From positions 1-64,000 of the forward strand of contig SLHA01000010.1 of NCBI GenBank assembly GCA_007136405.1: a DNA stretch of 64,000 nt. The letters run 5' to 3'. The notes under the pieces were generated by a model. It was given only the letters and a program-made list of their open reading frames with translations, was not told where the DNA came from and searched no databases. The position numbers were made by a program, and so were the translations under genes. How positions within the stretch are numbered: position 1 is the stretch's first letter; the number at the start of each line of letters is the position of its first letter. This stretch comes from Candidatus Latescibacterota bacterium (GTDB lineage Bacteria; Latescibacterota; UBA2968; UBA8231). This document shows positions 1-64,000 of the stretch, in pieces.

Positions 1-214
1 CGCCCATGACGGCAGCTACGTTGACGGCAAGATCCAGACCGGGCCTCTGGGAGAAGGAGTCATCGACCACGCCACACCGCTCGAGCTGCTGGCGGACGCA
101 GGCTTCGACGGCTGCTTCTCGGTGGAGGTGATCCACAAGCCGGGAAGCGACCATGATGCGGACAGGGTATTAGGGCAATACGCGGCGAAATTCCGTCAGT
201 TCACCGGTCAGTAG
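1..214 (+). CDS. Sugar phosphate isomerase/epimerase family protein, C-terminal fragment (5' truncated by window)
   Basis: Open frame from base 2 to TAG at 212-214; translation AHDGSYVDGKIQTGPLGEGVIDHATPLELLADAGFDGCFSVEVIHKPGSDHDADRVLGQYAAKFRQFTGQ resembles the end of xylose isomerase-like TIM barrels. Confidence 0.6.
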   Translation, partial: AHDGSYVDGKIQTGPLGEGVIDHATPLELLADAGFDGCFSVEVIHKPGSDHDADRVLGQYAAKFRQFTGQ

Positions 215-297
215 GCCGGCGCATTGCAGCTCACCGCCTCGTGTGTGCCAGATCCGGCGCCACCGCCCCGCATCCCGACCCTCATGTCGCTAGCGCG

Positions 298-1410
298 TCA
301 CCTTACCTCCCACTGCGACATCGCTTCCGGCGAGCGGAACCGGTAGGTATAGGCGTCGGTCAGCGGCAGAGGATGCGCCCGCGCGACGGCCTCGTCCAGG
401 TCCAGACCGAGTCCCGGACCGTCGGGCAGGCGGATGGCGCCATCTTTTTCCAGCACGGCTCCCGGTGCCACTTCATACCGCCACGGAACATCGCTGACCT
501 TGTGTTCCAGCAGGAAGGCGTTGGGCAGCGTGGCCAGCACGTGCACATTGGCCATCTCCACGATGGGGCCCACCGAACCGTCATGGGGCGACACCTTGAC
601 CGACTGGGCCTCGGCCATGGCGCCCAGTTTCTTGAGTTCGGTAATGCCGCCCAGACGGGTGGTCTCGGGCTGGACGATATCGACCAGGTTGCGGGCCAGC
701 AGCTCGCTGAAGGCCCACTTGGTAGCCAGGCGTTCACCGGTGGCCAGGGGGATGGCTATTTTGTCGACCACCTTGGCCAGGGCCTCGATGTTTTCAGGGA
801 CCACAGGATCCTCCAGAAACATGGGCCGGAAGGGTTCGCAGGCCCGGGCCAGTTGCACGGCAGCTGCCGGCGTGAACTGGGCATGGCAATGCACCCCGAT
901 GTTCGGTTCATCGCCCAGGGCCTGACGCAGGGTTTCCAGGGTGCGGGCGCTGGGGCCGCACTTGAATGCGGTGTAGCCCCGGTCCAGCAGCTTGCGGGCG
1001 GCATCCGGGGTGCTGGCGTGGCCGTACACCGGGATACTGTCCCTCACCTTGCCGCCGAGTAGTTCGTACACCGGCACGTCGAGGGCCTTGCCCTTGATAT
1101 CCCACAAAGCCATGTCGATGGCGCTCAAGGCGCCGCCACGCACCGCGCCGGTGACCCCATGTCCGTGCAGGACATCATACAGCTTGAGCCACAGTCGTTC
1201 GATCTCGAAGGGGTTTTCCCCCAGGAGGAAATAGGCGAGCTCGCGTATGGCTTTGTCGACGACGACCGGCCACCCGCCGCCTTCGCCGACGCCGCTGATA
1301 CCTGCATCCGTGAGTACTTTGACGAACAACCAGTTGCGTCCTCGCGGACGTTCGGCGCTGGTGCCTTCATCCGCATTCACCAGATAGGTCTGCACGGCGG
1401 TGATTTTCAT
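298..1410 (-). CDS. Mandelate racemase/muconate lactonizing enzyme (enolase superfamily) protein, galactonate dehydratase-like
   Basis: 370 aa; FLEDPV, ATGERLATKWAF, SPHDGSVGPI motifs typical of the MR/MLE family. Confidence 0.85.
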   Translation of the reverse strand: MKITAVQTYLVNADEGTSAERPRGRNWLFVKVLTDAGISGVGEGGGWPVVVDKAIRELAYFLLGENPFEIERLWLKLYDVLHGHGVTGAVRGGALSAIDMALWDIKGKALDVPVYELLGGKVRDSIPVYGHASTPDAARKLLDRGYTAFKCGPSARTLETLRQALGDEPNIGVHCHAQFTPAAAVQLARACEPFRPMFLEDPVVPENIEALAKVVDKIAIPLATGERLATKWAFSELLARNLVDIVQPETTRLGGITELKKLGAMAEAQSVKVSPHDGSVGPIVEMANVHVLATLPNAFLLEHKVSDVPWRYEVAPGAVLEKDGAIRLPDGPGLGLDLDEAVARAHPLPLTDAYTYRFRSPEAMSQWEVR

Positions 1411-1423
1411 CGTATTCTCCCGT

Positions 1424-2185
1424 TCAGGTGTGTTGCTGCATCATGTCCACGAGATCGGCGTAGCGGATGCTGCTGCCGCCGAAGATATCCAGGGCGCTGC
1501 CCACGGTGAAATCCAGGCGTCCGCGTCCCAGTCTGCGGATCGTGTTCACGTCTTCCATGCTGCGGACGCCGCCGGCGTAGGTGGTGGGAACGGGGGTGTT
1601 GTCCCCCAGCAGCTCCACGAGCCGCGTGTCGATGCCTTGCTGGCGGCCTTCGACCGCAGTGGCATGGACCAGAAACTCGGCACAGGAGGCAGACAGCCGG
1701 AACAGCGTGCCGGCGTCGATCGTCAGGTTACTGGCACGCTGCCAGCGGTCCGTCATCACCACATACCGACCGTCGTGCCAGGCGCAGCTGAGGTCCAGTA
1801 CCAGCCGTTCACGGCCCACGGCCTCAACCACTGCGGCCAGGCGATCCTCCTGCAGACATCCCCCATCGAAGACGAACGAGGTGAGTATCACGTGGGAAGC
1901 TCCCTGCGCCAACCAGGAAGTGGCCGTCGACGCGGTGATGCCGCCGCCGATCTGCAGTCCGCCGGGGAAGGCGGCCAGGGCGGCGGCAGCGGCCGGCGCG
2001 TTGCCGGGACCCAGCATGATGACATGGCCGCCGTGCAGACCGTCCCGGCGGTACATGGCGGCATAATGGGCCGGGTCTGCCGCGCCGGTGAAGTTGGTCA
2101 GCGGTTCGGCGCCATCGCGCCAGGTGGAACCGACGATCTGCTTGACCTGGCCGTTATGAAGATCGATGCAGGGACGAAAGCGCAT
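1424..2185 (-). CDS. hisA: Phosphoribosylformimino-5-aminoimidazole carboxamide ribotide isomerase, eukaryotic (HIS6) type
   Basis: 253 aa; CIDLHNGQVKQIVG, LQIGGGI, VLDLSC, YAGGVRSMEDV, DFTVGSALDIFGG match the eukaryotic-type HisA/HIS6 pattern. Confidence 0.85.
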   Translation of the reverse strand: MRFRPCIDLHNGQVKQIVGSTWRDGAEPLTNFTGAADPAHYAAMYRRDGLHGGHVIMLGPGNAPAAAAALAAFPGGLQIGGGITASTATSWLAQGASHVILTSFVFDGGCLQEDRLAAVVEAVGRERLVLDLSCAWHDGRYVVMTDRWQRASNLTIDAGTLFRLSASCAEFLVHATAVEGRQQGIDTRLVELLGDNTPVPTTYAGGVRSMEDVNTIRRLGRGRLDFTVGSALDIFGGSSIRYADLVDMMQQHT

Positions 2186-2224
2186 GATGCGGGACTCTCC
2201 GGGGAAGAGGGTTGGACAGAGGGC

Positions 2225-2806
2225 TCAGCTGGCCGGCCGGGGAGTGATGCAGTGGAATATCGTCAACATGGTGGAGCCGTAGGTGCGCTGCCGTCCCCGC
2301 TGCAGCATACCGCTGGCCGGCGGTAAATCCAGGTCTGCCTGATGCTGGACCAGGGCGACGGCGCCGGATTGCAGGATGTCCGTGTTCCCCAACTGCGTCA
2401 GCAGCCTGGCGGCCAGCGCCTGGCCGCTGCTCCGGGCGTGATAGGGAGGGTCGAGGTATACGACATCGAACCGGTATCCAACCGCCTGCAGGCGGGGCAT
2501 CAGGTTCTCGGCGCGGGTGCTGTGCAGTTCGACATCGTCCAGCTGCCACTGCGCCACTAGCCGCCGTATCTGCGCGTACCGCCGTCTATCCGGTTCATTC
2601 AGTACGATCCGTGCCCCCCGGCTGTACGCTTCCAGACCGATCTGACCGGACCCGGCACACAGGTCCAGAAACAACAGACGCTGCAAGTCGCTTCCCAACA
2701 TGGAAAAAACGGCCTCTTTGGTGCGGGCGGAGGTGAGACGCACCGATCCGAGGCACGGGTGCGACGGTATTTGTCTGCCTCGAAGGCTGCCGGCGACGAT
2801 CCGCAT
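2225..2806 (-). CDS. rsmD: 16S rRNA (guanine(966)-N(2))-methyltransferase RsmD
   Basis: 193 aa; MRIVAGSLRGRQI start, FLDLCAGSGQIGLEAYSRGA SAM motif, DVVYLDPPY catalytic motif. Confidence 0.9.
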   Translation of the reverse strand: MRIVAGSLRGRQIPSHPCLGSVRLTSARTKEAVFSMLGSDLQRLLFLDLCAGSGQIGLEAYSRGARIVLNEPDRRRYAQIRRLVAQWQLDDVELHSTRAENLMPRLQAVGYRFDVVYLDPPYHARSSGQALAARLLTQLGNTDILQSGAVALVQHQADLDLPPASGMLQRGRQRTYGSTMLTIFHCITPRPAS

Positions 2807-2820
2807 GCTAGCCGGCCGGC

Positions 2821-3945
2821 TCAGTCATGGGGGGCCCAGTGAATTTCGCCCTCTTCGACGCGAAAGACCACGCCGGAGAGCTCGCTGGCTGGCACATCCG
2901 TTGCGGCAATATCGCCCCTGAAATCACGCAGCTCCAGGCGCAAAATGTCCGGCTGAGATCCCTGTTTGACGACCAGCGAGGCAGTCTGGTGGTTCACATC
3001 GATGTCGGTCGCCTCCCGCCGCATCACGCTGGGGCAAACGAATTCGATGCGGTTTTCCGGACCCAGATCACCACCCACATGAAGCTCCGGATGCTGGTTC
3101 TGCAGGGCGTCGATCAGGAGGTCGATCTGCGTCTGGTGCTGCTGGATACGAGCGATGATTTGATCCCGTTCAAACACCTGCAGAACAAGGCCACGCAATG
3201 CCTTCAGCAGTTGCATGAAGACCTTTTCGCGAGCCGGGTTGCCGGCGATGTACTTGCGGTTGGTCTTGGCCAGGAAACCTATTATCCCTTTGGTGAAAAA
3301 CACGTCGAGAGCCTTCTTGAGTTTGTCCGGCGGTTTGTCTCCTATGGAGGAGTATACGGTGCTCAAGTTGACCCGGATGCGTTGCTGTTCCTGGATCACG
3401 ATGCGGCTGACGTTGAAGTTGAGGGGGACACGCGTTGCCTTGCAGGAGCGATCCAGGCGCTTCTCGTCCTGGTTGATGCTGCGATCGAGACCCGCACGCT
3501 GTTCCTGCATTCGGGAAATATCGTGGCGATGCTCATCGATGCGCCTCTTGCTGGCCTCGAATGCTCCGAGCATCAAATGCGAACGCCGCATGTCGCCACC
3601 GACGACCACTTTCCCCGAGACCTGGATCTGGGCGTTGCGGACGTTGCCGGCAACATGCAGACTCCCGGCCGAAACACGGGCATGGCGCATGTCTCCCGTG
3701 ACCAGGAGGCTCCTGGTTGCATGGAGCGAACAGGCACTGCCGGCAGTACCCACCGCGTTGCCGTCCACCAGCAACGACTCCTCGCCGGACAGGGTGGCGC
3801 CCGCCGGGACGGTGCCCTCGAAGATGCCGTTACTGTCGCCTGCATCGAACCGGTTGGTGCCTGGTGGCAGACCGCGTGACTTGACGACGTCCGTGCCCTG
3901 GATCAGGGCCTGGACGGCGGGCTGAATGTCGAATATGGCGGACAT
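2821..3945 (-). CDS. DUF342/FapA-type polymer-forming domain protein
   Basis: LLVTGDMRHARVSAGSLHVAGNVRNAQIQVSGKVVVGGDMRRS beta-helix-like repeats followed by coiled coil; start chosen at MSAIFD. Confidence 0.6.
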   Translation of the reverse strand: MSAIFDIQPAVQALIQGTDVVKSRGLPPGTNRFDAGDSNGIFEGTVPAGATLSGEESLLVDGNAVGTAGSACSLHATRSLLVTGDMRHARVSAGSLHVAGNVRNAQIQVSGKVVVGGDMRRSHLMLGAFEASKRRIDEHRHDISRMQEQRAGLDRSINQDEKRLDRSCKATRVPLNFNVSRIVIQEQQRIRVNLSTVYSSIGDKPPDKLKKALDVFFTKGIIGFLAKTNRKYIAGNPAREKVFMQLLKALRGLVLQVFERDQIIARIQQHQTQIDLLIDALQNQHPELHVGGDLGPENRIEFVCPSVMRREATDIDVNHQTASLVVKQGSQPDILRLELRDFRGDIAATDVPASELSGVVFRVEEGEIHWAPHD

Positions 3946-3965
3946 GATGCGGATGCCGGCCTGTC

Positions 3966-4382
3966 TCAACCCGACATACGCGCCGATGGATCTATGCCTA
4001 CGCCACGCAAACTGGAAATGGCGTCACAAATCTGCTGGGCGCAGTCGAGCAATGTGTTGAAGGTGTCGATGTCGACCGGCTTGGGAAGCATGATGTCCGC
4101 ACATTCGGCCACTTCGCTGGATATGCGGTCCGGAATGAACCCGGAGATGATGGCGATGATCGCGTGGGGGCTCATGTTGCGCAGCATGGCGATGATTTCC
4201 AGGCCGCTCAAGCCGGGCATCCGGATGTCCAGGGTGATGAGGTCATAGCGGTTGTTCATCACCCGGCTGATCGCTTCTTGGCCGGAACCGACCGTCTCGA
4301 TGTCGGTGTATCCGCGGATCTTGGCCAGCTGGCAGAAGAAATCGCCGACGACCAGTTCGTCGTCTACGATCATGATCTTCAC
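3966..4382 (-). CDS. Single-domain response regulator receiver protein
   Basis: GTG start VKIMIVDDELVVGDFF, DLITLDIRMPGLSG phospho-acceptor region, IMLPKPVD conserved Lys. Confidence 0.85.
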   Translation of the reverse strand: MKIMIVDDELVVGDFFCQLAKIRGYTDIETVGSGQEAISRVMNNRYDLITLDIRMPGLSGLEIIAMLRNMSPHAIIAIISGFIPDRISSEVAECADIMLPKPVDIDTFNTLLDCAQQICDAISSLRGVGIDPSARMSG

Positions 4383-4750
4383 GTTCCTACCTCCGGCTTG
4401 GTGTGTTCGGCATGAGGGACGAGGGTGGCCAGGGGAAGGCTGCCCGCAGGGCCGAGGCGGTCCGGCCTGCTGCCAGGGGTTGATCGGGCGACCGGCACGA
4501 GACACGAATCTATGCCAGCCCGGCGGTCCTGTAAAGCGGTACCGGGAGGCCGCAGGCGAACGGCCGTGGCCTGGTTTGACGCCCATTCGAGCTGGTGATA
4601 TTCTACAGGATACGGCCATGGCGCCATGGGTTGCGCAGTCACGGTGCCGCGGCGGCCGCATCCTGAGGTTGACCACGTTGTCATGATACACATTCCGGGC
4701 CTGTGACAGAGGCCCAGCCACGGAGTCGATGGCCCATAGGGGAGTCTGAT

Positions 4751-6022
4751 ATGAATCGGGGTGTTGAGGACCATATCGTCACGCATTCTCGTCCCTCTGA
4801 ACTGGAAATCACCGATCTGCGCGTGGCCACCCTGCGCCGCCCGCCGTTTCATTCCACGCTGATTCGCCTGGATACCAACCAGGGAATCTCCGGTTACGGC
4901 GAGGTCCGCGACGGCGGCAGCAGAACCTATGCGCTGATGCTCAGAAGCCGGCTGCTGGGAGAGAATCCGTGTAACGTGGACCGGATTTTCCGCAAGATCA
5001 AGCAATTCGGTCACCATGCCCGGCAGGCGGGTGGCGTGTGTGCCGTGGAGATGGCGCTGATGGATCTGGCCGGCAAGGCGTACGGTGTTCCGGCCTACAT
5101 GCTGGCCGGCGGCAAGTTCCGCGATCGGATCCTGTGTTATTGCGACACGCCCAATGAAGCCGATGGCAAAGCCATGGGAGAGAAGCTGCGGCAACGGCGC
5201 GATATGGGCTTCGGTTTCTTCAAGATGGACATCGGCATCGGCCAGCTGCGGGGCGTGGAAGCGGCGGTAAGCGCGCCGCCGGGCATGCTGGCCACCAATC
5301 AGGTGATGCACCCGTTCACCGGTATCCAGATCACGGACCGCGGCATCGATGCGTTGTGCCAATACGTGTCGGATGTGCGTTCCATCCTGGGCTACGACGT
5401 GCCCCTGGCCGCCGACCATTTCGGGCATATGGGTATGGAGTCCTGTATCCGGTTGGGCAAGGCGCTGGACCGGTTCAACCTGGCCTGGTACGAGGACATG
5501 ATCCCATGGCAGTTCACGGACCAGTATGTGCGTCTGTCGGAGGCCGTGGATACGCCCATCTGCACCGGCGAGGATATCTACCTCAAAGAAGGCTTCGCCG
5601 ACCTTTTCGGACGCCGGGCCATCGCCGTGGTGCATCCGGATCTGGCTTCTTCAGGAGGAATTCTGGAGACGAAAAAAATCGGCGATCTGGCCCAGGAGCG
5701 CGGCATAGCCATGGCCCTGCACATGGCCATGTCGCCGGTCGCAGCCCTGGCGGCCGTGCATTGCGCCGCCGCGACGGAGAACTTCCTGGCTCTGGAAAAC
5801 CACTCGGTGGACGCGCTGGAGGTCTGGAGCAGCCTGGTGGAGGGACTGCCGCAACCGCTGATTCAGGACGGCCACATCCAGGTTCCGGAAACCCCGGGGC
5901 TGGGCTTCAGCGGACTGGATGAGGACGTGCTCAACCGTCACCTGGATCCGGACGGCCCGGGTTGCTTCGCGCCCGTCACCGGGTGGGACGAGGACCGGGT
6001 GAACGACCGGCTGTGGAGTTGA
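4751..6022 (+). CDS. Mandelate racemase/muconate lactonizing enzyme (enolase superfamily) protein
   Basis: Start at ATG 4751 after a GGGGAG-like RBS; LAADHFGH, WYEDMIPW, ICTGEDIYL and ALHMAMSP correspond to metal ligand and catalytic positions. Confidence 0.85.
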   Translation: MNRGVEDHIVTHSRPSELEITDLRVATLRRPPFHSTLIRLDTNQGISGYGEVRDGGSRTYALMLRSRLLGENPCNVDRIFRKIKQFGHHARQAGGVCAVEMALMDLAGKAYGVPAYMLAGGKFRDRILCYCDTPNEADGKAMGEKLRQRRDMGFGFFKMDIGIGQLRGVEAAVSAPPGMLATNQVMHPFTGIQITDRGIDALCQYVSDVRSILGYDVPLAADHFGHMGMESCIRLGKALDRFNLAWYEDMIPWQFTDQYVRLSEAVDTPICTGEDIYLKEGFADLFGRRAIAVVHPDLASSGGILETKKIGDLAQERGIAMALHMAMSPVAALAAVHCAAATENFLALENHSVDALEVWSSLVEGLPQPLIQDGHIQVPETPGLGFSGLDEDVLNRHLDPDGPGCFAPVTGWDEDRVNDRLWS

Positions 6023-6025
6023 GGC

Positions 6026-7132
6026 ATGCGCGGGCGCGAATATGTCATCGCGGTACTGCCGGGAGACGGTATCGGGCCGGAGGTGGTCGTCGAGACGCTG
6101 AAAGCACTGAACGCTGCTGCGGCGGCAGACGGTCTGCGTCTGCAGTTTTCCGAATACCCCTGCGGTGCCGGCTGCTACCTGAAATGCGGCACACCTCTAC
6201 CGCAAAAAACCCTGGCGGCCTGCCGGCAGGCGGATGCCGTGCTGCTGGGGGCTATGGGACTGCCGGACGTGCGCTGGCCCGATGGCACGGAGATGCGGCC
6301 TCAGGTGGATCTGCGCTTTGAGCTGGATCTGTACGCCGGCGTGCGTCCGATCTACCTGTTCGATGCCCGGCATACGCCGCTCAAGGGTATGGAGAGAGGT
6401 TCCATTGACCTGGTCATTCTGCGCGAGAATGTGGAGGGCCTCTTCGCTTCCATGAATGCGGGGATCCGCCTGCGCGACGAAGTGGCGGTGGATTCCATGG
6501 TCATCACTCGATCGGGCACGGAACGGGTGGTGCGCTACGCCTTTGAACTGGCGCTGCGCCGCGGCCGGCAGCCGATGAAGGTCACCTGCGTGGACAAGGC
6601 CAACATCTTCAAGTCCATGGCGTTTTTCCGGAGTATCTTCGACCGAATCGGCGCGCAGTACCCCCAGGTGGAGCGTGAATACGCCTATATCGATGCGCTC
6701 GCCCTGCATATGGTGCGCCGTCCGGCAAGCTTCGACGTCATGGTCATGGAGAACATGTACGGCGACATCATCTCGGATCTGGCCGCCGGGCTGGTGGGGG
6801 GTATGGGCATGGCTCCGTCCGGAGACATCGGCGATGACGCCGCCGTGTTTCAACCGTCTCACGGGACGGCTCCGGATATCGTTGGACAAGGCACCAGCAA
6901 CCCGGTAGCCACCATACTCTCCGGGGCCATGATGCTGGACTGGCTGGGCAACCGTCATCAGGATCCGGCCGCCTGTCAGGCCGGCCAGCGCATCCGCGCC
7001 GCGGTGCGCACGGTATTGGCTGTGGCCGGTAGCGGCACGCCCGATCTGCGCGGCAATATGTCCACCGGCCAGATGGGCGATGCGGTTGCGGCTGCCGTCC
7101 GGGCTGCCGCCGGTGGCCACAATGACGCTTAG
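6026..7132 (+). CDS. Isocitrate/isopropylmalate dehydrogenase family protein
   Basis: 368 aa; VLPGDGIGPEV start, DLVILRENVEGLF, VTCVDKANIFKS, MENMYGDIISDLAAGLVGGMGMAPS, HGTAPDIVGQGTSNPVATILSGAMML. Confidence 0.9.
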   Translation: MRGREYVIAVLPGDGIGPEVVVETLKALNAAAAADGLRLQFSEYPCGAGCYLKCGTPLPQKTLAACRQADAVLLGAMGLPDVRWPDGTEMRPQVDLRFELDLYAGVRPIYLFDARHTPLKGMERGSIDLVILRENVEGLFASMNAGIRLRDEVAVDSMVITRSGTERVVRYAFELALRRGRQPMKVTCVDKANIFKSMAFFRSIFDRIGAQYPQVEREYAYIDALALHMVRRPASFDVMVMENMYGDIISDLAAGLVGGMGMAPSGDIGDDAAVFQPSHGTAPDIVGQGTSNPVATILSGAMMLDWLGNRHQDPAACQAGQRIRAAVRTVLAVAGSGTPDLRGNMSTGQMGDAVAAAVRAAAGGHNDA

Positions 7133-7152
7133 CTCGGTACAGGAGAGTCTCC

Positions 7153-8262
7153 GTGGGGCACGAACAGGATCCACTGCTGGACAATCCCGCTGCACTGACG
7201 GCTTTCCGTGCCGCGCTGCTGGGCTGGTACCGGAAACACCGGCGCCCCCTGGCCTGGCGCGACAGCCGTGATCCATACCACGTATGGCTGTCCGAAATCA
7301 TGCTGCAGCAGACGCGCGTGGAACAGATGGAGCCGTACTATAGTCGTTTTATCAGGCGTTTCCCATCCATCGCCGCGCTGGCCGACGCGGACGAAAGTGA
7401 CGTGCTGAAAATGTGGGAGGGGCTCGGTTATTACAGCAGGGCACGCAATCTGCACCGTGCCGCGCGCCTGATCGTCAACCGGCATGGCGGTCGTATACCG
7501 GACACCAGGGAGGCATTGCGCAACCTTCCGGGCGTGGGTGAATATACCAGTGCGGCCGTGGCCAGCATCGCTTTTGACCGGGACCACCCGGTGCTGGACG
7601 GCAACGTGATGCGGGTGTTGTGCCGCCTGCTGGTGGTGGAAACGGATCCGCGTTCCGGCGCTGGGCGCCAGTGCCTGCTGGGCGCGGCCGAGCGGTTACT
7701 GGCGCGAGGTCAGGCCGGTGACTACAATCAGGCGCTCATGGAGCTGGGCGGACGGATCTGCACGCCACGCCGTCCGCGCTGCGCGGTGTGTCCGGTTGCG
7801 ACGCACTGTCGCATGTACGCTTCCGGTGCGGATCCGTCCAGGCTGCCGTTGAAGAGCCGGCGGGCGCCCAAACCGCACTACCAGGTTGCCGCGGGCGTCA
7901 TCTGGCGGGATGACAAACTGCTGATCGCCCAGCGTCCGGCCGGCGGTATGCTCGGGGGATTGTGGGAATTCCCCGGCGGCAAGCAGGAACCTGGAGAGAG
8001 TCTGCAGGAGTGTCTGGTGCGCGAGATCGTCGAGGAACTGGATTTCAGTATCATCGTAGGCGAGCACCTCATCAGCATAGACCACTCCTATACTCACTTC
8101 AGCATCACGCTGCATGCTTTCAGCGCCACCTATGCCGGTGGCGCGCCGCGCGCCGTCGGCTGCGCTGACTGGCGCTGGGTTGTGCCGGCCGAACTGGACC
8201 ATTACGCCTTCGCCCGGACGGACAGCCGCATCATCGAACACCTGCGTCGGTGCTGGGAATGA
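7153..8262 (+). CDS. mutY: A/G-specific adenine glycosylase MutY with C-terminal NUDIX-like domain
   Basis: PLAWRDSRDPYHVWLSEIMLQQTRVEQ, HhH LPGVGEYTSAAVASIAF, 4Fe-4S cysteines CTPRRPRCAVCPVATHC, C-terminal GGLWEFPGGKQEPGES. Confidence 0.95.
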   Translation: MGHEQDPLLDNPAALTAFRAALLGWYRKHRRPLAWRDSRDPYHVWLSEIMLQQTRVEQMEPYYSRFIRRFPSIAALADADESDVLKMWEGLGYYSRARNLHRAARLIVNRHGGRIPDTREALRNLPGVGEYTSAAVASIAFDRDHPVLDGNVMRVLCRLLVVETDPRSGAGRQCLLGAAERLLARGQAGDYNQALMELGGRICTPRRPRCAVCPVATHCRMYASGADPSRLPLKSRRAPKPHYQVAAGVIWRDDKLLIAQRPAGGMLGGLWEFPGGKQEPGESLQECLVREIVEELDFSIIVGEHLISIDHSYTHFSITLHAFSATYAGGAPRAVGCADWRWVVPAELDHYAFARTDSRIIEHLRRCWE

Positions 8263-8400
8263 CCTCAAGGTACCGAACATCGTCGCCGGGCGGGTGCAGC
8301 CAGTCGCGACGGCACTGCAGCCGCAGACCGGGCGCGGCGCGCCGGTACCGCACTCCGATATGATAATGCCTAACGCGAGAGCACTTACGAAGAGGTATCA

Positions 8401-9366
8401 TTGAAAGCATTCTGGCTCTGGATAAGCCGGCAGGGGCGACGCGGACCTGGATTGGTGCTGCGGGGTCTCTGCATGGGGGCAGCCAATATGGTACCCGGCG
8501 TCTCCGGCGGTACCATCGCTCTGATTACTGGCATCTACGACGAACTGGTGCGCACGGTCGCGGGCATCGACATGGAGGTGGGCAGACTGCTGCTGCGCGG
8601 ACGACTGACCGCGGCACTGGAACGGGCCAACGCCGGTTTCGTCTTGCCGTTGCTGGGCGGTATCATGGTGGCCATCGTCAGCCTGGCCCGGTTGATCAGT
8701 CTCCTGCTGGAGCACTATCCCCAGCCGGTGTTCGGCTTCTTCACCGGATTGATCGTGGCCAGCGCGCTTTTCGTCGGGCGCCAGGTGTACCGGTGGAATG
8801 CGGCACGGGCGATCTGCCTTGCCACCGGGGTGGGCTTCGGCCTGGCTGCGGGTTCACTGGTACCGGTCGAAACCGGAGCGAACCTGCCGCAGTTCTTCCT
8901 GGCCGGCATGGTGGCTGTCATGGCCATGATCCTGCCCGGTCTCAGCGGGTCGTTTCTGCTGGTGATCATGGGCAAATACCAGCAGGCTCTGATCGCCGTG
9001 CATGAACGGCATGTGGATCTGCTGGCGGCATTCGGTGCGGGCGGATTGCTCGGTGTGCTGCTGTTCTCCCGTCTGCTGAAGGTATTGCTGGCCAGGTATC
9101 ACGCCGGTACCATGGCGTTCCTCGTAGGTCTGATGCTGGGATCGGTGCGCAAGGTATGGCCCTTCCGCCAGGTACTCGAAATCCAGGAGTTGGGAGACCG
9201 GGTGGTCATATTGCGGGACCGCTGGGTCTGGCCCGCGGAATATACCCCGGAGGCTATAGCCACCTTCGCCATGATGGTGGTGGGCGTGTTACTCGTTCCC
9301 GTGCTGGAACGTCTGGGCCGGCGGGTCTGGAGGCACCAGCCGCAAGCAGCAATACCCGGCCTGTGA
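8401..9366 (+). CDS. DUF368 family polytopic membrane protein (candidate polyprenyl-phosphate transporter)
   Basis: TTG start; GLCMGAANMVPGVSGGTIALITGIYDELV and MILPGLSGSFLLVIMGKYQ are DUF368 hallmarks; multiple hydrophobic segments. Confidence 0.85.
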   Translation: MKAFWLWISRQGRRGPGLVLRGLCMGAANMVPGVSGGTIALITGIYDELVRTVAGIDMEVGRLLLRGRLTAALERANAGFVLPLLGGIMVAIVSLARLISLLLEHYPQPVFGFFTGLIVASALFVGRQVYRWNAARAICLATGVGFGLAAGSLVPVETGANLPQFFLAGMVAVMAMILPGLSGSFLLVIMGKYQQALIAVHERHVDLLAAFGAGGLLGVLLFSRLLKVLLARYHAGTMAFLVGLMLGSVRKVWPFRQVLEIQELGDRVVILRDRWVWPAEYTPEAIATFAMMVVGVLLVPVLERLGRRVWRHQPQAAIPGL

Positions 9367-9395
9367 CTGTGAAGCGTCTGAACAGGATTCAGCCA

Positions 9396-9611
9396 TCATT
9401 TCAGGTCTTCCCGGCTCTGGCTGAAGCGTTTGATACGCCGGAAAAATATCACCACCAGCCCCACCAGGGCTACATACATGGCAAACTCGAAGAACGGGTG
9501 CCGCCAGCGCAGGATCACGGGCCAAATGGTGAATATGGAGAGGATGATGTACAAATCCTCCAGCCGGCGTATCCGCTTCTCCGTACGGGAATCGGGATGA
9601 GATTCAGGCAT
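9396..9611 (-). CDS. Small membrane protein of unknown function
   Basis: 71 aa with two hydrophobic stretches (LYIILSIFTIWPVIL, FAMYVALVGLVVIFF); ATG overlaps the stop of the upstream transglycosylase gene by 8 nt. Confidence 0.6.
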   Translation of the reverse strand: MPESHPDSRTEKRIRRLEDLYIILSIFTIWPVILRWRHPFFEFAMYVALVGLVVIFFRRIKRFSQSREDLK

Positions 9612-11739
9612 CGCTCAAAGCCCTGTATATGGTATAATTCCTCAAAACCAGCTTGACGTAGCGGCGCGTCTCAAGGAATGGAATGCGTTCAACGAAGGTG
9701 TCGATATCCAGATCCGGCATGCGTTCCAACCAGCGACGCGCGTTGTGAGGGCCGGCATTGTATGCGGCAAGACCCAGTTCCAACTGCATGTCATCACCGT
9801 TGTGGCCGGCGAATTGCCGTATCTGATCTCCCAGGAAATGGGTGCCCAGGCGGATGGAGGTGTCCGGATCCAGCAGGTGGTCGCGTTCGATGGGCTGCAG
9901 ACCCAGGGTGCGCCCCAGTTTGCGGCCGGTCTGAGGCATGACCTGCATCAGGCCCAGAGCCCCCGCGCGGGATTCCGCCCGCGGGTTGAAGGCGCTTTCC
10001 TGACGCATCACCGAGAGAACGAGCAGCGGATCCACATTCGCTTCTGCTGCAGCAGCAGACACCTGGTCCCAGAAATACTGCGGGTATATGTGATGGATTT
10101 CCCGTTCAGAGCCCGCGCCAACATAAACCTGGACGGACAGTCGCATGGCCCGGTCAGGCATACCGTAGGCTGCGTACCGGTCACGTATGGCCTGCAGGGC
10201 GGATGGGTTGCCCTGGTTGCGCGTTTCCACCCATTGCAGCTCACGGCCGGCCAGATCGCGCCGCCCCAGGGCGGCCAGCGCGTCAGCGCGCTGGATGTAC
10301 TCCTCACCGTGCATACGGGCCGGTACCGTTGGATTGATCGTGGTCGCCGCGGCATGCGGCCGGGGCTGGAGTGCAGGAGCTGGCGCCAATCCCAGGGCCA
10401 CGACACGGGACGAATAATAGGAGCGCGGAAAAGCTGCTGCCGCCTGGTGGTAATGCTGACGGGCCACGTCCTTCTGCCCCAGTTCCTCCGCGCTCTTGCC
10501 AGCCCAGAACAGGCTTTGATCGACGATGTGGGGCTTGGTGGCCACACGGCTCAGGTGCTGAAAGACCGGCAGAGCCTTGTGGTATTCCTGCTGCAGGTAA
10601 TACATGAACCCGATGTTCCACTCCGCTTCGTCGCGCAGGTCGCTGTTCGGGCACTCCTCCACCAGGCGACGGTAGAACACAGCGGCAGTGCCGAAGTCGT
10701 CGCGCCGTTCGGCCGCCTTGGCCATCTGCCACAGGGCCTGGTCAGCCAACGCATGATTCGGGTACATCCGCACGAACCGCTCAAAGGTGCGAGTTGCCTC
10801 CCGGCTCCGGCCCATGCGGATCTTCAGGGCGCCCATGCGGTACCAGGCTGCTGGCATGGAGCCGTCGGCTGCCAGCGCACGGTAGGTCTCCAGCGCCTCG
10901 TCGTACCGCCCCTGGGCAGCCAGGACCCGGCCCAGCTGATACCGGGTGTGCGCCGGCTGCTGCCGCGGATACGCGCGCAGGAGCGTCCTGAGCAGACGGA
11001 CAGCGTCCGCATGACGCCGGTGATCGGTGTATACCTGGGTCCGGATACGCAGCTCGTTCTCTTCCTCCCGGACAGGCAGTTCGTCGATGGCCCGAAGGGC
11101 CCAGCTCGAGCCTGGGAAACGGCGGGCCAATTCCAGCCATACGTGCCGCTGGGCCAACGTGTCAGCCTGCTGTCCGTGAATGCTGCCCGTGCGGTACAAT
11201 ACCTCCGGTTCGAACCCGGTGAAGCCCGCCAGGATCTGTTGACCCAGCAGCAGAGCCTCGTCGTGGTTCCCGCTCTGTCCGTACAGGGCCATCAGGTGCA
11301 GGCGGCCGCGATCAGTCAGCTCCGGATGCTGACTGCGGGTCAGCAACTCGAGGTAAGCCGCTACGGCGGCTTCCGGGTGCTCCATGTGTTCCAGGGAGCG
11401 AGCTATCCAGTACAACCGATAGTCTTCCAGAACCGGCAGCGCCTGCTCGAGATGTTGCAGCCGGGCAGAAGCCTGGGCATGCTTGTCCAGCAGTCTTTCA
11501 CAGATGGCCAGCTGGTATTCGAGCTGGCCGCGTTCCCCCGGTGTCAGCGCGCTGACCTCGACAAGCAGCAACTGGTGATAGGCCTCGGCGTGGCGACCGG
11601 TGGCAATGAGTTCGGCGGTGGCCGGGTACTGGTACGGTTCCGGGACCTCGGGCGTCCGCAGGAGGTGCATAGCAAACAGGGCGGCGGTCAGCAGAATGAG
11701 CGCGGCGCTCTTGGCGATCATGGAGAATCGGACTTTCAT
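9604..11739 (-). CDS. TPR-containing soluble lytic murein transglycosylase (Slt family)
   Basis: N-terminal hydrophobic signal, TPR repeats, C-terminal SVMRQESAFNPRAESRAGALGLMQVMPQTGRKLG and AAYNAGPHNARRWL. Confidence 0.9.
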   Translation of the reverse strand: MKVRFSMIAKSAALILLTAALFAMHLLRTPEVPEPYQYPATAELIATGRHAEAYHQLLLVEVSALTPGERGQLEYQLAICERLLDKHAQASARLQHLEQALPVLEDYRLYWIARSLEHMEHPEAAVAAYLELLTRSQHPELTDRGRLHLMALYGQSGNHDEALLLGQQILAGFTGFEPEVLYRTGSIHGQQADTLAQRHVWLELARRFPGSSWALRAIDELPVREEENELRIRTQVYTDHRRHADAVRLLRTLLRAYPRQQPAHTRYQLGRVLAAQGRYDEALETYRALAADGSMPAAWYRMGALKIRMGRSREATRTFERFVRMYPNHALADQALWQMAKAAERRDDFGTAAVFYRRLVEECPNSDLRDEAEWNIGFMYYLQQEYHKALPVFQHLSRVATKPHIVDQSLFWAGKSAEELGQKDVARQHYHQAAAAFPRSYYSSRVVALGLAPAPALQPRPHAAATTINPTVPARMHGEEYIQRADALAALGRRDLAGRELQWVETRNQGNPSALQAIRDRYAAYGMPDRAMRLSVQVYVGAGSEREIHHIYPQYFWDQVSAAAAEANVDPLLVLSVMRQESAFNPRAESRAGALGLMQVMPQTGRKLGRTLGLQPIERDHLLDPDTSIRLGTHFLGDQIRQFAGHNGDDMQLELGLAAYNAGPHNARRWLERMPDLDIDTFVERIPFLETRRYVKLVLRNYTIYRALSDA

Positions 11740-12080
11740 CGGAGATCAGTCGGCGATGGATGGCAGGCACGCGACGTCATACGGAGGCGTGCGAGCGGCA
11801 GTGAGGTGCAGAACGGTATCTGCAGCGCAAGTCTCGTGACCAGCAGGGGGAGGCCTACTGCGCTAATATACACAGCTGACCCGCTGTCCCACAATACCGG
11901 TGCCACCAAAGAGCGGGCCGGGAACTGGTCCGGGTGGAGTGATCGGCGTAGTTCGGTTCGGGTATGGCGCCAGTGATGGCGCGCGAGCCTGGGCGGAGGG
12001 CCTTGCCCCGCACGCATCCGCAGCCGGCAATACTCCGTAGCTGCCAAACTGTCCGGCCATTGCCGTGGTACACTGGGGCG

Positions 12081-12148
12081 CGCTGGCGGTTCACCGGCGC
12101 TGACGGTTCACCGGCGCTGGCGGTTCACCGGCGCTCACGGTTCCGCGT
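12081..12148. repeat. 17-bp tandem repeat (cgctggcggttcaccgg), three near-identical units plus a degenerate fourth
   Basis: cgctggcggttcaccgg / cgctgacggttcaccgg / cgctggcggttcaccgg / cgctcacggttccgcgt read directly. Confidence 0.85.
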
Positions 12149-12186
12149 CCCCCGGCTTGGGTCCGATACCCGCGCGCAGCGGCGGG

Positions 12187-12402
12187 TCATGGCGCGGATG
12201 CGCCCGGAGGAACGCTCAAGGGCTGCAGGGAGGCGCGCAACAGTGCCGCAAAATCAGGCGTGGCCAGCGGCGAGAGCTGGCTCGCTTCCAGCTGCTCCAA
12301 CGCCTGTCGGTGGCGTCTGACCTGGGCCAGGTTAGCGTGAATGTCACGATCGAGCTGCTCCAGCTGGCGACCAAGCCGGCATGTCAGAGGTATGCTGTCC
12401 AT
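12187..12402 (-). CDS. Small hypothetical protein
   Basis: MDSIPLTCRLGRQLEQLDRDIHANLAQVRRHRQALEQLEASQ...; plausible coiled-coil composition, weak otherwise. Confidence 0.35.
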   Translation of the reverse strand: MDSIPLTCRLGRQLEQLDRDIHANLAQVRRHRQALEQLEASQLSPLATPDFAALLRASLQPLSVPPGASAP

Positions 12403-12727
12403 ATCTGGTGATCGATCCGCTTCCGTGCGTTCGAGGTGCGGATCAGGCCGCACCGTGCAAGGTTGTCAGCAAATATCGTGCCCTGGATGAGGGTGCAAGG
12501 ATCCGTGCATCACTGGCCCGGCATGGCCGCGGGATCAGCCGCTTGCCCGACAGACAGAAGGCGGCTGCCCGAGTGCCTCACGACAGATGACCTGGAGGAA
12601 AAAAATGCCGCCGCCGGCCCCTCGCAGTCCGGGTGACCGGCAGGATTTTCCCAGGGATTGCCCGGGACCTGCACCGGGCATGGCCCGGACATGGCATGTG
12701 AGCCGCTCCCCCCTCGGATACGCTCTC

Positions 12728-12834
12728 AGGGACGGCTCCAAGGAGGGGCGCGCTCAGGGACAGCCCCAGGGAGGGCTCAGGGAAGGGCTCAGGGACGGCC
12801 CAGATACGGCCCAGATACGGCCCGGTTCAGCGCC
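12728..12834. repeat. Imperfect short tandem repeats (gctcagggacgg-type; perfect 11-bp doublet cccagatacgg)
   Basis: Repeated ctcaggga/cagggagg blocks followed by ggcccagatacggcccagatacggccc. Confidence 0.6.
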
Positions 12835-14242
12835 GTTTGGGAACATGCAGATGGGGGCTGTGGCCGAAGAACACTTCCGCGGCTTCCATGACGGTCTCGG
12901 AGAGCGTGGGATGGGGATGAATGCTCATGGCCAGATCAGCGGCGCGGGCCGCCATCTCCACCGCCAGCACTCCTTCAGCGATCAGCTCGCCGGCGCCGGC
13001 GCCGACCACACCCATACCCAGGACGCGTTCGGATTCCGGGTCGATCACCAGTTTGGTCAGGCCCTCGTTGCGTCCCAGCGTGGTGGCGCGTCCGGATGCT
13101 GCCCAGGGGAAACGGGACACCGAAACCTTGCGGCCCTGTGCCTTGGCCTCCTGTTCGGTAAGGCCGCACCAGGCGATCTCCGGATCCGTGAACACGACGG
13201 CAGGAATGGCATTGGGGGCGAAACCGGCCTTCTGGCCGGCGATGACCTGGGCGGCTACCGTTCCCTGGTGGGACGCCGTGTGCGCCAGTCCGGCACCGGC
13301 GACATCGCCGATGGCGAAGATGGAGGACTCCCGCGTGCGTTGCTGGTCGTCGACGCGGACAAAACCGTTGTCATCGAGTTCCACCTGGGTATTTTCCAAC
13401 CCCAGGTCATCGCTGTTGGGGCGGCGGCCCACGGCAACGAGGACCTTATCATACTGCCTGGAAAAACTTTCCTCAGCCGGCAACGACTGCATATGGACCT
13501 CGAGACCCTCGTCCGCGACTTCGACACCGGTCACGCGGGTCTGCAACATGATCTCCTCGAAGGCCTTGTCCAGATGCGCCTGCAACGGTTTGATGAGGTC
13601 GCGATCTGCCGGCGGAATGAGTCCGTCCGTCATCTCGACGACGGAGACGCGGGTGCCGAGGCTGGCATACACGCTGCCCAGTTCGAGACCGATGTATCCC
13701 CCTCCCACTACCAGCAGGGATGCGGGAATATCGTTCAGTGCCAGCGCTGCGGTGGAGTCCATGATGCGGTCACTGTCCGCCTGCAGCATGGGCAGGACGA
13801 CCGGACGCGAGCCGGAGGCCAGGATGGCATGATCGAAGCGCAGGTTCCGGGTGGTGTTGTCCGGAGTCTCGATCCGCAATGTATGGGCGTCCGTAAACCG
13901 AGCCGTGCCCTGGATAGGGTCTATGCCGCGGGATTTGACCAGTTGAACCAGACCGCCGGTCATTCGGGCCACCACCCGGTCTTTCCACCGGTTGAGTTTC
14001 TTGTGATCGATTTCAGGCTCGGCGAAGGTAATCCCCCATGACGCCGCTTCACGGGTTTCCCGAATGAGCCGGGCCACGTGCAGCAGGGCCTTGGACGGGA
14101 TGCAACCGCGGTGCAGGCAGACGCCGCCGGGTTTGGCCTCCTGGTCTACCAGAGTCACCTGCAGGCCCAGGTCAGCGGCGCGGAATGCGGCTACATAACC
14201 ACCGGGACCGCCCCCGATCACGGCGAGCTGAGTGGATTCCAT
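12827..14242 (-). CDS. lpd: Dihydrolipoyl dehydrogenase (E3)
   Basis: GGGPGGYVAAFRAADLG, GGVCLHRGCIPSKALLH redox disulfide, IFAIGDVAG, HPHPTLSETVMEAAE. Confidence 0.95.
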   Translation of the reverse strand: MESTQLAVIGGGPGGYVAAFRAADLGLQVTLVDQEAKPGGVCLHRGCIPSKALLHVARLIRETREAASWGITFAEPEIDHKKLNRWKDRVVARMTGGLVQLVKSRGIDPIQGTARFTDAHTLRIETPDNTTRNLRFDHAILASGSRPVVLPMLQADSDRIMDSTAALALNDIPASLLVVGGGYIGLELGSVYASLGTRVSVVEMTDGLIPPADRDLIKPLQAHLDKAFEEIMLQTRVTGVEVADEGLEVHMQSLPAEESFSRQYDKVLVAVGRRPNSDDLGLENTQVELDDNGFVRVDDQQRTRESSIFAIGDVAGAGLAHTASHQGTVAAQVIAGQKAGFAPNAIPAVVFTDPEIAWCGLTEQEAKAQGRKVSVSRFPWAASGRATTLGRNEGLTKLVIDPESERVLGMGVVGAGAGELIAEGVLAVEMAARAADLAMSIHPHPTLSETVMEAAEVFFGHSPHLHVPKRR

Positions 14243-14246
14243 GGTG

Positions 14247-15674
14247 TTAACCCTCCAGGGCCAGAATCAATGGGTTGGCCAGCGCGTCGGCGATCCAGTG
14301 CAGGAAACGGGCGCCGTCGGCGCCGTCGATGACGCGGTGGTCATAGGTCAGCATGAGCGGCAGCATGAAACGGGGCTGGAAAGCACCGTCGATGTATACG
14401 GGTTCCCAGTTGCTGCGGGCGACGCCGAGGATGGCGACTTCAGGCGGATTGATGATAGGCGTGAATCCCGTACCGCCGATGGCGCCGACGTTACTGATGG
14501 TCATGGAGCCACCCTGCATCTCTTCCGGTGTCACCTTGCGGTCCCGGGTCTTGGCGGCGATACCGACCAGTTCGATGGCCAGCTCGGTGATGTTTTTCCG
14601 GTCCACATCACGCAACACCGGCACCAGCAGACCGTGAGGCGTGTCGACCGCCACGCCGATGTTGACGTAGTGCTTCTGGATGATTTCACCGCGTCCGGCA
14701 TCGAAGCTGGTGTTGAACTGGGGGAATGCCTTCAGAGCGGCGCCCAGGACCTTGATCAGGATGGCGGTGGGCGTGAGTTTGCCGCCGGCCTTTTCCACGC
14801 GCGGGCCGAGTTCCTTGCGCCACTGCTCCAGGTTTGTGATATCCGCTTTGTCGAACTGGGTGACCAGGGGACTGTGCCAGGCGCCCTGCAGACGGTTGGC
14901 GGTCAACCGGCGTACCTTGCTGATCGGTTTGCGTTCGACTTCGCCCCACTGGCTGAAATCCGGCAGCTCGATGGCGGGTGCCTGCATGCCCGGAGCGCCG
15001 CTGCCGGTGGGCTGCCCGGAACCCGCGTGCAGTTGCCGGGCGTGGGCTTTGACGTCGGCCTCGGAGATGCGCCCGCCGGGACCGGACCCGGACACCTGGG
15101 CAATGTCGATGCCGATCTCCCGCGCCAACCGGCGCACAGAGGGCGCAGCCGGAACGATGGGGCGCGGGCCGGTGGCGTCGGCAGGATAGGTGGTCCGGCC
15201 GGTTTCGGGTTCCGGGGCAGACGGCTGTGCCTGTTCGGAGCCCGCCTCTGCAGCGGCAACGGTACGAGCATCGGTCGATGCGGAGGCCGGTGCCGTGCGG
15301 GTAGTGTCAGCCGCAGGCCCGGGCTCCGCATCGACGGACGGCGTACTGTCAGGCGCCGCTGCGGCCGCCGGCTGGTCCGGAGACTCTGCGGCCGCCGGCT
15401 GGTCCGCTTCCGGTTCGGCAGCCGCTGACGCGTCCGTTTCCGTGGCCAGAGTCAGCAGCGTCTGGCCCACCGACACCGTGTCACCGGCCTTGACGCTGAT
15501 GCTCTCGATGGTGCCGTTGGCAGGACAGGGAACCTCGATCACCGCCTTGTCCGTCTCCAGTTCCACCAGGGGCTGGTCTTCGGTGACGGTATCCCCCACG
15601 GCAACGAGGACGTTGATGACGTCGCCGCTCTCTATGTTTTCACCCAGATCGGGTAGTTTGAATTCGATAGCCAT
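14247..15674 (-). CDS. aceF: Dihydrolipoamide acetyltransferase (pyruvate dehydrogenase E2)
   Basis: Single lipoyl domain with VELETDKAVIEVP, Ala/Pro-rich linker, E3-binding domain (PSVRRLAREIGIDIAQVSGSGPGGRI), catalytic DHRVIDGADGARF. Confidence 0.93.
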   Translation of the reverse strand: MAIEFKLPDLGENIESGDVINVLVAVGDTVTEDQPLVELETDKAVIEVPCPANGTIESISVKAGDTVSVGQTLLTLATETDASAAAEPEADQPAAAESPDQPAAAAAPDSTPSVDAEPGPAADTTRTAPASASTDARTVAAAEAGSEQAQPSAPEPETGRTTYPADATGPRPIVPAAPSVRRLAREIGIDIAQVSGSGPGGRISEADVKAHARQLHAGSGQPTGSGAPGMQAPAIELPDFSQWGEVERKPISKVRRLTANRLQGAWHSPLVTQFDKADITNLEQWRKELGPRVEKAGGKLTPTAILIKVLGAALKAFPQFNTSFDAGRGEIIQKHYVNIGVAVDTPHGLLVPVLRDVDRKNITELAIELVGIAAKTRDRKVTPEEMQGGSMTISNVGAIGGTGFTPIINPPEVAILGVARSNWEPVYIDGAFQPRFMLPLMLTYDHRVIDGADGARFLHWIADALANPLILALEG

Positions 15675-15788
15675 AGCCTCCAGCTCTGAGCCAATGCGCG
15701 TGCCGCACCGGGGCGGATGAGCGCGGTGATGATGCCGCTGCCGGCCCTGCTGTCCACCATGGCGCCGACAGCGAGCTTTACAGGCGGG

Positions 15789-18452
15789 TCAGCAGGTGAC
15801 GGGATCCACCTTGTCCGGATCGATCTCCAGTTCCTTCATGGCATTGGCCACCATCTGCCAGTCAATCCGGCCTTCCTGCGCCAGACCGCTCAGCGCACCT
15901 AGCGTGATGAAGCGCGCGTCCACCTCGAAAAAGTCCCGCAGCGCTTCACGGCTTTCACTGCGGCCGAAGCCATCCGTGCCCAGCGCCACAGGCGGGCGCG
16001 GGAACCATCGGGATATGGAGTTGGGCAGTGCCTTGACGTAATCAGAAGCGATGACGCAGACCCCCTCCTCCTGGTGGAGACACTGTTCGATGTAAGACTG
16101 CCGGTGGGGCTCCAGGGGATGCATGCGGTTCCAGCGGTCGGTGGCGCAGCCGTCGCGATGCAGTTCCTTGAAGCTGGTGATGCTCCAGACGTCCGTGGCG
16201 ACGCCGAACTGCTCCTCCAGCATCTCCCGGGCGAGCAATGCCTGATTGACGATGGCGCCGCTGGCGAACAGCTGGGCCTGTAGTCCGTCGCGTTTGCGGC
16301 TGGATGCCTGGAACTTGTACATGCCGCGCAGGATGCCCTCTTCCACTCCGTCCGGAGCCGGCGGCATGGGATACTGCTCATTCTCCACGGTGAGATAGTA
16401 GAACAAGTCCTCCTGCTGCTCATACATGCGCCGTATGCCGTCGCGGACGATCACGCCGATCTCGAAGGCGAAGGCCGGATCATAGGCCATGAGATTGGGC
16501 ACGGGGTAGGCGAGCAGATGACTGTTGCCGTCTTCGTGCTGCAGACCCTCGCCATTCAGGGTGGTGCGACCGGCGGTGCCGCCTACCAGAAAACCCTTGC
16601 AGCGATTGTCGCCGGCCAGCCAGATGAGATCCCCGATGCGCTGGAAGCCGAACATGGAGTAGTAGACGAAGAACGGAATCATGTTGAGGCCGTGGGTGGC
16701 GTATGCCGTGCCGGCGGCGACGAATGATGACATGGAGCCTGCTTCGGTGATGCCTTCTTCCAGAATCTGGCCGTCGCGGGCCTCTTTGTAATAGGAGATG
16801 ACATCCCGGTCCACGGGTTCATAGAGTTGTCCTGAGTGCGCGTAGATGCCGAACTGCCTGAACAGGGGATCCATGCCAAAGGTTCTGGCCTCGTCCGGAA
16901 TGATGGGTACGATGTACCGGCCGATCTCTTCATTCTGCAGCAACTTGGCCAGGATGCGCACGAACGCCATGGTGGTGGCCACGGGGCGGTCGCCCGAACC
17001 CTGGTCGAATTCGGCGAACAGCTTGCGAGGCGGCGTGGAAAGCGGTTCGGCGCGCGCGGTACGTTGTGGCAGGTAGCCACCCAGCGCCTGCCGGTGTTCC
17101 TGCAAATATTGCATCTCCGGACTGTCATCCGGTGGCCGGTACAGGGGTATCTGGTCTATTTCCGCGTCCGATACCGGTATGCCGAAACGGGTCCGGAAGG
17201 AACGGACTTCGACCTCGTTGAGTTTCTTCTGCTGATGGGTGATATTCTTGCCCTCGCCAGCTTCACCCAGACCGTAGCCCTTGACGGTCTTGGCCAGGAT
17301 CACGGTGGGCGCACCGGTATGGCTGACGGCGGCGGCATAGGCCGCGTACACCTTTTCCGGGTCATGGCCGCCGCGCCGCATCTTCCGCAACTGTTCATCC
17401 GAGAGGGACTCCACCATCTTCAGGAGACGCTCGTCCGTGCCGAAGAAATCCTGGCGGATGGCGGCGCCGTCCGTCACGCTGTAGCGCTGGTACTGCCCAT
17501 CCACGACCTCGCCCATGCGGCGCACCAGGGTGCCGTCATGGTCCTTTTCCAGCAAGGCGTCCCAGTCCCCGCCCCAGATGACCTTGATGACGTTCCAGCC
17601 GGCGCCGCGGAACGCCGCCTCCAGCTCCTGGATGATCTTGCCGTTGCCGCGCACCGGCCCATCCAGGCGCTGAAGGTTGCAGTTGACGACCCAGATGAGA
17701 TTGTCCAGGCATTCCCGCGAGGCCAGCGTTATCGCGCCCAGGGTTTCCGGTTCATCGCATTCGCCGTCCCCCAGAAAGGCCCAGACTTTATCGTTACCCG
17801 GTTCCTTGAGGCTACGGTCCTCGAGGTAGCGGTTGAAACGGGCCTGGTAGATGGAGAGTATGGGCGCCAGCCCCATGGACACGGTGGGGAACTGCCAGAA
17901 ATCAGGCATCAACCAGGGATGGGGGTACGACGACAAGCCGCCTTCCGGCTGCAGTTCCCGGCGAAAATTGAGCAACTGTGCCTCCGTCAGGCGCCCTTCC
18001 AGAAAGGCTCTGGCGTATATGCCCGGTGTAGCGTGACCCTGAAAATAGACCAGGTCGCCGTTGAATTCGTCCGTGCGGCCGCGGAAAAAGTGGTTGAACC
18101 CCACTTCGTACAGGGTTGCGGCGGAGGCGTAGGTGGAGATGTGGCCGCCGATGCCGTCGCTCCGTTTGTTGGCCCGCACGACCATGGCCATGGCGTTCCA
18201 GCGCACGATGCTCTTGATGCGGCGTTCGATCTCGCGACTGCCGGGATACGGCGGTTGCTCGGCCGTTCCGATGGTATTGGTGTACGGCGTATTGGCTGTG
18301 AAAGGGAGTTTTACCCCTGCCCGCCCGGCGTGTACCTGGAGGTGCCGCAACAGGTCCTGGACTTGCTCGGCGGTCCGGTTGGCCAGCACGTAGTCCAGCG
18401 ATTCCAGCCATTCGCGCCGCTCGGTCTCTAAAGTCGAGTCGATATCACTCAT
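15789..18452 (-). CDS. aceE: Pyruvate dehydrogenase E1 component, homodimeric type
   Basis: Start at MSDIDSTLETE; GHISTYASAATLYEVGFNHFFRG, FLGDGECDEPE ThDP motif, GSGDRPVATTMAFVRIL. Confidence 0.95.
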   Translation of the reverse strand: MSDIDSTLETERREWLESLDYVLANRTAEQVQDLLRHLQVHAGRAGVKLPFTANTPYTNTIGTAEQPPYPGSREIERRIKSIVRWNAMAMVVRANKRSDGIGGHISTYASAATLYEVGFNHFFRGRTDEFNGDLVYFQGHATPGIYARAFLEGRLTEAQLLNFRRELQPEGGLSSYPHPWLMPDFWQFPTVSMGLAPILSIYQARFNRYLEDRSLKEPGNDKVWAFLGDGECDEPETLGAITLASRECLDNLIWVVNCNLQRLDGPVRGNGKIIQELEAAFRGAGWNVIKVIWGGDWDALLEKDHDGTLVRRMGEVVDGQYQRYSVTDGAAIRQDFFGTDERLLKMVESLSDEQLRKMRRGGHDPEKVYAAYAAAVSHTGAPTVILAKTVKGYGLGEAGEGKNITHQQKKLNEVEVRSFRTRFGIPVSDAEIDQIPLYRPPDDSPEMQYLQEHRQALGGYLPQRTARAEPLSTPPRKLFAEFDQGSGDRPVATTMAFVRILAKLLQNEEIGRYIVPIIPDEARTFGMDPLFRQFGIYAHSGQLYEPVDRDVISYYKEARDGQILEEGITEAGSMSSFVAAGTAYATHGLNMIPFFVYYSMFGFQRIGDLIWLAGDNRCKGFLVGGTAGRTTLNGEGLQHEDGNSHLLAYPVPNLMAYDPAFAFEIGVIVRDGIRRMYEQQEDLFYYLTVENEQYPMPPAPDGVEEGILRGMYKFQASSRKRDGLQAQLFASGAIVNQALLAREMLEEQFGVATDVWSITSFKELHRDGCATDRWNRMHPLEPHRQSYIEQCLHQEEGVCVIASDYVKALPNSISRWFPRPPVALGTDGFGRSESREALRDFFEVDARFITLGALSGLAQEGRIDWQMVANAMKELEIDPDKVDPVTC

Positions 18453-18740
18453 AATATTCCGCTTATTCAGCACGCCGTGGTTTGCATGGTGGCGAGTACC
18501 GGCATATGCCGCACCGGTCGATGCGGACGCCCATGGACACGCCGCACGGAATCCGGCCGGGTGAACCAGCAAATAGCGGCTATAATATAGACATCATCAC
18601 GCCGACGCCAAGGCGGGGAGCGGTCGTTCCTCCGCAGGACAGCCGGAGCCGGCTGGTAAACTTTGCGATTTTTCGTGCGTCTGCATATTCAGAGGTGAAG
18701 CACGATACTCTTGAAGCCTGTTGGCAGGAAACGGAATTGC

Positions 18741-20537
18741 ATGCCCTTTAACACTTCTCCAATAACACCACGCTCCCACCGGCATGGAGCCTTGTGGATC
18801 AGTCTGGCGGTTTCCGCCGCGATCCATCTGGTCGTGCTGCTGGCCATGCACGATGCGGTGATCGAACCGAGTGAACCCGAACAATTCAGGACGCGGCTGG
18901 CTCGGATACCGCGTTTCCAGCCCAGACGTTTCGCGGTCACGGAGCAACCTGCGGCTCCTGGAACCGAGATGCAATATCTGGCAACCGAGGCGTTGCCGCA
19001 GGAGATGGAGGAATTGTCGCTGGGAGCGTTGATGGAGCTCCTGCTCGAGATCGAGGCGCCACTGCAGCCGCTGGCCTTGCGGGAGTTCTTCGCCGGGGAG
19101 AAGGCGGATGAACCCGTACTGCCCTCGGTGTTCATGCCGCGCCCGGGAGAGCGGGTGCCGCCTGACAGCCTCGTCGCTCCCGCGATGGACCTGCTGCGTT
19201 TCGTGGACATGGCGCAGGCCGGCCGCGATCCCGCCCTGGTGATGCTGGATCCTGCCAGCCGGCGCGACATGCTGGGATATCTCAATCTGACCCGGCTGCG
19301 TCTGGACGGCGCGGGTTCCAGTATACCCGGACTGTATGCACTGGCCCGGTACGTGCGCGACCACTCCAACCTGCTGATCAGAATGCAGGACAACGCGCGC
19401 GACCACTTCATCTCCGAAGAGCTGCTGAAGGACCCGATCCTGTTTCTGGTGCAGGGAGGCGGATTTCCGCCATCGCGTAGCGACCGGCTGGTTCATCTGA
19501 GCGCCGAGGAAGAGGAGCGCATGGGCGAGTACCTGCGATCCGGCGGGACGCTGTTCATCGAGGGATCGAACCGGTTCCTGCGGGAGATGGTCGCTCACCT
19601 GCAAGCGGTCTTCGGGCACGACGCCTATCTCTTTCCTCTTCCCGCGGATCATTCGGTGTACGATTCTTTTTACTCCTTCGAGGACGGTTTCCCGGGCGAG
19701 CAGGGCAAGCACACCGCCTATGGCATGGCTTCCGGCTACGGCTGGCGGTATCCTGCGGAGGCTCCGCCTTCGGAGGCGGAATCCGCGGCTGCGGCTCACA
19801 CGCAGCAGGCCGGCCAGACGGAATTGCCGGAGGGGATTCGAGGCTTGTGGGGTGTGGCATGGGAAGGTCAGACCGTGGCGTTGCTGAGCGACATCGGTCT
19901 GGCGGCGCAGTGGACTGCGAGTTTCGACACGCAACAGTCCAGTGTTACGCCCCAGGCCTCGGCACCGGCGCTGCAGGCCGGGATGAACATCATCTTCCAT
20001 GCATTGACCCGGGATGGCACGTTGACGCCGCAACGGGAGCGACCCGGATGGATGCAAACCCGTCCCATGGTGGCCCTGACCCGGGACAATCCGGAAGAAG
20101 AGGAGGTGCTGGAGCCGGATGCCGAGATGCTGTCCCAGATGGATGCGAGTGTGGCCGTGATGCGGGCGCCGCCCGGGACTGACATGGACGGCGCATCTTT
20201 GACCATACGGTTCAATGGCGCCTACCGGATGGACTTTCCGTCTGTGGACGGGCACGGGGTCTTGGTCCACAACCTGCCTGCCGGTTCCCACTGGCTGGAT
20301 ATCGGCTATGACGGCAAGACGCAACAGGTAGCGCTGGAGCTGACGGGCGGGCATGTGACCACCGTCACCTTTCGCATGGAACGGCTGGCCTTTGTGCGCC
20401 AGTTGAAGGCCAGTGTGCAGAAACGCGAGGTGTGGTTGCCGCAATGGCGTTCCACGTTCTCCGACCTGCAGGTCGAGGATGTATATCTGGGGCCGGATCG
20501 CGATTTGATCGAGGCGAGCAGACTGTCGCATCCTTGA
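18741..20537 (+). CDS. DUF4159 domain-containing protein with N-terminal TM and C-terminal PEGA-like region
   Basis: LWISLAVSAAIHLVVLLAM TM; VRDHSNLLIRMQDNARDHFISEELLKDPILFLVQGGGF...LRSGGTLFIEGSNRF typical of DUF4159; C-terminal VLVHNLPAGSHWLDIGYDGKTQQVALELTGG. Confidence 0.65.
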   Translation: MPFNTSPITPRSHRHGALWISLAVSAAIHLVVLLAMHDAVIEPSEPEQFRTRLARIPRFQPRRFAVTEQPAAPGTEMQYLATEALPQEMEELSLGALMELLLEIEAPLQPLALREFFAGEKADEPVLPSVFMPRPGERVPPDSLVAPAMDLLRFVDMAQAGRDPALVMLDPASRRDMLGYLNLTRLRLDGAGSSIPGLYALARYVRDHSNLLIRMQDNARDHFISEELLKDPILFLVQGGGFPPSRSDRLVHLSAEEEERMGEYLRSGGTLFIEGSNRFLREMVAHLQAVFGHDAYLFPLPADHSVYDSFYSFEDGFPGEQGKHTAYGMASGYGWRYPAEAPPSEAESAAAAHTQQAGQTELPEGIRGLWGVAWEGQTVALLSDIGLAAQWTASFDTQQSSVTPQASAPALQAGMNIIFHALTRDGTLTPQRERPGWMQTRPMVALTRDNPEEEEVLEPDAEMLSQMDASVAVMRAPPGTDMDGASLTIRFNGAYRMDFPSVDGHGVLVHNLPAGSHWLDIGYDGKTQQVALELTGGHVTTVTFRMERLAFVRQLKASVQKREVWLPQWRSTFSDLQVEDVYLGPDRDLIEASRLSHP

Positions 20538-20585
20538 GGATGCCGTGCCGGCGGCTGCGGGGCGCATCCGGTTACGGGGCCTCGG

Positions 20586-21503
20586 CTAATCGCGTGGAGG
20601 GAGCGTTGCCTGAGCGCGATCCTGCAGCAGCGCCTGGAATGAGGCCAGCTGGTCGGGCTCCATATGCTGCAAGTGTTCCTCACCCGGGAAACGCCTGGCT
20701 TCCACGTCCTCTCGGTACGCCCGGAAGGCATCGGCGGCTGTCTGCCTGAACCCGGCATATGCGCGCGCCAGGCGCAGTTGCAGGCCGCTGTATCCCAGGA
20801 CATCCGTGCAGGTCAACACCTGCCCGTCGCAATAGCGGCCCGCGCCGATGCCGATGACCGGTATGGACAGTCGCTCGGCGACGGCCCGAGCCGCTTCCTC
20901 GGTGACCAGCTCCAGAACCAGGGCGAACGCACCACTCTGCTCCACCCGCAGCGCTTCGTCCAGGATGCTGGCGGCGCTTTGGCCATCCCGGCCCTGGTAC
21001 CGGGGTACCGTGCCGCGCCTGTCGCTGTACACATAGTTCGGGCTGGAGCCGGATTGCGGGGTGAAACCCAGATGCCCCATGACGGGTATCCCGCATCTGG
21101 CGATGGCACGGATCTGGGGCAGTATTTCCCGTCCACCCTCCAGCTTGACGGCCTCGGCGCCTGCCTGTTGAACCAGCCGGCCGGCATTGTGCACGGCTTT
21201 CTGGACGGATATCTGGTACGACATGAAGGGCATGTCCACCACGAACAGCGCGCGTTCGACGCCGCGACGAACGGCCCGGGCGTGATGCAGCATATCCTCC
21301 ATGGTGACCTGCTGAGGGCTGGCGTAACCCAGCAGATTGGTGCCCACCGAATCTCCAACGAAGACGATGTGGATGCCGGCACGGTCCTGCAGCACGGCGG
21401 TCGGGTGATCGTAGGCGGTCAGCATGGTGATCGGCTGTCCGCGGCGCTTGCGGGCGCGCAGATAGGGCAGTGACACCTTGTCAGGAACGGTTGCACCAGT
21501 CAT
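20586..21503 (-). CDS. panB: 3-methyl-2-oxobutanoate hydroxymethyltransferase
   Basis: ITMLTAYDHPTAVLQDRAGIHIVFVGDSVGTNLLGY, AEAVKLEGG, IPVMGHLGFTPQS, IPVIGIGAGRYCDGQVL. Confidence 0.95.
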   Translation of the reverse strand: MTGATVPDKVSLPYLRARKRRGQPITMLTAYDHPTAVLQDRAGIHIVFVGDSVGTNLLGYASPQQVTMEDMLHHARAVRRGVERALFVVDMPFMSYQISVQKAVHNAGRLVQQAGAEAVKLEGGREILPQIRAIARCGIPVMGHLGFTPQSGSSPNYVYSDRRGTVPRYQGRDGQSAASILDEALRVEQSGAFALVLELVTEEAARAVAERLSIPVIGIGAGRYCDGQVLTCTDVLGYSGLQLRLARAYAGFRQTAADAFRAYREDVEARRFPGEEHLQHMEPDQLASFQALLQDRAQATLPPRD

Positions 21504-21746
21504 GAAAGCCCTCCTGAAAGCGATCCGGCACCCGCGGGAGACGGCTGTGCGGAGTGATGCCGAAGTCTGAATATTACCCGGCATCACCAGGTCCGGCAAG
21601 TGGGGCGCGCGCCGATGGCTTGACACCTGATCAGTGCCCCCCTAATTAATACCCTGCATCTGACAACCTTCATGGGCTGCAGAACGCCGTCTGTCCGGGT
21701 AACGGATTCCGGGGGCAGGGGGCAACTGTACCAAGGCGGCGGAACC

Positions 21747-23099
21747 ATGGCAACGCATATCCTCATCAAGAAGGGGCTGGACCTGCCCATCGCCGGGGAG
21801 CCGGAGCAAATCGTCGAGGAATCACCACCGGTTCGCCATGTGGCCGTCACCGGGCTCGATTTTCCCGGCATGCGCCCCACCCTGGCCGTCGCCGAAGGCG
21901 ACGCGGTTACCCTGGGTCAACCGCTGTTCCACGACAAGAGACAGCCCGGTGTGAGCCACACCGCGCCCGGCAGCGGCATCGTGGTAGCCATCAACCGGGG
22001 AGCCCGGCGGGTGCTGCAGTCCGTCGTCATCCAGCTGTCGGATGAGCAAACGGAGGTCGGCAAGCTGGATATCGACGTTGCGCCGGCCGAGTTGACGCGG
22101 AGCCAGGTGCGCGACAAACTGGTGCAGTCCGGTCTATGGGTGAGCCTGCGCACGCGGCCTTTCAGCCGGACACCGCCGGTGGACGACACCCCTGCAGCTC
22201 TGTTCGTCAACGCCATGGACACCAATCCGCTGGCGGCGGATCCGCAGGTGGTGCTGGCCGGCCGGGAAAGAGCTTTCGTGGCCGGTCTGGAGGCCCTGGC
22301 TCACCTCACGGACGGTCCGGTGTATCTATGCCGCGCATGGGGCGCGAGCATCCCCGGAGACCAGGTGGATCGGCTGCAGGTGGCCGAGTTTTCCGGACCT
22401 CATCCGGCCGGGCTCAGTGGTACCCATATCCATTTCATACAGCCCGTGGGTCCTCAGCGGAGCGTCTGGACCATCGGCTACCAGGACGTCGTCGCTGTCG
22501 GCCACCTCATGACCACGGGGCGGTTGGCGGTGGAACGCGTGGTGGCCGTGGGCGGGCCCGGCGTGTCGCGCCCCCGTCTGCTGCGGACACGTCTGGGCGC
22601 CTGCGTCTCGGAACTGGTGGCCGGTCGGCTGCACGCCGGTGACTTGCGTCTGGTGTCCGGCTCGGTGCTGCACGGACGCACGGCAACCGGGCCTCTGGAC
22701 TTTCTCGGCCGGTACCATATGCAGGTGACGGCGTTACCCGAGGGGCGTCAACGCGAGCTACTGAGCTGGCAGATGCCCGGTTTCGACAAGTTTTCCGTCA
22801 AGAGAGTCTTCGCGTCCCGGGTGTTGCCCGGCAAGCGCTTTTCGATGCACACCAGCCTGGGCGGCAGTGCCCGGGCCATGGTGCCCATCGGCTCTTACGA
22901 AGCCGTCATGCCCCTGGACATGCTCGCTACGCCGCTGTTGCGGGCTCTGGTGGTAGATGACACGGAGCAGGCACAAGCCCTGGGCTGTCTGGAGCTGGAC
23001 GAGGAGGATCTGGCGCTGTGCACCTTCGTGTCTCCGGGCAAGGTCGATTTCGGGCCTGTTCTGCGCCGCAATTTGGATACGATCGAGCAGGAAGGATAG
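21747..23099 (+). CDS. nqrA: Na+-translocating NADH:quinone reductase subunit A
   Basis: [39 protein letters not shown]; first gene of nqr operon. Confidence 0.95.
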
Positions 23100-23105
23100 C
23101 TGCCC

Positions 23106-24332
23106 ATGAAGCTGTTGCGGGATCTGCTGGACCGCACCGGGGGCTTTTTCGCGGCAGGAAAGCCGCTGGCCAAGCTGCATCCGGTGTACGAAGCCCTGGA
23201 CACGTTCCTGTATTCACCGGATACGGTAACCAGCGGTTCCACCCATGTACGGGACCAGATCGATCTCAAGCGCATCATGGGGCTGGTCGTGGTCGCCCTG
23301 ATTCCGTGTATCTACATGGCGATGTGGAACACGGGGTACCAGGCCAATCTGGCCCTCGCTCAGGCGGGTGCGGGCGGTGCGGCTGCGGGCAGCGCCACGG
23401 GCTGGCGATATGCCGTAGTCGCCTTTTTGGGTGTTGGCCATGATCCTGCCAGCATCCTGGCCAATCTGGTGCTGGGGGCGTTGTACTTCCTGCCCGTATA
23501 CGTCGTCTGCATGGCGGCGGGGGGTTTGTGGGAGGTCCTGTTCGCGGTGGTGCGCAAGCACGAGATCAACGAGGGTTTCCTGGTCACGGGAATGCTCTTT
23601 CCCCTGACGCTGCCACCCCTCATCCCCTTGTGGCAGGTGGCGCTGGGTATCAGTTTCGGGGTGGTTATCGGCAAGGAGGTTTTCGGCGGCACGGGGAGGA
23701 ATTTCCTCAACCCGGCTTTGACAGCCCGGGCCTTTCTGTATTTCGCCTATCCCGCGGAGATCACCGGCGATGCCGTATGGGTCGCAGTGGATGGCTACAC
23801 CTTCGCAACCCCGCTGGCCGCCGGTGCCCTGGAAGGCCTCCAGGGCGTCACCGGACAGATAGGCTGGATGGAAGCCTTCATGGGCACCATGCCCGGCTCC
23901 ATGGGCGAAACCTCAGCGCTGGCCTGCCTGCTGGGCGCCGCGGTGCTGGTCCTCACCGGGGTGGGATCATGGCGCATCATGGCCGCCATGAGTCTTGGGG
24001 CGGTGGCGCTGGCCCAGTTGCTCTTCTTCGTCGGCAGCGGCACCAATCCCATGTTCGAACTGGACGCGACCTGGCACCTGGTGCTGGGAGGGTTTGCCTT
24101 TGGCGCGGTTTTCATGGCGACGGATCCCGTGTCTGCGTCCATCACCCATACCGGGCAGTGGATCTACGGTATCCTGATCGGGGTGATGACAGTCCTCATC
24201 CGGGTCGTCAATCCGGCGTTTCCCGAGGGGGTCATGCTGGCCATACTCTTCGGCAACGTGTTTGCCCCGGTGATCGATCATTTCGTCATCCAAGCCAACA
24301 TCAAACGGCGGCTGGCGCGGACCGCTGCATGA
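23106..24332 (+). CDS. nqrB: Na+-translocating NADH:quinone reductase subunit B
   Basis: [74 protein letters not shown]. Confidence 0.96.
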
Positions 24333-24371
24333 CGGCGGCGCCGGAGCAGTTGGTTTTCGAGGAGCGGTAAC

Positions 24372-25145
24372 GTGGCACCTAACGAGTCGGCAGGACGTAC
24401 CCTGGGCGTGGCTCTCGGCGTTTGTCTGGTCTGCTCGCTGCTGGTCAGCGCGGCAGCCGTTTCGCTGCGTCCGCGGCAGATGCGTAACATGCTCCTCGAC
24501 AGGAGAACCAACGTCGTCCGGGCAGCCGGCCTGATGCACCCGGACCGGAGTATCGAGGAACAATACGAACGGATTCGCGCCCGCGTGGTGGATCTGGCCA
24601 CGGGTGAGTATGTGGATGTGGATCCGGCGGATTTCGACCAGCGGTCAGCGGCGCGGGATCCGGACCGGAGCGTGACTATTCCGGGCGACAGGGACGTGGC
24701 GGATATCCGGCGACGCGCCCAACAAGCTACGGTATACCTGGTGGAGGAGGACGGCCGTGTTGACCGTATCGTCTTTCCCGTGCATGGACTGGGCCTGTGG
24801 TCCGTCATGTACGGCTTCGTGGCGCTGGATGCGTCGGACTTGAACACCATTCGCGGGCTGGTGTTCTATGAGCACGGAGAGACGCCGGGGCTGGGCGGCG
24901 AAATCGACAATCCGCGATGGCAGGCCCAGTGGGAAGGCAAGAAAGTGTTCGGGCCGGAAGGCGATCTGCGCATCAGTGTGGTCAAGGGACCGGTGGATCC
25001 TGAGCGGGAAGGAGCGGAATACCGGGTGGATGGTCTGTCGGGTGCCACTCTGACCTCGCGCGGCGTCGAGCGCATGCTGCACTACTGGCTGAGCGAGAAT
25101 GGCTTCGGGGAGTATATCGATCGAATTCGGCAGCGGGGAGTCTGA
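24372..25145 (+). CDS. nqrC: Na+-translocating NADH:quinone reductase subunit C
   Basis: [41 protein letters not shown] (SGAT flavinylation motif). Confidence 0.95.
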
Positions 25146-25150
25146 TCATC

Positions 25151-25777
25151 ATGGCATCCAAAGCCTTGCGCATTCTGTTCGATCCGCTGTTCAACAACAA
25201 TCCCATCGCCTTGCAGATACTCGGCATCTGCTCGGCCCTTGCCGTCACCACCATGCTCTCCACATCGGCCACCATGTGCATTGCCGTGATCTTCGTGATT
25301 ACGTGTTCGAACGGAGCGGTCAGTCTGATCCGTCACCACATCCCCGGCAGCATCCGCATCATCGTCCAGATGACCATCATCGCCTCTCTGGTGATCATCG
25401 TGGATCAGTTCATCAAAGCCTACGCCTACGACATCAGCAAGCAGCTGTCGGTCTTTGTGGGGCTCATCATCACCAATTGCATCGTCATGGGCCGGGCGGA
25501 AGTCTATGCCATGAAGAATGGTGTCGGCGCCAGCCTGCTGGACGGTCTGGGCAACGGCCTGGGCTACAGCCTGATCCTTCTCGTCGTGGGCACGGTACGC
25601 GAACTGACCGGCTCCGGTTCGCTGTTCGGTCGTCAGGTAATGACGCTGGCCACGGAGGGAGGCTGGTACGTGCCCAACGGTCTCATGCTGTTGCCCCCCA
25701 GTGCTTTTTTTATCATCGGGCTGTTCATCTGGGTGCTGCGTACATGGAAGAGCGAGCAGGTGGAGGAGGAAGGCTGA
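25151..25777 (+). CDS. nqrD: Na+-translocating NADH:quinone reductase subunit D
   Basis: [50 protein letters not shown]. Confidence 0.96.
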
Positions 25778-25778
25778 C

Positions 25779-26390
25779 ATGCTGGAAGCCTATCTGAATA
25801 TTTTCCTGAGGGCCGTGTTCGTGGAAAACATGGCGCTGGCCTTCTTTCTGGGCATGTGCACCTTCCTGGCCGTCTCCAGGCGTGTTCAGACAGCCATCGG
25901 CCTGGGCATAGCCGTGGTCGTGGTGCAGACGATCACCGTGCCGGTCAACAATGTGGTGTACCAGCATTTGTTGCGCGCAGACGCCCTGGCATGGGCCGGG
26001 CTGGGGGGATTGGACCTGACCTTCGTGGGGCTGATCAGCTACATCGGGGTGATCGCCGCCATGGTGCAGATTCTGGAGATGTTCCTGGACCGGTATGTTC
26101 CGGCGCTGTACAACGCGCTGGGCATTTTTCTGCCCCTCATCACCGTGAATTGTGCCATCCTGGGAGGCTCGCTGTTCATGGTGGAAAGGGACTACAACTT
26201 CGGCGAAAGTGTCGTCTTTGGGTTCGGCTCGGGCCTGGGCTGGGCCTTGGCCCTGGTGGCGTTGGCCGGTATCCGCGAAAAGATGAAATACAGCAATGTT
26301 CCCGCCGGCCTGCGTGGCCTGGGCATCACCTTCATTACGGTAGGGCTGATGGCCCTGGCCTTCATGTCCTTCTCTGGCATACAACTGTGA
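25779..26390 (+). CDS. nqrE: Na+-translocating NADH:quinone reductase subunit E
   Basis: [70 protein letters not shown]. Confidence 0.96.
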
Positions 26391-26454
26391 TGCGCTCCTG
26401 TTGCCCTTTACGGTTAAGCGGAGCGGTACACTTCGCCACTGGGCCTGATTCCTC

Positions 26455-27705
26455 ATGAGTGAACTGACGATCATCCTCTCCGGCGTGGGGATGTTCACCT
26501 TGGTGGTCCTGTTGCTGGTAACGATCATTCTGCTGGCGCGTTCATGGCTGGTGCCCACGGGGACGGCGACGATCACAGTGAACGAGGATGCAGACCAGGC
26601 CCTGAGCGTCCCTGTGGGAGGCAAACTGCTCAATGTGCTGGCGGATCGGGAGGTCTTCCTTTCGTCCGCCTGTGGCGGGCAGGGCACCTGTGCCCAGTGT
26701 AAAGTCACCATCGTGCAGGGCGGAGGCGAGATTCTGCCGACGGAGCTCACTCAGCTGACCCGCCGGGAGGCGCGCTCCGGTGTGCGCCTTTCCTGTCAGG
26801 TCGCCGTCAAGCAGGATATGGAGGTGCTGGTACCGCCGGAAGCCTTCTCGGTAAAGAAATATGAATGCGAAGTGATATCCAACCGCAACGTCTCCACGTT
26901 CATCAAGGAATTCGTCGTCCGGCTGCCTGAAGGTGAAATGATGGACTTTCAGCCCGGCGGGTTCATCCAGCTCGATGTTCCCCCCTTCGAATGCCATTTC
27001 GCCGACATGGACGTGGAGGAACCTTTCCGGAGCGAATGGGATCGTTTCGGCATGTGGGATTTGAAGGTGGTGAACCGGGAGCCGGTTGTCCGCGCCTATT
27101 CCATGGCCAACCATCCGGCTGAAGGCAGCATCGTCATGCTCAACATCCGCATCTCCACGCCACCCATGGACCGGAACAAAGGCCGCTGGATGGATGTTCC
27201 TCCGGGAATTGCCTCGTCGTACGTGTTCAGTCGCAAGCCTGGCGATCAGGTCACCATCGCCGGAGCCTTCGGTGAGTTCTATATCCAGGAAACCCAGCGG
27301 GAGATGGTGTACATCGGCGGCGGAGCGGGTATGGCACCGCTGCGATCTCACGTCCTGCACTTGTTCGAGACCCTGCACACGGACCGCAAGGTCAGTTACT
27401 GGTACGGCGCCCGGTCGCTGAAGGAATTGTTCTACGAGGAGGATTTTCGGGCCATAGAGCAGCGGTACGCCAACTTCTCCTTTCACGTAGCTTTGTCGGA
27501 TCCGCAGCCGGAGGATGAATGGACCGGCCATACCGGTTTTATCCACCAGGTGGTCCTGGATGATTATCTGGCCGGTCATCCGGCCCCCGAGGACGTGGAG
27601 TACTACCTCTGCGGTCCGCCGCTGATGCTGCAGGCCGCGCTGAGGATGTTGGATGACCTGGGGGTGGAACGCGAGATGATCCGGTACGACGACTTCGGCA
27701 GCTGA
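26455..27705 (+). CDS. nqrF: Na+-translocating NADH:quinone reductase subunit F
   Basis: 2Fe-2S motif [24 protein letters not shown] motif; [18 protein letters not shown]-binding. Confidence 0.96.
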
Positions 27706-27722
27706 ACGGGAGACGGATTTAT

Positions 27723-28013
27723 ATGGCTCATTTTCTACCAGTGCTGGCCGTGTTCATACTCTCGATGACCGGTATGGCGGTGGGCGTGATCTGCCGCCAC
27801 CGAGCCTTGGAAAAAGCCTGTGGCGGCGGCGGGCAGGCTGCATCGGGAGAGGGCCGGAAGCCGTGCTTGTGCACTGACCGGGGGAACCAGCGCAGACCGT
27901 GCCGGGTGGAAATCCAGGCCTTGCCGCCTGTTGCTGCGCCGACGGAACCGGTAGGCGCCGGTCTGCCGGCGGTTAGCATGCAGACCGGCCGTAGCACCGC
28001 GAAACACGCCTGA
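27723..28013 (+). CDS. nqrM: NqrM-like (Na+-NQR maturation) small Cys-containing membrane protein
   Basis: Directly downstream of nqrF; N-terminal TM (FLPVLAVFILSMTGMAVGVIC) then KACGGGG...PCLC, the NqrM-type arrangement; C-terminal half not recognisable. Confidence 0.65.
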   Translation: MAHFLPVLAVFILSMTGMAVGVICRHRALEKACGGGGQAASGEGRKPCLCTDRGNQRRPCRVEIQALPPVAAPTEPVGAGLPAVSMQTGRSTAKHA

Positions 28014-28031
28014 ACGACCGCATCTTTGACC

Positions 28032-28166
28032 GTCACCGTCGCCGCCGGCGGCGGTGACGTGGGCCTGATCGTGCTGTTGAGGCTGTGCCGGAAGCGGCGC
28101 TGCCGGCCGGTGGATACCACCGGCGACCAGCTGCTGTACGGCAGCCTGCCGCCGGTGTCCACCGGC
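28032..28166 (+). repeat. Cluster of inverted repeats (candidate RNA hairpins)
   Basis: GCCGGTGG-ATA-CCACCGGC (28106-28124), GCTGC-TGTACG-GCAGC (28130-28145), GCCGGTG-TC-CACCGGC (28151-28166), bulged GTCACCgtcGCCgccggcGGCGGTGAC (28032-28058). Confidence 0.7.
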
Positions 28167-28371
28167 GCCGATGCATGCCGATTGGTCCTGTTGTCACCGC
28201 CATGTTGTCGTTGTCATGATGTCATCGTCATGCTGCCATTGTCATATTGTCATCGCCGGGTTGATGGATCGCGGGCACGGTTGCCGGGGTACGGCCGATA
28301 CCGCTGATTCTGTGCGGTCTAACGGCGTCGATACCGGGGGGTACCGCCATTCACTGGAAACTGGGGAGCGG

Positions 28372-29427
28372 ATGATGGCAGACATGCCGCAGGCACTTGG
28401 CGAATTTCTGTACCGACATATTCCCACCATCGAGGCGGACATGTTCGAGTTCCTGCCCTTGCAGGAACCGGAGGACCTGCTGTACGCGCCCATGCGGGAC
28501 TATCCGAAGCGTGGCGGCAAACGTTTCCGACCGGCCCTCGTGTTGCTGGCCTGTCAGGCTCTGGGGGGAGATCCTCATCTGGCGGTGCGCACGGCGGCGG
28601 CATTCGAGATGTTCCAGTCGTTTGCCGTGGTGCATGACGACATAGAGGACAATTCGGAGATGCGCCGTGGCCGACCCTGTCTTCACAAGCTGTACGGCGT
28701 TCCCCTGAGCATCAATATCGGAGATGCCCTGTACGCCACGGTATTCCAGATTCTCGAATCCAACCGCCCCCTGCTGGGAGCGGACAAGACACTGGATCTG
28801 ATCGAGGAGATGATACGCGGATCACGCGAGACCTTTGAGGGTCAGGCCTACGATGTCGGCTGGATACGGCAGCATTACATGCCTACCGAAGACGAGTTCA
28901 TGGTCATGCTGCGCAAGAAGACCGGCTGGTACACAGGCCGCGGGCCCTGCACGGCCGGCGCCATCATCGCCTCGGCACCGGAACGCGAGCGGGCCATCAT
29001 CGGTGATTACGGCGAAAACATGGCCGTTGCCTTCCAGATCTGGGACGATCTGCTGAATATCCGCACCACGGATGCCGCGGCCGGCCAGCCTCCGGGGATC
29101 ACGTCCGGGGCTTACGGCAAGGAGCGTGGCGGCGACATCGCGGAAGGCAAGCGGACGCTGATCGTCATCGATCTGCTGAGGAAATGCACCAAGGTCGAAC
29201 GCGGCCTGGTGCTGCAGACTCTTGAACAGGATCGGGACATCACCAGCCGGCAGGACGTGGAGACGGTAATTGGCCTGATCGAACACTACGGTGCCGACAA
29301 GTATGCAGAGACCGTATGCCAGACCAAGGCGTTGGAAAGCCTGGAGTTACTACAGCAGTTGCCTCCCGGCATCGAACGGGACATGCTGGCCGAGATGCTC
29401 CAGTTTCTGATTCGGCGTGCTTTCTGA
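28372..29427 (+). CDS. Polyprenyl (geranylgeranyl/farnesyl-type) diphosphate synthase
   Basis: GGKRFRPALVLLACQALGG, first Asp-rich motif VHDDIEDNSEMRRGRP, second motif FQIWDDLLNI, GGDIAEGKRTLIVI. Confidence 0.88.
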   Translation: MMADMPQALGEFLYRHIPTIEADMFEFLPLQEPEDLLYAPMRDYPKRGGKRFRPALVLLACQALGGDPHLAVRTAAAFEMFQSFAVVHDDIEDNSEMRRGRPCLHKLYGVPLSINIGDALYATVFQILESNRPLLGADKTLDLIEEMIRGSRETFEGQAYDVGWIRQHYMPTEDEFMVMLRKKTGWYTGRGPCTAGAIIASAPERERAIIGDYGENMAVAFQIWDDLLNIRTTDAAAGQPPGITSGAYGKERGGDIAEGKRTLIVIDLLRKCTKVERGLVLQTLEQDRDITSRQDVETVIGLIEHYGADKYAETVCQTKALESLELLQQLPPGIERDMLAEMLQFLIRRAF

Positions 29428-29488
29428 TCAGCGGCAAGGACCTGCCATATGCCGGCAACACCGGCGGCAGCACGGCCACAGCCGGGTA

Positions 29489-30097
29489 TCAGGCTGTTGC
29501 CGACAGTCCGCCGATCACTTCTTCGGCCAGGTTGTGCAACATTTTCTGCAGGCGGATTCGTCCCCTGTTGACGCGGGATTTCACCGTGCCGACGGGACAA
29601 TCGATGATCTTGGCGATCTCGTCATAGGAGAGTCCGTTGAGGTCGCGCAGCAAGACGGCCTCACGAAACTCTTCCGGAAGATCCTGGATGGCGTCGGCCA
29701 CCGACTGGTGCACCCGCACGGTATCCGTCTTCTCACCGGGCAACTGGCCCTTGTCGACGGGCTCATAGAAGCTGGAGCGTTCCTCGTCCTCATTGGGGCC
29801 GATGGGTATCCAGTGCCACCGTTTGCGCCGCCGCAGTTCGGTTTTGGCCAGGTTGCCGGCAATGGTATACAGCCAGGTAGATACCTGTTCTATGGCCGGA
29901 TACTGGTGGCTGTGCCGCAGACAGCGCAGAAACGTCTCCTGCACGATGTCCTCGGCGGTCTCCCGGTCCGACACAAAACGATAGACGAAATTGTACAGGG
30001 GAGTCCGGTATCGCTGAACCAGCAAAGCCAGGCTATCCTGGTCCTTGGTTGCCTGCATCAATATCTGCTTGTCCGAGAGTTCGGATGGTCGCATCAT
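29489..30097 (-). CDS. ECF-subfamily RNA polymerase sigma factor (sigma-70 family)
   Basis: 202 aa; region 2 YNFVYRFVSDRETAEDIVQETFLRCLRH, region 4 LPEEFREAVLLRDLNGLSYDEIAKIIDCPVGTVKSRVNRGRIRLQKML. Confidence 0.93.
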   Translation of the reverse strand: MMRPSELSDKQILMQATKDQDSLALLVQRYRTPLYNFVYRFVSDRETAEDIVQETFLRCLRHSHQYPAIEQVSTWLYTIAGNLAKTELRRRKRWHWIPIGPNEDEERSSFYEPVDKGQLPGEKTDTVRVHQSVADAIQDLPEEFREAVLLRDLNGLSYDEIAKIIDCPVGTVKSRVNRGRIRLQKMLHNLAEEVIGGLSATA

Positions 30098-30427
30098 ATC
30101 TCGTCATCCCTTGTCTGGGGGCCAGGTCGGCCTCCCGGAAATTGCGCTGGTCTCGCTGATCTTGCGCGTATCTCTCTTATGTCGCACACTGTTGTTTCCA
30201 TGAAATGATAAAGCAATATTTGTACCCTGGTTCCAGGCAGGCTCGATTCGCCGAATTAGTCCCAAAACAGGCCACACGAGGCCCATTGAAGCCCTGCGGG
30301 ACCCAGGAATCCTCAGAATCCTGATGATGTGCGCCAGAATTCTGACATCCTGGCAGCCGCGGTTACGACTGTGGCCTGAAGGTCACCGAACACTTTGAAT
30401 ATAACTGATATGACGAGGTAACACGTT

Positions 30428-31096
30428 ATGGCACTGCAAGAACGGCTGGAGCGGATGTGCGCCGAGCGCGGCATCGATCGTTTCGAGCCGGAAGAGATCA
30501 TGGAGCTGCTGGAAGATGGTGAATCGGTAGATTGGCTTCTCGCGCAGCTGTTGCCTGCTGCCGAACCGGACCAGACCGGGGAGCTGCGGGAGCTTCTGAC
30601 CGAGATCGCCGCTGAGGTCGGACCTGAACCGGCCGCGGAGACCGAACCGGCGGCCGCAACAGATGCGGCAGCGGAGCCGGACACGGACACGCTTGATCCT
30701 GCCGGCGATGAGGCCGTATCCGGGTTTGATCTGGAGCAGCTGGCCGGGATGCCGCTGCCGGAAGGCGTCGATCCGGAGCAGATGCAGGCACTGCTGCAAT
30801 CGCCGCGGGGAGCGATGCTGGCCGATTTCGGTGCCTTTTGCCAGGAACGGAACATCGACGTCGAAGCCGGCCAGGAGGGTGCCGAGGATCTGTTGCGCGA
30901 AGCGCACGAGGAATGGCTCCAGACCCCACGCGAGGCGCTGGACGGTAGAACACCGTCGGCGGCGCTGGATGGAGGCAGCCTTTTTCCCCGGAAGATCGAG
31001 ACCTATCGCCGCGAAGCGCCGAAGATCGGTCGCAACGATCCGTGTCCGTGCGGGAGCGGCAGGAAGTACAAACGTTGCTGCGGCAGAGGGGGCTGA
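30428..31096 (+). CDS. SEC-C metal-binding motif protein
   Basis: C-terminal [23 protein letters not shown]; acidic Ala/Glu/Thr-rich linker in the middle. Confidence 0.85.
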
Positions 31097-31097
31097 T

Positions 31098-31640
31098 ATG
31101 GCCCGTATACGCGACAGTGATCACATCGAGGGCGTCCGGATCGTCGACCCGGAGGCGCATGCCGATGCGCGCGGGCGCTTCGCCGAGATTTTCCGCAAGG
31201 AGTGGTTCCCGCAGCGTGCCTGGACGGAGGTGCAATGGAGCCGCTCCGAATCCAGGGCCGGAACCCTGCGCGGACTCCACTACCATCACCGGCAGGTTGA
31301 CTACTGGCACTGCGCCGGTGGACAGATGCGGGTGGGACTGGTGGATCTGCGCCGGAACTCGCCGACCCGCGGCGTGGCCGAGATCGTCTGCCTGGATCAG
31401 GACACCCTGGGAGCAGTGCTCATACCCGCGGGCGTTGCCCACGGATTCTACGCGGTCACGGACACCACCCTCTTCTACCTGGTAGATAACTATTACGACG
31501 GAACGGATGAACTGGGTGTGGCCTGGAACGATCCGGCGCTCGGGCTGGACTGGGGTGTCTGCGACCAGCCGCTACTGTCCGAGCGGGACCGCCGCAATCC
31601 GCTCATTGCCGACATTCCTCCCGCACAACTTCCGGAGTAG
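31098..31640 (+). CDS. dTDP-4-dehydrorhamnose 3,5-epimerase family protein (RmlC-like cupin)
   Basis: DARGRFAEIFRKEWFP, SRSESRAGTLRGLHYH, LIPAGVAHGFYAVTDTTLFYLVDNYYDG. Confidence 0.85.
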   Translation: MARIRDSDHIEGVRIVDPEAHADARGRFAEIFRKEWFPQRAWTEVQWSRSESRAGTLRGLHYHHRQVDYWHCAGGQMRVGLVDLRRNSPTRGVAEIVCLDQDTLGAVLIPAGVAHGFYAVTDTTLFYLVDNYYDGTDELGVAWNDPALGLDWGVCDQPLLSERDRRNPLIADIPPAQLPE

Positions 31641-31646
31641 GAAGCC

Positions 31647-32537
31647 ATGACTGTCGATCTGGTCGATGCGCTGATTCGGACCCGGGCGCTGGAGATCGCG
31701 CCACCCGGGCAGATGTTCTGGTACACCTCCGGGACGGTCGGGCCGTATTACATCAACACCCATTTCCTGTGCGGCGGGCCTGTCGTGGCCGCTGAACTGC
31801 TGGCCTGTATCGACCTGGAGAAAGAAACGCCGGCCCGCCTGCCGGGCCAGCTGCGCCGGTTGTTTCGCCGCAAATACGACACGGATACCACATACCGCGG
31901 GGTCATCGATCTGCTGGTGGAGACGATCCGGGCGTCCGATGTCGCCGTGCCGGACTGCGTCTCCGGCGGAGAACGTCGTGACTGGTTCTTTTCCACGGCG
32001 GTGGCGCTGGAGCTGGACCGTCCGCATCTGCTTCTCTACAAGGATCGTGGCATGGTACTCGATGCAGACGGGGCAGGCGGCTCGGTGGGTGGGCTCACCA
32101 CCGTCCACGTCGCCGACCTGGTGACCGAGGCATCCAGCTACACCGGAGCCTGGATACCGGCTGTACAGGCCTGTAGCGCCCGCATGGCACTGAGTGTGAA
32201 CGTGGTGGACCGCGGTCAGGGCGGAATCGAAACCATACAGCGGGCCGGCGTGCCGGCGCAAGCGCTGATCCGGATAGATGCCGCTCTGTTCGGCCGGCTG
32301 CTCGATCAGCGCGCCATTCAGCCTGAGCAGCACCGGTTGCTGACCGCTTACCTGGTGGATCCGCGCGGGGCCATGAAATCTTTCCTGGAAGAGCACCCTG
32401 GCTTTTTGCGGGAGGCGCTGAGCAGCGATGATCCCAGGACACGGGAGCGAGCCAGCCGCCTGATCGCGGAGAATCCTTACGATCTGCATCCCGAGCTACT
32501 CCAGGGCGTCGCCCCGGAACCTGGGCGGAACCCCTGA
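31647..32537 (+). CDS. Orotate phosphoribosyltransferase-like protein
   Basis: FWYTSGTVGPYYINTHFLCGG and SGGERRDWFFSTAVA match an OPRT-like family; putative PRPP segment TTVHVADLVTEASSYTGAW. Confidence 0.6.
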   Translation: MTVDLVDALIRTRALEIAPPGQMFWYTSGTVGPYYINTHFLCGGPVVAAELLACIDLEKETPARLPGQLRRLFRRKYDTDTTYRGVIDLLVETIRASDVAVPDCVSGGERRDWFFSTAVALELDRPHLLLYKDRGMVLDADGAGGSVGGLTTVHVADLVTEASSYTGAWIPAVQACSARMALSVNVVDRGQGGIETIQRAGVPAQALIRIDAALFGRLLDQRAIQPEQHRLLTAYLVDPRGAMKSFLEEHPGFLREALSSDDPRTRERASRLIAENPYDLHPELLQGVAPEPGRNP

Positions 32538-32539
32538 TT

Positions 32540-35500
32540 TCAGCCGGCAGCCTCCTCCATGGAGGTGTCTTCGTCCAGACGTACGGAGACCAGCTGCGAG
32601 ACGCCCTCCTCCGGCATGGTGACCCCATGCAGCGTATCGGCGGCGGCCATGGAGATCTTGTTGTGGGTCACCATGATGAACTGCGTGGAGCGGGCGAATT
32701 CCCGGAGGACGTTGATGAAGCGGCCAATATTGGCGTCGTCCAGCGGGGCATCCACCTCGTCCAGGATGCAGAACGGGCTGGGCTTGACCAGGTAGATCGC
32801 GAACAGCAGCGAAATGGCGGTCAGGGCGCGCTCACCGCCGGATAACAGCGAGATGGACTGCAGACGCTTGCCGCGCGGTCTGGCGATGATCTCGATCGCC
32901 GCCTCCAGGGGATCGACATCGGCTTCCAATTTGAGGTCTGCCTCGCCGCCGACGAAGAAGCGCGCGAACGTTTCGCGGAATTTGCTGCGGATCTGCTCGA
33001 AGGTGTCGGTGAATATGCGACGCGCGGTGCGGTCGATGAGGCGCAGCGTCTTGGTCAGGTCTTCGGCGGCAACCACCAGGTCATCCCGCTGCTGGCACAG
33101 GAAGTCGAACCGTTCCTTCTGCTCTTCATACTCCTCCAGCACGCCCAGGTGGACCGAGCCCAGGCGGGTCAGCGACTGGCGCAATGCGCCGATCCGCTGC
33201 TCCACGGCTTCCTGGTCCACCGCTTCCTCCACGGGCCCCAGTGCCTCCACATCCGTGTTCGCCTCTTCCTGCAACCGTGACCGGATGTGGGTAGCCTGAC
33301 TCTGCAGTTCGGCCACCTGCATCTCCACCTGGTGGTGCCGTTCGCGCTGCGCATTGAGTTCGCGCTGCATGCGGCTGATCTCCCCTTCCAGCTGGCGGGT
33401 ACGCGCGTTGAGGCCGGCCCAATGCTGCTGGCGCCGATCCCGCTCGGCTTCCAGTTTATCCCTTTCGGCGTGCAGATCCTCCAGCTCAGTCTCGATCTGC
33501 TGGCGTTCGTCCACGAGCTGACGGTGCTGCGCCGAAGCCTGTTCGCTTTCCTGGTCCAACCGCTGGATGGTCAGCTCCAGGCTGCGCTGGAGCTGCTCCA
33601 GGCGTTCCGCATCCCGGTCCAGGCTATGCACCGTCTCCGCCAGCCTGGCCCGCTCGACCCGGATGGCAGCCAGCTGGCTCTGTTGTTCCTGCCTGACCGT
33701 TTCCTTCTGCTGCAGGCGCTGCGCGCCCGACTGCAGCGCTGTTTCCAGTTCCCGGGTCGCTGCCTCCCGGGCGTCCAGCTCGCTCTCCACGAGGTCCACA
33801 GACCGCTGGAGTTCGGCGCGGCGATCGTCCAGTTGCCGGCGTTCGGCTTGCAGTTGCTCCATCCTTCGCTGGTGGTAGGCGGTGGTCTGCAAGGCGCGTT
33901 CCTGGCGCTGGCTCAGGGTCCTCTTCTGCTCATCTGCCACCGTCATCCGTTCCGACAGTCCAGCGGCACGCTGCGCGAGCACCGCCTGGCGTAGCGTTCC
34001 GGCCTGTAGCGATCCAGCTACAGCAGCCGCACGGGCGCGCTGCTGGGCGTGCACGCGGCGCCAGGCACGGATTTCCTGCCTGCGACCGAGCAGAGAGGCT
34101 TCTTCGCTGGTGCGCGGTCCGCCCACGACACGGCCGTACAGGTCCAGCGCATCTCCTGAGGGCGTTACGAAACGCAGGCTGACCTCCTGCCGTCGCAGGC
34201 GCAGAGCCGTATCCAGATCCTCCACCAGGAAGGTGTTGTGCAGCAGGCAGTCGATCAACGGGACGATCTCGGGGTCAGCATTCACGAAGCTGCGCATGGG
34301 TCCGATGACACCGGGCATGGCCGGCAGCTGCACCGGGGACGACTGGGGTGGCAGCTGGGCGCACAGGGCATACATGCCGGCACGACCGGCCTTCTGTTGG
34401 TGCAGGAAGTCCAGGGCGCCGCCGACAGGGGTGTCATCGCGTGCGACCAGCGCCTCCAGCGCTTCACCCAGAGCCGCCTCGACGGCTGGCGCGTAGGGTT
34501 GCTGGACATCCAGCAGATCCCCCAACACGCCGTGGAACACCCCGGTGAACGGCGAGTCCAGCATGAGCGTGCGCACGCCGCTGGAATAGCCTTCGTACCG
34601 TGCGCGGACGTTCTCCATGGCTTGCAGGCGGGCCTGGCTGGTGTCGCCGTCGCGCTCCACGCGGCTGTGCTGGCGCTGGAGCCGCTCCACCGCGGCAGCC
34701 GCAGACCGAACGGCGCCGTCCGTACGCTGCACCAGTGCATCCAGTATCTCCCGTTGTCGACGCGCTTGCAGCAGGTCTGCCGCCACCTGTTCGGTTTCGT
34801 CACGGGCCGTGGACAACTCGGCGGACAGCTCCTCCAGTTCCGCGGCCACGGTGCGGGAGCGCTGGTCCTGGGCTTCGTGGTCGGCGCGCAGACGCTCGAG
34901 TTGCCGGCTCTGACCGGCCTGCTGCCGCAGCACCTCCATCTGTTCGCGCTGCCGGTCTTCCTGTTCGGCCCGCAAGGTGGCGTATTCCTCCTCGACCTGA
35001 CCAGCCAGTTCCTCGCTGGATTCCAGCCGTTCATCCAGTTCCTCGAGCCGGGTCCGGGTTCGGGTCAGGGTTGCGGTCGCTTCCTGGTGCTGCGCGCGGG
35101 CGGTTTCCTGCTGTCCGGCCTGCTCGCGGCGTTCCCGGGCGGCACGCTCGATCACGTCCGCGGCGGACTGCAGACGTTCCCGCACGGCTACCAGGCGACG
35201 GTCACGGGTGTGTATTTCCTCCGCCTTGGTCTGGACCAGCCCGCCCATTTCCTGCAAATGCCGCTCCGCCTCGGTTTCCTCCAAACGCAGCTGTTCCAGC
35301 GTGGCTTCGTTACCGGCCAGACGGGTCTGGCCCTCACGGATCGTCCGGTCCAGTTGCTCGAGCTCCGCCTGCAGCGGGACCGCGGCATCGCGCCGGGCGA
35401 AAAAACGCACCCGGCCGAGGCGCAGTTCCAGCTCGTCAAATTCCTGCTTCAGATTCTGGTATCGCCGGGCCCGCCCAACCTGACGGCTCAGGTAATCTAC

Positions 35501-36103
35501 CTGGCGTTTGACCTCGGCGATGATGTCTTCAATGCGGGTGAGATCGGCGCGGGTGGATTCCAGTTTGTTCCAGGTGGCCCGCCGCCGGCTCTTGTACTTG
35601 GTGATGCCGGCAGCCTCCTCCAGAATCCGCCGCCGGTTCTCCGTGCGCTCGCTGACGATCTCGTCCACCATGCCCTGCTCCATCACGGCATAGGCTCCCT
35701 GTCCCAGACCGGTGTCCATGAGCATATTGGCGATGTCGAGCAGACGGCACGGCACCTTGTTCAGCAGGTAGTCGCTTTCTCCGGAGCGAAACAGGCGGCG
35801 CGTGAGGGTGATCTCCCGGTATTCGACCGACAACATGCCATCGGAATTGTCGATCACCAGGCCGACTTCGGACAGCCCCAGCGGTTTACGGTTGCGGGTA
35901 CCCGAGAAGATGACGTCTTCCATCCGGTGCCCCCGGAAGGTGCTGGCCCGCTGTTCACCCAGCACCCAGCGGATGGCTTCGACCACGTTGGATTTGCCGC
36001 ACCCATTGGGGCCGACGATGGCTGTGATGCCGGGTCCAAAGGGAATGCTCACCTTCTGGGCGAATGACTTGAAACCGAGGATGTCGAGCTGCGTCAGACG
36101 CAA
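32540..36103 (-). CDS. smc: Chromosome segregation protein SMC
   Basis: 1187 aa; LDILGFKSFAQKVSIPFGPGITAIVGPNGCGKSNVVEAIRWVLGEQ, coiled coils and hinge, LLSGGERALTAISLLFAIYLVKPSPFCILDEVDAPLDDANIGRF. Confidence 0.97.
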   Translation of the reverse strand: MRLTQLDILGFKSFAQKVSIPFGPGITAIVGPNGCGKSNVVEAIRWVLGEQRASTFRGHRMEDVIFSGTRNRKPLGLSEVGLVIDNSDGMLSVEYREITLTRRLFRSGESDYLLNKVPCRLLDIANMLMDTGLGQGAYAVMEQGMVDEIVSERTENRRRILEEAAGITKYKSRRRATWNKLESTRADLTRIEDIIAEVKRQVDYLSRQVGRARRYQNLKQEFDELELRLGRVRFFARRDAAVPLQAELEQLDRTIREGQTRLAGNEATLEQLRLEETEAERHLQEMGGLVQTKAEEIHTRDRRLVAVRERLQSAADVIERAARERREQAGQQETARAQHQEATATLTRTRTRLEELDERLESSEELAGQVEEEYATLRAEQEDRQREQMEVLRQQAGQSRQLERLRADHEAQDQRSRTVAAELEELSAELSTARDETEQVAADLLQARRQREILDALVQRTDGAVRSAAAAVERLQRQHSRVERDGDTSQARLQAMENVRARYEGYSSGVRTLMLDSPFTGVFHGVLGDLLDVQQPYAPAVEAALGEALEALVARDDTPVGGALDFLHQQKAGRAGMYALCAQLPPQSSPVQLPAMPGVIGPMRSFVNADPEIVPLIDCLLHNTFLVEDLDTALRLRRQEVSLRFVTPSGDALDLYGRVVGGPRTSEEASLLGRRQEIRAWRRVHAQQRARAAAVAGSLQAGTLRQAVLAQRAAGLSERMTVADEQKRTLSQRQERALQTTAYHQRRMEQLQAERRQLDDRRAELQRSVDLVESELDAREAATRELETALQSGAQRLQQKETVRQEQQSQLAAIRVERARLAETVHSLDRDAERLEQLQRSLELTIQRLDQESEQASAQHRQLVDERQQIETELEDLHAERDKLEAERDRRQQHWAGLNARTRQLEGEISRMQRELNAQRERHHQVEMQVAELQSQATHIRSRLQEEANTDVEALGPVEEAVDQEAVEQRIGALRQSLTRLGSVHLGVLEEYEEQKERFDFLCQQRDDLVVAAEDLTKTLRLIDRTARRIFTDTFEQIRSKFRETFARFFVGGEADLKLEADVDPLEAAIEIIARPRGKRLQSISLLSGGERALTAISLLFAIYLVKPSPFCILDEVDAPLDDANIGRFINVLREFARSTQFIMVTHNKISMAAADTLHGVTMPEEGVSQLVSVRLDEDTSMEEAAG

Positions 36104-36528
36104 GGGTGCACTCCTGGTGGGGAACGGATCGATGCGCCGCGGACAGGGCCGCGCGCCCGGTGTATGGTGGCGCGAGCGCAGTCCAACCCATGCGATGCCG
36201 GGGAGATGCCTGGATTCACGGGCCCTGCGGGTTGCAGCTCCGGGGGCTGCCGGTTTCTGTCATCTGCCGGGGAGTGGGCAGCGCCGGCACGATCACGACC
36301 GTACCGTGCCGGCATGGAGTTCCGGAAAGACCGGCAGCTGACCGCGAAGAACCCGATCAGGCATCCCAGATTGTACGTTGTGCCCGAAGGCGGGTCAAGC
36401 CATTTTTTTCAAGGGGGCGAATGGCAGGGGAGCCGGCCCGGTTTGGGCCCCGGGGTTTCTGCGCGCCGGCCCCTGACTCGCCGGGCGGCTCACAAGGAAC
36501 CCCGGACGTCGAACATGAGGAACACACC

Positions 36529-36753
36529 GTGGAATTGACCGAGCTGTACGACGATGTTGTCCGCCAACTCGCCGATGAGCGCCGGCAGCTGGTGGAGACG
36601 ACGGTCGAGGAGTATGGCGCCAGCGCGACGTTCCGTTTTCTGCTGGCCGTGATCGCCGGAGCCACACCGCGCGAGCGCCAGGTGATCCGGGTCCTCTTGC
36701 GCCAACTCGACCAGTACGAGCGGGAGGCGGCAGCGGGGGAACAACCGGAGTAA
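36529..36753 (+). CDS. Small hypothetical protein
   Basis: GTG start; ELTELYDDVVRQLADERRQLVETTVEEYGASATFRFLLAVIAGATPRERQVIRVLLRQLDQYEREAAAGEQPE; protein-like composition. Confidence 0.5.
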   Translation: MELTELYDDVVRQLADERRQLVETTVEEYGASATFRFLLAVIAGATPRERQVIRVLLRQLDQYEREAAAGEQPE

Positions 36754-36985
36754 ATGGCCGACAGGATGGCGCTCCGGGGAGCGAGACACCCGGCCACGGC
36801 CTCGTTCACCGGCGTCGAGACTTCGCCTGAATGCCATTCGCCGCATCGACGCAGATCGACCCTCAGCGGGGTTGGTTCCTGCGGCAGGGTGCATTCTTGC
36901 GCCCCGATGATCGCCGGCGCATATTACCACCCATCCGGCGGCTTCCTTTACCTGTTTCGGACTCTGACCAGGTCATCGATATATC

Positions 36986-37273
36986 ATGCCAGTTGAGTTG
37001 AAAGATGTGCGCGCCGTGGCCGAACTGGCCCGGCTGGCTCTGACTGCAGAGGAGGAGACCCGGCTCGTCAGTCAGCTGAACGAGATCCTGGGGTTCATGG
37101 AGACGCTGAACGAGCTGGACACGCGCGGCGTTGAACCCACCTCCCACCCTGTGCCCATGGAAAACGTCACCCGCAAGGACCAGATCGAGCCGTTTGCGGC
37201 CCGCGGAGACCTGATGGCCGCTGCTCCGGAGGTGGCGGGGGATTACTACAGAGTCCCCCGTATCATGGACTGA
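36986..37273 (+). CDS. gatC: Aspartyl/glutamyl-tRNA(Asn/Gln) amidotransferase subunit C
   Basis: DVRAVAELARLALTAEEETRLVSQLNEILGFMETLNELDTRGVEPTSHPVPMENVTRKD. Confidence 0.93.
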   Translation: MPVELKDVRAVAELARLALTAEEETRLVSQLNEILGFMETLNELDTRGVEPTSHPVPMENVTRKDQIEPFAARGDLMAAAPEVAGDYYRVPRIMD

Positions 37274-37291
37274 CATGGACTGCATGGAAAC

Positions 37292-37318
37292 ACGGCGGCC
37301 GCTAGCGGTCGCCGTTTT
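37292..37318 (+). terminator. Rho-independent terminator downstream of gatC
   Basis: ACGGCGGCCGC-TA-GCGGTCGCCGT near-perfect inverted repeat (one G-U) followed by TTTT. Confidence 0.75.
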
Positions 37319-37325
37319 CGGTTGA

Positions 37326-39185
<1,860 letters not shown>

Positions 39186-39285
39186 AGCCGGCAGCCGTGT
39201 GACCACGGATCCATGCCGTCTTCACAGTGGTGCGGCGGTGCCGACGGGCGCTTGCCGGCTGCTGTCTTCCACTACCTCGGAGTGC

Positions 39286-41133
39286 ATGCCGCCGCTTGTT
39301 GCGTTGCTGCTGGCTTTCATCTCATTCGTTGTCGGTGGCTGTTCCCCGTCCTCGGATTCGGACCGCGAGACGATCGAGTCTCCCCGGGCGGACAGGGAAT
39401 CCTGGGATGTCCGCGTGGAACTGCGCCAGCCCGGCCTGCATGTGTACATCGAAGCTCCCTACATGGCGGACTTCATCGACGCCCAGCAGACCCGCGCGGA
39501 CAGCGGTGCGAGCATCGTGATCACTCAAGGCGCCACGGCTAAGGGGTGCAGCATCAGCGCTGAACGGTTGACGCTGTATCACGCGGACCGGACCTTCGCC
39601 TGCGGTGGTCAGGTCCGGCTCGCGGCCCGGGACAGTCTGACGCTGGAAGCAGACACGCTGGTATGGTACGGTGAATCGGAGCTTCTGCGCGTCCCCGGGT
39701 CACTGCGCATCGACCTGCGCTCCGGATGGGAGCGGGGTTACAACCTGACCACGGATGCGGACGTGACAAGCTGGACCATGGAGCGGGTCACCGGCATGTG
39801 GTACGGCTCGAGGGGAGACCAGGACTATCAGGTCAGGGTGCAGGCGGCACAGGTGCGCGGTGAACGGCAGAATGGATACCAGGTCGAATACGACAGCGTG
39901 GAAGTGGTGCAGGACGGCATCAGGGCCAGTGGTCCATTAGCGCTTTACCTGGAGCGGGACGCCACGCTGATCTTTCCGCTGGGGGTCCAGGGGAGCGACC
40001 GGGACACCCGCTTCGCGGCGGAACACGCCCGCATCGATCTGGCCGGGAACCGGATGCAGGCCGAGGGTGAAGTGCACTTCAGTGTGCCTGACAGCGCCGC
40101 CTCGGCGGGATTCCAGCTGCGCGCCGACCGCCTGGAGCATGATCGCACGGATGACCATCTGGCCGTAGCGGGCGGGCCGGTGCATTTCGAACAGGAACTC
40201 CGCCGGATCCAGGCGGACAGCCTGCATTACCGGCGTCCGGAAGAACACCTGACCGCTCTGGGCAGCGTGATATATCAGGACAGCCTGGCCCGGCTGGAGG
40301 CCGATACCCTGGCATACGACCAGGTGGCCATGGAGATCGAAGCGCGGGGATCCATCCGTCTGCGTTCGCCGCGCCTGGAGGGGCAGTTTGCCTGTCGGCA
40401 TCTGGTCTACCGGACCGACACCCGGATCGCCAGACTCATCGGAGACCCGAGCTTCGAACGCAGCGGCAATGAGGACGGTGCCAAGACATTCCGGTCCAGC
40501 GCCATGGTGATCGACCTGGATCGGCGCTTGCTGCAGGGGATCGGGAACGTCGTTCTGCGCACTCCGGATGCCGAAGCACGGGCTCTGCGCGGCTGGTTCG
40601 ATGACGAGGCGGACATGCTTGAACTGGGAGGAGGCAGCACCTTCGTGCAGGCGCGCGACAACGGAGACTGGCTTCGGCACATACAGGCGGATTCCATGCG
40701 GGTGGAACTGGAGGAGGGGGAGGTGGTCGCGGTGTGGCTGCCCGGAGCCCTGAACGGCAAAATTCGCTCCGGCGACGGCAGTACCGACTGGCTCAGCGGT
40801 GGCGACGGCCATATGGAGATGCGCGCGGGACAGCTGGAACGCTTCCACATCGGCAACACGGCCGAAGTCGTGCACCATGCGGCCCGCAGTGACGAGGTGA
40901 CGAGTATCAGCGGGGCGCGGATGGTCCTGGATTTCGACGCGGAGGGACTGCGACGGGCACGGGTGGACGGTGATGCGGTAGTGGTGTCCCGCATCACCGA
41001 AGACGACGGCCGTGACGAGGTGCTGACCCGGGCCGCCGGTGAAGAGCTGGAGGTGCACTTCGGTGCCAGCGGCCTGGAAGTGCATATCGGGCCCCGGGTG
41101 GACGGCTGGTTCATCCGTGAAAAGCGGGATTGA
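39286..41133 (+). CDS. LptC/LptA (OstA)-like lipopolysaccharide export lipoprotein
   Basis: Lipoprotein-like N-terminus LALLLAFISFVVGGCS; repeated OstA-like beta-jellyroll segments; directly upstream of lptB. Confidence 0.65.
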   Translation: MPPLVALLLAFISFVVGGCSPSSDSDRETIESPRADRESWDVRVELRQPGLHVYIEAPYMADFIDAQQTRADSGASIVITQGATAKGCSISAERLTLYHADRTFACGGQVRLAARDSLTLEADTLVWYGESELLRVPGSLRIDLRSGWERGYNLTTDADVTSWTMERVTGMWYGSRGDQDYQVRVQAAQVRGERQNGYQVEYDSVEVVQDGIRASGPLALYLERDATLIFPLGVQGSDRDTRFAAEHARIDLAGNRMQAEGEVHFSVPDSAASAGFQLRADRLEHDRTDDHLAVAGGPVHFEQELRRIQADSLHYRRPEEHLTALGSVIYQDSLARLEADTLAYDQVAMEIEARGSIRLRSPRLEGQFACRHLVYRTDTRIARLIGDPSFERSGNEDGAKTFRSSAMVIDLDRRLLQGIGNVVLRTPDAEARALRGWFDDEADMLELGGGSTFVQARDNGDWLRHIQADSMRVELEEGEVVAVWLPGALNGKIRSGDGSTDWLSGGDGHMEMRAGQLERFHIGNTAEVVHHAARSDEVTSISGARMVLDFDAEGLRRARVDGDAVVVSRITEDDGRDEVLTRAAGEELEVHFGASGLEVHIGPRVDGWFIREKRD

Positions 41134-41144
41134 GGAGTGCGCGG

Positions 41145-41867
41145 ATGGCGCTGAAGGCATCAGGGCTGAGCAAAGTGTACGGCCGGCGGACGGTGGTAGC
41201 GGACGTGGACCTGGAGCTGACCCAGGGTAGCATCGTGGGTCTTCTGGGGCCTAACGGCGCGGGCAAGACCACCACCTTCTACAGTATCGTCGGTTTCGTG
41301 CGGCCGGATTCCGGTGCCATCTGCCTGGACGATACAGATATTACGGATCTGCCGATGTTTCGCCGTGCCCGTCTGGGTATCGGCTACCTGCCCCAGGAGA
41401 CGTCGATTTTCCGCAAGCTGACCGTCGAACAGAACATCATGGCCGTGCTGGAGACGCGCCGGCTCGACGCCGCGGCGCGGCGGGACCGCTGTGATCAGCT
41501 GCTGACCGAACTGGATCTGACCGATCGCGCCCGTCAGCTCGCGTCGACGCTTTCCGGCGGCGAGACCCGCCGGGTCGAAATCGCCCGGGCTCTGGCGGTG
41601 GAACCCCGGTACATGCTGCTGGACGAACCCTTCGCCGGCATCGATCCGCGCACCGTCGAGGACATACAGACTATTGTCGCCACGCTGCGCGATCGTGGTC
41701 TGGGCGTCCTCATCACGGACCACAACGTGCGCGAAACCCTGGCCATCACCGACCATTCCTACATCATGGTCGACGGCCGCATTCTGACCGCCGGAGACGG
41801 CGCTACACTGGCCGCGGACGAACGCGTTCGCAGGCTGTACCTGGGCGATCGTTTCCGTCTGCATTAG
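41145..41867 (+). CDS. lptB: LPS export ABC transporter ATP-binding protein LptB
   Basis: GLLGPNGAGKTTTFYSIVGFVRPDSG, GYLPQETSIFRKLTVEQNI, LSGGETRRVEIARAL, DEPFAGIDP; upstream of rpoN. Confidence 0.95.
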   Translation: MALKASGLSKVYGRRTVVADVDLELTQGSIVGLLGPNGAGKTTTFYSIVGFVRPDSGAICLDDTDITDLPMFRRARLGIGYLPQETSIFRKLTVEQNIMAVLETRRLDAAARRDRCDQLLTELDLTDRARQLASTLSGGETRRVEIARALAVEPRYMLLDEPFAGIDPRTVEDIQTIVATLRDRGLGVLITDHNVRETLAITDHSYIMVDGRILTAGDGATLAADERVRRLYLGDRFRLH

Positions 41868-41915
41868 ACCCGCAAGCCGACGCTTTCAGCCCCCTATAGC
41901 AATACCCGTACCCGC

Positions 41916-41944
41916 TTGACTTTGACTAGGGACCGGTCTATAAT
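41916..41944 (+). promoter_or_regulatory. Sigma-70-type promoter upstream of rpoN
   Basis: TTGACT (41916-41921), 17-bp spacer, TATAAT (41939-41944). Confidence 0.7.
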
Positions 41945-42027
41945 TACAGCGACAACCGGTCAGCCGCGGCGGTTCCCGCGGAGACCCGGCCTCGACCGTC
42001 TCTCACCTTACCTGGCTGTGGGTCTTT

Positions 42028-43494
42028 ATGCTTCGCATCGCGCAGAATCTCAGCCTTCAGCAGAAGATGGCGCCGCAGCTCATCCAGTCGCTGCAGTTGC
42101 TGCAGATGTCCACGCTGGAGCTGGAGCTGGAGATCAAACAGCAGCTGGAACTGAATCCACTGCTGGAGGAGAATCTGGAGCAGGAGGAAGATGCCGCCGG
42201 GGATGAGGAGGACGTGGTCGAGGACGCCCTCAAGGAGGAAGAGGAAGTTCCGGAAGTCATCGAGGACGTAAACTGGGATGAGCTGCTGGAGGATCAGTTC
42301 GAGCAGAGTTCGTACAACAGTGAGCGCACGGAGTACGATCCCAACTGGGAGGTGGATCGGGAGCCGCAGGAAAACCGGATCACCAGCGTGCCGCCGCTGC
42401 TGCAGCAGGTATACGAGCAGCTTGCCCTGACGGATATAGATGAACAAGACCGGGCCATTGGCGAATTCATCATCGGCAACCTGAACGATAGAGGCTACCT
42501 GGGATGCTCCCTGGAAGAGGTGGCGGAGCCGCTTCAGGTGGCGGTGGAGGACGTGGAACGAGTGCTGCGCGTCATTCAGGGTTTCGAGCCTCCTGGCATC
42601 GCGGCACAGAATCTGCAGGAGTGTCTGGCCATACAACTCAGGCAACTCGAGGATCCGCACCGCGACCACGCCTTGCAGATCGTGCAGCGGCACATGGAAG
42701 ATCTGACTCGGCGCCGGTATATGCGCATCACGCGAGACCTGGATATATCCCAGGAGCAGTTGCGGGATGCGCTGGCGCTGATACAGAGATTGCAGCCGTA
42801 TCCCGGTTCGCGGTCCACCAGTGACTACAACGGTTTATTGACGCTGGACACGGAGGCCGGGTATGTGATACCGGATCTGCTGGTGGAGAAAGTCGGCGAT
42901 GAATGGGTGGTTTCGCTCACGGACGGGGCACTGCCGGCGCTCAGGATCAACCCGGAGTACTCGCAACTGCTCAAGGATCCGCGCCACCACAACGGCAAAG
43001 ACAACGTCAAGCACTATGTGGCCAAGAAAATGAATGATGCGCGCTGGCTCATCAACGCCATCAATCAACGCCGGGCCACCATGCTCAAGGTGGCGGAGTT
43101 CCTCGTCCGGGCTCAGATCGGTTTCTTCGAGCACGGGCCGGCCCATCTACGCCCCATGGTCCTGCAGGATGTGGCGGATGCCGTCGAAATGCATGTGTCC
43201 ACCATCAGCCGGGTAAGCAACGGCAAGTACATGCAGACCCCCCACGGCGTGTTCGAACTCAAGTACTTCTTTGACAGCCGGGTGGGGACAGACAGTGGCG
43301 AAGACGTGTCCTCGCGCAGCGTCAAGGAACGGATTGCCAGTCTGGTGGCCGACGAAGACAAGTCGGAACCGCTCAGTGACCAGCAGATCGCCGATATCCT
43401 GGCTGAGGACGGTCTCAAGATCGCCCGCCGAACGGTAGCCAAATACCGGGACCAGCTGCAAATCCCCTCACAGCGGTACCGCAAGGAATTCTGA
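42028..43494 (+). CDS. rpoN: RNA polymerase sigma-54 factor
   Basis: Region I LRIAQNLSLQQKMAPQLIQSLQLLQMSTLELELEI; acidic region II; RpoN box ARRTVAKYRDQL. Confidence 0.97.
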   Translation: MLRIAQNLSLQQKMAPQLIQSLQLLQMSTLELELEIKQQLELNPLLEENLEQEEDAAGDEEDVVEDALKEEEEVPEVIEDVNWDELLEDQFEQSSYNSERTEYDPNWEVDREPQENRITSVPPLLQQVYEQLALTDIDEQDRAIGEFIIGNLNDRGYLGCSLEEVAEPLQVAVEDVERVLRVIQGFEPPGIAAQNLQECLAIQLRQLEDPHRDHALQIVQRHMEDLTRRRYMRITRDLDISQEQLRDALALIQRLQPYPGSRSTSDYNGLLTLDTEAGYVIPDLLVEKVGDEWVVSLTDGALPALRINPEYSQLLKDPRHHNGKDNVKHYVAKKMNDARWLINAINQRRATMLKVAEFLVRAQIGFFEHGPAHLRPMVLQDVADAVEMHVSTISRVSNGKYMQTPHGVFELKYFFDSRVGTDSGEDVSSRSVKERIASLVADEDKSEPLSDQQIADILAEDGLKIARRTVAKYRDQLQIPSQRYRKEF

Positions 43495-43548
43495 TTCGGA
43501 TTCTGGTTCGATTCCACTGATGCTATGGTGTGACCCGGTCGCTCTGCT

Positions 43549-43586
43549 CAGGCAGACGCTGCGGCCCCAGGCAGACGCTGCGGCCC
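43549..43586. repeat. Perfect 19-bp tandem duplication (caggcagacgctgcggccc x2)
   Basis: Two adjacent identical 19-mers read directly. Confidence 0.9.
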
Positions 43587-43658
43587 TGTGTAGAGAACGC
43601 GACGGCGCCCAAGCCATACGGCCAGCAAGCGCCCATTCGGTGGGGCGGTGGAAGGTCG

Positions 43659-44912
43659 CTACACCAGCGTTCCCCCGGCGTCAAAGGTCAGTTCCTGCGG
43701 ATCTTCCAACCGGGTCAGGTTCGGGTTGGTCGCTGCAGCTGCGTACAGGGGCTCCGAAAGCTGAATATGACCCAGTTCCAGGGTGTTCTTGATGCGGGCG
43801 ATGCGGGCCTGACGCGAATCTTCCAGGTGCAGTAGTCCGAGTGCCGCCTCCACCGCCTTCTGGTCCGTCTCCATGATCACCGGGATGTTGGCGCGGTTGA
43901 GGAAGGTGGTGGTGAACACGTTGGCGTAGGTTGCCTGGAAGTTGATGCGCTCGTAGAGCTTTCGGGTGATGATATCCGCCAGGCCGACGCCGTTGGCATT
44001 ACCGTGAGTCTTGTCGGTCAGATCCAGACAGATGATGCGCTGTACACCGGGTTCTTCCGGCTCCGGGACCCCCGGCAGCAGCATGCGCCCGATCACATTG
44101 GTGTCCATGCCGGTACCGGAGATGTCCTTGCCTATCCTTTCCACGATCAGCAAGTCTATGTCGCGGACCAGAAGACGGGCCATGGTATTCCGGGCTTCCT
44201 GCAGCAGCTCGGGTTCGCGCCATTCGAATTGGTCCGGGGTCAGCGCTTCTATGCGACCGAGCTGGTCATAGGCGTTCTCCAGCAGGGCCACACCCAGAAG
44301 CACCGGCGCCTGCTGCATGATGACACTGCCCCATGCTGGAATGAGACTGGCAAGGCCGTCTTTGTGCGAGTGGGCGATGGTGGCGCCCTTGTGGCTGCCC
44401 AGGCCGATGGTCATCATCTTCATCAACCCGCTTTCGAAGCGGCCGCGGAAGGACGTGTGCGGTTTGACGCGGTTGATGACGATGATGCCGTCGGATTCCA
44501 GCGCCAGGCGGTTGACCAGGACGGGTGTGCCATCATCCAGACTGCCCACCTGTCTGACGTCCATGGAGGCTTCCACGGGGCAACCCATGCTCTCCGGGGT
44601 GATATTGTAGCCGGCCAGGACCTGCTTCTGGCCGGCCGTCGTGGCCCCTCCGTGGCTGCCCATGGCTGGCAGGATGAAGGGTCTGCCGCCCGCCTGTAAT
44701 ACGGCATCGACCACGGTGCGCGTCACCTGAGTGATGTCCGCTATCCCGCGGCTGCCCGCGCACACGGCTATACGGGCACCGGGACGGACGCAGGCCGTGA
44801 TGCCCGCCTGTTCCAACTGGGCGCGTACGGCGGCCGGTACATCCTCTATGGTATGGGCCGGGAAGCGCTGACCCACGGTTACCATCCGAGGTAGCTGCAT
44901 GGCAGTCCCCAT
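43659..44912 (-). CDS. LarA/DUF2088-like (lactate racemase N-terminal domain-like) protein
   Basis: RPGARIAVCAGSRGIADI, PAMGSHGGATTAGQKQVLAGYNI, VNRVKPHTSFRGRFESGLMKMMTIGLGSHKGA. Confidence 0.7.
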   Translation of the reverse strand: MGTAMQLPRMVTVGQRFPAHTIEDVPAAVRAQLEQAGITACVRPGARIAVCAGSRGIADITQVTRTVVDAVLQAGGRPFILPAMGSHGGATTAGQKQVLAGYNITPESMGCPVEASMDVRQVGSLDDGTPVLVNRLALESDGIIVINRVKPHTSFRGRFESGLMKMMTIGLGSHKGATIAHSHKDGLASLIPAWGSVIMQQAPVLLGVALLENAYDQLGRIEALTPDQFEWREPELLQEARNTMARLLVRDIDLLIVERIGKDISGTGMDTNVIGRMLLPGVPEPEEPGVQRIICLDLTDKTHGNANGVGLADIITRKLYERINFQATYANVFTTTFLNRANIPVIMETDQKAVEAALGLLHLEDSRQARIARIKNTLELGHIQLSEPLYAAAATNPNLTRLEDPQELTFDAGGTLV

Positions 44913-45048
44913 TTTGCGTTTACCTGCCTTGAGCGGTGCTCCGCGCGGCGCTGCTGTCCGGCGATCTGCCGCCGGTTGAGCTGCGGGAACAGCGCCGCGC
45001 CAGACTGCCGGCCCGCGGCAAGGGCCGGCACGACAGGTGCAGTCCGTC

Positions 45049-46242
45049 TCAGGCTACGAAGATGGACCGGTTGGTGATACCGCAGGTGTGGCCCTGGCGC
45101 TGGAAACCGCCCATGAACTGGGCCGTGCGCGAACAAGGAGCCACGCCTTCATAGTAGGCATTGTAGGCGGTATTGAAGGGGCCGATACCCGCGCGCCCGG
45201 ATTCCGAGCCGTCGGCAGCCACGATATAGGCGTTGTTGAAGACGCCGTCTTCCTTGAGCCCCCGTCCTCCAGCCTCCTTGACGCGCGTGTCGATGGTCTG
45301 CAGCAGCGTGCCTGCGTCCGTGCCGCCCACGCCGCTGACCATGGCTTCACCGATGCCGTTGTACCGGAGCGCGGTCCAGGTGCTGAAGCCATCTTCCAGT
45401 TGTCCGGAACGAACGATCTCCACGTCTCCCGATACCACCCGGGGTTGCGGTTCCACGATGCCGTCCAGGTTGGGTATCCGCGAGACCGGATAGATCACGC
45501 CGGCGGGACGGTGTTCGCCGAAATAGGCTTCGAACACCTTGCGGACCGTTTCCATCCGTTCCCACGTCTGTTCAGGCGCGTCGTCCACGGCCACGAGGAT
45601 CTCCATCCACACGGTCTGCTTGCGGAAGTCCACTCCCTCGGCGGCGAACTTCCGGGCATATTGTTCTTCCAGAACGAACTCCATCTCTTTGGCCAGATCC
45701 GGTCCCAGCGTGGTGATCGTCTGGTCGCCCTGGCGGTGCATGACCGAGGCGCCGCTGGGTTGATGATCCGTCCAGGTGCCGTATTCGATTTTACCGCTGC
45801 CGATACTGGCCCCTTTGATGGCCTTGATCTGCACCTCGAAGAGGGCCTTGGGATCCGGATACCCCGCGGGATGCGTGAAACGCGCCATACGGTTGGACCG
45901 CAGCGGTCCACCCGTGCAGGCTTCGATCATGGGGCCGTATACACTGTTGAACGCGTTCTTGCGTTCATCGCAAGGTTCGCGGTCAGGAGAGGGTGTGGTC
46001 CACAGAACATCCGTCTTGTACACGTCCGACCAGCGAGCCTGTCCCAGCGCCAGAGACTGCTGGAGGTTCAGAATGGTGCCGAACCACTGAGAGCCGACAT
46101 CAGCGACGAACTGGGTGCCGACATTGCCGCTGGGTTCGATCAGGCGCGCGACGCTGCCATCCTTGCCGGCCAGAATGACCTCTGTGGTCTGACAGAAAAC
46201 CGCTCCTGGATTGTGGCGTACGATACTAACCTGTGTCATCAT
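45049..46242 (-). CDS. Uncharacterised 397-aa protein (weak Rid-family-like segment)
   Basis: Long ORF with coherent composition; FVADVGSQWFGTILNLQQSLALGQARWSDVYKTDVLW vaguely Rid-like; family not recognised. Confidence 0.55.
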   Translation of the reverse strand: MMTQVSIVRHNPGAVFCQTTEVILAGKDGSVARLIEPSGNVGTQFVADVGSQWFGTILNLQQSLALGQARWSDVYKTDVLWTTPSPDREPCDERKNAFNSVYGPMIEACTGGPLRSNRMARFTHPAGYPDPKALFEVQIKAIKGASIGSGKIEYGTWTDHQPSGASVMHRQGDQTITTLGPDLAKEMEFVLEEQYARKFAAEGVDFRKQTVWMEILVAVDDAPEQTWERMETVRKVFEAYFGEHRPAGVIYPVSRIPNLDGIVEPQPRVVSGDVEIVRSGQLEDGFSTWTALRYNGIGEAMVSGVGGTDAGTLLQTIDTRVKEAGGRGLKEDGVFNNAYIVAADGSESGRAGIGPFNTAYNAYYEGVAPCSRTAQFMGGFQRQGHTCGITNRSIFVA

Positions 46243-46371
46243 TTACCGCCCTTGGTGGTGTAGGTTGAACAGTACCAGATAGTCGGTCATTATAACGAGT
46301 CAGGGCGCCGCCGACAACCGCGCCCCGGCAGTAACGGGTGGGAACGGGATGCCGCTCATCACGCAACCGGC

Positions 46372-46920
46372 TCAAACGCCTCCACCCGCCCCGTGCCGGC
46401 GGTTGCGGAACAACTGCTCCCAGGCATCCACTTCCTCCGGTGCCAGCGTCAGCTCCGGGTCCAGTTCCGGCGGCGGCGCCGGAACCGTTGACTGTGAGCG
46501 CCGTGGGGCCTCCTCCAGTTCCTGGGCGAACTGCGGTGCGGTTGTGGAGGCAATTTTGTGCTGCCGGGCAAAGCGCCGAATCTCACGATCCGAGGTGATC
46601 ACCCGCAGATAGCGTGCCCCATGCCGGCCCTGAACGAAGCGCTTGATCAGGTCGTCCGCCGTCTCTGGAGCGCGAGCAAAACGGATGTATACCCTTTCGC
46701 TGCTGGCGTCCTGCGCTGGTTGAATGTCCCGCGTGCCGTCATAGAAGACGCTGACGCTGACCCCGGTACGCCGGACATAACGGCGCAGGGAACGCTCCAG
46801 GGCCCGGCGTGCCGCGAGCAGGCTGCTCTCCTCATGCTGCCGCAGCACCGGATCCGCCTTGATCAGGTTGTATCCGTCTATGAGCAGGTGCTCCTGATGC
46901 TCTTCAGCGCAGTTGCTCAC
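46372..46920 (-). CDS. NYN/PIN-like (YacP-type) nuclease-fold protein
   Basis: HLLIDGYNLIKADP, VFYDGTRD, ETADDLIKRFV, YLRVITSDREIRRFARQHK. Confidence 0.8.
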   Translation of the reverse strand: MSNCAEEHQEHLLIDGYNLIKADPVLRQHEESSLLAARRALERSLRRYVRRTGVSVSVFYDGTRDIQPAQDASSERVYIRFARAPETADDLIKRFVQGRHGARYLRVITSDREIRRFARQHKIASTTAPQFAQELEEAPRRSQSTVPAPPPELDPELTLAPEEVDAWEQLFRNRRHGAGGGV

Positions 46921-46931
46921 GGCGATCGGTC

Positions 46932-48785
46932 TCAGCAGGAAAGCTGGATGCCGTTGCTGTCCAGTTGGTACGCCACGACGCCGCTTTTGGCGAATGATGC
47001 TTTCTGGCGCAGCCGGCTGAGCCGCGCGCGCAGCTCCTCACCGCATCCGTCGCGGGCGATGAGCAGGGCGAACCCGCCGCCGCCGGCGCCGGTGATCAGG
47101 CCGCCTTCACTGACTTCCGTAAAATCCTCGCTTTCGAACAGCAGCTGCAGGCTGGGGGTGGTGGCATCCGGGTCCAGTATGCAACGTAACTGCCAGTACC
47201 GTGTGGCCAGCTTGCCGAGAGCGGCGTAGTCTCCCTCCTTCAGCGCCTGAACCATGCCGGAGTGGATGTCCATGGATTCGCGGATGGCGGGATAACGGGC
47301 CGGATCACGCGAGAGGTAGGCGTCCAGAACCACGTTGAGGCCGCGGGTGGCGGCGCGTGCGATGCCGGTGTCGAACAGCACCACCCGATCCGTGAAGGTG
47401 GCTTCGTTCACCGTGGTCAGGTAGTCCCGCTCCGGCGCGGGCAGACCGTCCGTTGGCGCCGCGTAAAAATCCTTGATGGCCGATGGACCTCCGCATGCAC
47501 CGCGGGCATCCTGCCAGCCGCTGTTCAACCCGATGCTCTGCTCCAGCAGCAGGCTCTGGTCATACAGCTCCGGGTATTCCCGCTCCGCAGTGGAATACGG
47601 ATGCCGGTACAGCCGGTACAGCGCCTTGAGGATGACTGCGGCCAGAATGCTGCTGGTTCCCAGGCCGGACCCCTGCTGCACCTTGCTTTCCGTGGCGATC
47701 TCCAGCCCGCCCCCACCGGTGAACGCGGCGATGTCGCGAACCACGTCCGCCGAGTTGTCGCGCACGATACCGGTGTGCACCAATGCCTGTTTGATCAGGC
47801 GCAGAGCCTCGTCTCCGCCGCGGCGGTAGGCGAAGAACAACTCGCTCTGGGTGCCGGCATCGCCGCGATTGGTGGCTTCGAAGTCCGCCTTGAAGTCCAT
47901 GGACAGGGAGCGGAGCAGCAGCTTGGGCTCCGCGAGCCGCCGTGCCGTCAGGCGCAGCGGTGGCACGGCGCAGCTCTCGCCCTGCATCTGCAGGTCTATA
48001 CCCGCGTTCAGCGTATGCGCTCCCTGCTCCTTACTGCGCAGGTGGTTGTCCGACGCATTGGCACTGGAGATGCCCAGGCGCAGCGGGGCCTGAACGACGA
48101 AGTGTCTGCCGTAGTCCTCTTCATGCATCTGCGGTGTGGTGGACGGCGCCCCGCTCAGGTCCGCCAGGTTGCGGCGCAGATCGATGCGCTGCAGCTGGTT
48201 GATGCGGGCCTCGTAGGCGGCGGCCAGGGCCTCGATGTTCTTCTGTTCCTTGAGTGCGGTGATACGGTCTCCGTCGATGCAGCACGGTGGCGGCGTGCGT
48301 CTCTTCCAGACACTGGGCGTCTGGGCCAGGGTGGTGTAGATATCCTGCATGATCCGGGCGACGCGCATGCCGCGCAGACGGCGCGGTGAGCCTGTCAAAC
48401 CTTCCAGATAGGTGTTCAGAGCCTTGAGGACGGCAAAGAGCGTCTTGGGGGCATGGTCAGGGAGATACCGCAGCAGCTGGGTGTGGCTGACGTCGGTCAG
48501 ACCGTCTACCAGGTCCACCATGAGCTGTGGCAGCTCCTTCCCTACGGCGCTGCCCATGAGCTTGGCCCAGGCATCTGCCCCCAGGCGCTGAAACAGATGG
48601 TCCAGCGCTTCCGGCGTACGTTGGGAGGCGATGAGCGTCGGTTGAAAGGCCAGGCTGCGCAGGAAGCTCCGCCTTTGGTCCATCTGGCTCTGGCCCGCCC
48701 GGACCCGATCCATGAAGCTGTCGATGAGGTGGGTTATTTCCGGCAGCTCTTCAGCGCGGTCGAGTCTGTCGAGGAGTTCTCTCAT
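46932..48785 (-). CDS. GHMP kinase superfamily protein, L-fucokinase-like, with ~200-aa N-terminal extension
   Basis: APLRLGISSANASDNH, VQQGSGLGTSSILAAVILKAL (motif 2), GLNSGWQDARGACGGPSAIK, LITGAGGGGFALLI (motif 3); ORF stays open to 48857, start uncertain. Confidence 0.8.
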   Translation of the reverse strand: MRELLDRLDRAEELPEITHLIDSFMDRVRAGQSQMDQRRSFLRSLAFQPTLIASQRTPEALDHLFQRLGADAWAKLMGSAVGKELPQLMVDLVDGLTDVSHTQLLRYLPDHAPKTLFAVLKALNTYLEGLTGSPRRLRGMRVARIMQDIYTTLAQTPSVWKRRTPPPCCIDGDRITALKEQKNIEALAAAYEARINQLQRIDLRRNLADLSGAPSTTPQMHEEDYGRHFVVQAPLRLGISSANASDNHLRSKEQGAHTLNAGIDLQMQGESCAVPPLRLTARRLAEPKLLLRSLSMDFKADFEATNRGDAGTQSELFFAYRRGGDEALRLIKQALVHTGIVRDNSADVVRDIAAFTGGGGLEIATESKVQQGSGLGTSSILAAVILKALYRLYRHPYSTAEREYPELYDQSLLLEQSIGLNSGWQDARGACGGPSAIKDFYAAPTDGLPAPERDYLTTVNEATFTDRVVLFDTGIARAATRGLNVVLDAYLSRDPARYPAIRESMDIHSGMVQALKEGDYAALGKLATRYWQLRCILDPDATTPSLQLLFESEDFTEVSEGGLITGAGGGGFALLIARDGCGEELRARLSRLRQKASFAKSGVVAYQLDSNGIQLSC

Positions 48786-48909
48786 GGGGAGCTTTCTCAC
48801 CGTTGGCGGGGACGGGACCTGCCTGCCTGGCCCGCCCGTCTGTTGCATTGGCGTCAAGTTCCCACTTGAGCCGCTTGTACAGGTCTGGACGGTCTGAGGC
48901 GAAGCCTCG

Positions 48910-49047
48910 CTAGGAAATAGCGCCGCAGCCTTTGAAAATAGCCTCGATCTGCTCGACGGACAAGAGAGCCGGCTCCGGAGGCCGATGCCGACTGGGGTAT
49001 GACCACGGCCAGGTCGGGGTTCCGGTATCCCGGCGCACTAGGAGCAT
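48910..49047 (-). CDS. Putative 45-codon small ORF overlapping the end of the ATP-grasp-like gene
   Basis: ATG overlaps upstream stop by 10 nt (ATGCTCCTAG; alternative GTG in TAGTG); MLLVRRDTGTPTWPWSYPSRHRPPEPALLSVEQIEAIFKGCGAIS. Confidence 0.35.
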   Translation of the reverse strand: MLLVRRDTGTPTWPWSYPSRHRPPEPALLSVEQIEAIFKGCGAIS

Positions 49048-50573
49048 CCCGGCGCGGAGACGGATCCGGCCAGGCGGGACAGTGTCCTCCACAGAGGGGC
49101 GCCGATTCCTGCGGTGTCCTCGTTCAGCAGATTGGCATGGAGCAGTCCGGCGGGACGCGGGTTGACGTCCAGAACGCTGCAGCAAGGCCCCTGGCCCTCC
49201 TGGTCGAACTTGAGATCCACCCCTGCCAGCGTTAGGGGGCCGATGGCGCTGACGGCGCGTTCGGCCATCCTGGCTGCCTGAGCGAGCTGTGCTGGTGACC
49301 AGGGCAGCGGCGGGGCGCCAGGATCGAGCAGATCGTGCAGATAGCGGCCTTGCAGCCAGCGGGTGGGCGCCGCCTGCCCTCCGGCTTCTACCGAGGTGAC
49401 CGGATTGTCCCTGGAGGCCGCCAGCAGCAGACAGGCACTGGTGGCGCGGTGCGCCTGGCCGTCCAGACACACGTTGATGCGAAGATCCCAGGCGAGCGGG
49501 CCATCATCGCCGGCGAGACCCAGCAGGCCGACCCGGGGGCGCAGGATGGCGTCTCCGCTTTCGGCCAGGTGGCGCCAGGCTGTCAGCAGGGCCGGCACGC
49601 AGTCTTCGTCGGCCGCGATCCAGGTGACGCCGCGGCCTTCGGTGCCATGACGCGGTTGCACGAACCAGCCGCCCGGAGCGGGGCTGGTACGCTCCAGGAG
49701 CAGGCGCGACTGGGTCTCCATGGCCGCCGCCGGCGTGGCGGCAGGCAGCAACTCGGTTACCGGCGTGCGAACGTCCTGATCGCGCCAGCGTTGCCAGCAT
49801 GTCCACTTGTCGTCCGCCAGGGCAGACAGCCTCGCCGGATTCACGTACGGTATTCCGGCGGCGTCGAGGCGGCTCCCCAGTTCGGCGTGGTCTGGGGGCG
49901 CATGGGCGATGACCAGGGCTGCCTGGGGTCGGCGGGGTTCGGGCAGGGTGCCTTCGATAAAGACATCGAGGCCGGCATCGTAGTGGATGGCTTGCAGGAT
50001 GCGGCCCCGGCCGTCCAGCCAGGAGCCATGGATGCCCAGCAGTTCCGGCGCGGCCTGCTGGCGCACTTCCAGCCCGTAGACATAGGCATCCGTACAGAGT
50101 GGATACAGCTCGTGGGTAATGGCCAGCGGCTGGTCGAAACATACGGCCACCCACAGCGCGCTGGCCGCGGCGGGAAGGGGTTGCGGCTGGTCCGGCGGAG
50201 CGGTGAGCAGGGGGGGCGCCGCGGCGTTGATGAGGAGACGCTCGAGAGCCAGGAGCACGACCCGCTCGAGGTATTCTGGCGCAGCGAAGCCGGCAGACAC
50301 CCGGTCCGCCGGCAGACAGCCGGCCGCCTGCAGGTTCCGCAACGTGCCGGGCAGCTCGCTTCGGGCCGCGGTCCCGGCATGACGCAGCAGGGTCTCCAGG
50401 GCCGCGGCCCGGTGATCGCCGCGTGTCTGCCGGACGGCCTCCACTACGGCAGGGGCGGCCGTGCCTACACGGTCGGCCACCGCAGCGGCCAGGTACTGAC
50501 TTACCGCGGCCGGCGCGTACCGTGTGCGACGGCCCAGTTCGGCGCGAACCCGCTCCAGCAGTTCGATGCGCAT
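49038..50573 (-). CDS. ATP-grasp-fold protein of unknown function
   Basis: GGWFVQPRHGTEGRGVTWI, LAWDLRINVCLDGQAHRATSACLL, LTLAGVDLKFD...SVLDVNPRPAGLLHANLL; start taken at MRIELLERV (ORF extends to 50621). Confidence 0.7.
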   Translation of the reverse strand: MRIELLERVRAELGRRTRYAPAAVSQYLAAAVADRVGTAAPAVVEAVRQTRGDHRAAALETLLRHAGTAARSELPGTLRNLQAAGCLPADRVSAGFAAPEYLERVVLLALERLLINAAAPPLLTAPPDQPQPLPAAASALWVAVCFDQPLAITHELYPLCTDAYVYGLEVRQQAAPELLGIHGSWLDGRGRILQAIHYDAGLDVFIEGTLPEPRRPQAALVIAHAPPDHAELGSRLDAAGIPYVNPARLSALADDKWTCWQRWRDQDVRTPVTELLPAATPAAAMETQSRLLLERTSPAPGGWFVQPRHGTEGRGVTWIAADEDCVPALLTAWRHLAESGDAILRPRVGLLGLAGDDGPLAWDLRINVCLDGQAHRATSACLLLAASRDNPVTSVEAGGQAAPTRWLQGRYLHDLLDPGAPPLPWSPAQLAQAARMAERAVSAIGPLTLAGVDLKFDQEGQGPCCSVLDVNPRPAGLLHANLLNEDTAGIGAPLWRTLSRLAGSVSAPGCS

Positions 50574-50638
50574 GACAGGCAGGTCAAGCCGCTTGCCAGG
50601 GACACCACCGGCCTCTGGCAAGCGGCCAACGGGACGTC

Positions 50639-53600
50639 TCAGGCACGCACGGCCTGCAGGTACTGCTCGCCGGCGATGACGAAGTTACGCAATACGACGC
50701 GGTCGCTCTGACCCACCCGGTCGTGGTCGAAGGCACGGCCCTGTTGCTGGCTGGCCAGTTGTTCGAGGGCCTCCTCGCGCAGATTGAACCGATCCCACAG
50801 ACCGATGCCGACATTGGGCTCCAGGTGGATGAATTCCCAACCCGTGATGTCTGCCGGAGCCCGGCCGTGCTCATCTTGCAGGATGGGCACGGACCCGATG
50901 CGCCGGCCCGCTTCGTCGTAGATCGGTTCGATATCCACCAGGCGGCCCGGCCGCGAGAACACGGGACTGGCCAGATAATCCAGCATCAGGTACGGTGCCC
51001 AGGCGTACGACACCCCGCGGGCATCGGTGCCGATATCACGCCCCCGTTGCTGGCGGAACTGTTCCTCGTACTGGGCCGCAAAGGCGGTCATCGCCTGCAT
51101 CACCTTCGGTACTTCGGCTTCCAGACCCGGCCGGATCTGGTCCCGGTACTGTTCCTGCACGAATTCGTCCAGGAGTTTCTCCAGAGTACCGCCGCGACCG
51201 ACGTTGGTCGCCACCTGCAGGCTGGTGAGGGTGATGGGGAAGGCCGCGTCGTACGGCTGGTCCGGATGCGCCGACGACGCCACGATGCGCAGCGAGCCAT
51301 AGATCTGCGACCGCGGCAGCCGGTCCCGCTGCACCGGTGTGTTCCATTCCAGCACCTGGCGCTCGACGAAGCGTTCCATGAACTCCGGTGTGGTCCAGAA
51401 TTCCGGTGACGTGAGCACCGCCGTCTGGATCACCACGTTCTGCCGGCGGGCGACGTCATAAAGAAAGTCCACGGCGGCGCTCACCGCTTCCGGATCGACG
51501 CGGCCGGCCTCGTCCTGCAGGTCGAACACCTTGAGGTTGCGTGCTCCCGATTCCGCGGCTCCCTTGATCAGGACGATCGGATGCTCCGCGCCAAAGGCCT
51601 CCAGACCGCGGAAATCCTCGTTCGGCACGCCTGTGGTCATCAGTTCCCTGATTTCGGCCGGGGACTTGCCGGCGCCGTACTCCCGGCGCCAGTCCATTTC
51701 CGGCGGCAGGCAAACGCCGAATTCCGGGCGGAAGATGCTTGGATACAGCGACTTGTCGTACGTGATGTCGGAAAATACGAGCGACTGGACCGTGGCCGGG
51801 AGCCCCAGGTCCTCGGTCTGTCCGGACTCGTATATCGGCAATCCGTGGAACGGGATCAGGGCGCCCACCGGGATGGGACGGGTGAAACGGGCCGCAATAC
51901 GGATGCCCTTGGGCGAGAGTGCACCGCGTTCACTGGCCGCGTCGGCCTCCGCTGCCGCCGCGGTCTGGTCCAGGCCACGATGCTGTTGCAGGGCGGCGAT
52001 GTACGTGTCGCGGCTGATATAGAAGTGCGCGTCCTCGATGACCAGGAGGTCGCGCTCGGCGCCCTCCACCTGCGTGGCGTATCCGTGCCGGGTAATCAGC
52101 AGGTTGGCGCCCCGGTGGCCATCCTGACGCACGGCCTGGTCGAGCGTGGGGCCTTCACGCAGCGCCCGCGACACGTGGGTTCGGCCTACCGGATACAGGA
52201 AGACGACATTGACCCGTTTGTCCGCTTCGATCAGGTCCGGATCGAAGTCATGGAAGACCGGCGGTGTGGCGAAACCGTCGCTGTGCATGAACGACAACTC
52301 GCGCAGCTGGTTGTAGGCACGCCAGCGTTTCTCGTCCAGCGATTCGCCGCCGGCACCGATTCCGGGGGTCACGGCATCCTGGTCGATGCGGCCGAGCAGG
52401 GCGTCCACATCCTTTTCCGGCAGGGACCCGAGCTCGGTGCATCGCACGATGACGGTGCGGATGTACCGGTACAGCCAGTCGTGGTGCTGATTGGCCAGAG
52501 CGTATATCTCCGCCTCCGTGAGGTTGTCGAAGGCTGTGCCCCGGTCGAAGATCCACGGTCTGTATTCGTACCAGTGGTCGTTGATGGTCTCGGCGAAGAA
52601 ATCCGTGAGATTCTTGTAGAACAGGCGTTCGTCGATCTCCTCGGGATCCTCCAGGGCGAACTGCAACGTCTGCGCCAGCGCGAAGGTGACGTAGAACAGC
52701 TCCATGCCGCGGGTCGCGGCCTCCAGCTGATCCGGTGCCGCGGCCGCTTTCTCGGCCAGGCGCGCCAGCACGCCGATGTCCTCGTAGCCGCCGGCCAGCA
52801 CCTTCCAGTCCTCGAGAATGATCTCGCGACCGGTATACACCTGAGCCACGCTTTCCCGGAAGGCTGTCAGAGCGTCGCCGTCGTAGTGTTCGGTGCCAAG
52901 AGCCTCCAGCGTCCGGCGGGTGCAGCCGATCAACTGGCCGAAGAGATGATTGATGCTGGTCCGGTCTTCCGTTGCCGTGGCGGCCGTGGCGTCGAATTGA
53001 CGGATCTGCTCCAGCAGGTCCTCCATGTGCTGCGACGCCTGGTCCAGGCACGGCGCCGCGGAAGCCGAGGCGAATGCCTTCATGGCCTCCTGGAAACCCG
53101 CCTCGCGATCCGACATGGCCCGGGCCTTCTCCGCCCGCACACGCAGGGCGCGGCGCCGTTCCAGCGCTTCCACGGCCGCGACTTCCACGGCCTTGCTGGA
53201 ACTCTCGACCAGCTTCTGCTGGGTGAAACGGGCCGAATCAGGTTCGTAGGCCGGGCGCACCAGGGCGTCCAGAATCTGCTCGTTCTCTGCCGGGCTGAAG
53301 GCGGCTACATCCGCTTCCGGTGCGGTGGCGGCTGCGGCGATACGTTGCACGCCGGCGGCAAAGCGTTCGAGCAGGGCATCGATGCGCTGACGCGTCTCAC
53401 CGAGAAGCACGAAGACGCCTCCCAGGCCGGCGATCCAGGCTCCGGCATCCAGGCGTGACAACGGCAGTCCCGCGGCGATCCTCACCCGGGCCTGGCTGAC
53501 GAAGGCATCCCGCTGGCGCCATTTCTTGAAGCGACGCAGCTTCTGTTCCTGCCGCAGGGCCTTGCCCGCCTCGTCGTCGTCGGTGAGCTGGCGCTGGATC

Positions 53601-56600
53601 TCGGCATAGGTCGTCTGCGCCGCGGCGATGGCCTTGTTCTGATCCCGCGATCCGGCTTCAGCTACGGCGATAACCGCGTCCAGTATGCGCTGGCCGCGGT
53701 TGCGCCAGACCTGCATCTCCTCCTCCAGGCGAGTGACGATGTGTTCGCCCAGACCGATGCCGGTGTACGTGCCCCGGCGGCCGATCTTCTCGCAGGCGGC
53801 GAAGAAGGCCTGGACGTCGAAGTCCGTCAGGGCCCGGGGTTCGCGCCCGGCGCAGCCATCGGCGATGGCCAGCGCACTGTTGGGATTTCCCTGCCGCATC
53901 AGGGTGACCAGTTTGGGCATGTCCTGCAGCAGCTCGAGTAACTGCGGGAAGGGAATACCCGTATTGAGCACATCGATGCCCTGCACATCCGTTTCGTAGT
54001 CCCGTCCGGGACCGCGCAACTTGAGCACCAGGGCATGGATACCGCCGCCGACGCGCTCGACGAGTTCCTCGATCCGGGACTCGGGCAAGGGCGCAATGCC
54101 GGCCCAGCGGCGCAAGTCTCCGCCATGGACCTCGGCGTTGGCGCGAATCTGGTCCTCCGTCAGGCCGTAATCACCCAGTTGCACCTGGACCTGGGTGGCG
54201 ATCTCGTCAAGACGGGAGTCGCTGGTGTAGAACAGCATGTCGTTGGTGGAGGACAGCGTCACGGAGGTCATGACCACGTCCGCCGGCGGCGCGTGTCCGG
54301 GGAAGGCCTGGCGCAGCCGGGCGACCGCTTCCGTGTCCGTGTCCGCCAGGTTGTAGGTCTGCAAGACCTGGCGGGCGGCGCGGTGTCCGATGGTGGAATC
54401 GCTGTCCGGATTGAATCCCTCGAGCATGAGGTGTACCAGGTTCTGCCCTTCTTCGTCGAAGGCGTAGTGCAGGTGTTCGCCGGTCTTGGCGAAGATCTCG
54501 AACAAGCGCATGCCCGTCGAGAAGCGGATGTCCTGCACCGGCTTGTATTCGGCGGACAGGGCGATCCGGGCCTGATGGTCCTGGGGACAGGCGGGATGCT
54601 TGTCGCGGGCCTGGCGCAGGCATTCGTAGATGGACCAGGCCTTGTAGAAGACCATGAAACGGTTCACCTGCTCGGCGTTGATGACCATTTTCTCCACGCT
54701 CCAGTCCGCTGCCAGATTGGCGATCAGGCGGGGACCAGATGCGGTTTCGTGCCAGGGACGCCCCAGATGCTCCAGGGCCCGGGCGATCTTGGTGATGTGG
54801 AAGACCAGCAGCTCACCCCGCAGACCGATGTACTCTTCGAGAACCTCGTACCGGAGCAGTTTGTCCGCGGCCCAGTGCTGCCAGTCGAATTCCGTGTTGA
54901 ACTCCTGCTTGCGCGCCAGGGCTTGCTTGGCCAGCTGCATGATGCCGTGGTGCAGGTGGTCCGGAACGCCCATCTGCCTGAGCTTGACATCATTGGTGAG
55001 CGACAGCACAAAGGCCAGGAAGAGCCCGTCCTTGGGGACGCAGTAACCGCCGTATCCCTCACCGGCGGGAGGGACATAGCGGTCCCCGCGCAGGTTCATC
55101 TGGTCTCCCATGTCCTGGGCATCGCCCTCCAGGACCGCGTTGCACAACAGGCCGAGCGCGTTGGAGCCGGCGAAGTGCGTGACGGCCAGGCCGTTCTCCG
55201 AGGTCTTCTGGATTTCCGCATAAGCCAGGGCGGGACGTTCTTCGACGCCGCCCTCGTTGACCAGGCTGTAGAATTCGAACCCGGCCTGGGCGGAGGCGGC
55301 GTCGGCGCCGCCGACCCACTGACGCCACTTGACCACAGAATCCCGCTCGCGGTGGCCCAGATTGACCCGGCTGGGGGTATACAGCAGGTTGTACCGCTTG
55401 TTGCCGCCGGTGGCCTGGTAGTAATAATGGGGATCGCTGCATTCGGCGTTGAGCTGGTGGCGTGCCACCACCGCCTTGCGGGCCGTGGAGGTCAGCGTCT
55501 GCGAATACATGCGCAGGAAGGCCCGCTCACGAGCCTCCATGTCCAGGTGCGGTTTTTCGGCGGACAGTTCCCGGAAGACCAGGCGGCGCGCCTGACTGCG
55601 CATGATGCTGGCCATCTCATCGCGGTAGTCCGGCTCGCTTTCGGCCACGACCCGGCGGGCTTGCTCCACGTCCAGCCCCTGACGGCTGTCCATCACCTCC
55701 TCCACCCGCTGCTCGAAGGCACGCCCGTTGTTTTCCGCCACCAGCGGCACGGCAGCGGTCATCAATTCGTCCCGGTGGTCGTCCAGGTATTGCTCGACGC
55801 GGCGGGGGTCGCGTGCCGGGGCCGTGTCCAGGGTGGCCTCCGGGTCTTCGGCGCATTCCAGCAGCGTACCGAGCAGCGCCACCTGTTCGGCGACGGGGCG
55901 GTAACTGCCGATGACGATGCTTACGGCCACCGGCGCCGGCACTTTCTGCTCGGCCATGACCTCCTCGACGACCACGTCCATGCCCAGATCCGCGATCACC
56001 TTGCGGCCAATCTCGTACATGCGCTGCCGGTAACGGCCGATCTCCTCGTCCACCTCCTGGTCCAGCCCACGGGCCCGGATGACGTTGAACAAGGCCATCT
56101 CCTCTTCGATCCAGGACTGCACATAGCCTTCCGTCATGCCGGCGGATTCGGTGGTGAGGATGTGCAGCGACGAAACAGGGCGGGTGCGCTGCAAGGCGAC
56201 AGGCTCGTACCGGGCCGCGGCCCGTGCGAGGGCCTGCGGTTGATCATCGAAGACTTTCTCCAGCGCGGTGGTGATGCGGGTTCGACCGCTGGCCGCCTCC
56301 AGCACCTGTCCCACCAGGTTGTCCGGAGCATCCCGGTGCGTCTCGCACAGCACCCGGCGCAGCGCCACGCGCCGCGGCACCGACTCCTGTTCGACCAGGC
56401 GGTGGATGGCTTCGATCAACGCGTCCTCGCTGGCTTCGATCAGCGCCGCCAGGTGGCTGATCTCCGGATGCTGGCGCGGCATGTCCTGCAGGACCAGGCG
56501 TGCGGCCTCGTCCGGTGTGACCGTCGGGTCCTCGGCGCAGATGTCGTCCACGGCGCGGGCGAGCCGGCGGTCCGATTCGGTGATCAGGATCCTGGCCAGT

Positions 56601-58510
56601 CCGACGCGCTCGGAGGCCATGACCTCGTCCAGATTCTGAGCCCAGAACGGAGCGTGCAGCCGGAAGAACGCTTCCATGGCTTCCTGATCGACTTCGGTCT
56701 GTATCTGATCTACCTGAGTGAGCTGGCCGCCGACTTCCACTTCCCGGCGGATGAGTCGCTCCTTGATGAACAGAGGGATGGCCTCCACCCAGTCGTTGAC
56801 CTTGATCACCCAGTGCGTGTCGGTTTCGCGGCCGTTTACCTCGATCCGGCCGGCACCGGGGGTGTTGTAGATATAGTCCCCGCCCTGGCGCAGCAGGTCG
56901 CGCAGATCCTCCTCCTTGCCGGTGTGCACTTCGCGGAAGGCATTGGCATTGGCCAGGTTGATGGTTTCGCTGGGATGCAGCCGCTGCAGCTGGAGCACAT
57001 ATGCCGCCGGAGACTTGTCACAGGATTCGAGTTCGCGGCGACAACGGGCGGACAGATCGAAGAGTTTGTCGATCGCCTGGCCGGCATTCTGCATGCGTTC
57101 CCGCGCCATGTCGATGGCGCCGCGCGACAGGAGACGACGGGAGGCGTTGTCCGCTTCGTCGAGGATTTTCTGCGCTGATTCCGACTGGTGTCCGACCAGG
57201 CATTCGTCAAAGGCGTTGAGCGCGCCGACCAGGCGGGCGTACGGCGTGCGTTTCTGCTGCTGCACGAGATGCAGCAGGCTGGTGGCTGCGGCGTGCAGAT
57301 CCGTGTTGTGGCGACTGGCGCGTTCGATCTGGCGGGCTACACGCGCCAGCCGGCTCTTGTCGTCGACGAATTTGGCGGTGGACAGCAGATTGGCCTGGTT
57401 GCCGAAGGCCCTGGACAGGCGCCCGGAGACCAGGCGGATGTCGTTTTCGTATGCCCAGCCGGAGATGCGTTGGATGTTCCTGCCTTCAGCCCGGTAATCG
57501 AAATGGCGCGAGATGGTAGCGTTGACCTCAGCGCGCCATTCGTCCAGATCCTCGGCTTCGCTGTTCAGCAGACGGCCGACCTCGTCCTGGGGGTAGGGGG
57601 CGTCGATGCGATCCTGCATGCGTATCCAGGTGACCCATTTGTCGCGCCATTTCAGCGTGTTCTCCACCTGCTCGAAGACGCGGTTCGCATAGGCCAACGG
57701 CGATTCACCCGAACGGGGCGCCGTCAGGCTGGAGGCCTCCGGAGCGACCTCGCGTATTTTCTCACTGACGCCCCGTCGCAACGAGGTACCGGTGTCCGCA
57801 TAGCGCATCTGGTCTATGGCCAGACCGGCCTGGAACAGCGTTTCCGTGGAGATCGCCGCCAGCTCCGTGATGCCCACTCCGTCCTGCGTCTCGGCCAGCC
57901 GGGCGTCGTAGCGGTTGGTCACGGCCATGCCGAGGATGTTGCCGCAATCCACCGGGGCGGTGCGCAGGAACTGCTGCAACTGCTCGCGCTGCAGACTGGT
58001 GAGCAGTGCATACATGTCGAAGACGCGATGGATGGCGGCGCGCTGGGTGACCTTGGGATTGAGCATGGAGAGGGTGCCCAGCAGGACCATGCCGGCAAAA
58101 TGCGCCGAGGCCTCGGCCGGATCCTGCGGCGCCCAGGTGGCGTCCAGCTGCAATACCGGGCTGGCGCCCTTGCGGGGTGCCGGGTAGAGGCGAGCGACGC
58201 GATCGTTGCTTTCCACAAAATTCACGCGGATGCTGCCGCGGTGCGACGTGGCGTCACGCAGGACCGCCGTCAGCAACGGGTGGGTGGAGCTGGCTTCGGT
58301 GAAGGCCTGGTATCCTGTCGCGAACACGGCCGCCGTGGCCTGTACCGCGTCATTGGCTCGGCGCGGCAGTTCGAAGCGGCAGTGCTTGCGCGTCAGTTTG
58401 AGCTTGCCCTCGGCGAGCGTCTTGCCGGGCTGACGCAACGCTATCTGGGAGTTCTCTCCCCCGGCGTCCAGGTCCGGCATATGGATGGGAAGGCAGTGAT
58501 GATCCGCCAT
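50639..58510 (-). CDS. Giant (~2,623 aa) uncharacterised protein with an ATP-grasp-like C-terminal segment
   Basis: Single uninterrupted frame; start MADHHCLPIHMPD preceded by GAGGTAA RBS; C-terminal HPIVLIKGAAESGARNLKVFD...FMERFVERQVLEWNTP...YGSLRIVASSA...TNVGRGGTLEKLLDEFV is ATP-grasp-like. Confidence 0.85.
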   Translation of the reverse strand: MADHHCLPIHMPDLDAGGENSQIALRQPGKTLAEGKLKLTRKHCRFELPRRANDAVQATAAVFATGYQAFTEASSTHPLLTAVLRDATSHRGSIRVNFVESNDRVARLYPAPRKGASPVLQLDATWAPQDPAEASAHFAGMVLLGTLSMLNPKVTQRAAIHRVFDMYALLTSLQREQLQQFLRTAPVDCGNILGMAVTNRYDARLAETQDGVGITELAAISTETLFQAGLAIDQMRYADTGTSLRRGVSEKIREVAPEASSLTAPRSGESPLAYANRVFEQVENTLKWRDKWVTWIRMQDRIDAPYPQDEVGRLLNSEAEDLDEWRAEVNATISRHFDYRAEGRNIQRISGWAYENDIRLVSGRLSRAFGNQANLLSTAKFVDDKSRLARVARQIERASRHNTDLHAAATSLLHLVQQQKRTPYARLVGALNAFDECLVGHQSESAQKILDEADNASRRLLSRGAIDMARERMQNAGQAIDKLFDLSARCRRELESCDKSPAAYVLQLQRLHPSETINLANANAFREVHTGKEEDLRDLLRQGGDYIYNTPGAGRIEVNGRETDTHWVIKVNDWVEAIPLFIKERLIRREVEVGGQLTQVDQIQTEVDQEAMEAFFRLHAPFWAQNLDEVMASERVGLARILITESDRRLARAVDDICAEDPTVTPDEAARLVLQDMPRQHPEISHLAALIEASEDALIEAIHRLVEQESVPRRVALRRVLCETHRDAPDNLVGQVLEAASGRTRITTALEKVFDDQPQALARAAARYEPVALQRTRPVSSLHILTTESAGMTEGYVQSWIEEEMALFNVIRARGLDQEVDEEIGRYRQRMYEIGRKVIADLGMDVVVEEVMAEQKVPAPVAVSIVIGSYRPVAEQVALLGTLLECAEDPEATLDTAPARDPRRVEQYLDDHRDELMTAAVPLVAENNGRAFEQRVEEVMDSRQGLDVEQARRVVAESEPDYRDEMASIMRSQARRLVFRELSAEKPHLDMEARERAFLRMYSQTLTSTARKAVVARHQLNAECSDPHYYYQATGGNKRYNLLYTPSRVNLGHRERDSVVKWRQWVGGADAASAQAGFEFYSLVNEGGVEERPALAYAEIQKTSENGLAVTHFAGSNALGLLCNAVLEGDAQDMGDQMNLRGDRYVPPAGEGYGGYCVPKDGLFLAFVLSLTNDVKLRQMGVPDHLHHGIMQLAKQALARKQEFNTEFDWQHWAADKLLRYEVLEEYIGLRGELLVFHITKIARALEHLGRPWHETASGPRLIANLAADWSVEKMVINAEQVNRFMVFYKAWSIYECLRQARDKHPACPQDHQARIALSAEYKPVQDIRFSTGMRLFEIFAKTGEHLHYAFDEEGQNLVHLMLEGFNPDSDSTIGHRAARQVLQTYNLADTDTEAVARLRQAFPGHAPPADVVMTSVTLSSTNDMLFYTSDSRLDEIATQVQVQLGDYGLTEDQIRANAEVHGGDLRRWAGIAPLPESRIEELVERVGGGIHALVLKLRGPGRDYETDVQGIDVLNTGIPFPQLLELLQDMPKLVTLMRQGNPNSALAIADGCAGREPRALTDFDVQAFFAACEKIGRRGTYTGIGLGEHIVTRLEEEMQVWRNRGQRILDAVIAVAEAGSRDQNKAIAAAQTTYAEIQRQLTDDDEAGKALRQEQKLRRFKKWRQRDAFVSQARVRIAAGLPLSRLDAGAWIAGLGGVFVLLGETRQRIDALLERFAAGVQRIAAAATAPEADVAAFSPAENEQILDALVRPAYEPDSARFTQQKLVESSSKAVEVAAVEALERRRALRVRAEKARAMSDREAGFQEAMKAFASASAAPCLDQASQHMEDLLEQIRQFDATAATATEDRTSINHLFGQLIGCTRRTLEALGTEHYDGDALTAFRESVAQVYTGREIILEDWKVLAGGYEDIGVLARLAEKAAAAPDQLEAATRGMELFYVTFALAQTLQFALEDPEEIDERLFYKNLTDFFAETINDHWYEYRPWIFDRGTAFDNLTEAEIYALANQHHDWLYRYIRTVIVRCTELGSLPEKDVDALLGRIDQDAVTPGIGAGGESLDEKRWRAYNQLRELSFMHSDGFATPPVFHDFDPDLIEADKRVNVVFLYPVGRTHVSRALREGPTLDQAVRQDGHRGANLLITRHGYATQVEGAERDLLVIEDAHFYISRDTYIAALQQHRGLDQTAAAAEADAASERGALSPKGIRIAARFTRPIPVGALIPFHGLPIYESGQTEDLGLPATVQSLVFSDITYDKSLYPSIFRPEFGVCLPPEMDWRREYGAGKSPAEIRELMTTGVPNEDFRGLEAFGAEHPIVLIKGAAESGARNLKVFDLQDEAGRVDPEAVSAAVDFLYDVARRQNVVIQTAVLTSPEFWTTPEFMERFVERQVLEWNTPVQRDRLPRSQIYGSLRIVASSAHPDQPYDAAFPITLTSLQVATNVGRGGTLEKLLDEFVQEQYRDQIRPGLEAEVPKVMQAMTAFAAQYEEQFRQQRGRDIGTDARGVSYAWAPYLMLDYLASPVFSRPGRLVDIEPIYDEAGRRIGSVPILQDEHGRAPADITGWEFIHLEPNVGIGLWDRFNLREEALEQLASQQQGRAFDHDRVGQSDRVVLRNFVIAGEQYLQAVRA

Positions 58511-58803
58511 GGAGTTACCTCGCTGTTTGGAGATGAGCCTGTGGCTGGCACGATGGGCGGGCCCAGGCTGTTGTCCGGTATTGGTGTCCTGTGTTTGCTG
58601 TGCCGTACATGATCCAGCGCGTCCGAGTGGCGGCTTGCCAGACCGGACCGGAGGATATATCTGCGGATACTCGAGTATGGGCAATATACGGAGCCAGCCC
58701 AACAGAGGCTATCCCCGAAGGAACGGATCCTTGCGCTATCCGCGCATGGGAGGTGCCGGCGAACGAGAGGCGCAGGGCAGCGGAAACCGGCGCCGCGCCG
58801 GCA

Positions 58804-59628
58804 TCACCGGAACGACTTGCGCCAGGTGCGGCCGCCGGAACGCCGGTAGTCGGACGGGGCGATGCCTACTTGTTCCTTGAACAGAGTACTGAAATGGCTG
58901 AAGGACTGGTAACCCACGCTCAGGCTGATCTGGGTGATCGACAGCGTGCTTTCCAGCAGCAGCTTCTTGCTGTAGTCCAGGCGCATCCCGGTAAGGACCT
59001 GGTTCAGCGTCTGGTGCCGTACCTGACGAAACAGCCGGGCCAGATGCGCCGGTGACAGGTTGACCACCCGGGCCAGCCCGGCGCGTGTGAGTGGCTGGCT
59101 CAGGTTGTTGCGCATGTAACTCTCCACCCGCTCGACGATCTCGCGCTGGTAGGCGGCATTGACCGAGGGCGGGCCGAGCGTGCCGGCGGGGGCCGCCGGG
59201 ATGGCTGCGCGCCGCAGGCCGATGAGGATCCTGGTGAGCAGGATGCCAATCAGGTCGTCGGCGTTGCTGTCAGCAGGAAGCCGGATCTCGGAAACCAGGG
59301 CGTGCAGATCCGGCTGCAACTCCAGGGGCGTAGGCATCACCCGGTCGATCAGGGCGTCGAGGTCCAGCCGGGTGGCGCTGAAATGGGCCCACAGATAACC
59401 CGGGGCCCGGTCCACCGAGCGCGGAGAACGGAGGGTTCCGGGCGGAATGAGGATGGACTCGTGGGATTTGAGCAGGTGCTGCTGCGGACCGACGATCATC
59501 TCCACCGCGCCGTACAGCACGCAGTACCATTGGTAGATCTCATGCCGGTGCGCACCGTAATGGTAGCGCGTTCCTTTCTCACGGTAGCCGACACGCTGGA
59601 GCTGAATGGGCAGGTCCGAATGAGGCAT
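58804..59628 (-). CDS. AraC-family transcriptional regulator with N-terminal cupin-like domain
   Basis: RYHYGAHRHEIYQWYCVLYG...ESILIPPGTLRSPRSV; HTH LTRAGLARVVNLSPAHLARLFRQ, ITQISLSVGYQSFSHFSTLFKEQVGIAPSDYRR. Confidence 0.93.
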   Translation of the reverse strand: MPHSDLPIQLQRVGYREKGTRYHYGAHRHEIYQWYCVLYGAVEMIVGPQQHLLKSHESILIPPGTLRSPRSVDRAPGYLWAHFSATRLDLDALIDRVMPTPLELQPDLHALVSEIRLPADSNADDLIGILLTRILIGLRRAAIPAAPAGTLGPPSVNAAYQREIVERVESYMRNNLSQPLTRAGLARVVNLSPAHLARLFRQVRHQTLNQVLTGMRLDYSKKLLLESTLSITQISLSVGYQSFSHFSTLFKEQVGIAPSDYRRSGGRTWRKSFR

Positions 59629-59954
59629 GGCCGCAGCAACCGGACGCAGGCTGGCTGGTCCGGTGTGACCCGGACCGCCCGGTCAGCCGGTCTGTTGGAG
59701 AAGAGCGTGCGTCACACTCCGGGTGTTCGCGTTCGCCGGTACCCGGTAGCATGCCTCGAGGGACGCTGCTGCGCCGTGCCCTGGTACGGGAAGAGAACAG
59801 GGTCTCAGGTCGCAGCGAGAGGCGGCGAACCGCAGGAACACCGACCATAAAGTACCGGTTGGGCGCGACGGGATCAACTGTGTCGCGCCTGTGTTATGCG
59901 CTTGGCCGGCAATCGCTGGAGCAGGATCGCGGCAGGACGATGCAAAACACAGCC

Positions 59955-59990
59955 GCTGCGATCCGCTGCAATGCTGCGATCCGCTGCAAT
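59955..59990. repeat. Perfect 18-bp tandem duplication (gctgcgatccgctgcaat x2)
   Basis: Two adjacent identical 18-mers read directly. Confidence 0.9.
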
Positions 59991-60046
59991 GGGGTGCTGC
60001 GGCCGGGGATGGGGCACGATCATCCGGCCGGAGATGGATGCCGGTG

Positions 60047-61465
60047 TCAGGGCTGGTCCACTGCCTGGGGTACGCCGTCACCGTTGGTGCCGTTGACTTC
60101 CTTGAACGCGTCCATGGCACCGTACTCGTGCAGCTTGTTGCGCAGGGTACGCGTGCTTATACCCAGTATGCCCGCGGCTTCCGTGCGATTGCCGCCACAA
60201 CTCTCGAGCGTTTTCATGATGAGCCGCTGTTCCATTTCATGGACGGTCAGGCCCACGCGAATACCGTTATCAGCCCGGGTTTCCGGCCCGGCGGTCAGCT
60301 TGCGCGGCAGGTCATCGGCGTCCAGCATGTCGCCCTGCGCCACCACCACGGCGCGTTCGATGTAGTTTTCCAGTTCCCGGATATTTCCAGGCCAGTCGTA
60401 GCGCATCAGGATGTCGAAGGCGGCATCGGTGATGCCCTGGATTTTCTTGCCGTTTTCCTTGTTGTAGCGCTCGATGAAGTGACTGATCAGGGTGGCGATA
60501 TCCTCCTTGCGTTCGCGCAGCGGCGGCAGCTCCACTTCGATGACATTGAGGCGGTAGTAAAGGTCTTCACGGAAGTTGCCCTCCAGGACCTCCTTCTCCA
60601 GATCCCTGTTGGTGGTGGCGATGATGCGCACATCCACCTTGATGGTCTGATTACTGCCGACCCGCTCGAATTCCCGTTCCTGCAGTACGCGCAGCAACTT
60701 CGCCTGCAGGGAGGCGTCGATCTCGCTGATTTCGTCCAGCAGCAACGTCCCGCCATCCGCCATCTCGAAGCGTCCACGGGTTTGTTTGATCGCTCCGGTG
60801 AAGGCTCCTTTCTCATGGCCGAACAGCTCGCTCTCCATCAGTTCGCGGGGCAGCGCGGCGCAGTTGATGCGGATGAACGGTCCGTTACCGCGTGGACTGT
60901 TGTAATGCAGCGCGCGGGCAGCCAGCTCCTTGCCGGTACCGCTCTCTCCGGTCACCAGTACCGTGGCGCGGCTGCTGGCCACGGTGTCGAGAAGGTCGAA
61001 AATTCGATCCATGCAACGGGCCTTGCCCAGCATGTTCGCATATCCGTAGCGTTCCTTCAACTCGGAGCGCAGGCGACGGTTTTCGCGCTGGGCCTCCTGA
61101 TACATCAAAGCGCGCTCGACCACCAGTTCGATTTCGGCCGGATCGGTGGAGCCTTTCTGGATGTAGTCGTAAGCTCCTTTCTTCATGGCCTGCACGGCAT
61201 CCTCGATGGTGCCATAGGCGGTCATGAGGATGATGTGCGTATCCGGCGCCTTGGCGCGCGCTGCTTCGAGCAGTTCCAGACCGGTCATGCCGGGCATGCG
61301 GATATCGGAGAGGATCAGATCGTATTCCGTTTCGTCCAGCCGGGCCAGCGCGGTTCTGGCTTCCGGTGCGGTGTCTACCTCGTAGCCTCTGAGCTTGAGG
61401 ATCTCCTCAGTGGCCTCGCGCACGTAGGCGTCATCGTCGACTACGAGAATGCGTTTGTTGGGCAT
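60047..61465 (-). CDS. NtrC-family sigma-54-dependent response regulator
   Basis: Receiver DLILSDIRMPGMTG; AAA+ VTGESGTGKELAARALHYNSPR, SELFGHEKGAFTGAIKQTRGRFEMADGGTLLLDEI; Fis-type HTH NRTEAAGILGISTRTLRNKLHEY. Confidence 0.96.
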   Translation of the reverse strand: MPNKRILVVDDDAYVREATEEILKLRGYEVDTAPEARTALARLDETEYDLILSDIRMPGMTGLELLEAARAKAPDTHIILMTAYGTIEDAVQAMKKGAYDYIQKGSTDPAEIELVVERALMYQEAQRENRRLRSELKERYGYANMLGKARCMDRIFDLLDTVASSRATVLVTGESGTGKELAARALHYNSPRGNGPFIRINCAALPRELMESELFGHEKGAFTGAIKQTRGRFEMADGGTLLLDEISEIDASLQAKLLRVLQEREFERVGSNQTIKVDVRIIATTNRDLEKEVLEGNFREDLYYRLNVIEVELPPLRERKEDIATLISHFIERYNKENGKKIQGITDAAFDILMRYDWPGNIRELENYIERAVVVAQGDMLDADDLPRKLTAGPETRADNGIRVGLTVHEMEQRLIMKTLESCGGNRTEAAGILGISTRTLRNKLHEYGAMDAFKEVNGTNGDGVPQAVDQP

Positions 61466-61504
61466 TGTCCGTGTCCCTCACTCTGCCGGGTGACGGGGGT
61501 GCGC

Positions 61505-62764
61505 TCAGGCGGGGATGTTGACGTGGAAACACGTCCCGGCACCCGCTGAACTCGTCACGCTGATACTGCCGTTGTGGGCTTCCACGATCTTGCGACTGGT
61601 GACCAGACCCAGGCCGGTACCATCTTCCTTGGTGGTGAAAAAGGGGGTAAACAGCTTGTCCAGAATCTCCGACGACATGCCCGGCCCGGTGTCGTCTACG
61701 CTGAGCACGACCCCTTTCGCATCCCCGGCAGGACCTACGCGCACTGTTATGTCACCGCCTTCCGGCATGGCCTGCTGCGCGTTCTGCAGCAGGTTGAGGA
61801 TGACCTGCTGAAACTGCTCCGGATCGATGCGACACTGCAGGTCCGGGTAATGGTAGACGCGGTGGACGGTCACATTGCGGTGGTTGCGTGCCAGTTCGAT
61901 TTCGAAGAAGGCCGTGGCTTCTTCCACCAGTTCCACGAGGTTCACCTGATGGGCGTGCAGACGCAGTGGGCGGGTATAGGTCAGCAGGCTGGTGACGATA
62001 CGGTTCAGGCGACCTACGCCTTCGGTGATTTTGGCGACCAGGCGACGGCGCGGATCGTCGTGGCCCAGATCCCGGCCGAGCAGGTTGGCAAAGGTGGCAA
62101 TGCCGCCCAGCGGATTGCGAATTTCGTGGGCCACGGTAGCCGCCATCTCGCCCAGCGCCGCCAGCGTATGGGCACGCTGGATCTCCGCCTCCAGGCGCTT
62201 GATTTCGGTCATGTCGTTGAAGACCTCGACGGCGCCCAGAACGCTGCCGTTTTCATCTCGAACCAGCGACGTGCTGAAGCCGACGGGGATGCTGTGACCG
62301 TCGGCGTGTACGAGCTCCTTCTCCCGGTGGCTCAGGCTCAGGCCGGTTTCCAGGGTGTGCAGCACGGAATGCCGGCTGCCATACTCCAGACCCAGGGCCT
62401 GCTCATACGTTTTTCCCAACACCTCGGCCTCGGATCTGCCGGTGATGCCCTGCGCGGCCTGGTTGAACAAGGTGATCACGCCATCGGCATCGACGACCAG
62501 TACTCCGCCGGTCAGGCTTTCCAGGATGTTGTTCAGATAATTACTGACCCGATCCTTTTCCTCGAGACTGCGCCGCAGTTCCAGGTTCGTCTCTTCGAGC
62601 TTGACGTTGAGCGACTCGAACTGCGCTTCCAGCTGCTCGTACGCTTCACGGTAGCGGCGCGTGGTCTCCTTGAACAGCGTGTAGGAATCCGTGAAGTCCT
62701 GCAACCCGGCATGGGTGGCGCCCAGATTGAGGTGGTGCCCGGTCATCGTTTGTTCTTCGATCAT
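61505..62764 (-). CDS. PAS-domain sensor histidine kinase (soluble, NtrB/FleS-like)
   Basis: PAS segment LESLTGGVLVVDADGVITLFNQAAQGITG; H box GEMAATVAHEIRNPLGGIATFANLL; N/G boxes QVILNLLQNAQQAMPEGG, VDDTGPGM, FFTTKEDGTGLGL; no TM seen. Confidence 0.94.
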   Translation of the reverse strand: MIEEQTMTGHHLNLGATHAGLQDFTDSYTLFKETTRRYREAYEQLEAQFESLNVKLEETNLELRRSLEEKDRVSNYLNNILESLTGGVLVVDADGVITLFNQAAQGITGRSEAEVLGKTYEQALGLEYGSRHSVLHTLETGLSLSHREKELVHADGHSIPVGFSTSLVRDENGSVLGAVEVFNDMTEIKRLEAEIQRAHTLAALGEMAATVAHEIRNPLGGIATFANLLGRDLGHDDPRRRLVAKITEGVGRLNRIVTSLLTYTRPLRLHAHQVNLVELVEEATAFFEIELARNHRNVTVHRVYHYPDLQCRIDPEQFQQVILNLLQNAQQAMPEGGDITVRVGPAGDAKGVVLSVDDTGPGMSSEILDKLFTPFFTTKEDGTGLGLVTSRKIVEAHNGSISVTSSAGAGTCFHVNIPA

Positions 62765-62801
62765 AGGGTATCCGGAGACTGTTCGGTGCGATGGCAGGAC
62801 A

Positions 62802-63164
62802 CTAGCGCTGGACGGGGGTGTTCAGGGTGATGCCACGGCGGCTCAACAACCGGTGATTCCTCTCTTCCATGTTCAGCAGTGCTTTCAGCTGGGCTCGCAA
62901 CTCGGCCCTGTGGTTCGAGGGAGGCATGTCCACCGCGGCTGCAAGCTGTTTGATGCCGGCACGCAGTTCATGGGCCATGGCGGCCTCCCGGCGCAACAAC
63001 GGCACGAGACCGGATGGCGCGGCGCCGGCACACAGGCTTGCGTGCACACGCCTGGACAGCTCCAGTGCCGCTTTGCTCGTGGAGATGAGTTGCTCGGAGA
63101 GTGTGTCCGCAGTCTGCGCGGAGCGGGTCTCCCGGTGTGTTTGTGCTTCATTGCCGGACGGCAT
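62802..63164 (-). CDS. Small alpha-helical protein, possibly FlgN/FliT-like
   Basis: MPSGNEAQTHRETRSAQTADTLSEQLISTSKAALELSRRVH...LKALLNMEERNHRLLSRRGITLNTP; the FlgN suggestion is weak and partly contextual. Confidence 0.4.
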   Translation of the reverse strand: MPSGNEAQTHRETRSAQTADTLSEQLISTSKAALELSRRVHASLCAGAAPSGLVPLLRREAAMAHELRAGIKQLAAAVDMPPSNHRAELRAQLKALLNMEERNHRLLSRRGITLNTPVQR

Positions 63165-63525
63165 GGTCGTTCGTCCCGGAAAACTGTCGGCGATGATCTG
63201 CACCCTGGCGGCGCCGAAGGCGCGGAACAGACCATAGCAAATCAAGTGCCTGGTCAGGACCGCCTGGTGCACGAGCCGCTGCGTTCAGGGGAGCGCAACA
63301 CCTGTCGCGGGGCGCCTCACGGTGCGACGCAGGCCGCCTGGGCGCCAGTCCGGCACGGCATGCAAGGGGAGAGGTCCGGATCCTGCCGGTGGCGGACCGG
63401 AAGAACATACCGCGCGGACAGAACAATTTGCCGCGACCTGGGCCAATATAACCCCAACTCGTCCGGGCAGGCAAACGGCCGTCACGGCCAACGAGGGTAT
63501 GCCGCGAGCGGACGCCGCTGGCGAT

Positions 63526-63984
63526 TCACCGCACGATGGTGGGATTGGAGCGATGACGGCCGGATGGCTGCCCGGCGCCGCGCGGTTTGCGGCGAGAGGG
63601 CGGCGAACGATCCGGTGTCGCTGGTCGCTCCGGCTGCTGTTCCAACTGCAGAGCGCTGGCGGCCACGTCGGCATGTTCCCGGCGCATGTGCAGCAGGGCG
63701 CGTCCTCCCATCATCAGGGTGAGCAATCCCAGCACAGCGACACCGCCGCCCAGGCCGGCCAGATACAGCAGGTAGGAATTACGGGAAAACGCCAGACTGA
63801 CGGCCAATACACCGACCAGGAACAGGCTGATGGACACGGAGGAGAGGACGTAAGAGCGCCAGAACCTGACATTGTGGTCCCGCAGATGGTCCATCGTCGC
63901 CACCGGCGGGGGAGCGGCCGGCGGCTCGCGGGAATCCAGCAGCCGTTCGGTGTGAACAGCGGTAGTCTGGTAGGTATCGGCCAT
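63526..63984 (-). CDS. Small membrane protein with two predicted TM helices
   Basis: SYVLSSVSISLFLVGVLAVSLAFS and YLLYLAGLGGGVAVLGLLTLMMGG; basic C-terminal tail. Confidence 0.55.
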   Translation of the reverse strand: MADTYQTTAVHTERLLDSREPPAAPPPVATMDHLRDHNVRFWRSYVLSSVSISLFLVGVLAVSLAFSRNSYLLYLAGLGGGVAVLGLLTLMMGGRALLHMRREHADVAASALQLEQQPERPATPDRSPPSRRKPRGAGQPSGRHRSNPTIVR

Positions 63985-64000
63985 GCCCAGCATACCCGTA

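Follow-up and report, generated by a model that had tools for sequence, protein, structure and literature searches.

We identified a cassette made up of a giant multidomain protein, a separate ATP-grasp enzyme and a GHMP sugar kinase, which are found together in various phyla. It was found in a 64,000-nucleotide stretch of DNA from a Candidatus Latescibacterota bacterium (hereafter the window), which is part of a 4.29-Mb draft genome whose relatives are titled Gemmatimonadota, Latescibacterota and Handelsmanbacteria. We propose, with a probability of roughly 0.38 for the full chain set out below, that the cassette constitutes an undescribed system for sugar activation and ligation whose three parts cooperate. 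Taken separately, a sugar as the substrate is likely, and the chances that a ligation follows sugar activation are about even. All genes of the locus lie on the minus strand, with the transcription order AraC-type regulator, giant, ATP-grasp, GHMP kinase and NYN/YacP (Table 1).

Table 1. Features of the cassette and its immediate surroundings, with positions in the window.
Feature	Position	Strand	Basis or remark
Giant multidomain protein, 2,623 aa	50639..58510	-	Identity of 29-62% to homologues across most of the length
Putative NDP-sugar-dehydrogenase-like catalytic core inside the giant, residues ~1035-1346	54473..55408	-	Invariant residues
Predicted C-terminal ATP-grasp module of the giant, residues ~2000-2623	50642..52513	-	AlphaFold2 and Foldseek, conserved residues
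Separate putative ATP-grasp enzyme, 511 aa, RimK/Ddl/ATPgrasp_ST-like	49038..50573	-	Profiles, motifs, position 3' of the giant
Fucokinase-like putative GHMP sugar kinase, 617 aa	46932..48785	-	Motifs intact; match to PDB 9iip
NYN_YacP-like putative RNase gene, peripheral	46372..46920	-	Pfam PF05991, E=2.9e-24
45-codon ORF, chance ORF outside the system	48910..49047	-	Homologue absent from every related locus
AraC-type regulator	58804..59628	-	Sits where relatives carry an HDOD-domain gene

The giant ORF ends at the stop at 50639 and its best start is the ATG at 58510, which has an AGGT motif upstream; the protein aligns with its homologues nearly end to end. The ATP-grasp gene begins 65 nt past the giant, the kinase start ATG at 48785 agrees with the starts of homologues, and the NYN/YacP gene starts at 46920, 11 nt beyond the kinase stop. 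Codon-position GC was gene-like for all four of these ORFs, which a previous annotation made from the letters of the window (the sequence-only reading) had placed at the same coordinates and on the same strand. The NYN/YacP gene follows the kinase in several genomes, all of the same family as the window, and since its conservation is confined to that family it would be at most a peripheral member of the cassette. LarA group 22 and the gene P0010 were likewise discarded as core parts, being conserved around the locus in the same family only. At 43659-46242 of the window, on the minus strand, a nickel-pincer isomerase of group 22 (NF052515, 524 bits) adjoins the 397-aa P0010, which has no family match and is 64-70% conserved in relatives; there, the neighbours of the pair are a sulfopyruvate-decarboxylase-like two-subunit enzyme, a FabI-like SDR and a DUF2064 protein, and the region is possibly a separate 2-hydroxyacid pathway.

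Homologues of the giant were detected in about 70 genomes of about 15 phylum-level groups including archaea, and within the phylum of the window in most genera of its own family and in two other families, over most of the length. The species-level genome collection yielded 73 giant loci, some of them cut by contig ends, in bacteria (Gemmatimonadota/Latescibacterota, Omnitrophota, Methylococcaceae, Myxococcota, Acidobacteriota, Armatimonadota, Sumerlaeota, Spirochaetota, Planctomycetota, Elusimicrobiota, Desantisbacteria and Aerophobetes) and in archaea (Bathyarchaeota and Thermoproteales). Because most of the genomes are metagenome-assembled, single taxon placements may be wrong, a doubt from which the three Methylococcaceae isolates Methylovulum miyakonense HT12, Methyloglobulus morosus KoM1 and Methylotetracoccus oryzae C50C1 are free. 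Relatives of the giant were found in neither viral contigs nor plasmids, and a viral or plasmid origin was therefore rejected.

The sequence-only reading had taken two ATP-grasp-like modules and a sugar kinase for parts of one undescribed cassette and had named homologues that never co-occur in other genomes as the outcome that would speak against it. The comparison came out clearly in favour. Among 23 genomes, the ATP-grasp gene was present in 17 of the 18 that bear the giant and in none of the five that lack it (Fisher p=1.8e-4, an optimistic value since these genomes are related). In the genome collection, 52 loci extend at least 1.2 kb beyond the giant and are thus informative; an ATP-grasp gene or domain lies directly 3' of the giant on the same strand in 41 of them and upstream on the opposite strand in two, while nine have neither arrangement, four of these coming from a group whose ATP-grasp and GHMP kinase genes sit as a pair on another contig. 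A GHMP kinase was found within about 5 kb of the giant in 25 loci. Hence the giant is usually accompanied by a second ATP-grasp and often by a sugar kinase. Furthermore, two uninterrupted ORFs of Omnitrophota, in loci L102 (5,344 aa) and L103 (5,707 aa), each combine the three components in a single protein; the GHMP domain scores 24.4 bits in L102 and 21.4 bits, just under the Pfam cut-off of 22.3, in L103. Conservation across phyla and these fusions rule out chance neighbours. The fused proteins carry extra domains, an aldose-1-epimerase in L102 and a NagB-like domain in L103, and the L102 kinase runs on in an overlapping frame, perhaps through a sequencing error. Both megaproteins (L102:5300-21334 and L103:959-18082) start with a hydrophobic signal-like stretch, which is odd for ATP-using enzymes.

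The window kinase can be assigned to the GHMP family: its GHMP N-terminal domain scores 37.4 bits, above the Pfam cut-off of 22.3, and the motifs QGSGLGTSS, GWQDARG and GAGGGGF are intact and conserved among homologues. It matches the fucokinase domain of PDB 9iip (E=6e-21), and with the fucokinase/FKP equivalog model it reaches 124.6 bits, through the kinase part only, against a cut-off of 721; as the guanylyltransferase part is absent and the score lies far under that cut-off, its substrate need not be fucose. The kinases beside the giant fall into three subfamilies, a fucokinase-like one in the window group, a galactokinase-like one in archaea, Armatimonadota, Sumerlaeota, Spirochaetota, Omnitrophota and Acidobacteriota, and a short heptokinase/mevalonate-kinase-like one in Methylococcaceae, which may be glucuronokinase-like. 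A ROK-family gene occupies the upstream place in locus L119, and similar genes lie near two other giants. These kinase subfamilies, together with other sugar enzymes in the neighbour slot, support a sugar substrate, as had been suggested from the window. In single lineages further sugar genes occur nearby: GalU beside the cassette in some methanotrophs, a glucuronyl C5-epimerase-like gene and the ROK gene. Radical SAM genes were also seen beside the cassette in loci L105 (6403-8239, with SPASM; an SDR occurs in the same locus), L127 (19137-20468) and L108 (14292-16124), and in two Latescibacterota (L041, 2563-7857; L042, 171-5465) it is adjoined by a fibronectin-type-III protein of 1,764 aa that bears a type IX-like sorting domain at its C-terminus.

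Both expected ATP-grasp modules were recovered, one at the C-terminus of the giant and one as the separate gene. The C-terminal half of the giant was modelled by AlphaFold2 with a pLDDT of 90.5 and a pTM of 0.83, and its best Foldseek matches were D-Ala-D-Ala and D-Ala-D-Lac ligases (E=4e-6); the predicted structure thus assigns this module a D-Ala-D-Ala-ligase-like ATP-grasp fold. The ligase relation was not found by a sequence profile search of the same half in the PDB. Invariant or nearly so in the module are K2316, ESGxR, R2384, R2408, D2511 and E2564-x-N2566. In the family of the separate enzyme, PF02655 was matched in 15 of 16 members (best E=2.3e-7) and ATPgrasp_ST (PF14397) in 13 of 16 (best E=1.4e-8); the window member reaches 17.9 bits with PF02655, under the cut-off of 23.2, and has no match to PF14397, and one relative scanned singly falls under the cut-off. 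The motifs of the separate enzyme comprise ADDK, a glycine-rich motif and (D/E)xNPRPAG. Profiles and the Lys/Glu/Asn motifs place the separate gene in the ATP-grasp superfamily.

Whether these modules ligate bears on a rival explanation, sugar salvage or catabolism, in which the kinase and the giant would handle sugars or uronates that stem from polysaccharide breakdown and the ATP-grasps would be phosphotransferases, as inositol-phosphate and glucan kinases are, and not ligases. ATP-grasp folds do include kinases, which also weighs against the ligation step of our own proposal, and in the Foldseek list the ligases are followed by Vip1/Asp1 kinases as the next ATP-grasp matches. Moreover, some neighbours are polysaccharide-degrading: a GH5 gene in L098, an acetyl-xylan-esterase-like and a C5-epimerase-like gene in L135, and a weakly pectate-lyase-like gene in L118. 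However, every one of the 34 fold matches with E below 0.001 is a D-Ala-D-Ala or D-Ala-D-Lac ligase, and the structures nearest to the separate enzyme are Ddl, RimK and cyanophycin synthetase. In addition, the Methylococcaceae are methanotrophs and unlikely to live on polysaccharides. We thus consider salvage rather unlikely. Modification of the cell envelope or of an exopolysaccharide, with the system supplying a surface glycan with an amidated uronate unit, would suit the matches to ATPgrasp_ST, the 'sugar-transfer associated ATP-grasp', as well as the GalU and UGDH-like parts, which fit nucleotide-sugar routes; yet the cassette neighbourhoods showed no conserved gene for a glycosyltransferase, flippase or polymerase, and this explanation appears unlikely.

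The giant consists of a mostly helical N-terminal part (residues ~1-780), a UGDH-like core (~1035-1345), a middle part (~1424-2000) and the ATP-grasp module (~2000-2623). The core, which the sequence-only reading had missed, matches PDB 3g79 and 4r16 with E=1e-12 when a profile from 59 sequences is used, over the region beyond the NAD domain of those enzymes. The only recurring Pfam family was PF00984, the central domain of UDP-glucose/GDP-mannose dehydrogenases, detected in 14 of 16 giants. The core carries the motifs YTPSRV, E-x2-K1102-x3-N1106, GYGGYC1157VPKD and YKP-x-QD-x-R, of which K1102, N1106, C1157 and K1160 are invariant in all 61-62 aligned giants of bacteria and archaea, with position 1161 being D in 38 and E in 23. 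A conserved GxGxxG NAD motif was not found outside the catalytic loop in the aligned giants, and residues 785-1040, the expected place of the NAD domain, are predicted to be helical. A complete NDP-sugar dehydrogenase was therefore rejected; with the whole-protein model TIGR03026 the giant scores 41.7 bits against a cut-off of 189.8. In a fold search with residues 240-1420 the dehydrogenases of the UDP-glucose/GDP-mannose family rank top, weakly (E=0.02); for the dehydrogenase-like part, the predicted fold resembles solved enzymes only weakly (target TM about 0.2) and the catalytic loop is of low confidence. To judge by its motifs and profile match, the core derives from an NDP-sugar dehydrogenase, with no recognisable NAD domain. 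The missing NAD-binding motif, the weak fold match and the very large helical regions would also suit a dead relic within a giant that acts as a scaffold or regulator around ATP-grasp ligases, but a relic would not be expected to keep the Lys, Asn, Cys and Asp/Glu of its active site invariant throughout bacteria and archaea, as is seen here, and we regard this reading as quite improbable.

The 45-codon ORF noted earlier is indeed present at 49047-48910, but it is not a gene: it has zero homologues in any related locus, the gap that holds it is short or absent elsewhere and ORFs of 40-60 aa abound in this GC-rich stretch, so it is best explained by chance, and a second small ORF at 49006-48854 was ruled out as well for lack of homologues. 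A RiPP-like product, as suggested from the window, or another peptide natural product, for which this ORF would be the precursor, is highly improbable: known systems offer examples of ATP-grasp ligases that modify RiPP precursors, but RiPP clusters contain a conserved precursor peptide gene, and neither a conserved small ORF nor a protease/transporter set was seen in the cassette neighbourhoods.

The genes of the cassette appear not to share one history in the window. The window giant shares 62% identity with that of genome G001, 49-57% with those of Omnitrophota and only about 39% with most of its own family, and in the tree it groups with Omnitrophota. The same pattern, weaker, was observed for the ATP-grasp (40% to G001, followed by best scores in Omnitrophota at 31%), whereas the GHMP kinase and the adjacent two-component regulators are 57-75% identical to those of the window's own family. 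Apparently, giant and ATP-grasp were swapped in together as an Omnitrophota-like block (49038-59628, the AraC-type gene counted in) beside the resident kinase, and the simplest reading is that these two genes move as one block. The AraC-type regulator perhaps arrived with them. Genus g7 lacks both the giant and the ATP-grasp and retains the kinase, also in two single-contig genomes; the fucokinase-like kinases of its loci L048, L049 and L050 are 62-64% identical to that of the window. In genome G013 the upstream HDOD gene and the kinase are immediate neighbours.

In the sugar-activation and ligation chain that we propose, the GHMP kinase would phosphorylate a free sugar or uronate at C1 to a sugar-1-phosphate, which a nucleotidyltransferase such as GalU, whose gene adjoins the cassette in some methanotrophs, could turn into an NDP-sugar. 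The dehydrogenase-derived pocket of the giant would bind the NDP-sugar or its acid and use Cys1157, Lys1102 and Asn1106 for covalent thiohemiacetal or thioester chemistry. Since no NAD-binding fold was found in the giant, either an unrecognised part of the protein would supply the redox cofactor or the pocket would have turned into an acyl-transfer site. The two ATP-grasp modules would convert carboxylates to acyl-phosphates and couple the sugar acid to an amine, and the expected product would be an amide-linked sugar-acid conjugate, soluble or serving as a glycan building block. Against the full chain stand the kinase without a giant in g7 and some Omnitrophota giants, L067 and L069 among them, without an ATP-grasp within 10 kb; in addition, the different kinase subfamilies may imply different substrates or loose coupling only. 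We consider it distinctly unlikely that the giant represents a novel kind of enzyme, with a dehydrogenase site that has lost its NAD domain and would serve as a covalent Cys-thioester acyl-transfer station loaded by ATP-grasps in cis and in trans and fed by the sugar kinase. If true, this would be a sugar-acid assembly machine of bacteria and archaea making a new class of sugar conjugate.

Pfam and NCBIfam searches of the giant returned partial, low-scoring matches only, with no family model beyond the dehydrogenase-domain fragment, and in the open-access literature (subscription papers and preprints excluded) we found no paper that combines these parts, the papers on giant proteins making no mention of these domains. 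The system thus appears categorically new in composition and built from known domain types. It presents a family of 2,600-residue putative enzymes with a strictly conserved active site in some 15 phylum-level groups, culturable methanotrophs included, and its partnership with an ATP-grasp and a sugar kinase, backed by the fusions, leads to the concrete prediction of a kinase-fed sugar ligation pathway.

Each part has a known counterpart. The window kinase has the GSGLGTSS, GWQD and GAGGGG motifs in common with the kinase domain of FKP (L-fucokinase/L-fucose-1-P guanylyltransferase); in contrast to FKP, it has no guanylyltransferase domain and carries an N-terminal extension of its own of about 230 residues. 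The sugar-transfer associated ATP-grasp PF14397 is weakly matched by the separate enzyme's family, whereas the window member lacks this match and glycosyltransferase neighbours were not seen at the cassette. D-Ala-D-Ala ligases resemble the giant's C-terminus by predicted fold and the separate enzyme by a weak profile match, but the giant's module has no sequence match to them and carries large insertions. From UDP-glucose/GDP-mannose dehydrogenases (3g79, 4r16) the giant differs in that no N-terminal NAD-binding Rossmann domain was detected, in the weak similarity of the predicted core fold and in that this core makes up about 300 of 2,623 residues; nevertheless, it shares with them the catalytic Lys-x3-Asn, the Cys in the GGxCxPK(D/E) loop and the YKPxxxDxR motif of their C-terminal part.

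Follow-up and report, generated by a model that had tools for sequence, protein, structure and literature searches.

The nucleotide-sugar dehydrogenases of the UDP-glucose/GDP-mannose dehydrogenase superfamily are characterized by an N-terminal NAD-binding domain, a central catalytic domain and a C-terminal NDP-binding domain. The residues of human UGDH considered below are Cys276, Lys220, Asn224, Asp280 and Arg260 (PMC3184952). The ATP-grasp proteins of the D-Ala-D-Ala ligase (Ddl), RimK and LysX type form a second well-described group, and the GHMP kinases, which include the bifunctional fucokinase / GDP-fucose pyrophosphorylase and HddA, form a third. Here we describe a giant protein of 2,623 aa (P0001), encoded at 50639..58510 on the minus strand of a 64,000-nucleotide stretch of DNA (contig SLHA01000010.1), hereafter called the window, which resembles the first two groups in part and is associated with the third. 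The giant shares with the dehydrogenases the central domain, a motif of the GxGxGGxCxPKD type and the set of Cys, Lys, Asn, Asp and Arg residues; unlike them, it has no detectable N-terminal NAD domain, carries a Ser in place of the Glu of the PEF/PER motif, and has the central domain embedded in a chain of 2,600 aa. With the ATP-grasp proteins it shares the predicted fold of its C-terminus, two candidate ATP lysines and the D / E-x-N metal residues, but its module is invisible to Pfam and bears the unusual motifs VGRTHxSR, TNVGRGG and EPNxGxGLWDR; the partner protein encoded next to it is related to the same type by profile match. The bifunctional fucokinase / GDP-fucose pyrophosphorylase and HddA are relatives of the kinase encoded downstream, and in one locus (L064) a GHMP kinase and the giant share one continuous reading frame, whereas the giant of the window itself contains no GHMP domain. 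The giant family, of which no description was found in a literature search of incomplete coverage, is distributed over several phyla and appears to reuse the active site of a textbook dehydrogenase, seemingly with the NAD domain missing, coupled to ATP-grasp.

The giant gene and the distribution of its family

The frame of the giant is unbroken from 58510 to its stop at 50639, and a Shine-Dalgarno-like sequence, AGGTAA, lies close upstream of its ATG, as had been reported in an initial annotation of this DNA, which described an uninterrupted 7.9-kb frame with a good ribosome binding site. The family is conserved over almost the entire chain, and the closest relative is 62% identical from residue 6-7 through to the end. 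Two further observations of that annotation were confirmed as well: by the simple Kyte-Doolittle measure the giant has no signal peptide or transmembrane segment, because no 19-aa window exceeds 1.39 and the N-terminus is hydrophilic, and a BLASTP comparison of the protein with itself revealed no internal repeats, TRF reporting only 1.9 copies of 21 bp in the gene. A 2,745-column alignment of 12 full-length members, which are 36-62% identical to the window protein, contains several hundred invariant residues; since hundreds of columns are invariant across phyla, the ORF is a real gene rather than a chance one. It is present in a single copy in its host genome, a Latescibacterota-like MAG. No family in Pfam or NCBIfam spans the giant, and in keeping with its earlier description as uncharacterized, no characterized family matches it over its full length, known domains covering only about a quarter of it.

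Within the phylum of the window, the giant is present in 20 of 64 genomes, a count from which genome G062 was left out, where the match is short and the frame 444 aa long. One genome-wide scan recovered 44 loci of the family, the carriers being Latescibacterota-like and Omnitrophota-labelled MAGs, Armatimonadota, one Acidobacteria MAG, one Myxococcales MAG and Methylococcaceae, the last with three named isolates, i.e. Methylovulum miyakonense, Methyloglobulus morosus and Methylotetracoccus oryzae. As these methanotrophs are cultivable, the function of the giant can be tested now. The occurrence of the family is sporadic in one methanotroph family, with long matches in 5 of 151 genomes (three further matches, short and in frames of ~450 aa, are probably ordinary dehydrogenases and were not counted), and common in the small Omnitrophota-labelled phylum of genome G065, where 10 of the 14 species possess it. 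A quick tree places the window giant with an Omnitrophota-type clade (SH-aLRT 99). The majority of the window's own family falls into another clade, to which all the methanotrophs belong as well. The ATP-grasp partner of the window, like the window giant, is closest to Omnitrophota copies. The neighbourhood, on the other hand, is that of the window's own family, with two-component genes, a GHMP kinase, a 397-aa protein, a LarA-like gene and sigma-54. The simplest reading of these relationships would be that the pair of giant and partner was replaced in place in the window genome; ancient paralogy may alternatively account for the tree placement.

The family also includes a divergent subfamily (L016, L017, L018 and L026) of ~2,350-2,490 aa, whose sequences are close to 30% identical to the giant of the window. 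In the small Omnitrophota-labelled phylum, three genomes have a second, weaker-scoring copy (G228:C128, G226:C1015 and G227:C728), and the giant gene of one relative (L005/L039, G017:C173) contains an in-frame TAG. Two other attributions were considered for the giant and rejected: a defence system, as no PADLOC model matches the giant or its partner; and plasmid or phage cargo, as tblastn found no match in a plasmid or phage collection and viral models returned nothing at E <0.001, the only recognizable match being to a phage Ugd at E 0.37.

Domain architecture of the giant

The N-terminal region (aa 1-289; 57644..58510, minus strand) is the most variable part of the alignment, and the window's subfamily alone has an insertion of ~50-80 aa there. 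The rest of the chain was modelled with AlphaFold as two overlapping pieces, aa 290-1485 and aa 1440-2623, with a mean pLDDT of 86.6 and 89.6, respectively. According to the alignment, AlphaFold and Foldseek, the region aa 290-1036 (55403..57643, minus strand) is alpha-rich with one beta-rich patch (~aa 499-607) and has no known fold; its conserved blocks include EAIPLFIKE, LTTxSAxMTxGY and TARK. The region aa 1440-2084 (52259..54193, minus strand) is mainly helical and confidently modelled, again without a significant known fold, Foldseek giving generic solenoid matches only, and a Pfam scan of the C-terminal half in 43 members gave nothing credible. Altogether, ~1,900 aa of the giant, mostly helical, have no match to known domains. 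The initial annotation could not assign most of the protein, which still holds, but it had overlooked the UDP-glucose/GDP-mannose dehydrogenase central (catalytic) domain at ~1037-1169.

This domain (aa 1037-1169; 55004..55402, minus strand) is the only one that Pfam and NCBIfam detect in the giant, with an E of 3e-6, above the cut-off, for PF00984. TIGR03026 scores 41.7 bits over profile positions 144-276 of 413 only, and the giant thus falls short of full-length membership, for which the NCBIfam cut-off is 189.8. The profile of the giant family matches solved dehydrogenases in the PDB (E 1.8e-9), and when compared by hhalign with the true dehydrogenases found in related genomes, it reaches a probability of 97% over 148 columns, essentially all of them in the central domain. 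Furthermore, the model of aa 290-1485 retrieves nucleotide-sugar dehydrogenases in Foldseek, with a best E of 0.002 and prob 1.00; the Foldseek values are thus not below 0.001, a level that the sequence profiles do reach. The domain contains the dehydrogenase-like motif GEGYGGYCVPKD, and its conserved residues Cys1157, Lys1102, Asn1106, Asp1161 and Arg1141 correspond, as judged from the motif, the spacing and the hhalign comparison, to the five human UGDH residues in the order given above. Cys1157 is found in 44 of 44 rows, Lys1102 and Asn1106 in 45 of 45 each, and the column of Asp1161 holds 40 D and 4 E. Farther downstream, aa 1318-1345 (54476..54559, minus strand) resemble the beginning of the C-terminal NDP-binding domain of the dehydrogenases, as indicated by a weak second profile domain, residue counts and the motif AEYKPxxxDxRxS, in which Lys1323, Asp1327 and Arg1329 are invariant.

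Other hallmarks of the dehydrogenases are missing. Whereas 11 true dehydrogenases all have the PE of the PE(F/R) motif, the giant has Ser1047 at the position of its Glu (human Glu161), and Ser occupies this position in 45 of 45 rows with a letter. As for the NAD-binding Rossmann domain (GxGYVG), the region upstream of the dehydrogenase-like domain consists of helices in the AlphaFold model, hhalign reaches the central domain only, and a hidden NAD-binding motif elsewhere in the chain was rejected, no Gly-rich motif being conserved there in the family. As a nucleotide-sugar dehydrogenase, the giant therefore fails in three respects, namely the full-length cut-off, the NAD domain and the Glu. 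Because the NAD-binding domain and the conserved Glu appear to have been lost, the giant is probably not an ordinary dehydrogenase, and the remaining site may be non-catalytic. The orphan domain is the first clue to the substrate class of the giant.

At the other end of the chain, the C-terminus is, by predicted fold and by residues, an ATP-grasp module of the D-Ala-D-Ala ligase type (aa ~2085-2623; 50642..52258, minus strand), in agreement with the ATP-grasp-like pattern that had been noticed there. In a Foldseek search of the PDB with the model of aa 1440-2623, each of the top 30 matches is a D-Ala-D-Ala ligase (best E 7e-6, prob 1.00); the boundary of the module was placed from motif order and secondary structure, the Foldseek rows carrying no query coordinates. 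The candidate ATP lysines Lys2253 and Lys2316 and the candidate metal residues Asp2511, Glu2564 and Asn2566, whose roles were assigned from motif order rather than superposition, are invariant where present. None of the Pfam ATP-grasp models recognizes the module in any of the 43 members. A profile comparison of the C-terminus of the giant with the partner gave no significant sign of homology, since hhalign places the two in register at the ATP-grasp motifs but with a P of 0.029 and a probability of 1.7%. Ligase chemistry is favoured over kinase chemistry by fold similarity only; an Asp1 kinase is found among the weaker Foldseek matches of the C-terminal model (E 0.016). The earlier reading of a large cytoplasmic multi-domain enzyme or scaffold is hence borne out in the multi-domain build, the lack of export signals and the C-terminal ATP-grasp, but the orphan sugar-nucleotide dehydrogenase domain was absent from it.

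The ATP-grasp partner, the neighbouring genes and the fusions

The partner, a stand-alone ATP-grasp protein of 527 aa (49038..50621, minus strand), is encoded 17 bp downstream of the giant. It has profile matches to LysX, RimK and Ddl (3vpd, E 1.6e-7; 1uc8, E 8e-7; several Ddl), and its candidate ATP/metal residues, Lys, Asp and Glu/Asp-x-Asn, are intact. Across the 64 genomes of the phylum, 19 contain both genes, one the giant only, one the partner only and 43 neither (Fisher p 4e-14, with the relatedness of the genomes ignored); the two single-gene exceptions belong to one genus, and their genomes are incomplete (60% and 78%). The partner was also found in all six distant carriers tested, including G065, in which it lies on another contig. 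The partner is thus a near-obligate companion of the giant.

The GHMP sugar kinase (641 aa; 46932..48857, minus strand), whose kinase domain is fucokinase/heptose-kinase-like and lies in the C-terminal half, is linked to the pair in a looser way. It is encoded downstream in the window's family, yet it is retained in genomes without the giant (g7), and is therefore not a dedicated partner. Several methanotrophs have a different GHMP kinase after the pair, and others have GalU, above the NCBIfam cut-off. It had been asked whether ATP-grasp and GHMP genes always accompany the giant; the former does so almost perfectly, whereas the latter is recurrent but not obligate. The giant had also been placed at the head of a minus-strand block. 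It does head the tight run of giant, ATP-grasp, GHMP kinase and NYN genes, the last (46372-46920, minus strand) encoding a YacP-like NYN domain protein 11 bp past the GHMP kinase, but genes on the same strand precede it: an AraC-family regulator directly upstream (58804..59628) and an AtoC/AtoS-like response regulator and histidine kinase (60047..62764). The AtoC/AtoS-like genes precede the giant in many relatives too. A sigma-54 promoter before the giant was rejected despite the AtoC-like regulator, as none is found nearby and the matches in the window are at chance level.

In two Omnitrophota MAGs, much of this gene set is fused. The 5,707-aa single frame of L064 (959-18079) comprises the giant, ATP-grasp, an SIS/PGI-like region, a GHMP kinase and an NagB-like domain, and the 5,344-aa single frame of L063 (5300-21331) comprises an aldose epimerase, the giant, ATP-grasp and the first part of a GHMP kinase, the remainder of which lies in the next frame. 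As the order in the fusions is that of the operon, there is good evidence that giant, ATP-grasp and GHMP kinase work jointly, and the fusions would show a pathway in the process of merging into one chain. A region of ~700 aa is common to L063 and L064 and is differently placed in each. The other neighbours of the giant vary, and include transporters, glycosyltransferases and an LD-carboxypeptidase.

Possible function, and further genes of the window

We tentatively propose that the giant is a multi-domain enzyme that serves sugar or nucleotide-sugar metabolism in the cytosol: the dehydrogenase-derived module would bind a sugar and the ATP-grasp modules would perform an ATP-dependent step; its cytosolic location, substrate class, reaction type and order of steps are what we infer from the features described above. 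The pocket of the dehydrogenase-derived module, which retains the UDP-glucose-dehydrogenase catalytic residues, would most likely accommodate an activated (NDP-) or acidic sugar, and the giant's C-terminal ATP-grasp together with the partner would act on that sugar. The ATP-dependent step would be an acyl-phosphate-type ligation joining a carboxylate with an amine or hydroxyl, phosphorylation being less likely, and the GHMP kinase and/or GalU would supply or use the activated sugar. Counted against this reading are the ~1,900 aa without assignment, which could dictate another function, the variation of the neighbours, and the GHMP kinase, which is not dedicated.

The loss of the Glu in every row, together with the absence of a conserved NAD-binding Gly-rich motif elsewhere in the family, is also what a scaffold or metabolon might exhibit, an explanation that we consider possible but somewhat doubtful. 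The dehydrogenase-like module would then be a pseudo-enzyme for binding or assembly, the large helical regions would keep sugar enzymes together, and only the ATP-grasp modules would be catalytic, possibly as sugar/polyol kinases (cf. Vip1/Asp1-type); the Omnitrophota fusions with several sugar enzymes and the weaker match to the Asp1 kinase are consistent with such a role. However, a pure scaffold would not be expected to keep the former active-site residues Cys, Lys, Asn, Asp and Arg so strictly, and the best fold matches are ligases rather than kinases.

Two adjacent ATP-grasp ligase-like proteins could alternatively serve natural-product or surface-glycan biosynthesis, coupling a sugar acid, which the products of adjacent genes would make or provide, with amino acids or peptides. 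The sporadic spread across phyla, seen in the tree and in the one methanotroph family, would suit this role, as would the presence of glycosyltransferases and LD-carboxypeptidase close to the giant of L058/L066. We nevertheless regard it as unlikely, since conserved genes for a precursor peptide, NRPS or export were not seen alongside the giant, and the presence of the family in most species of G065's phylum is more like core metabolism.

A bolder version of the proposed sugar enzyme, which we think distinctly unlikely, is that an NAD-independent descendant of a nucleotide-sugar dehydrogenase site and two ATP-grasp modules constitute a new class of ATP-driven sugar ligase megaenzymes. The conserved Cys may in that case carry the sugar acyl as a thioester, to be passed to an amine or hydroxyl, and some Omnitrophota would have fused much of the pathway, sugar kinase included, into proteins of 5,300-5,700 aa. 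Finally, a catabolic module that activates imported hexuronates or aldonates for breakdown is improbable, for although L036 has an MFS transporter, D-galactonate family-related, 7 bp downstream of the partner, L047 has a solute:sodium symporter nearby, and the fusions contain aldose epimerase, SIS/PGI-like and NagB-like parts, each of these transporters was seen once, and GalU and the dehydrogenase-like site indicate nucleotide sugars instead.

Beyond the run headed by the giant, the window encodes several other proteins. Beside the GHMP kinase block lies the gene of the 397-aa protein (45049-46242, minus strand), which is 64-69% identical in related genomes and has no Pfam or NCBIfam match, followed by that of a nickel-pincer cofactor-dependent isomerase, group 22 (LarA superfamily; 43659-44912, minus strand), above the NCBIfam cut-off. 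On the plus strand, a 644-aa chain (39199-41133) with weak LptC-like and LptA/OstA-like parts adjoins an ABC ATPase and RpoN.
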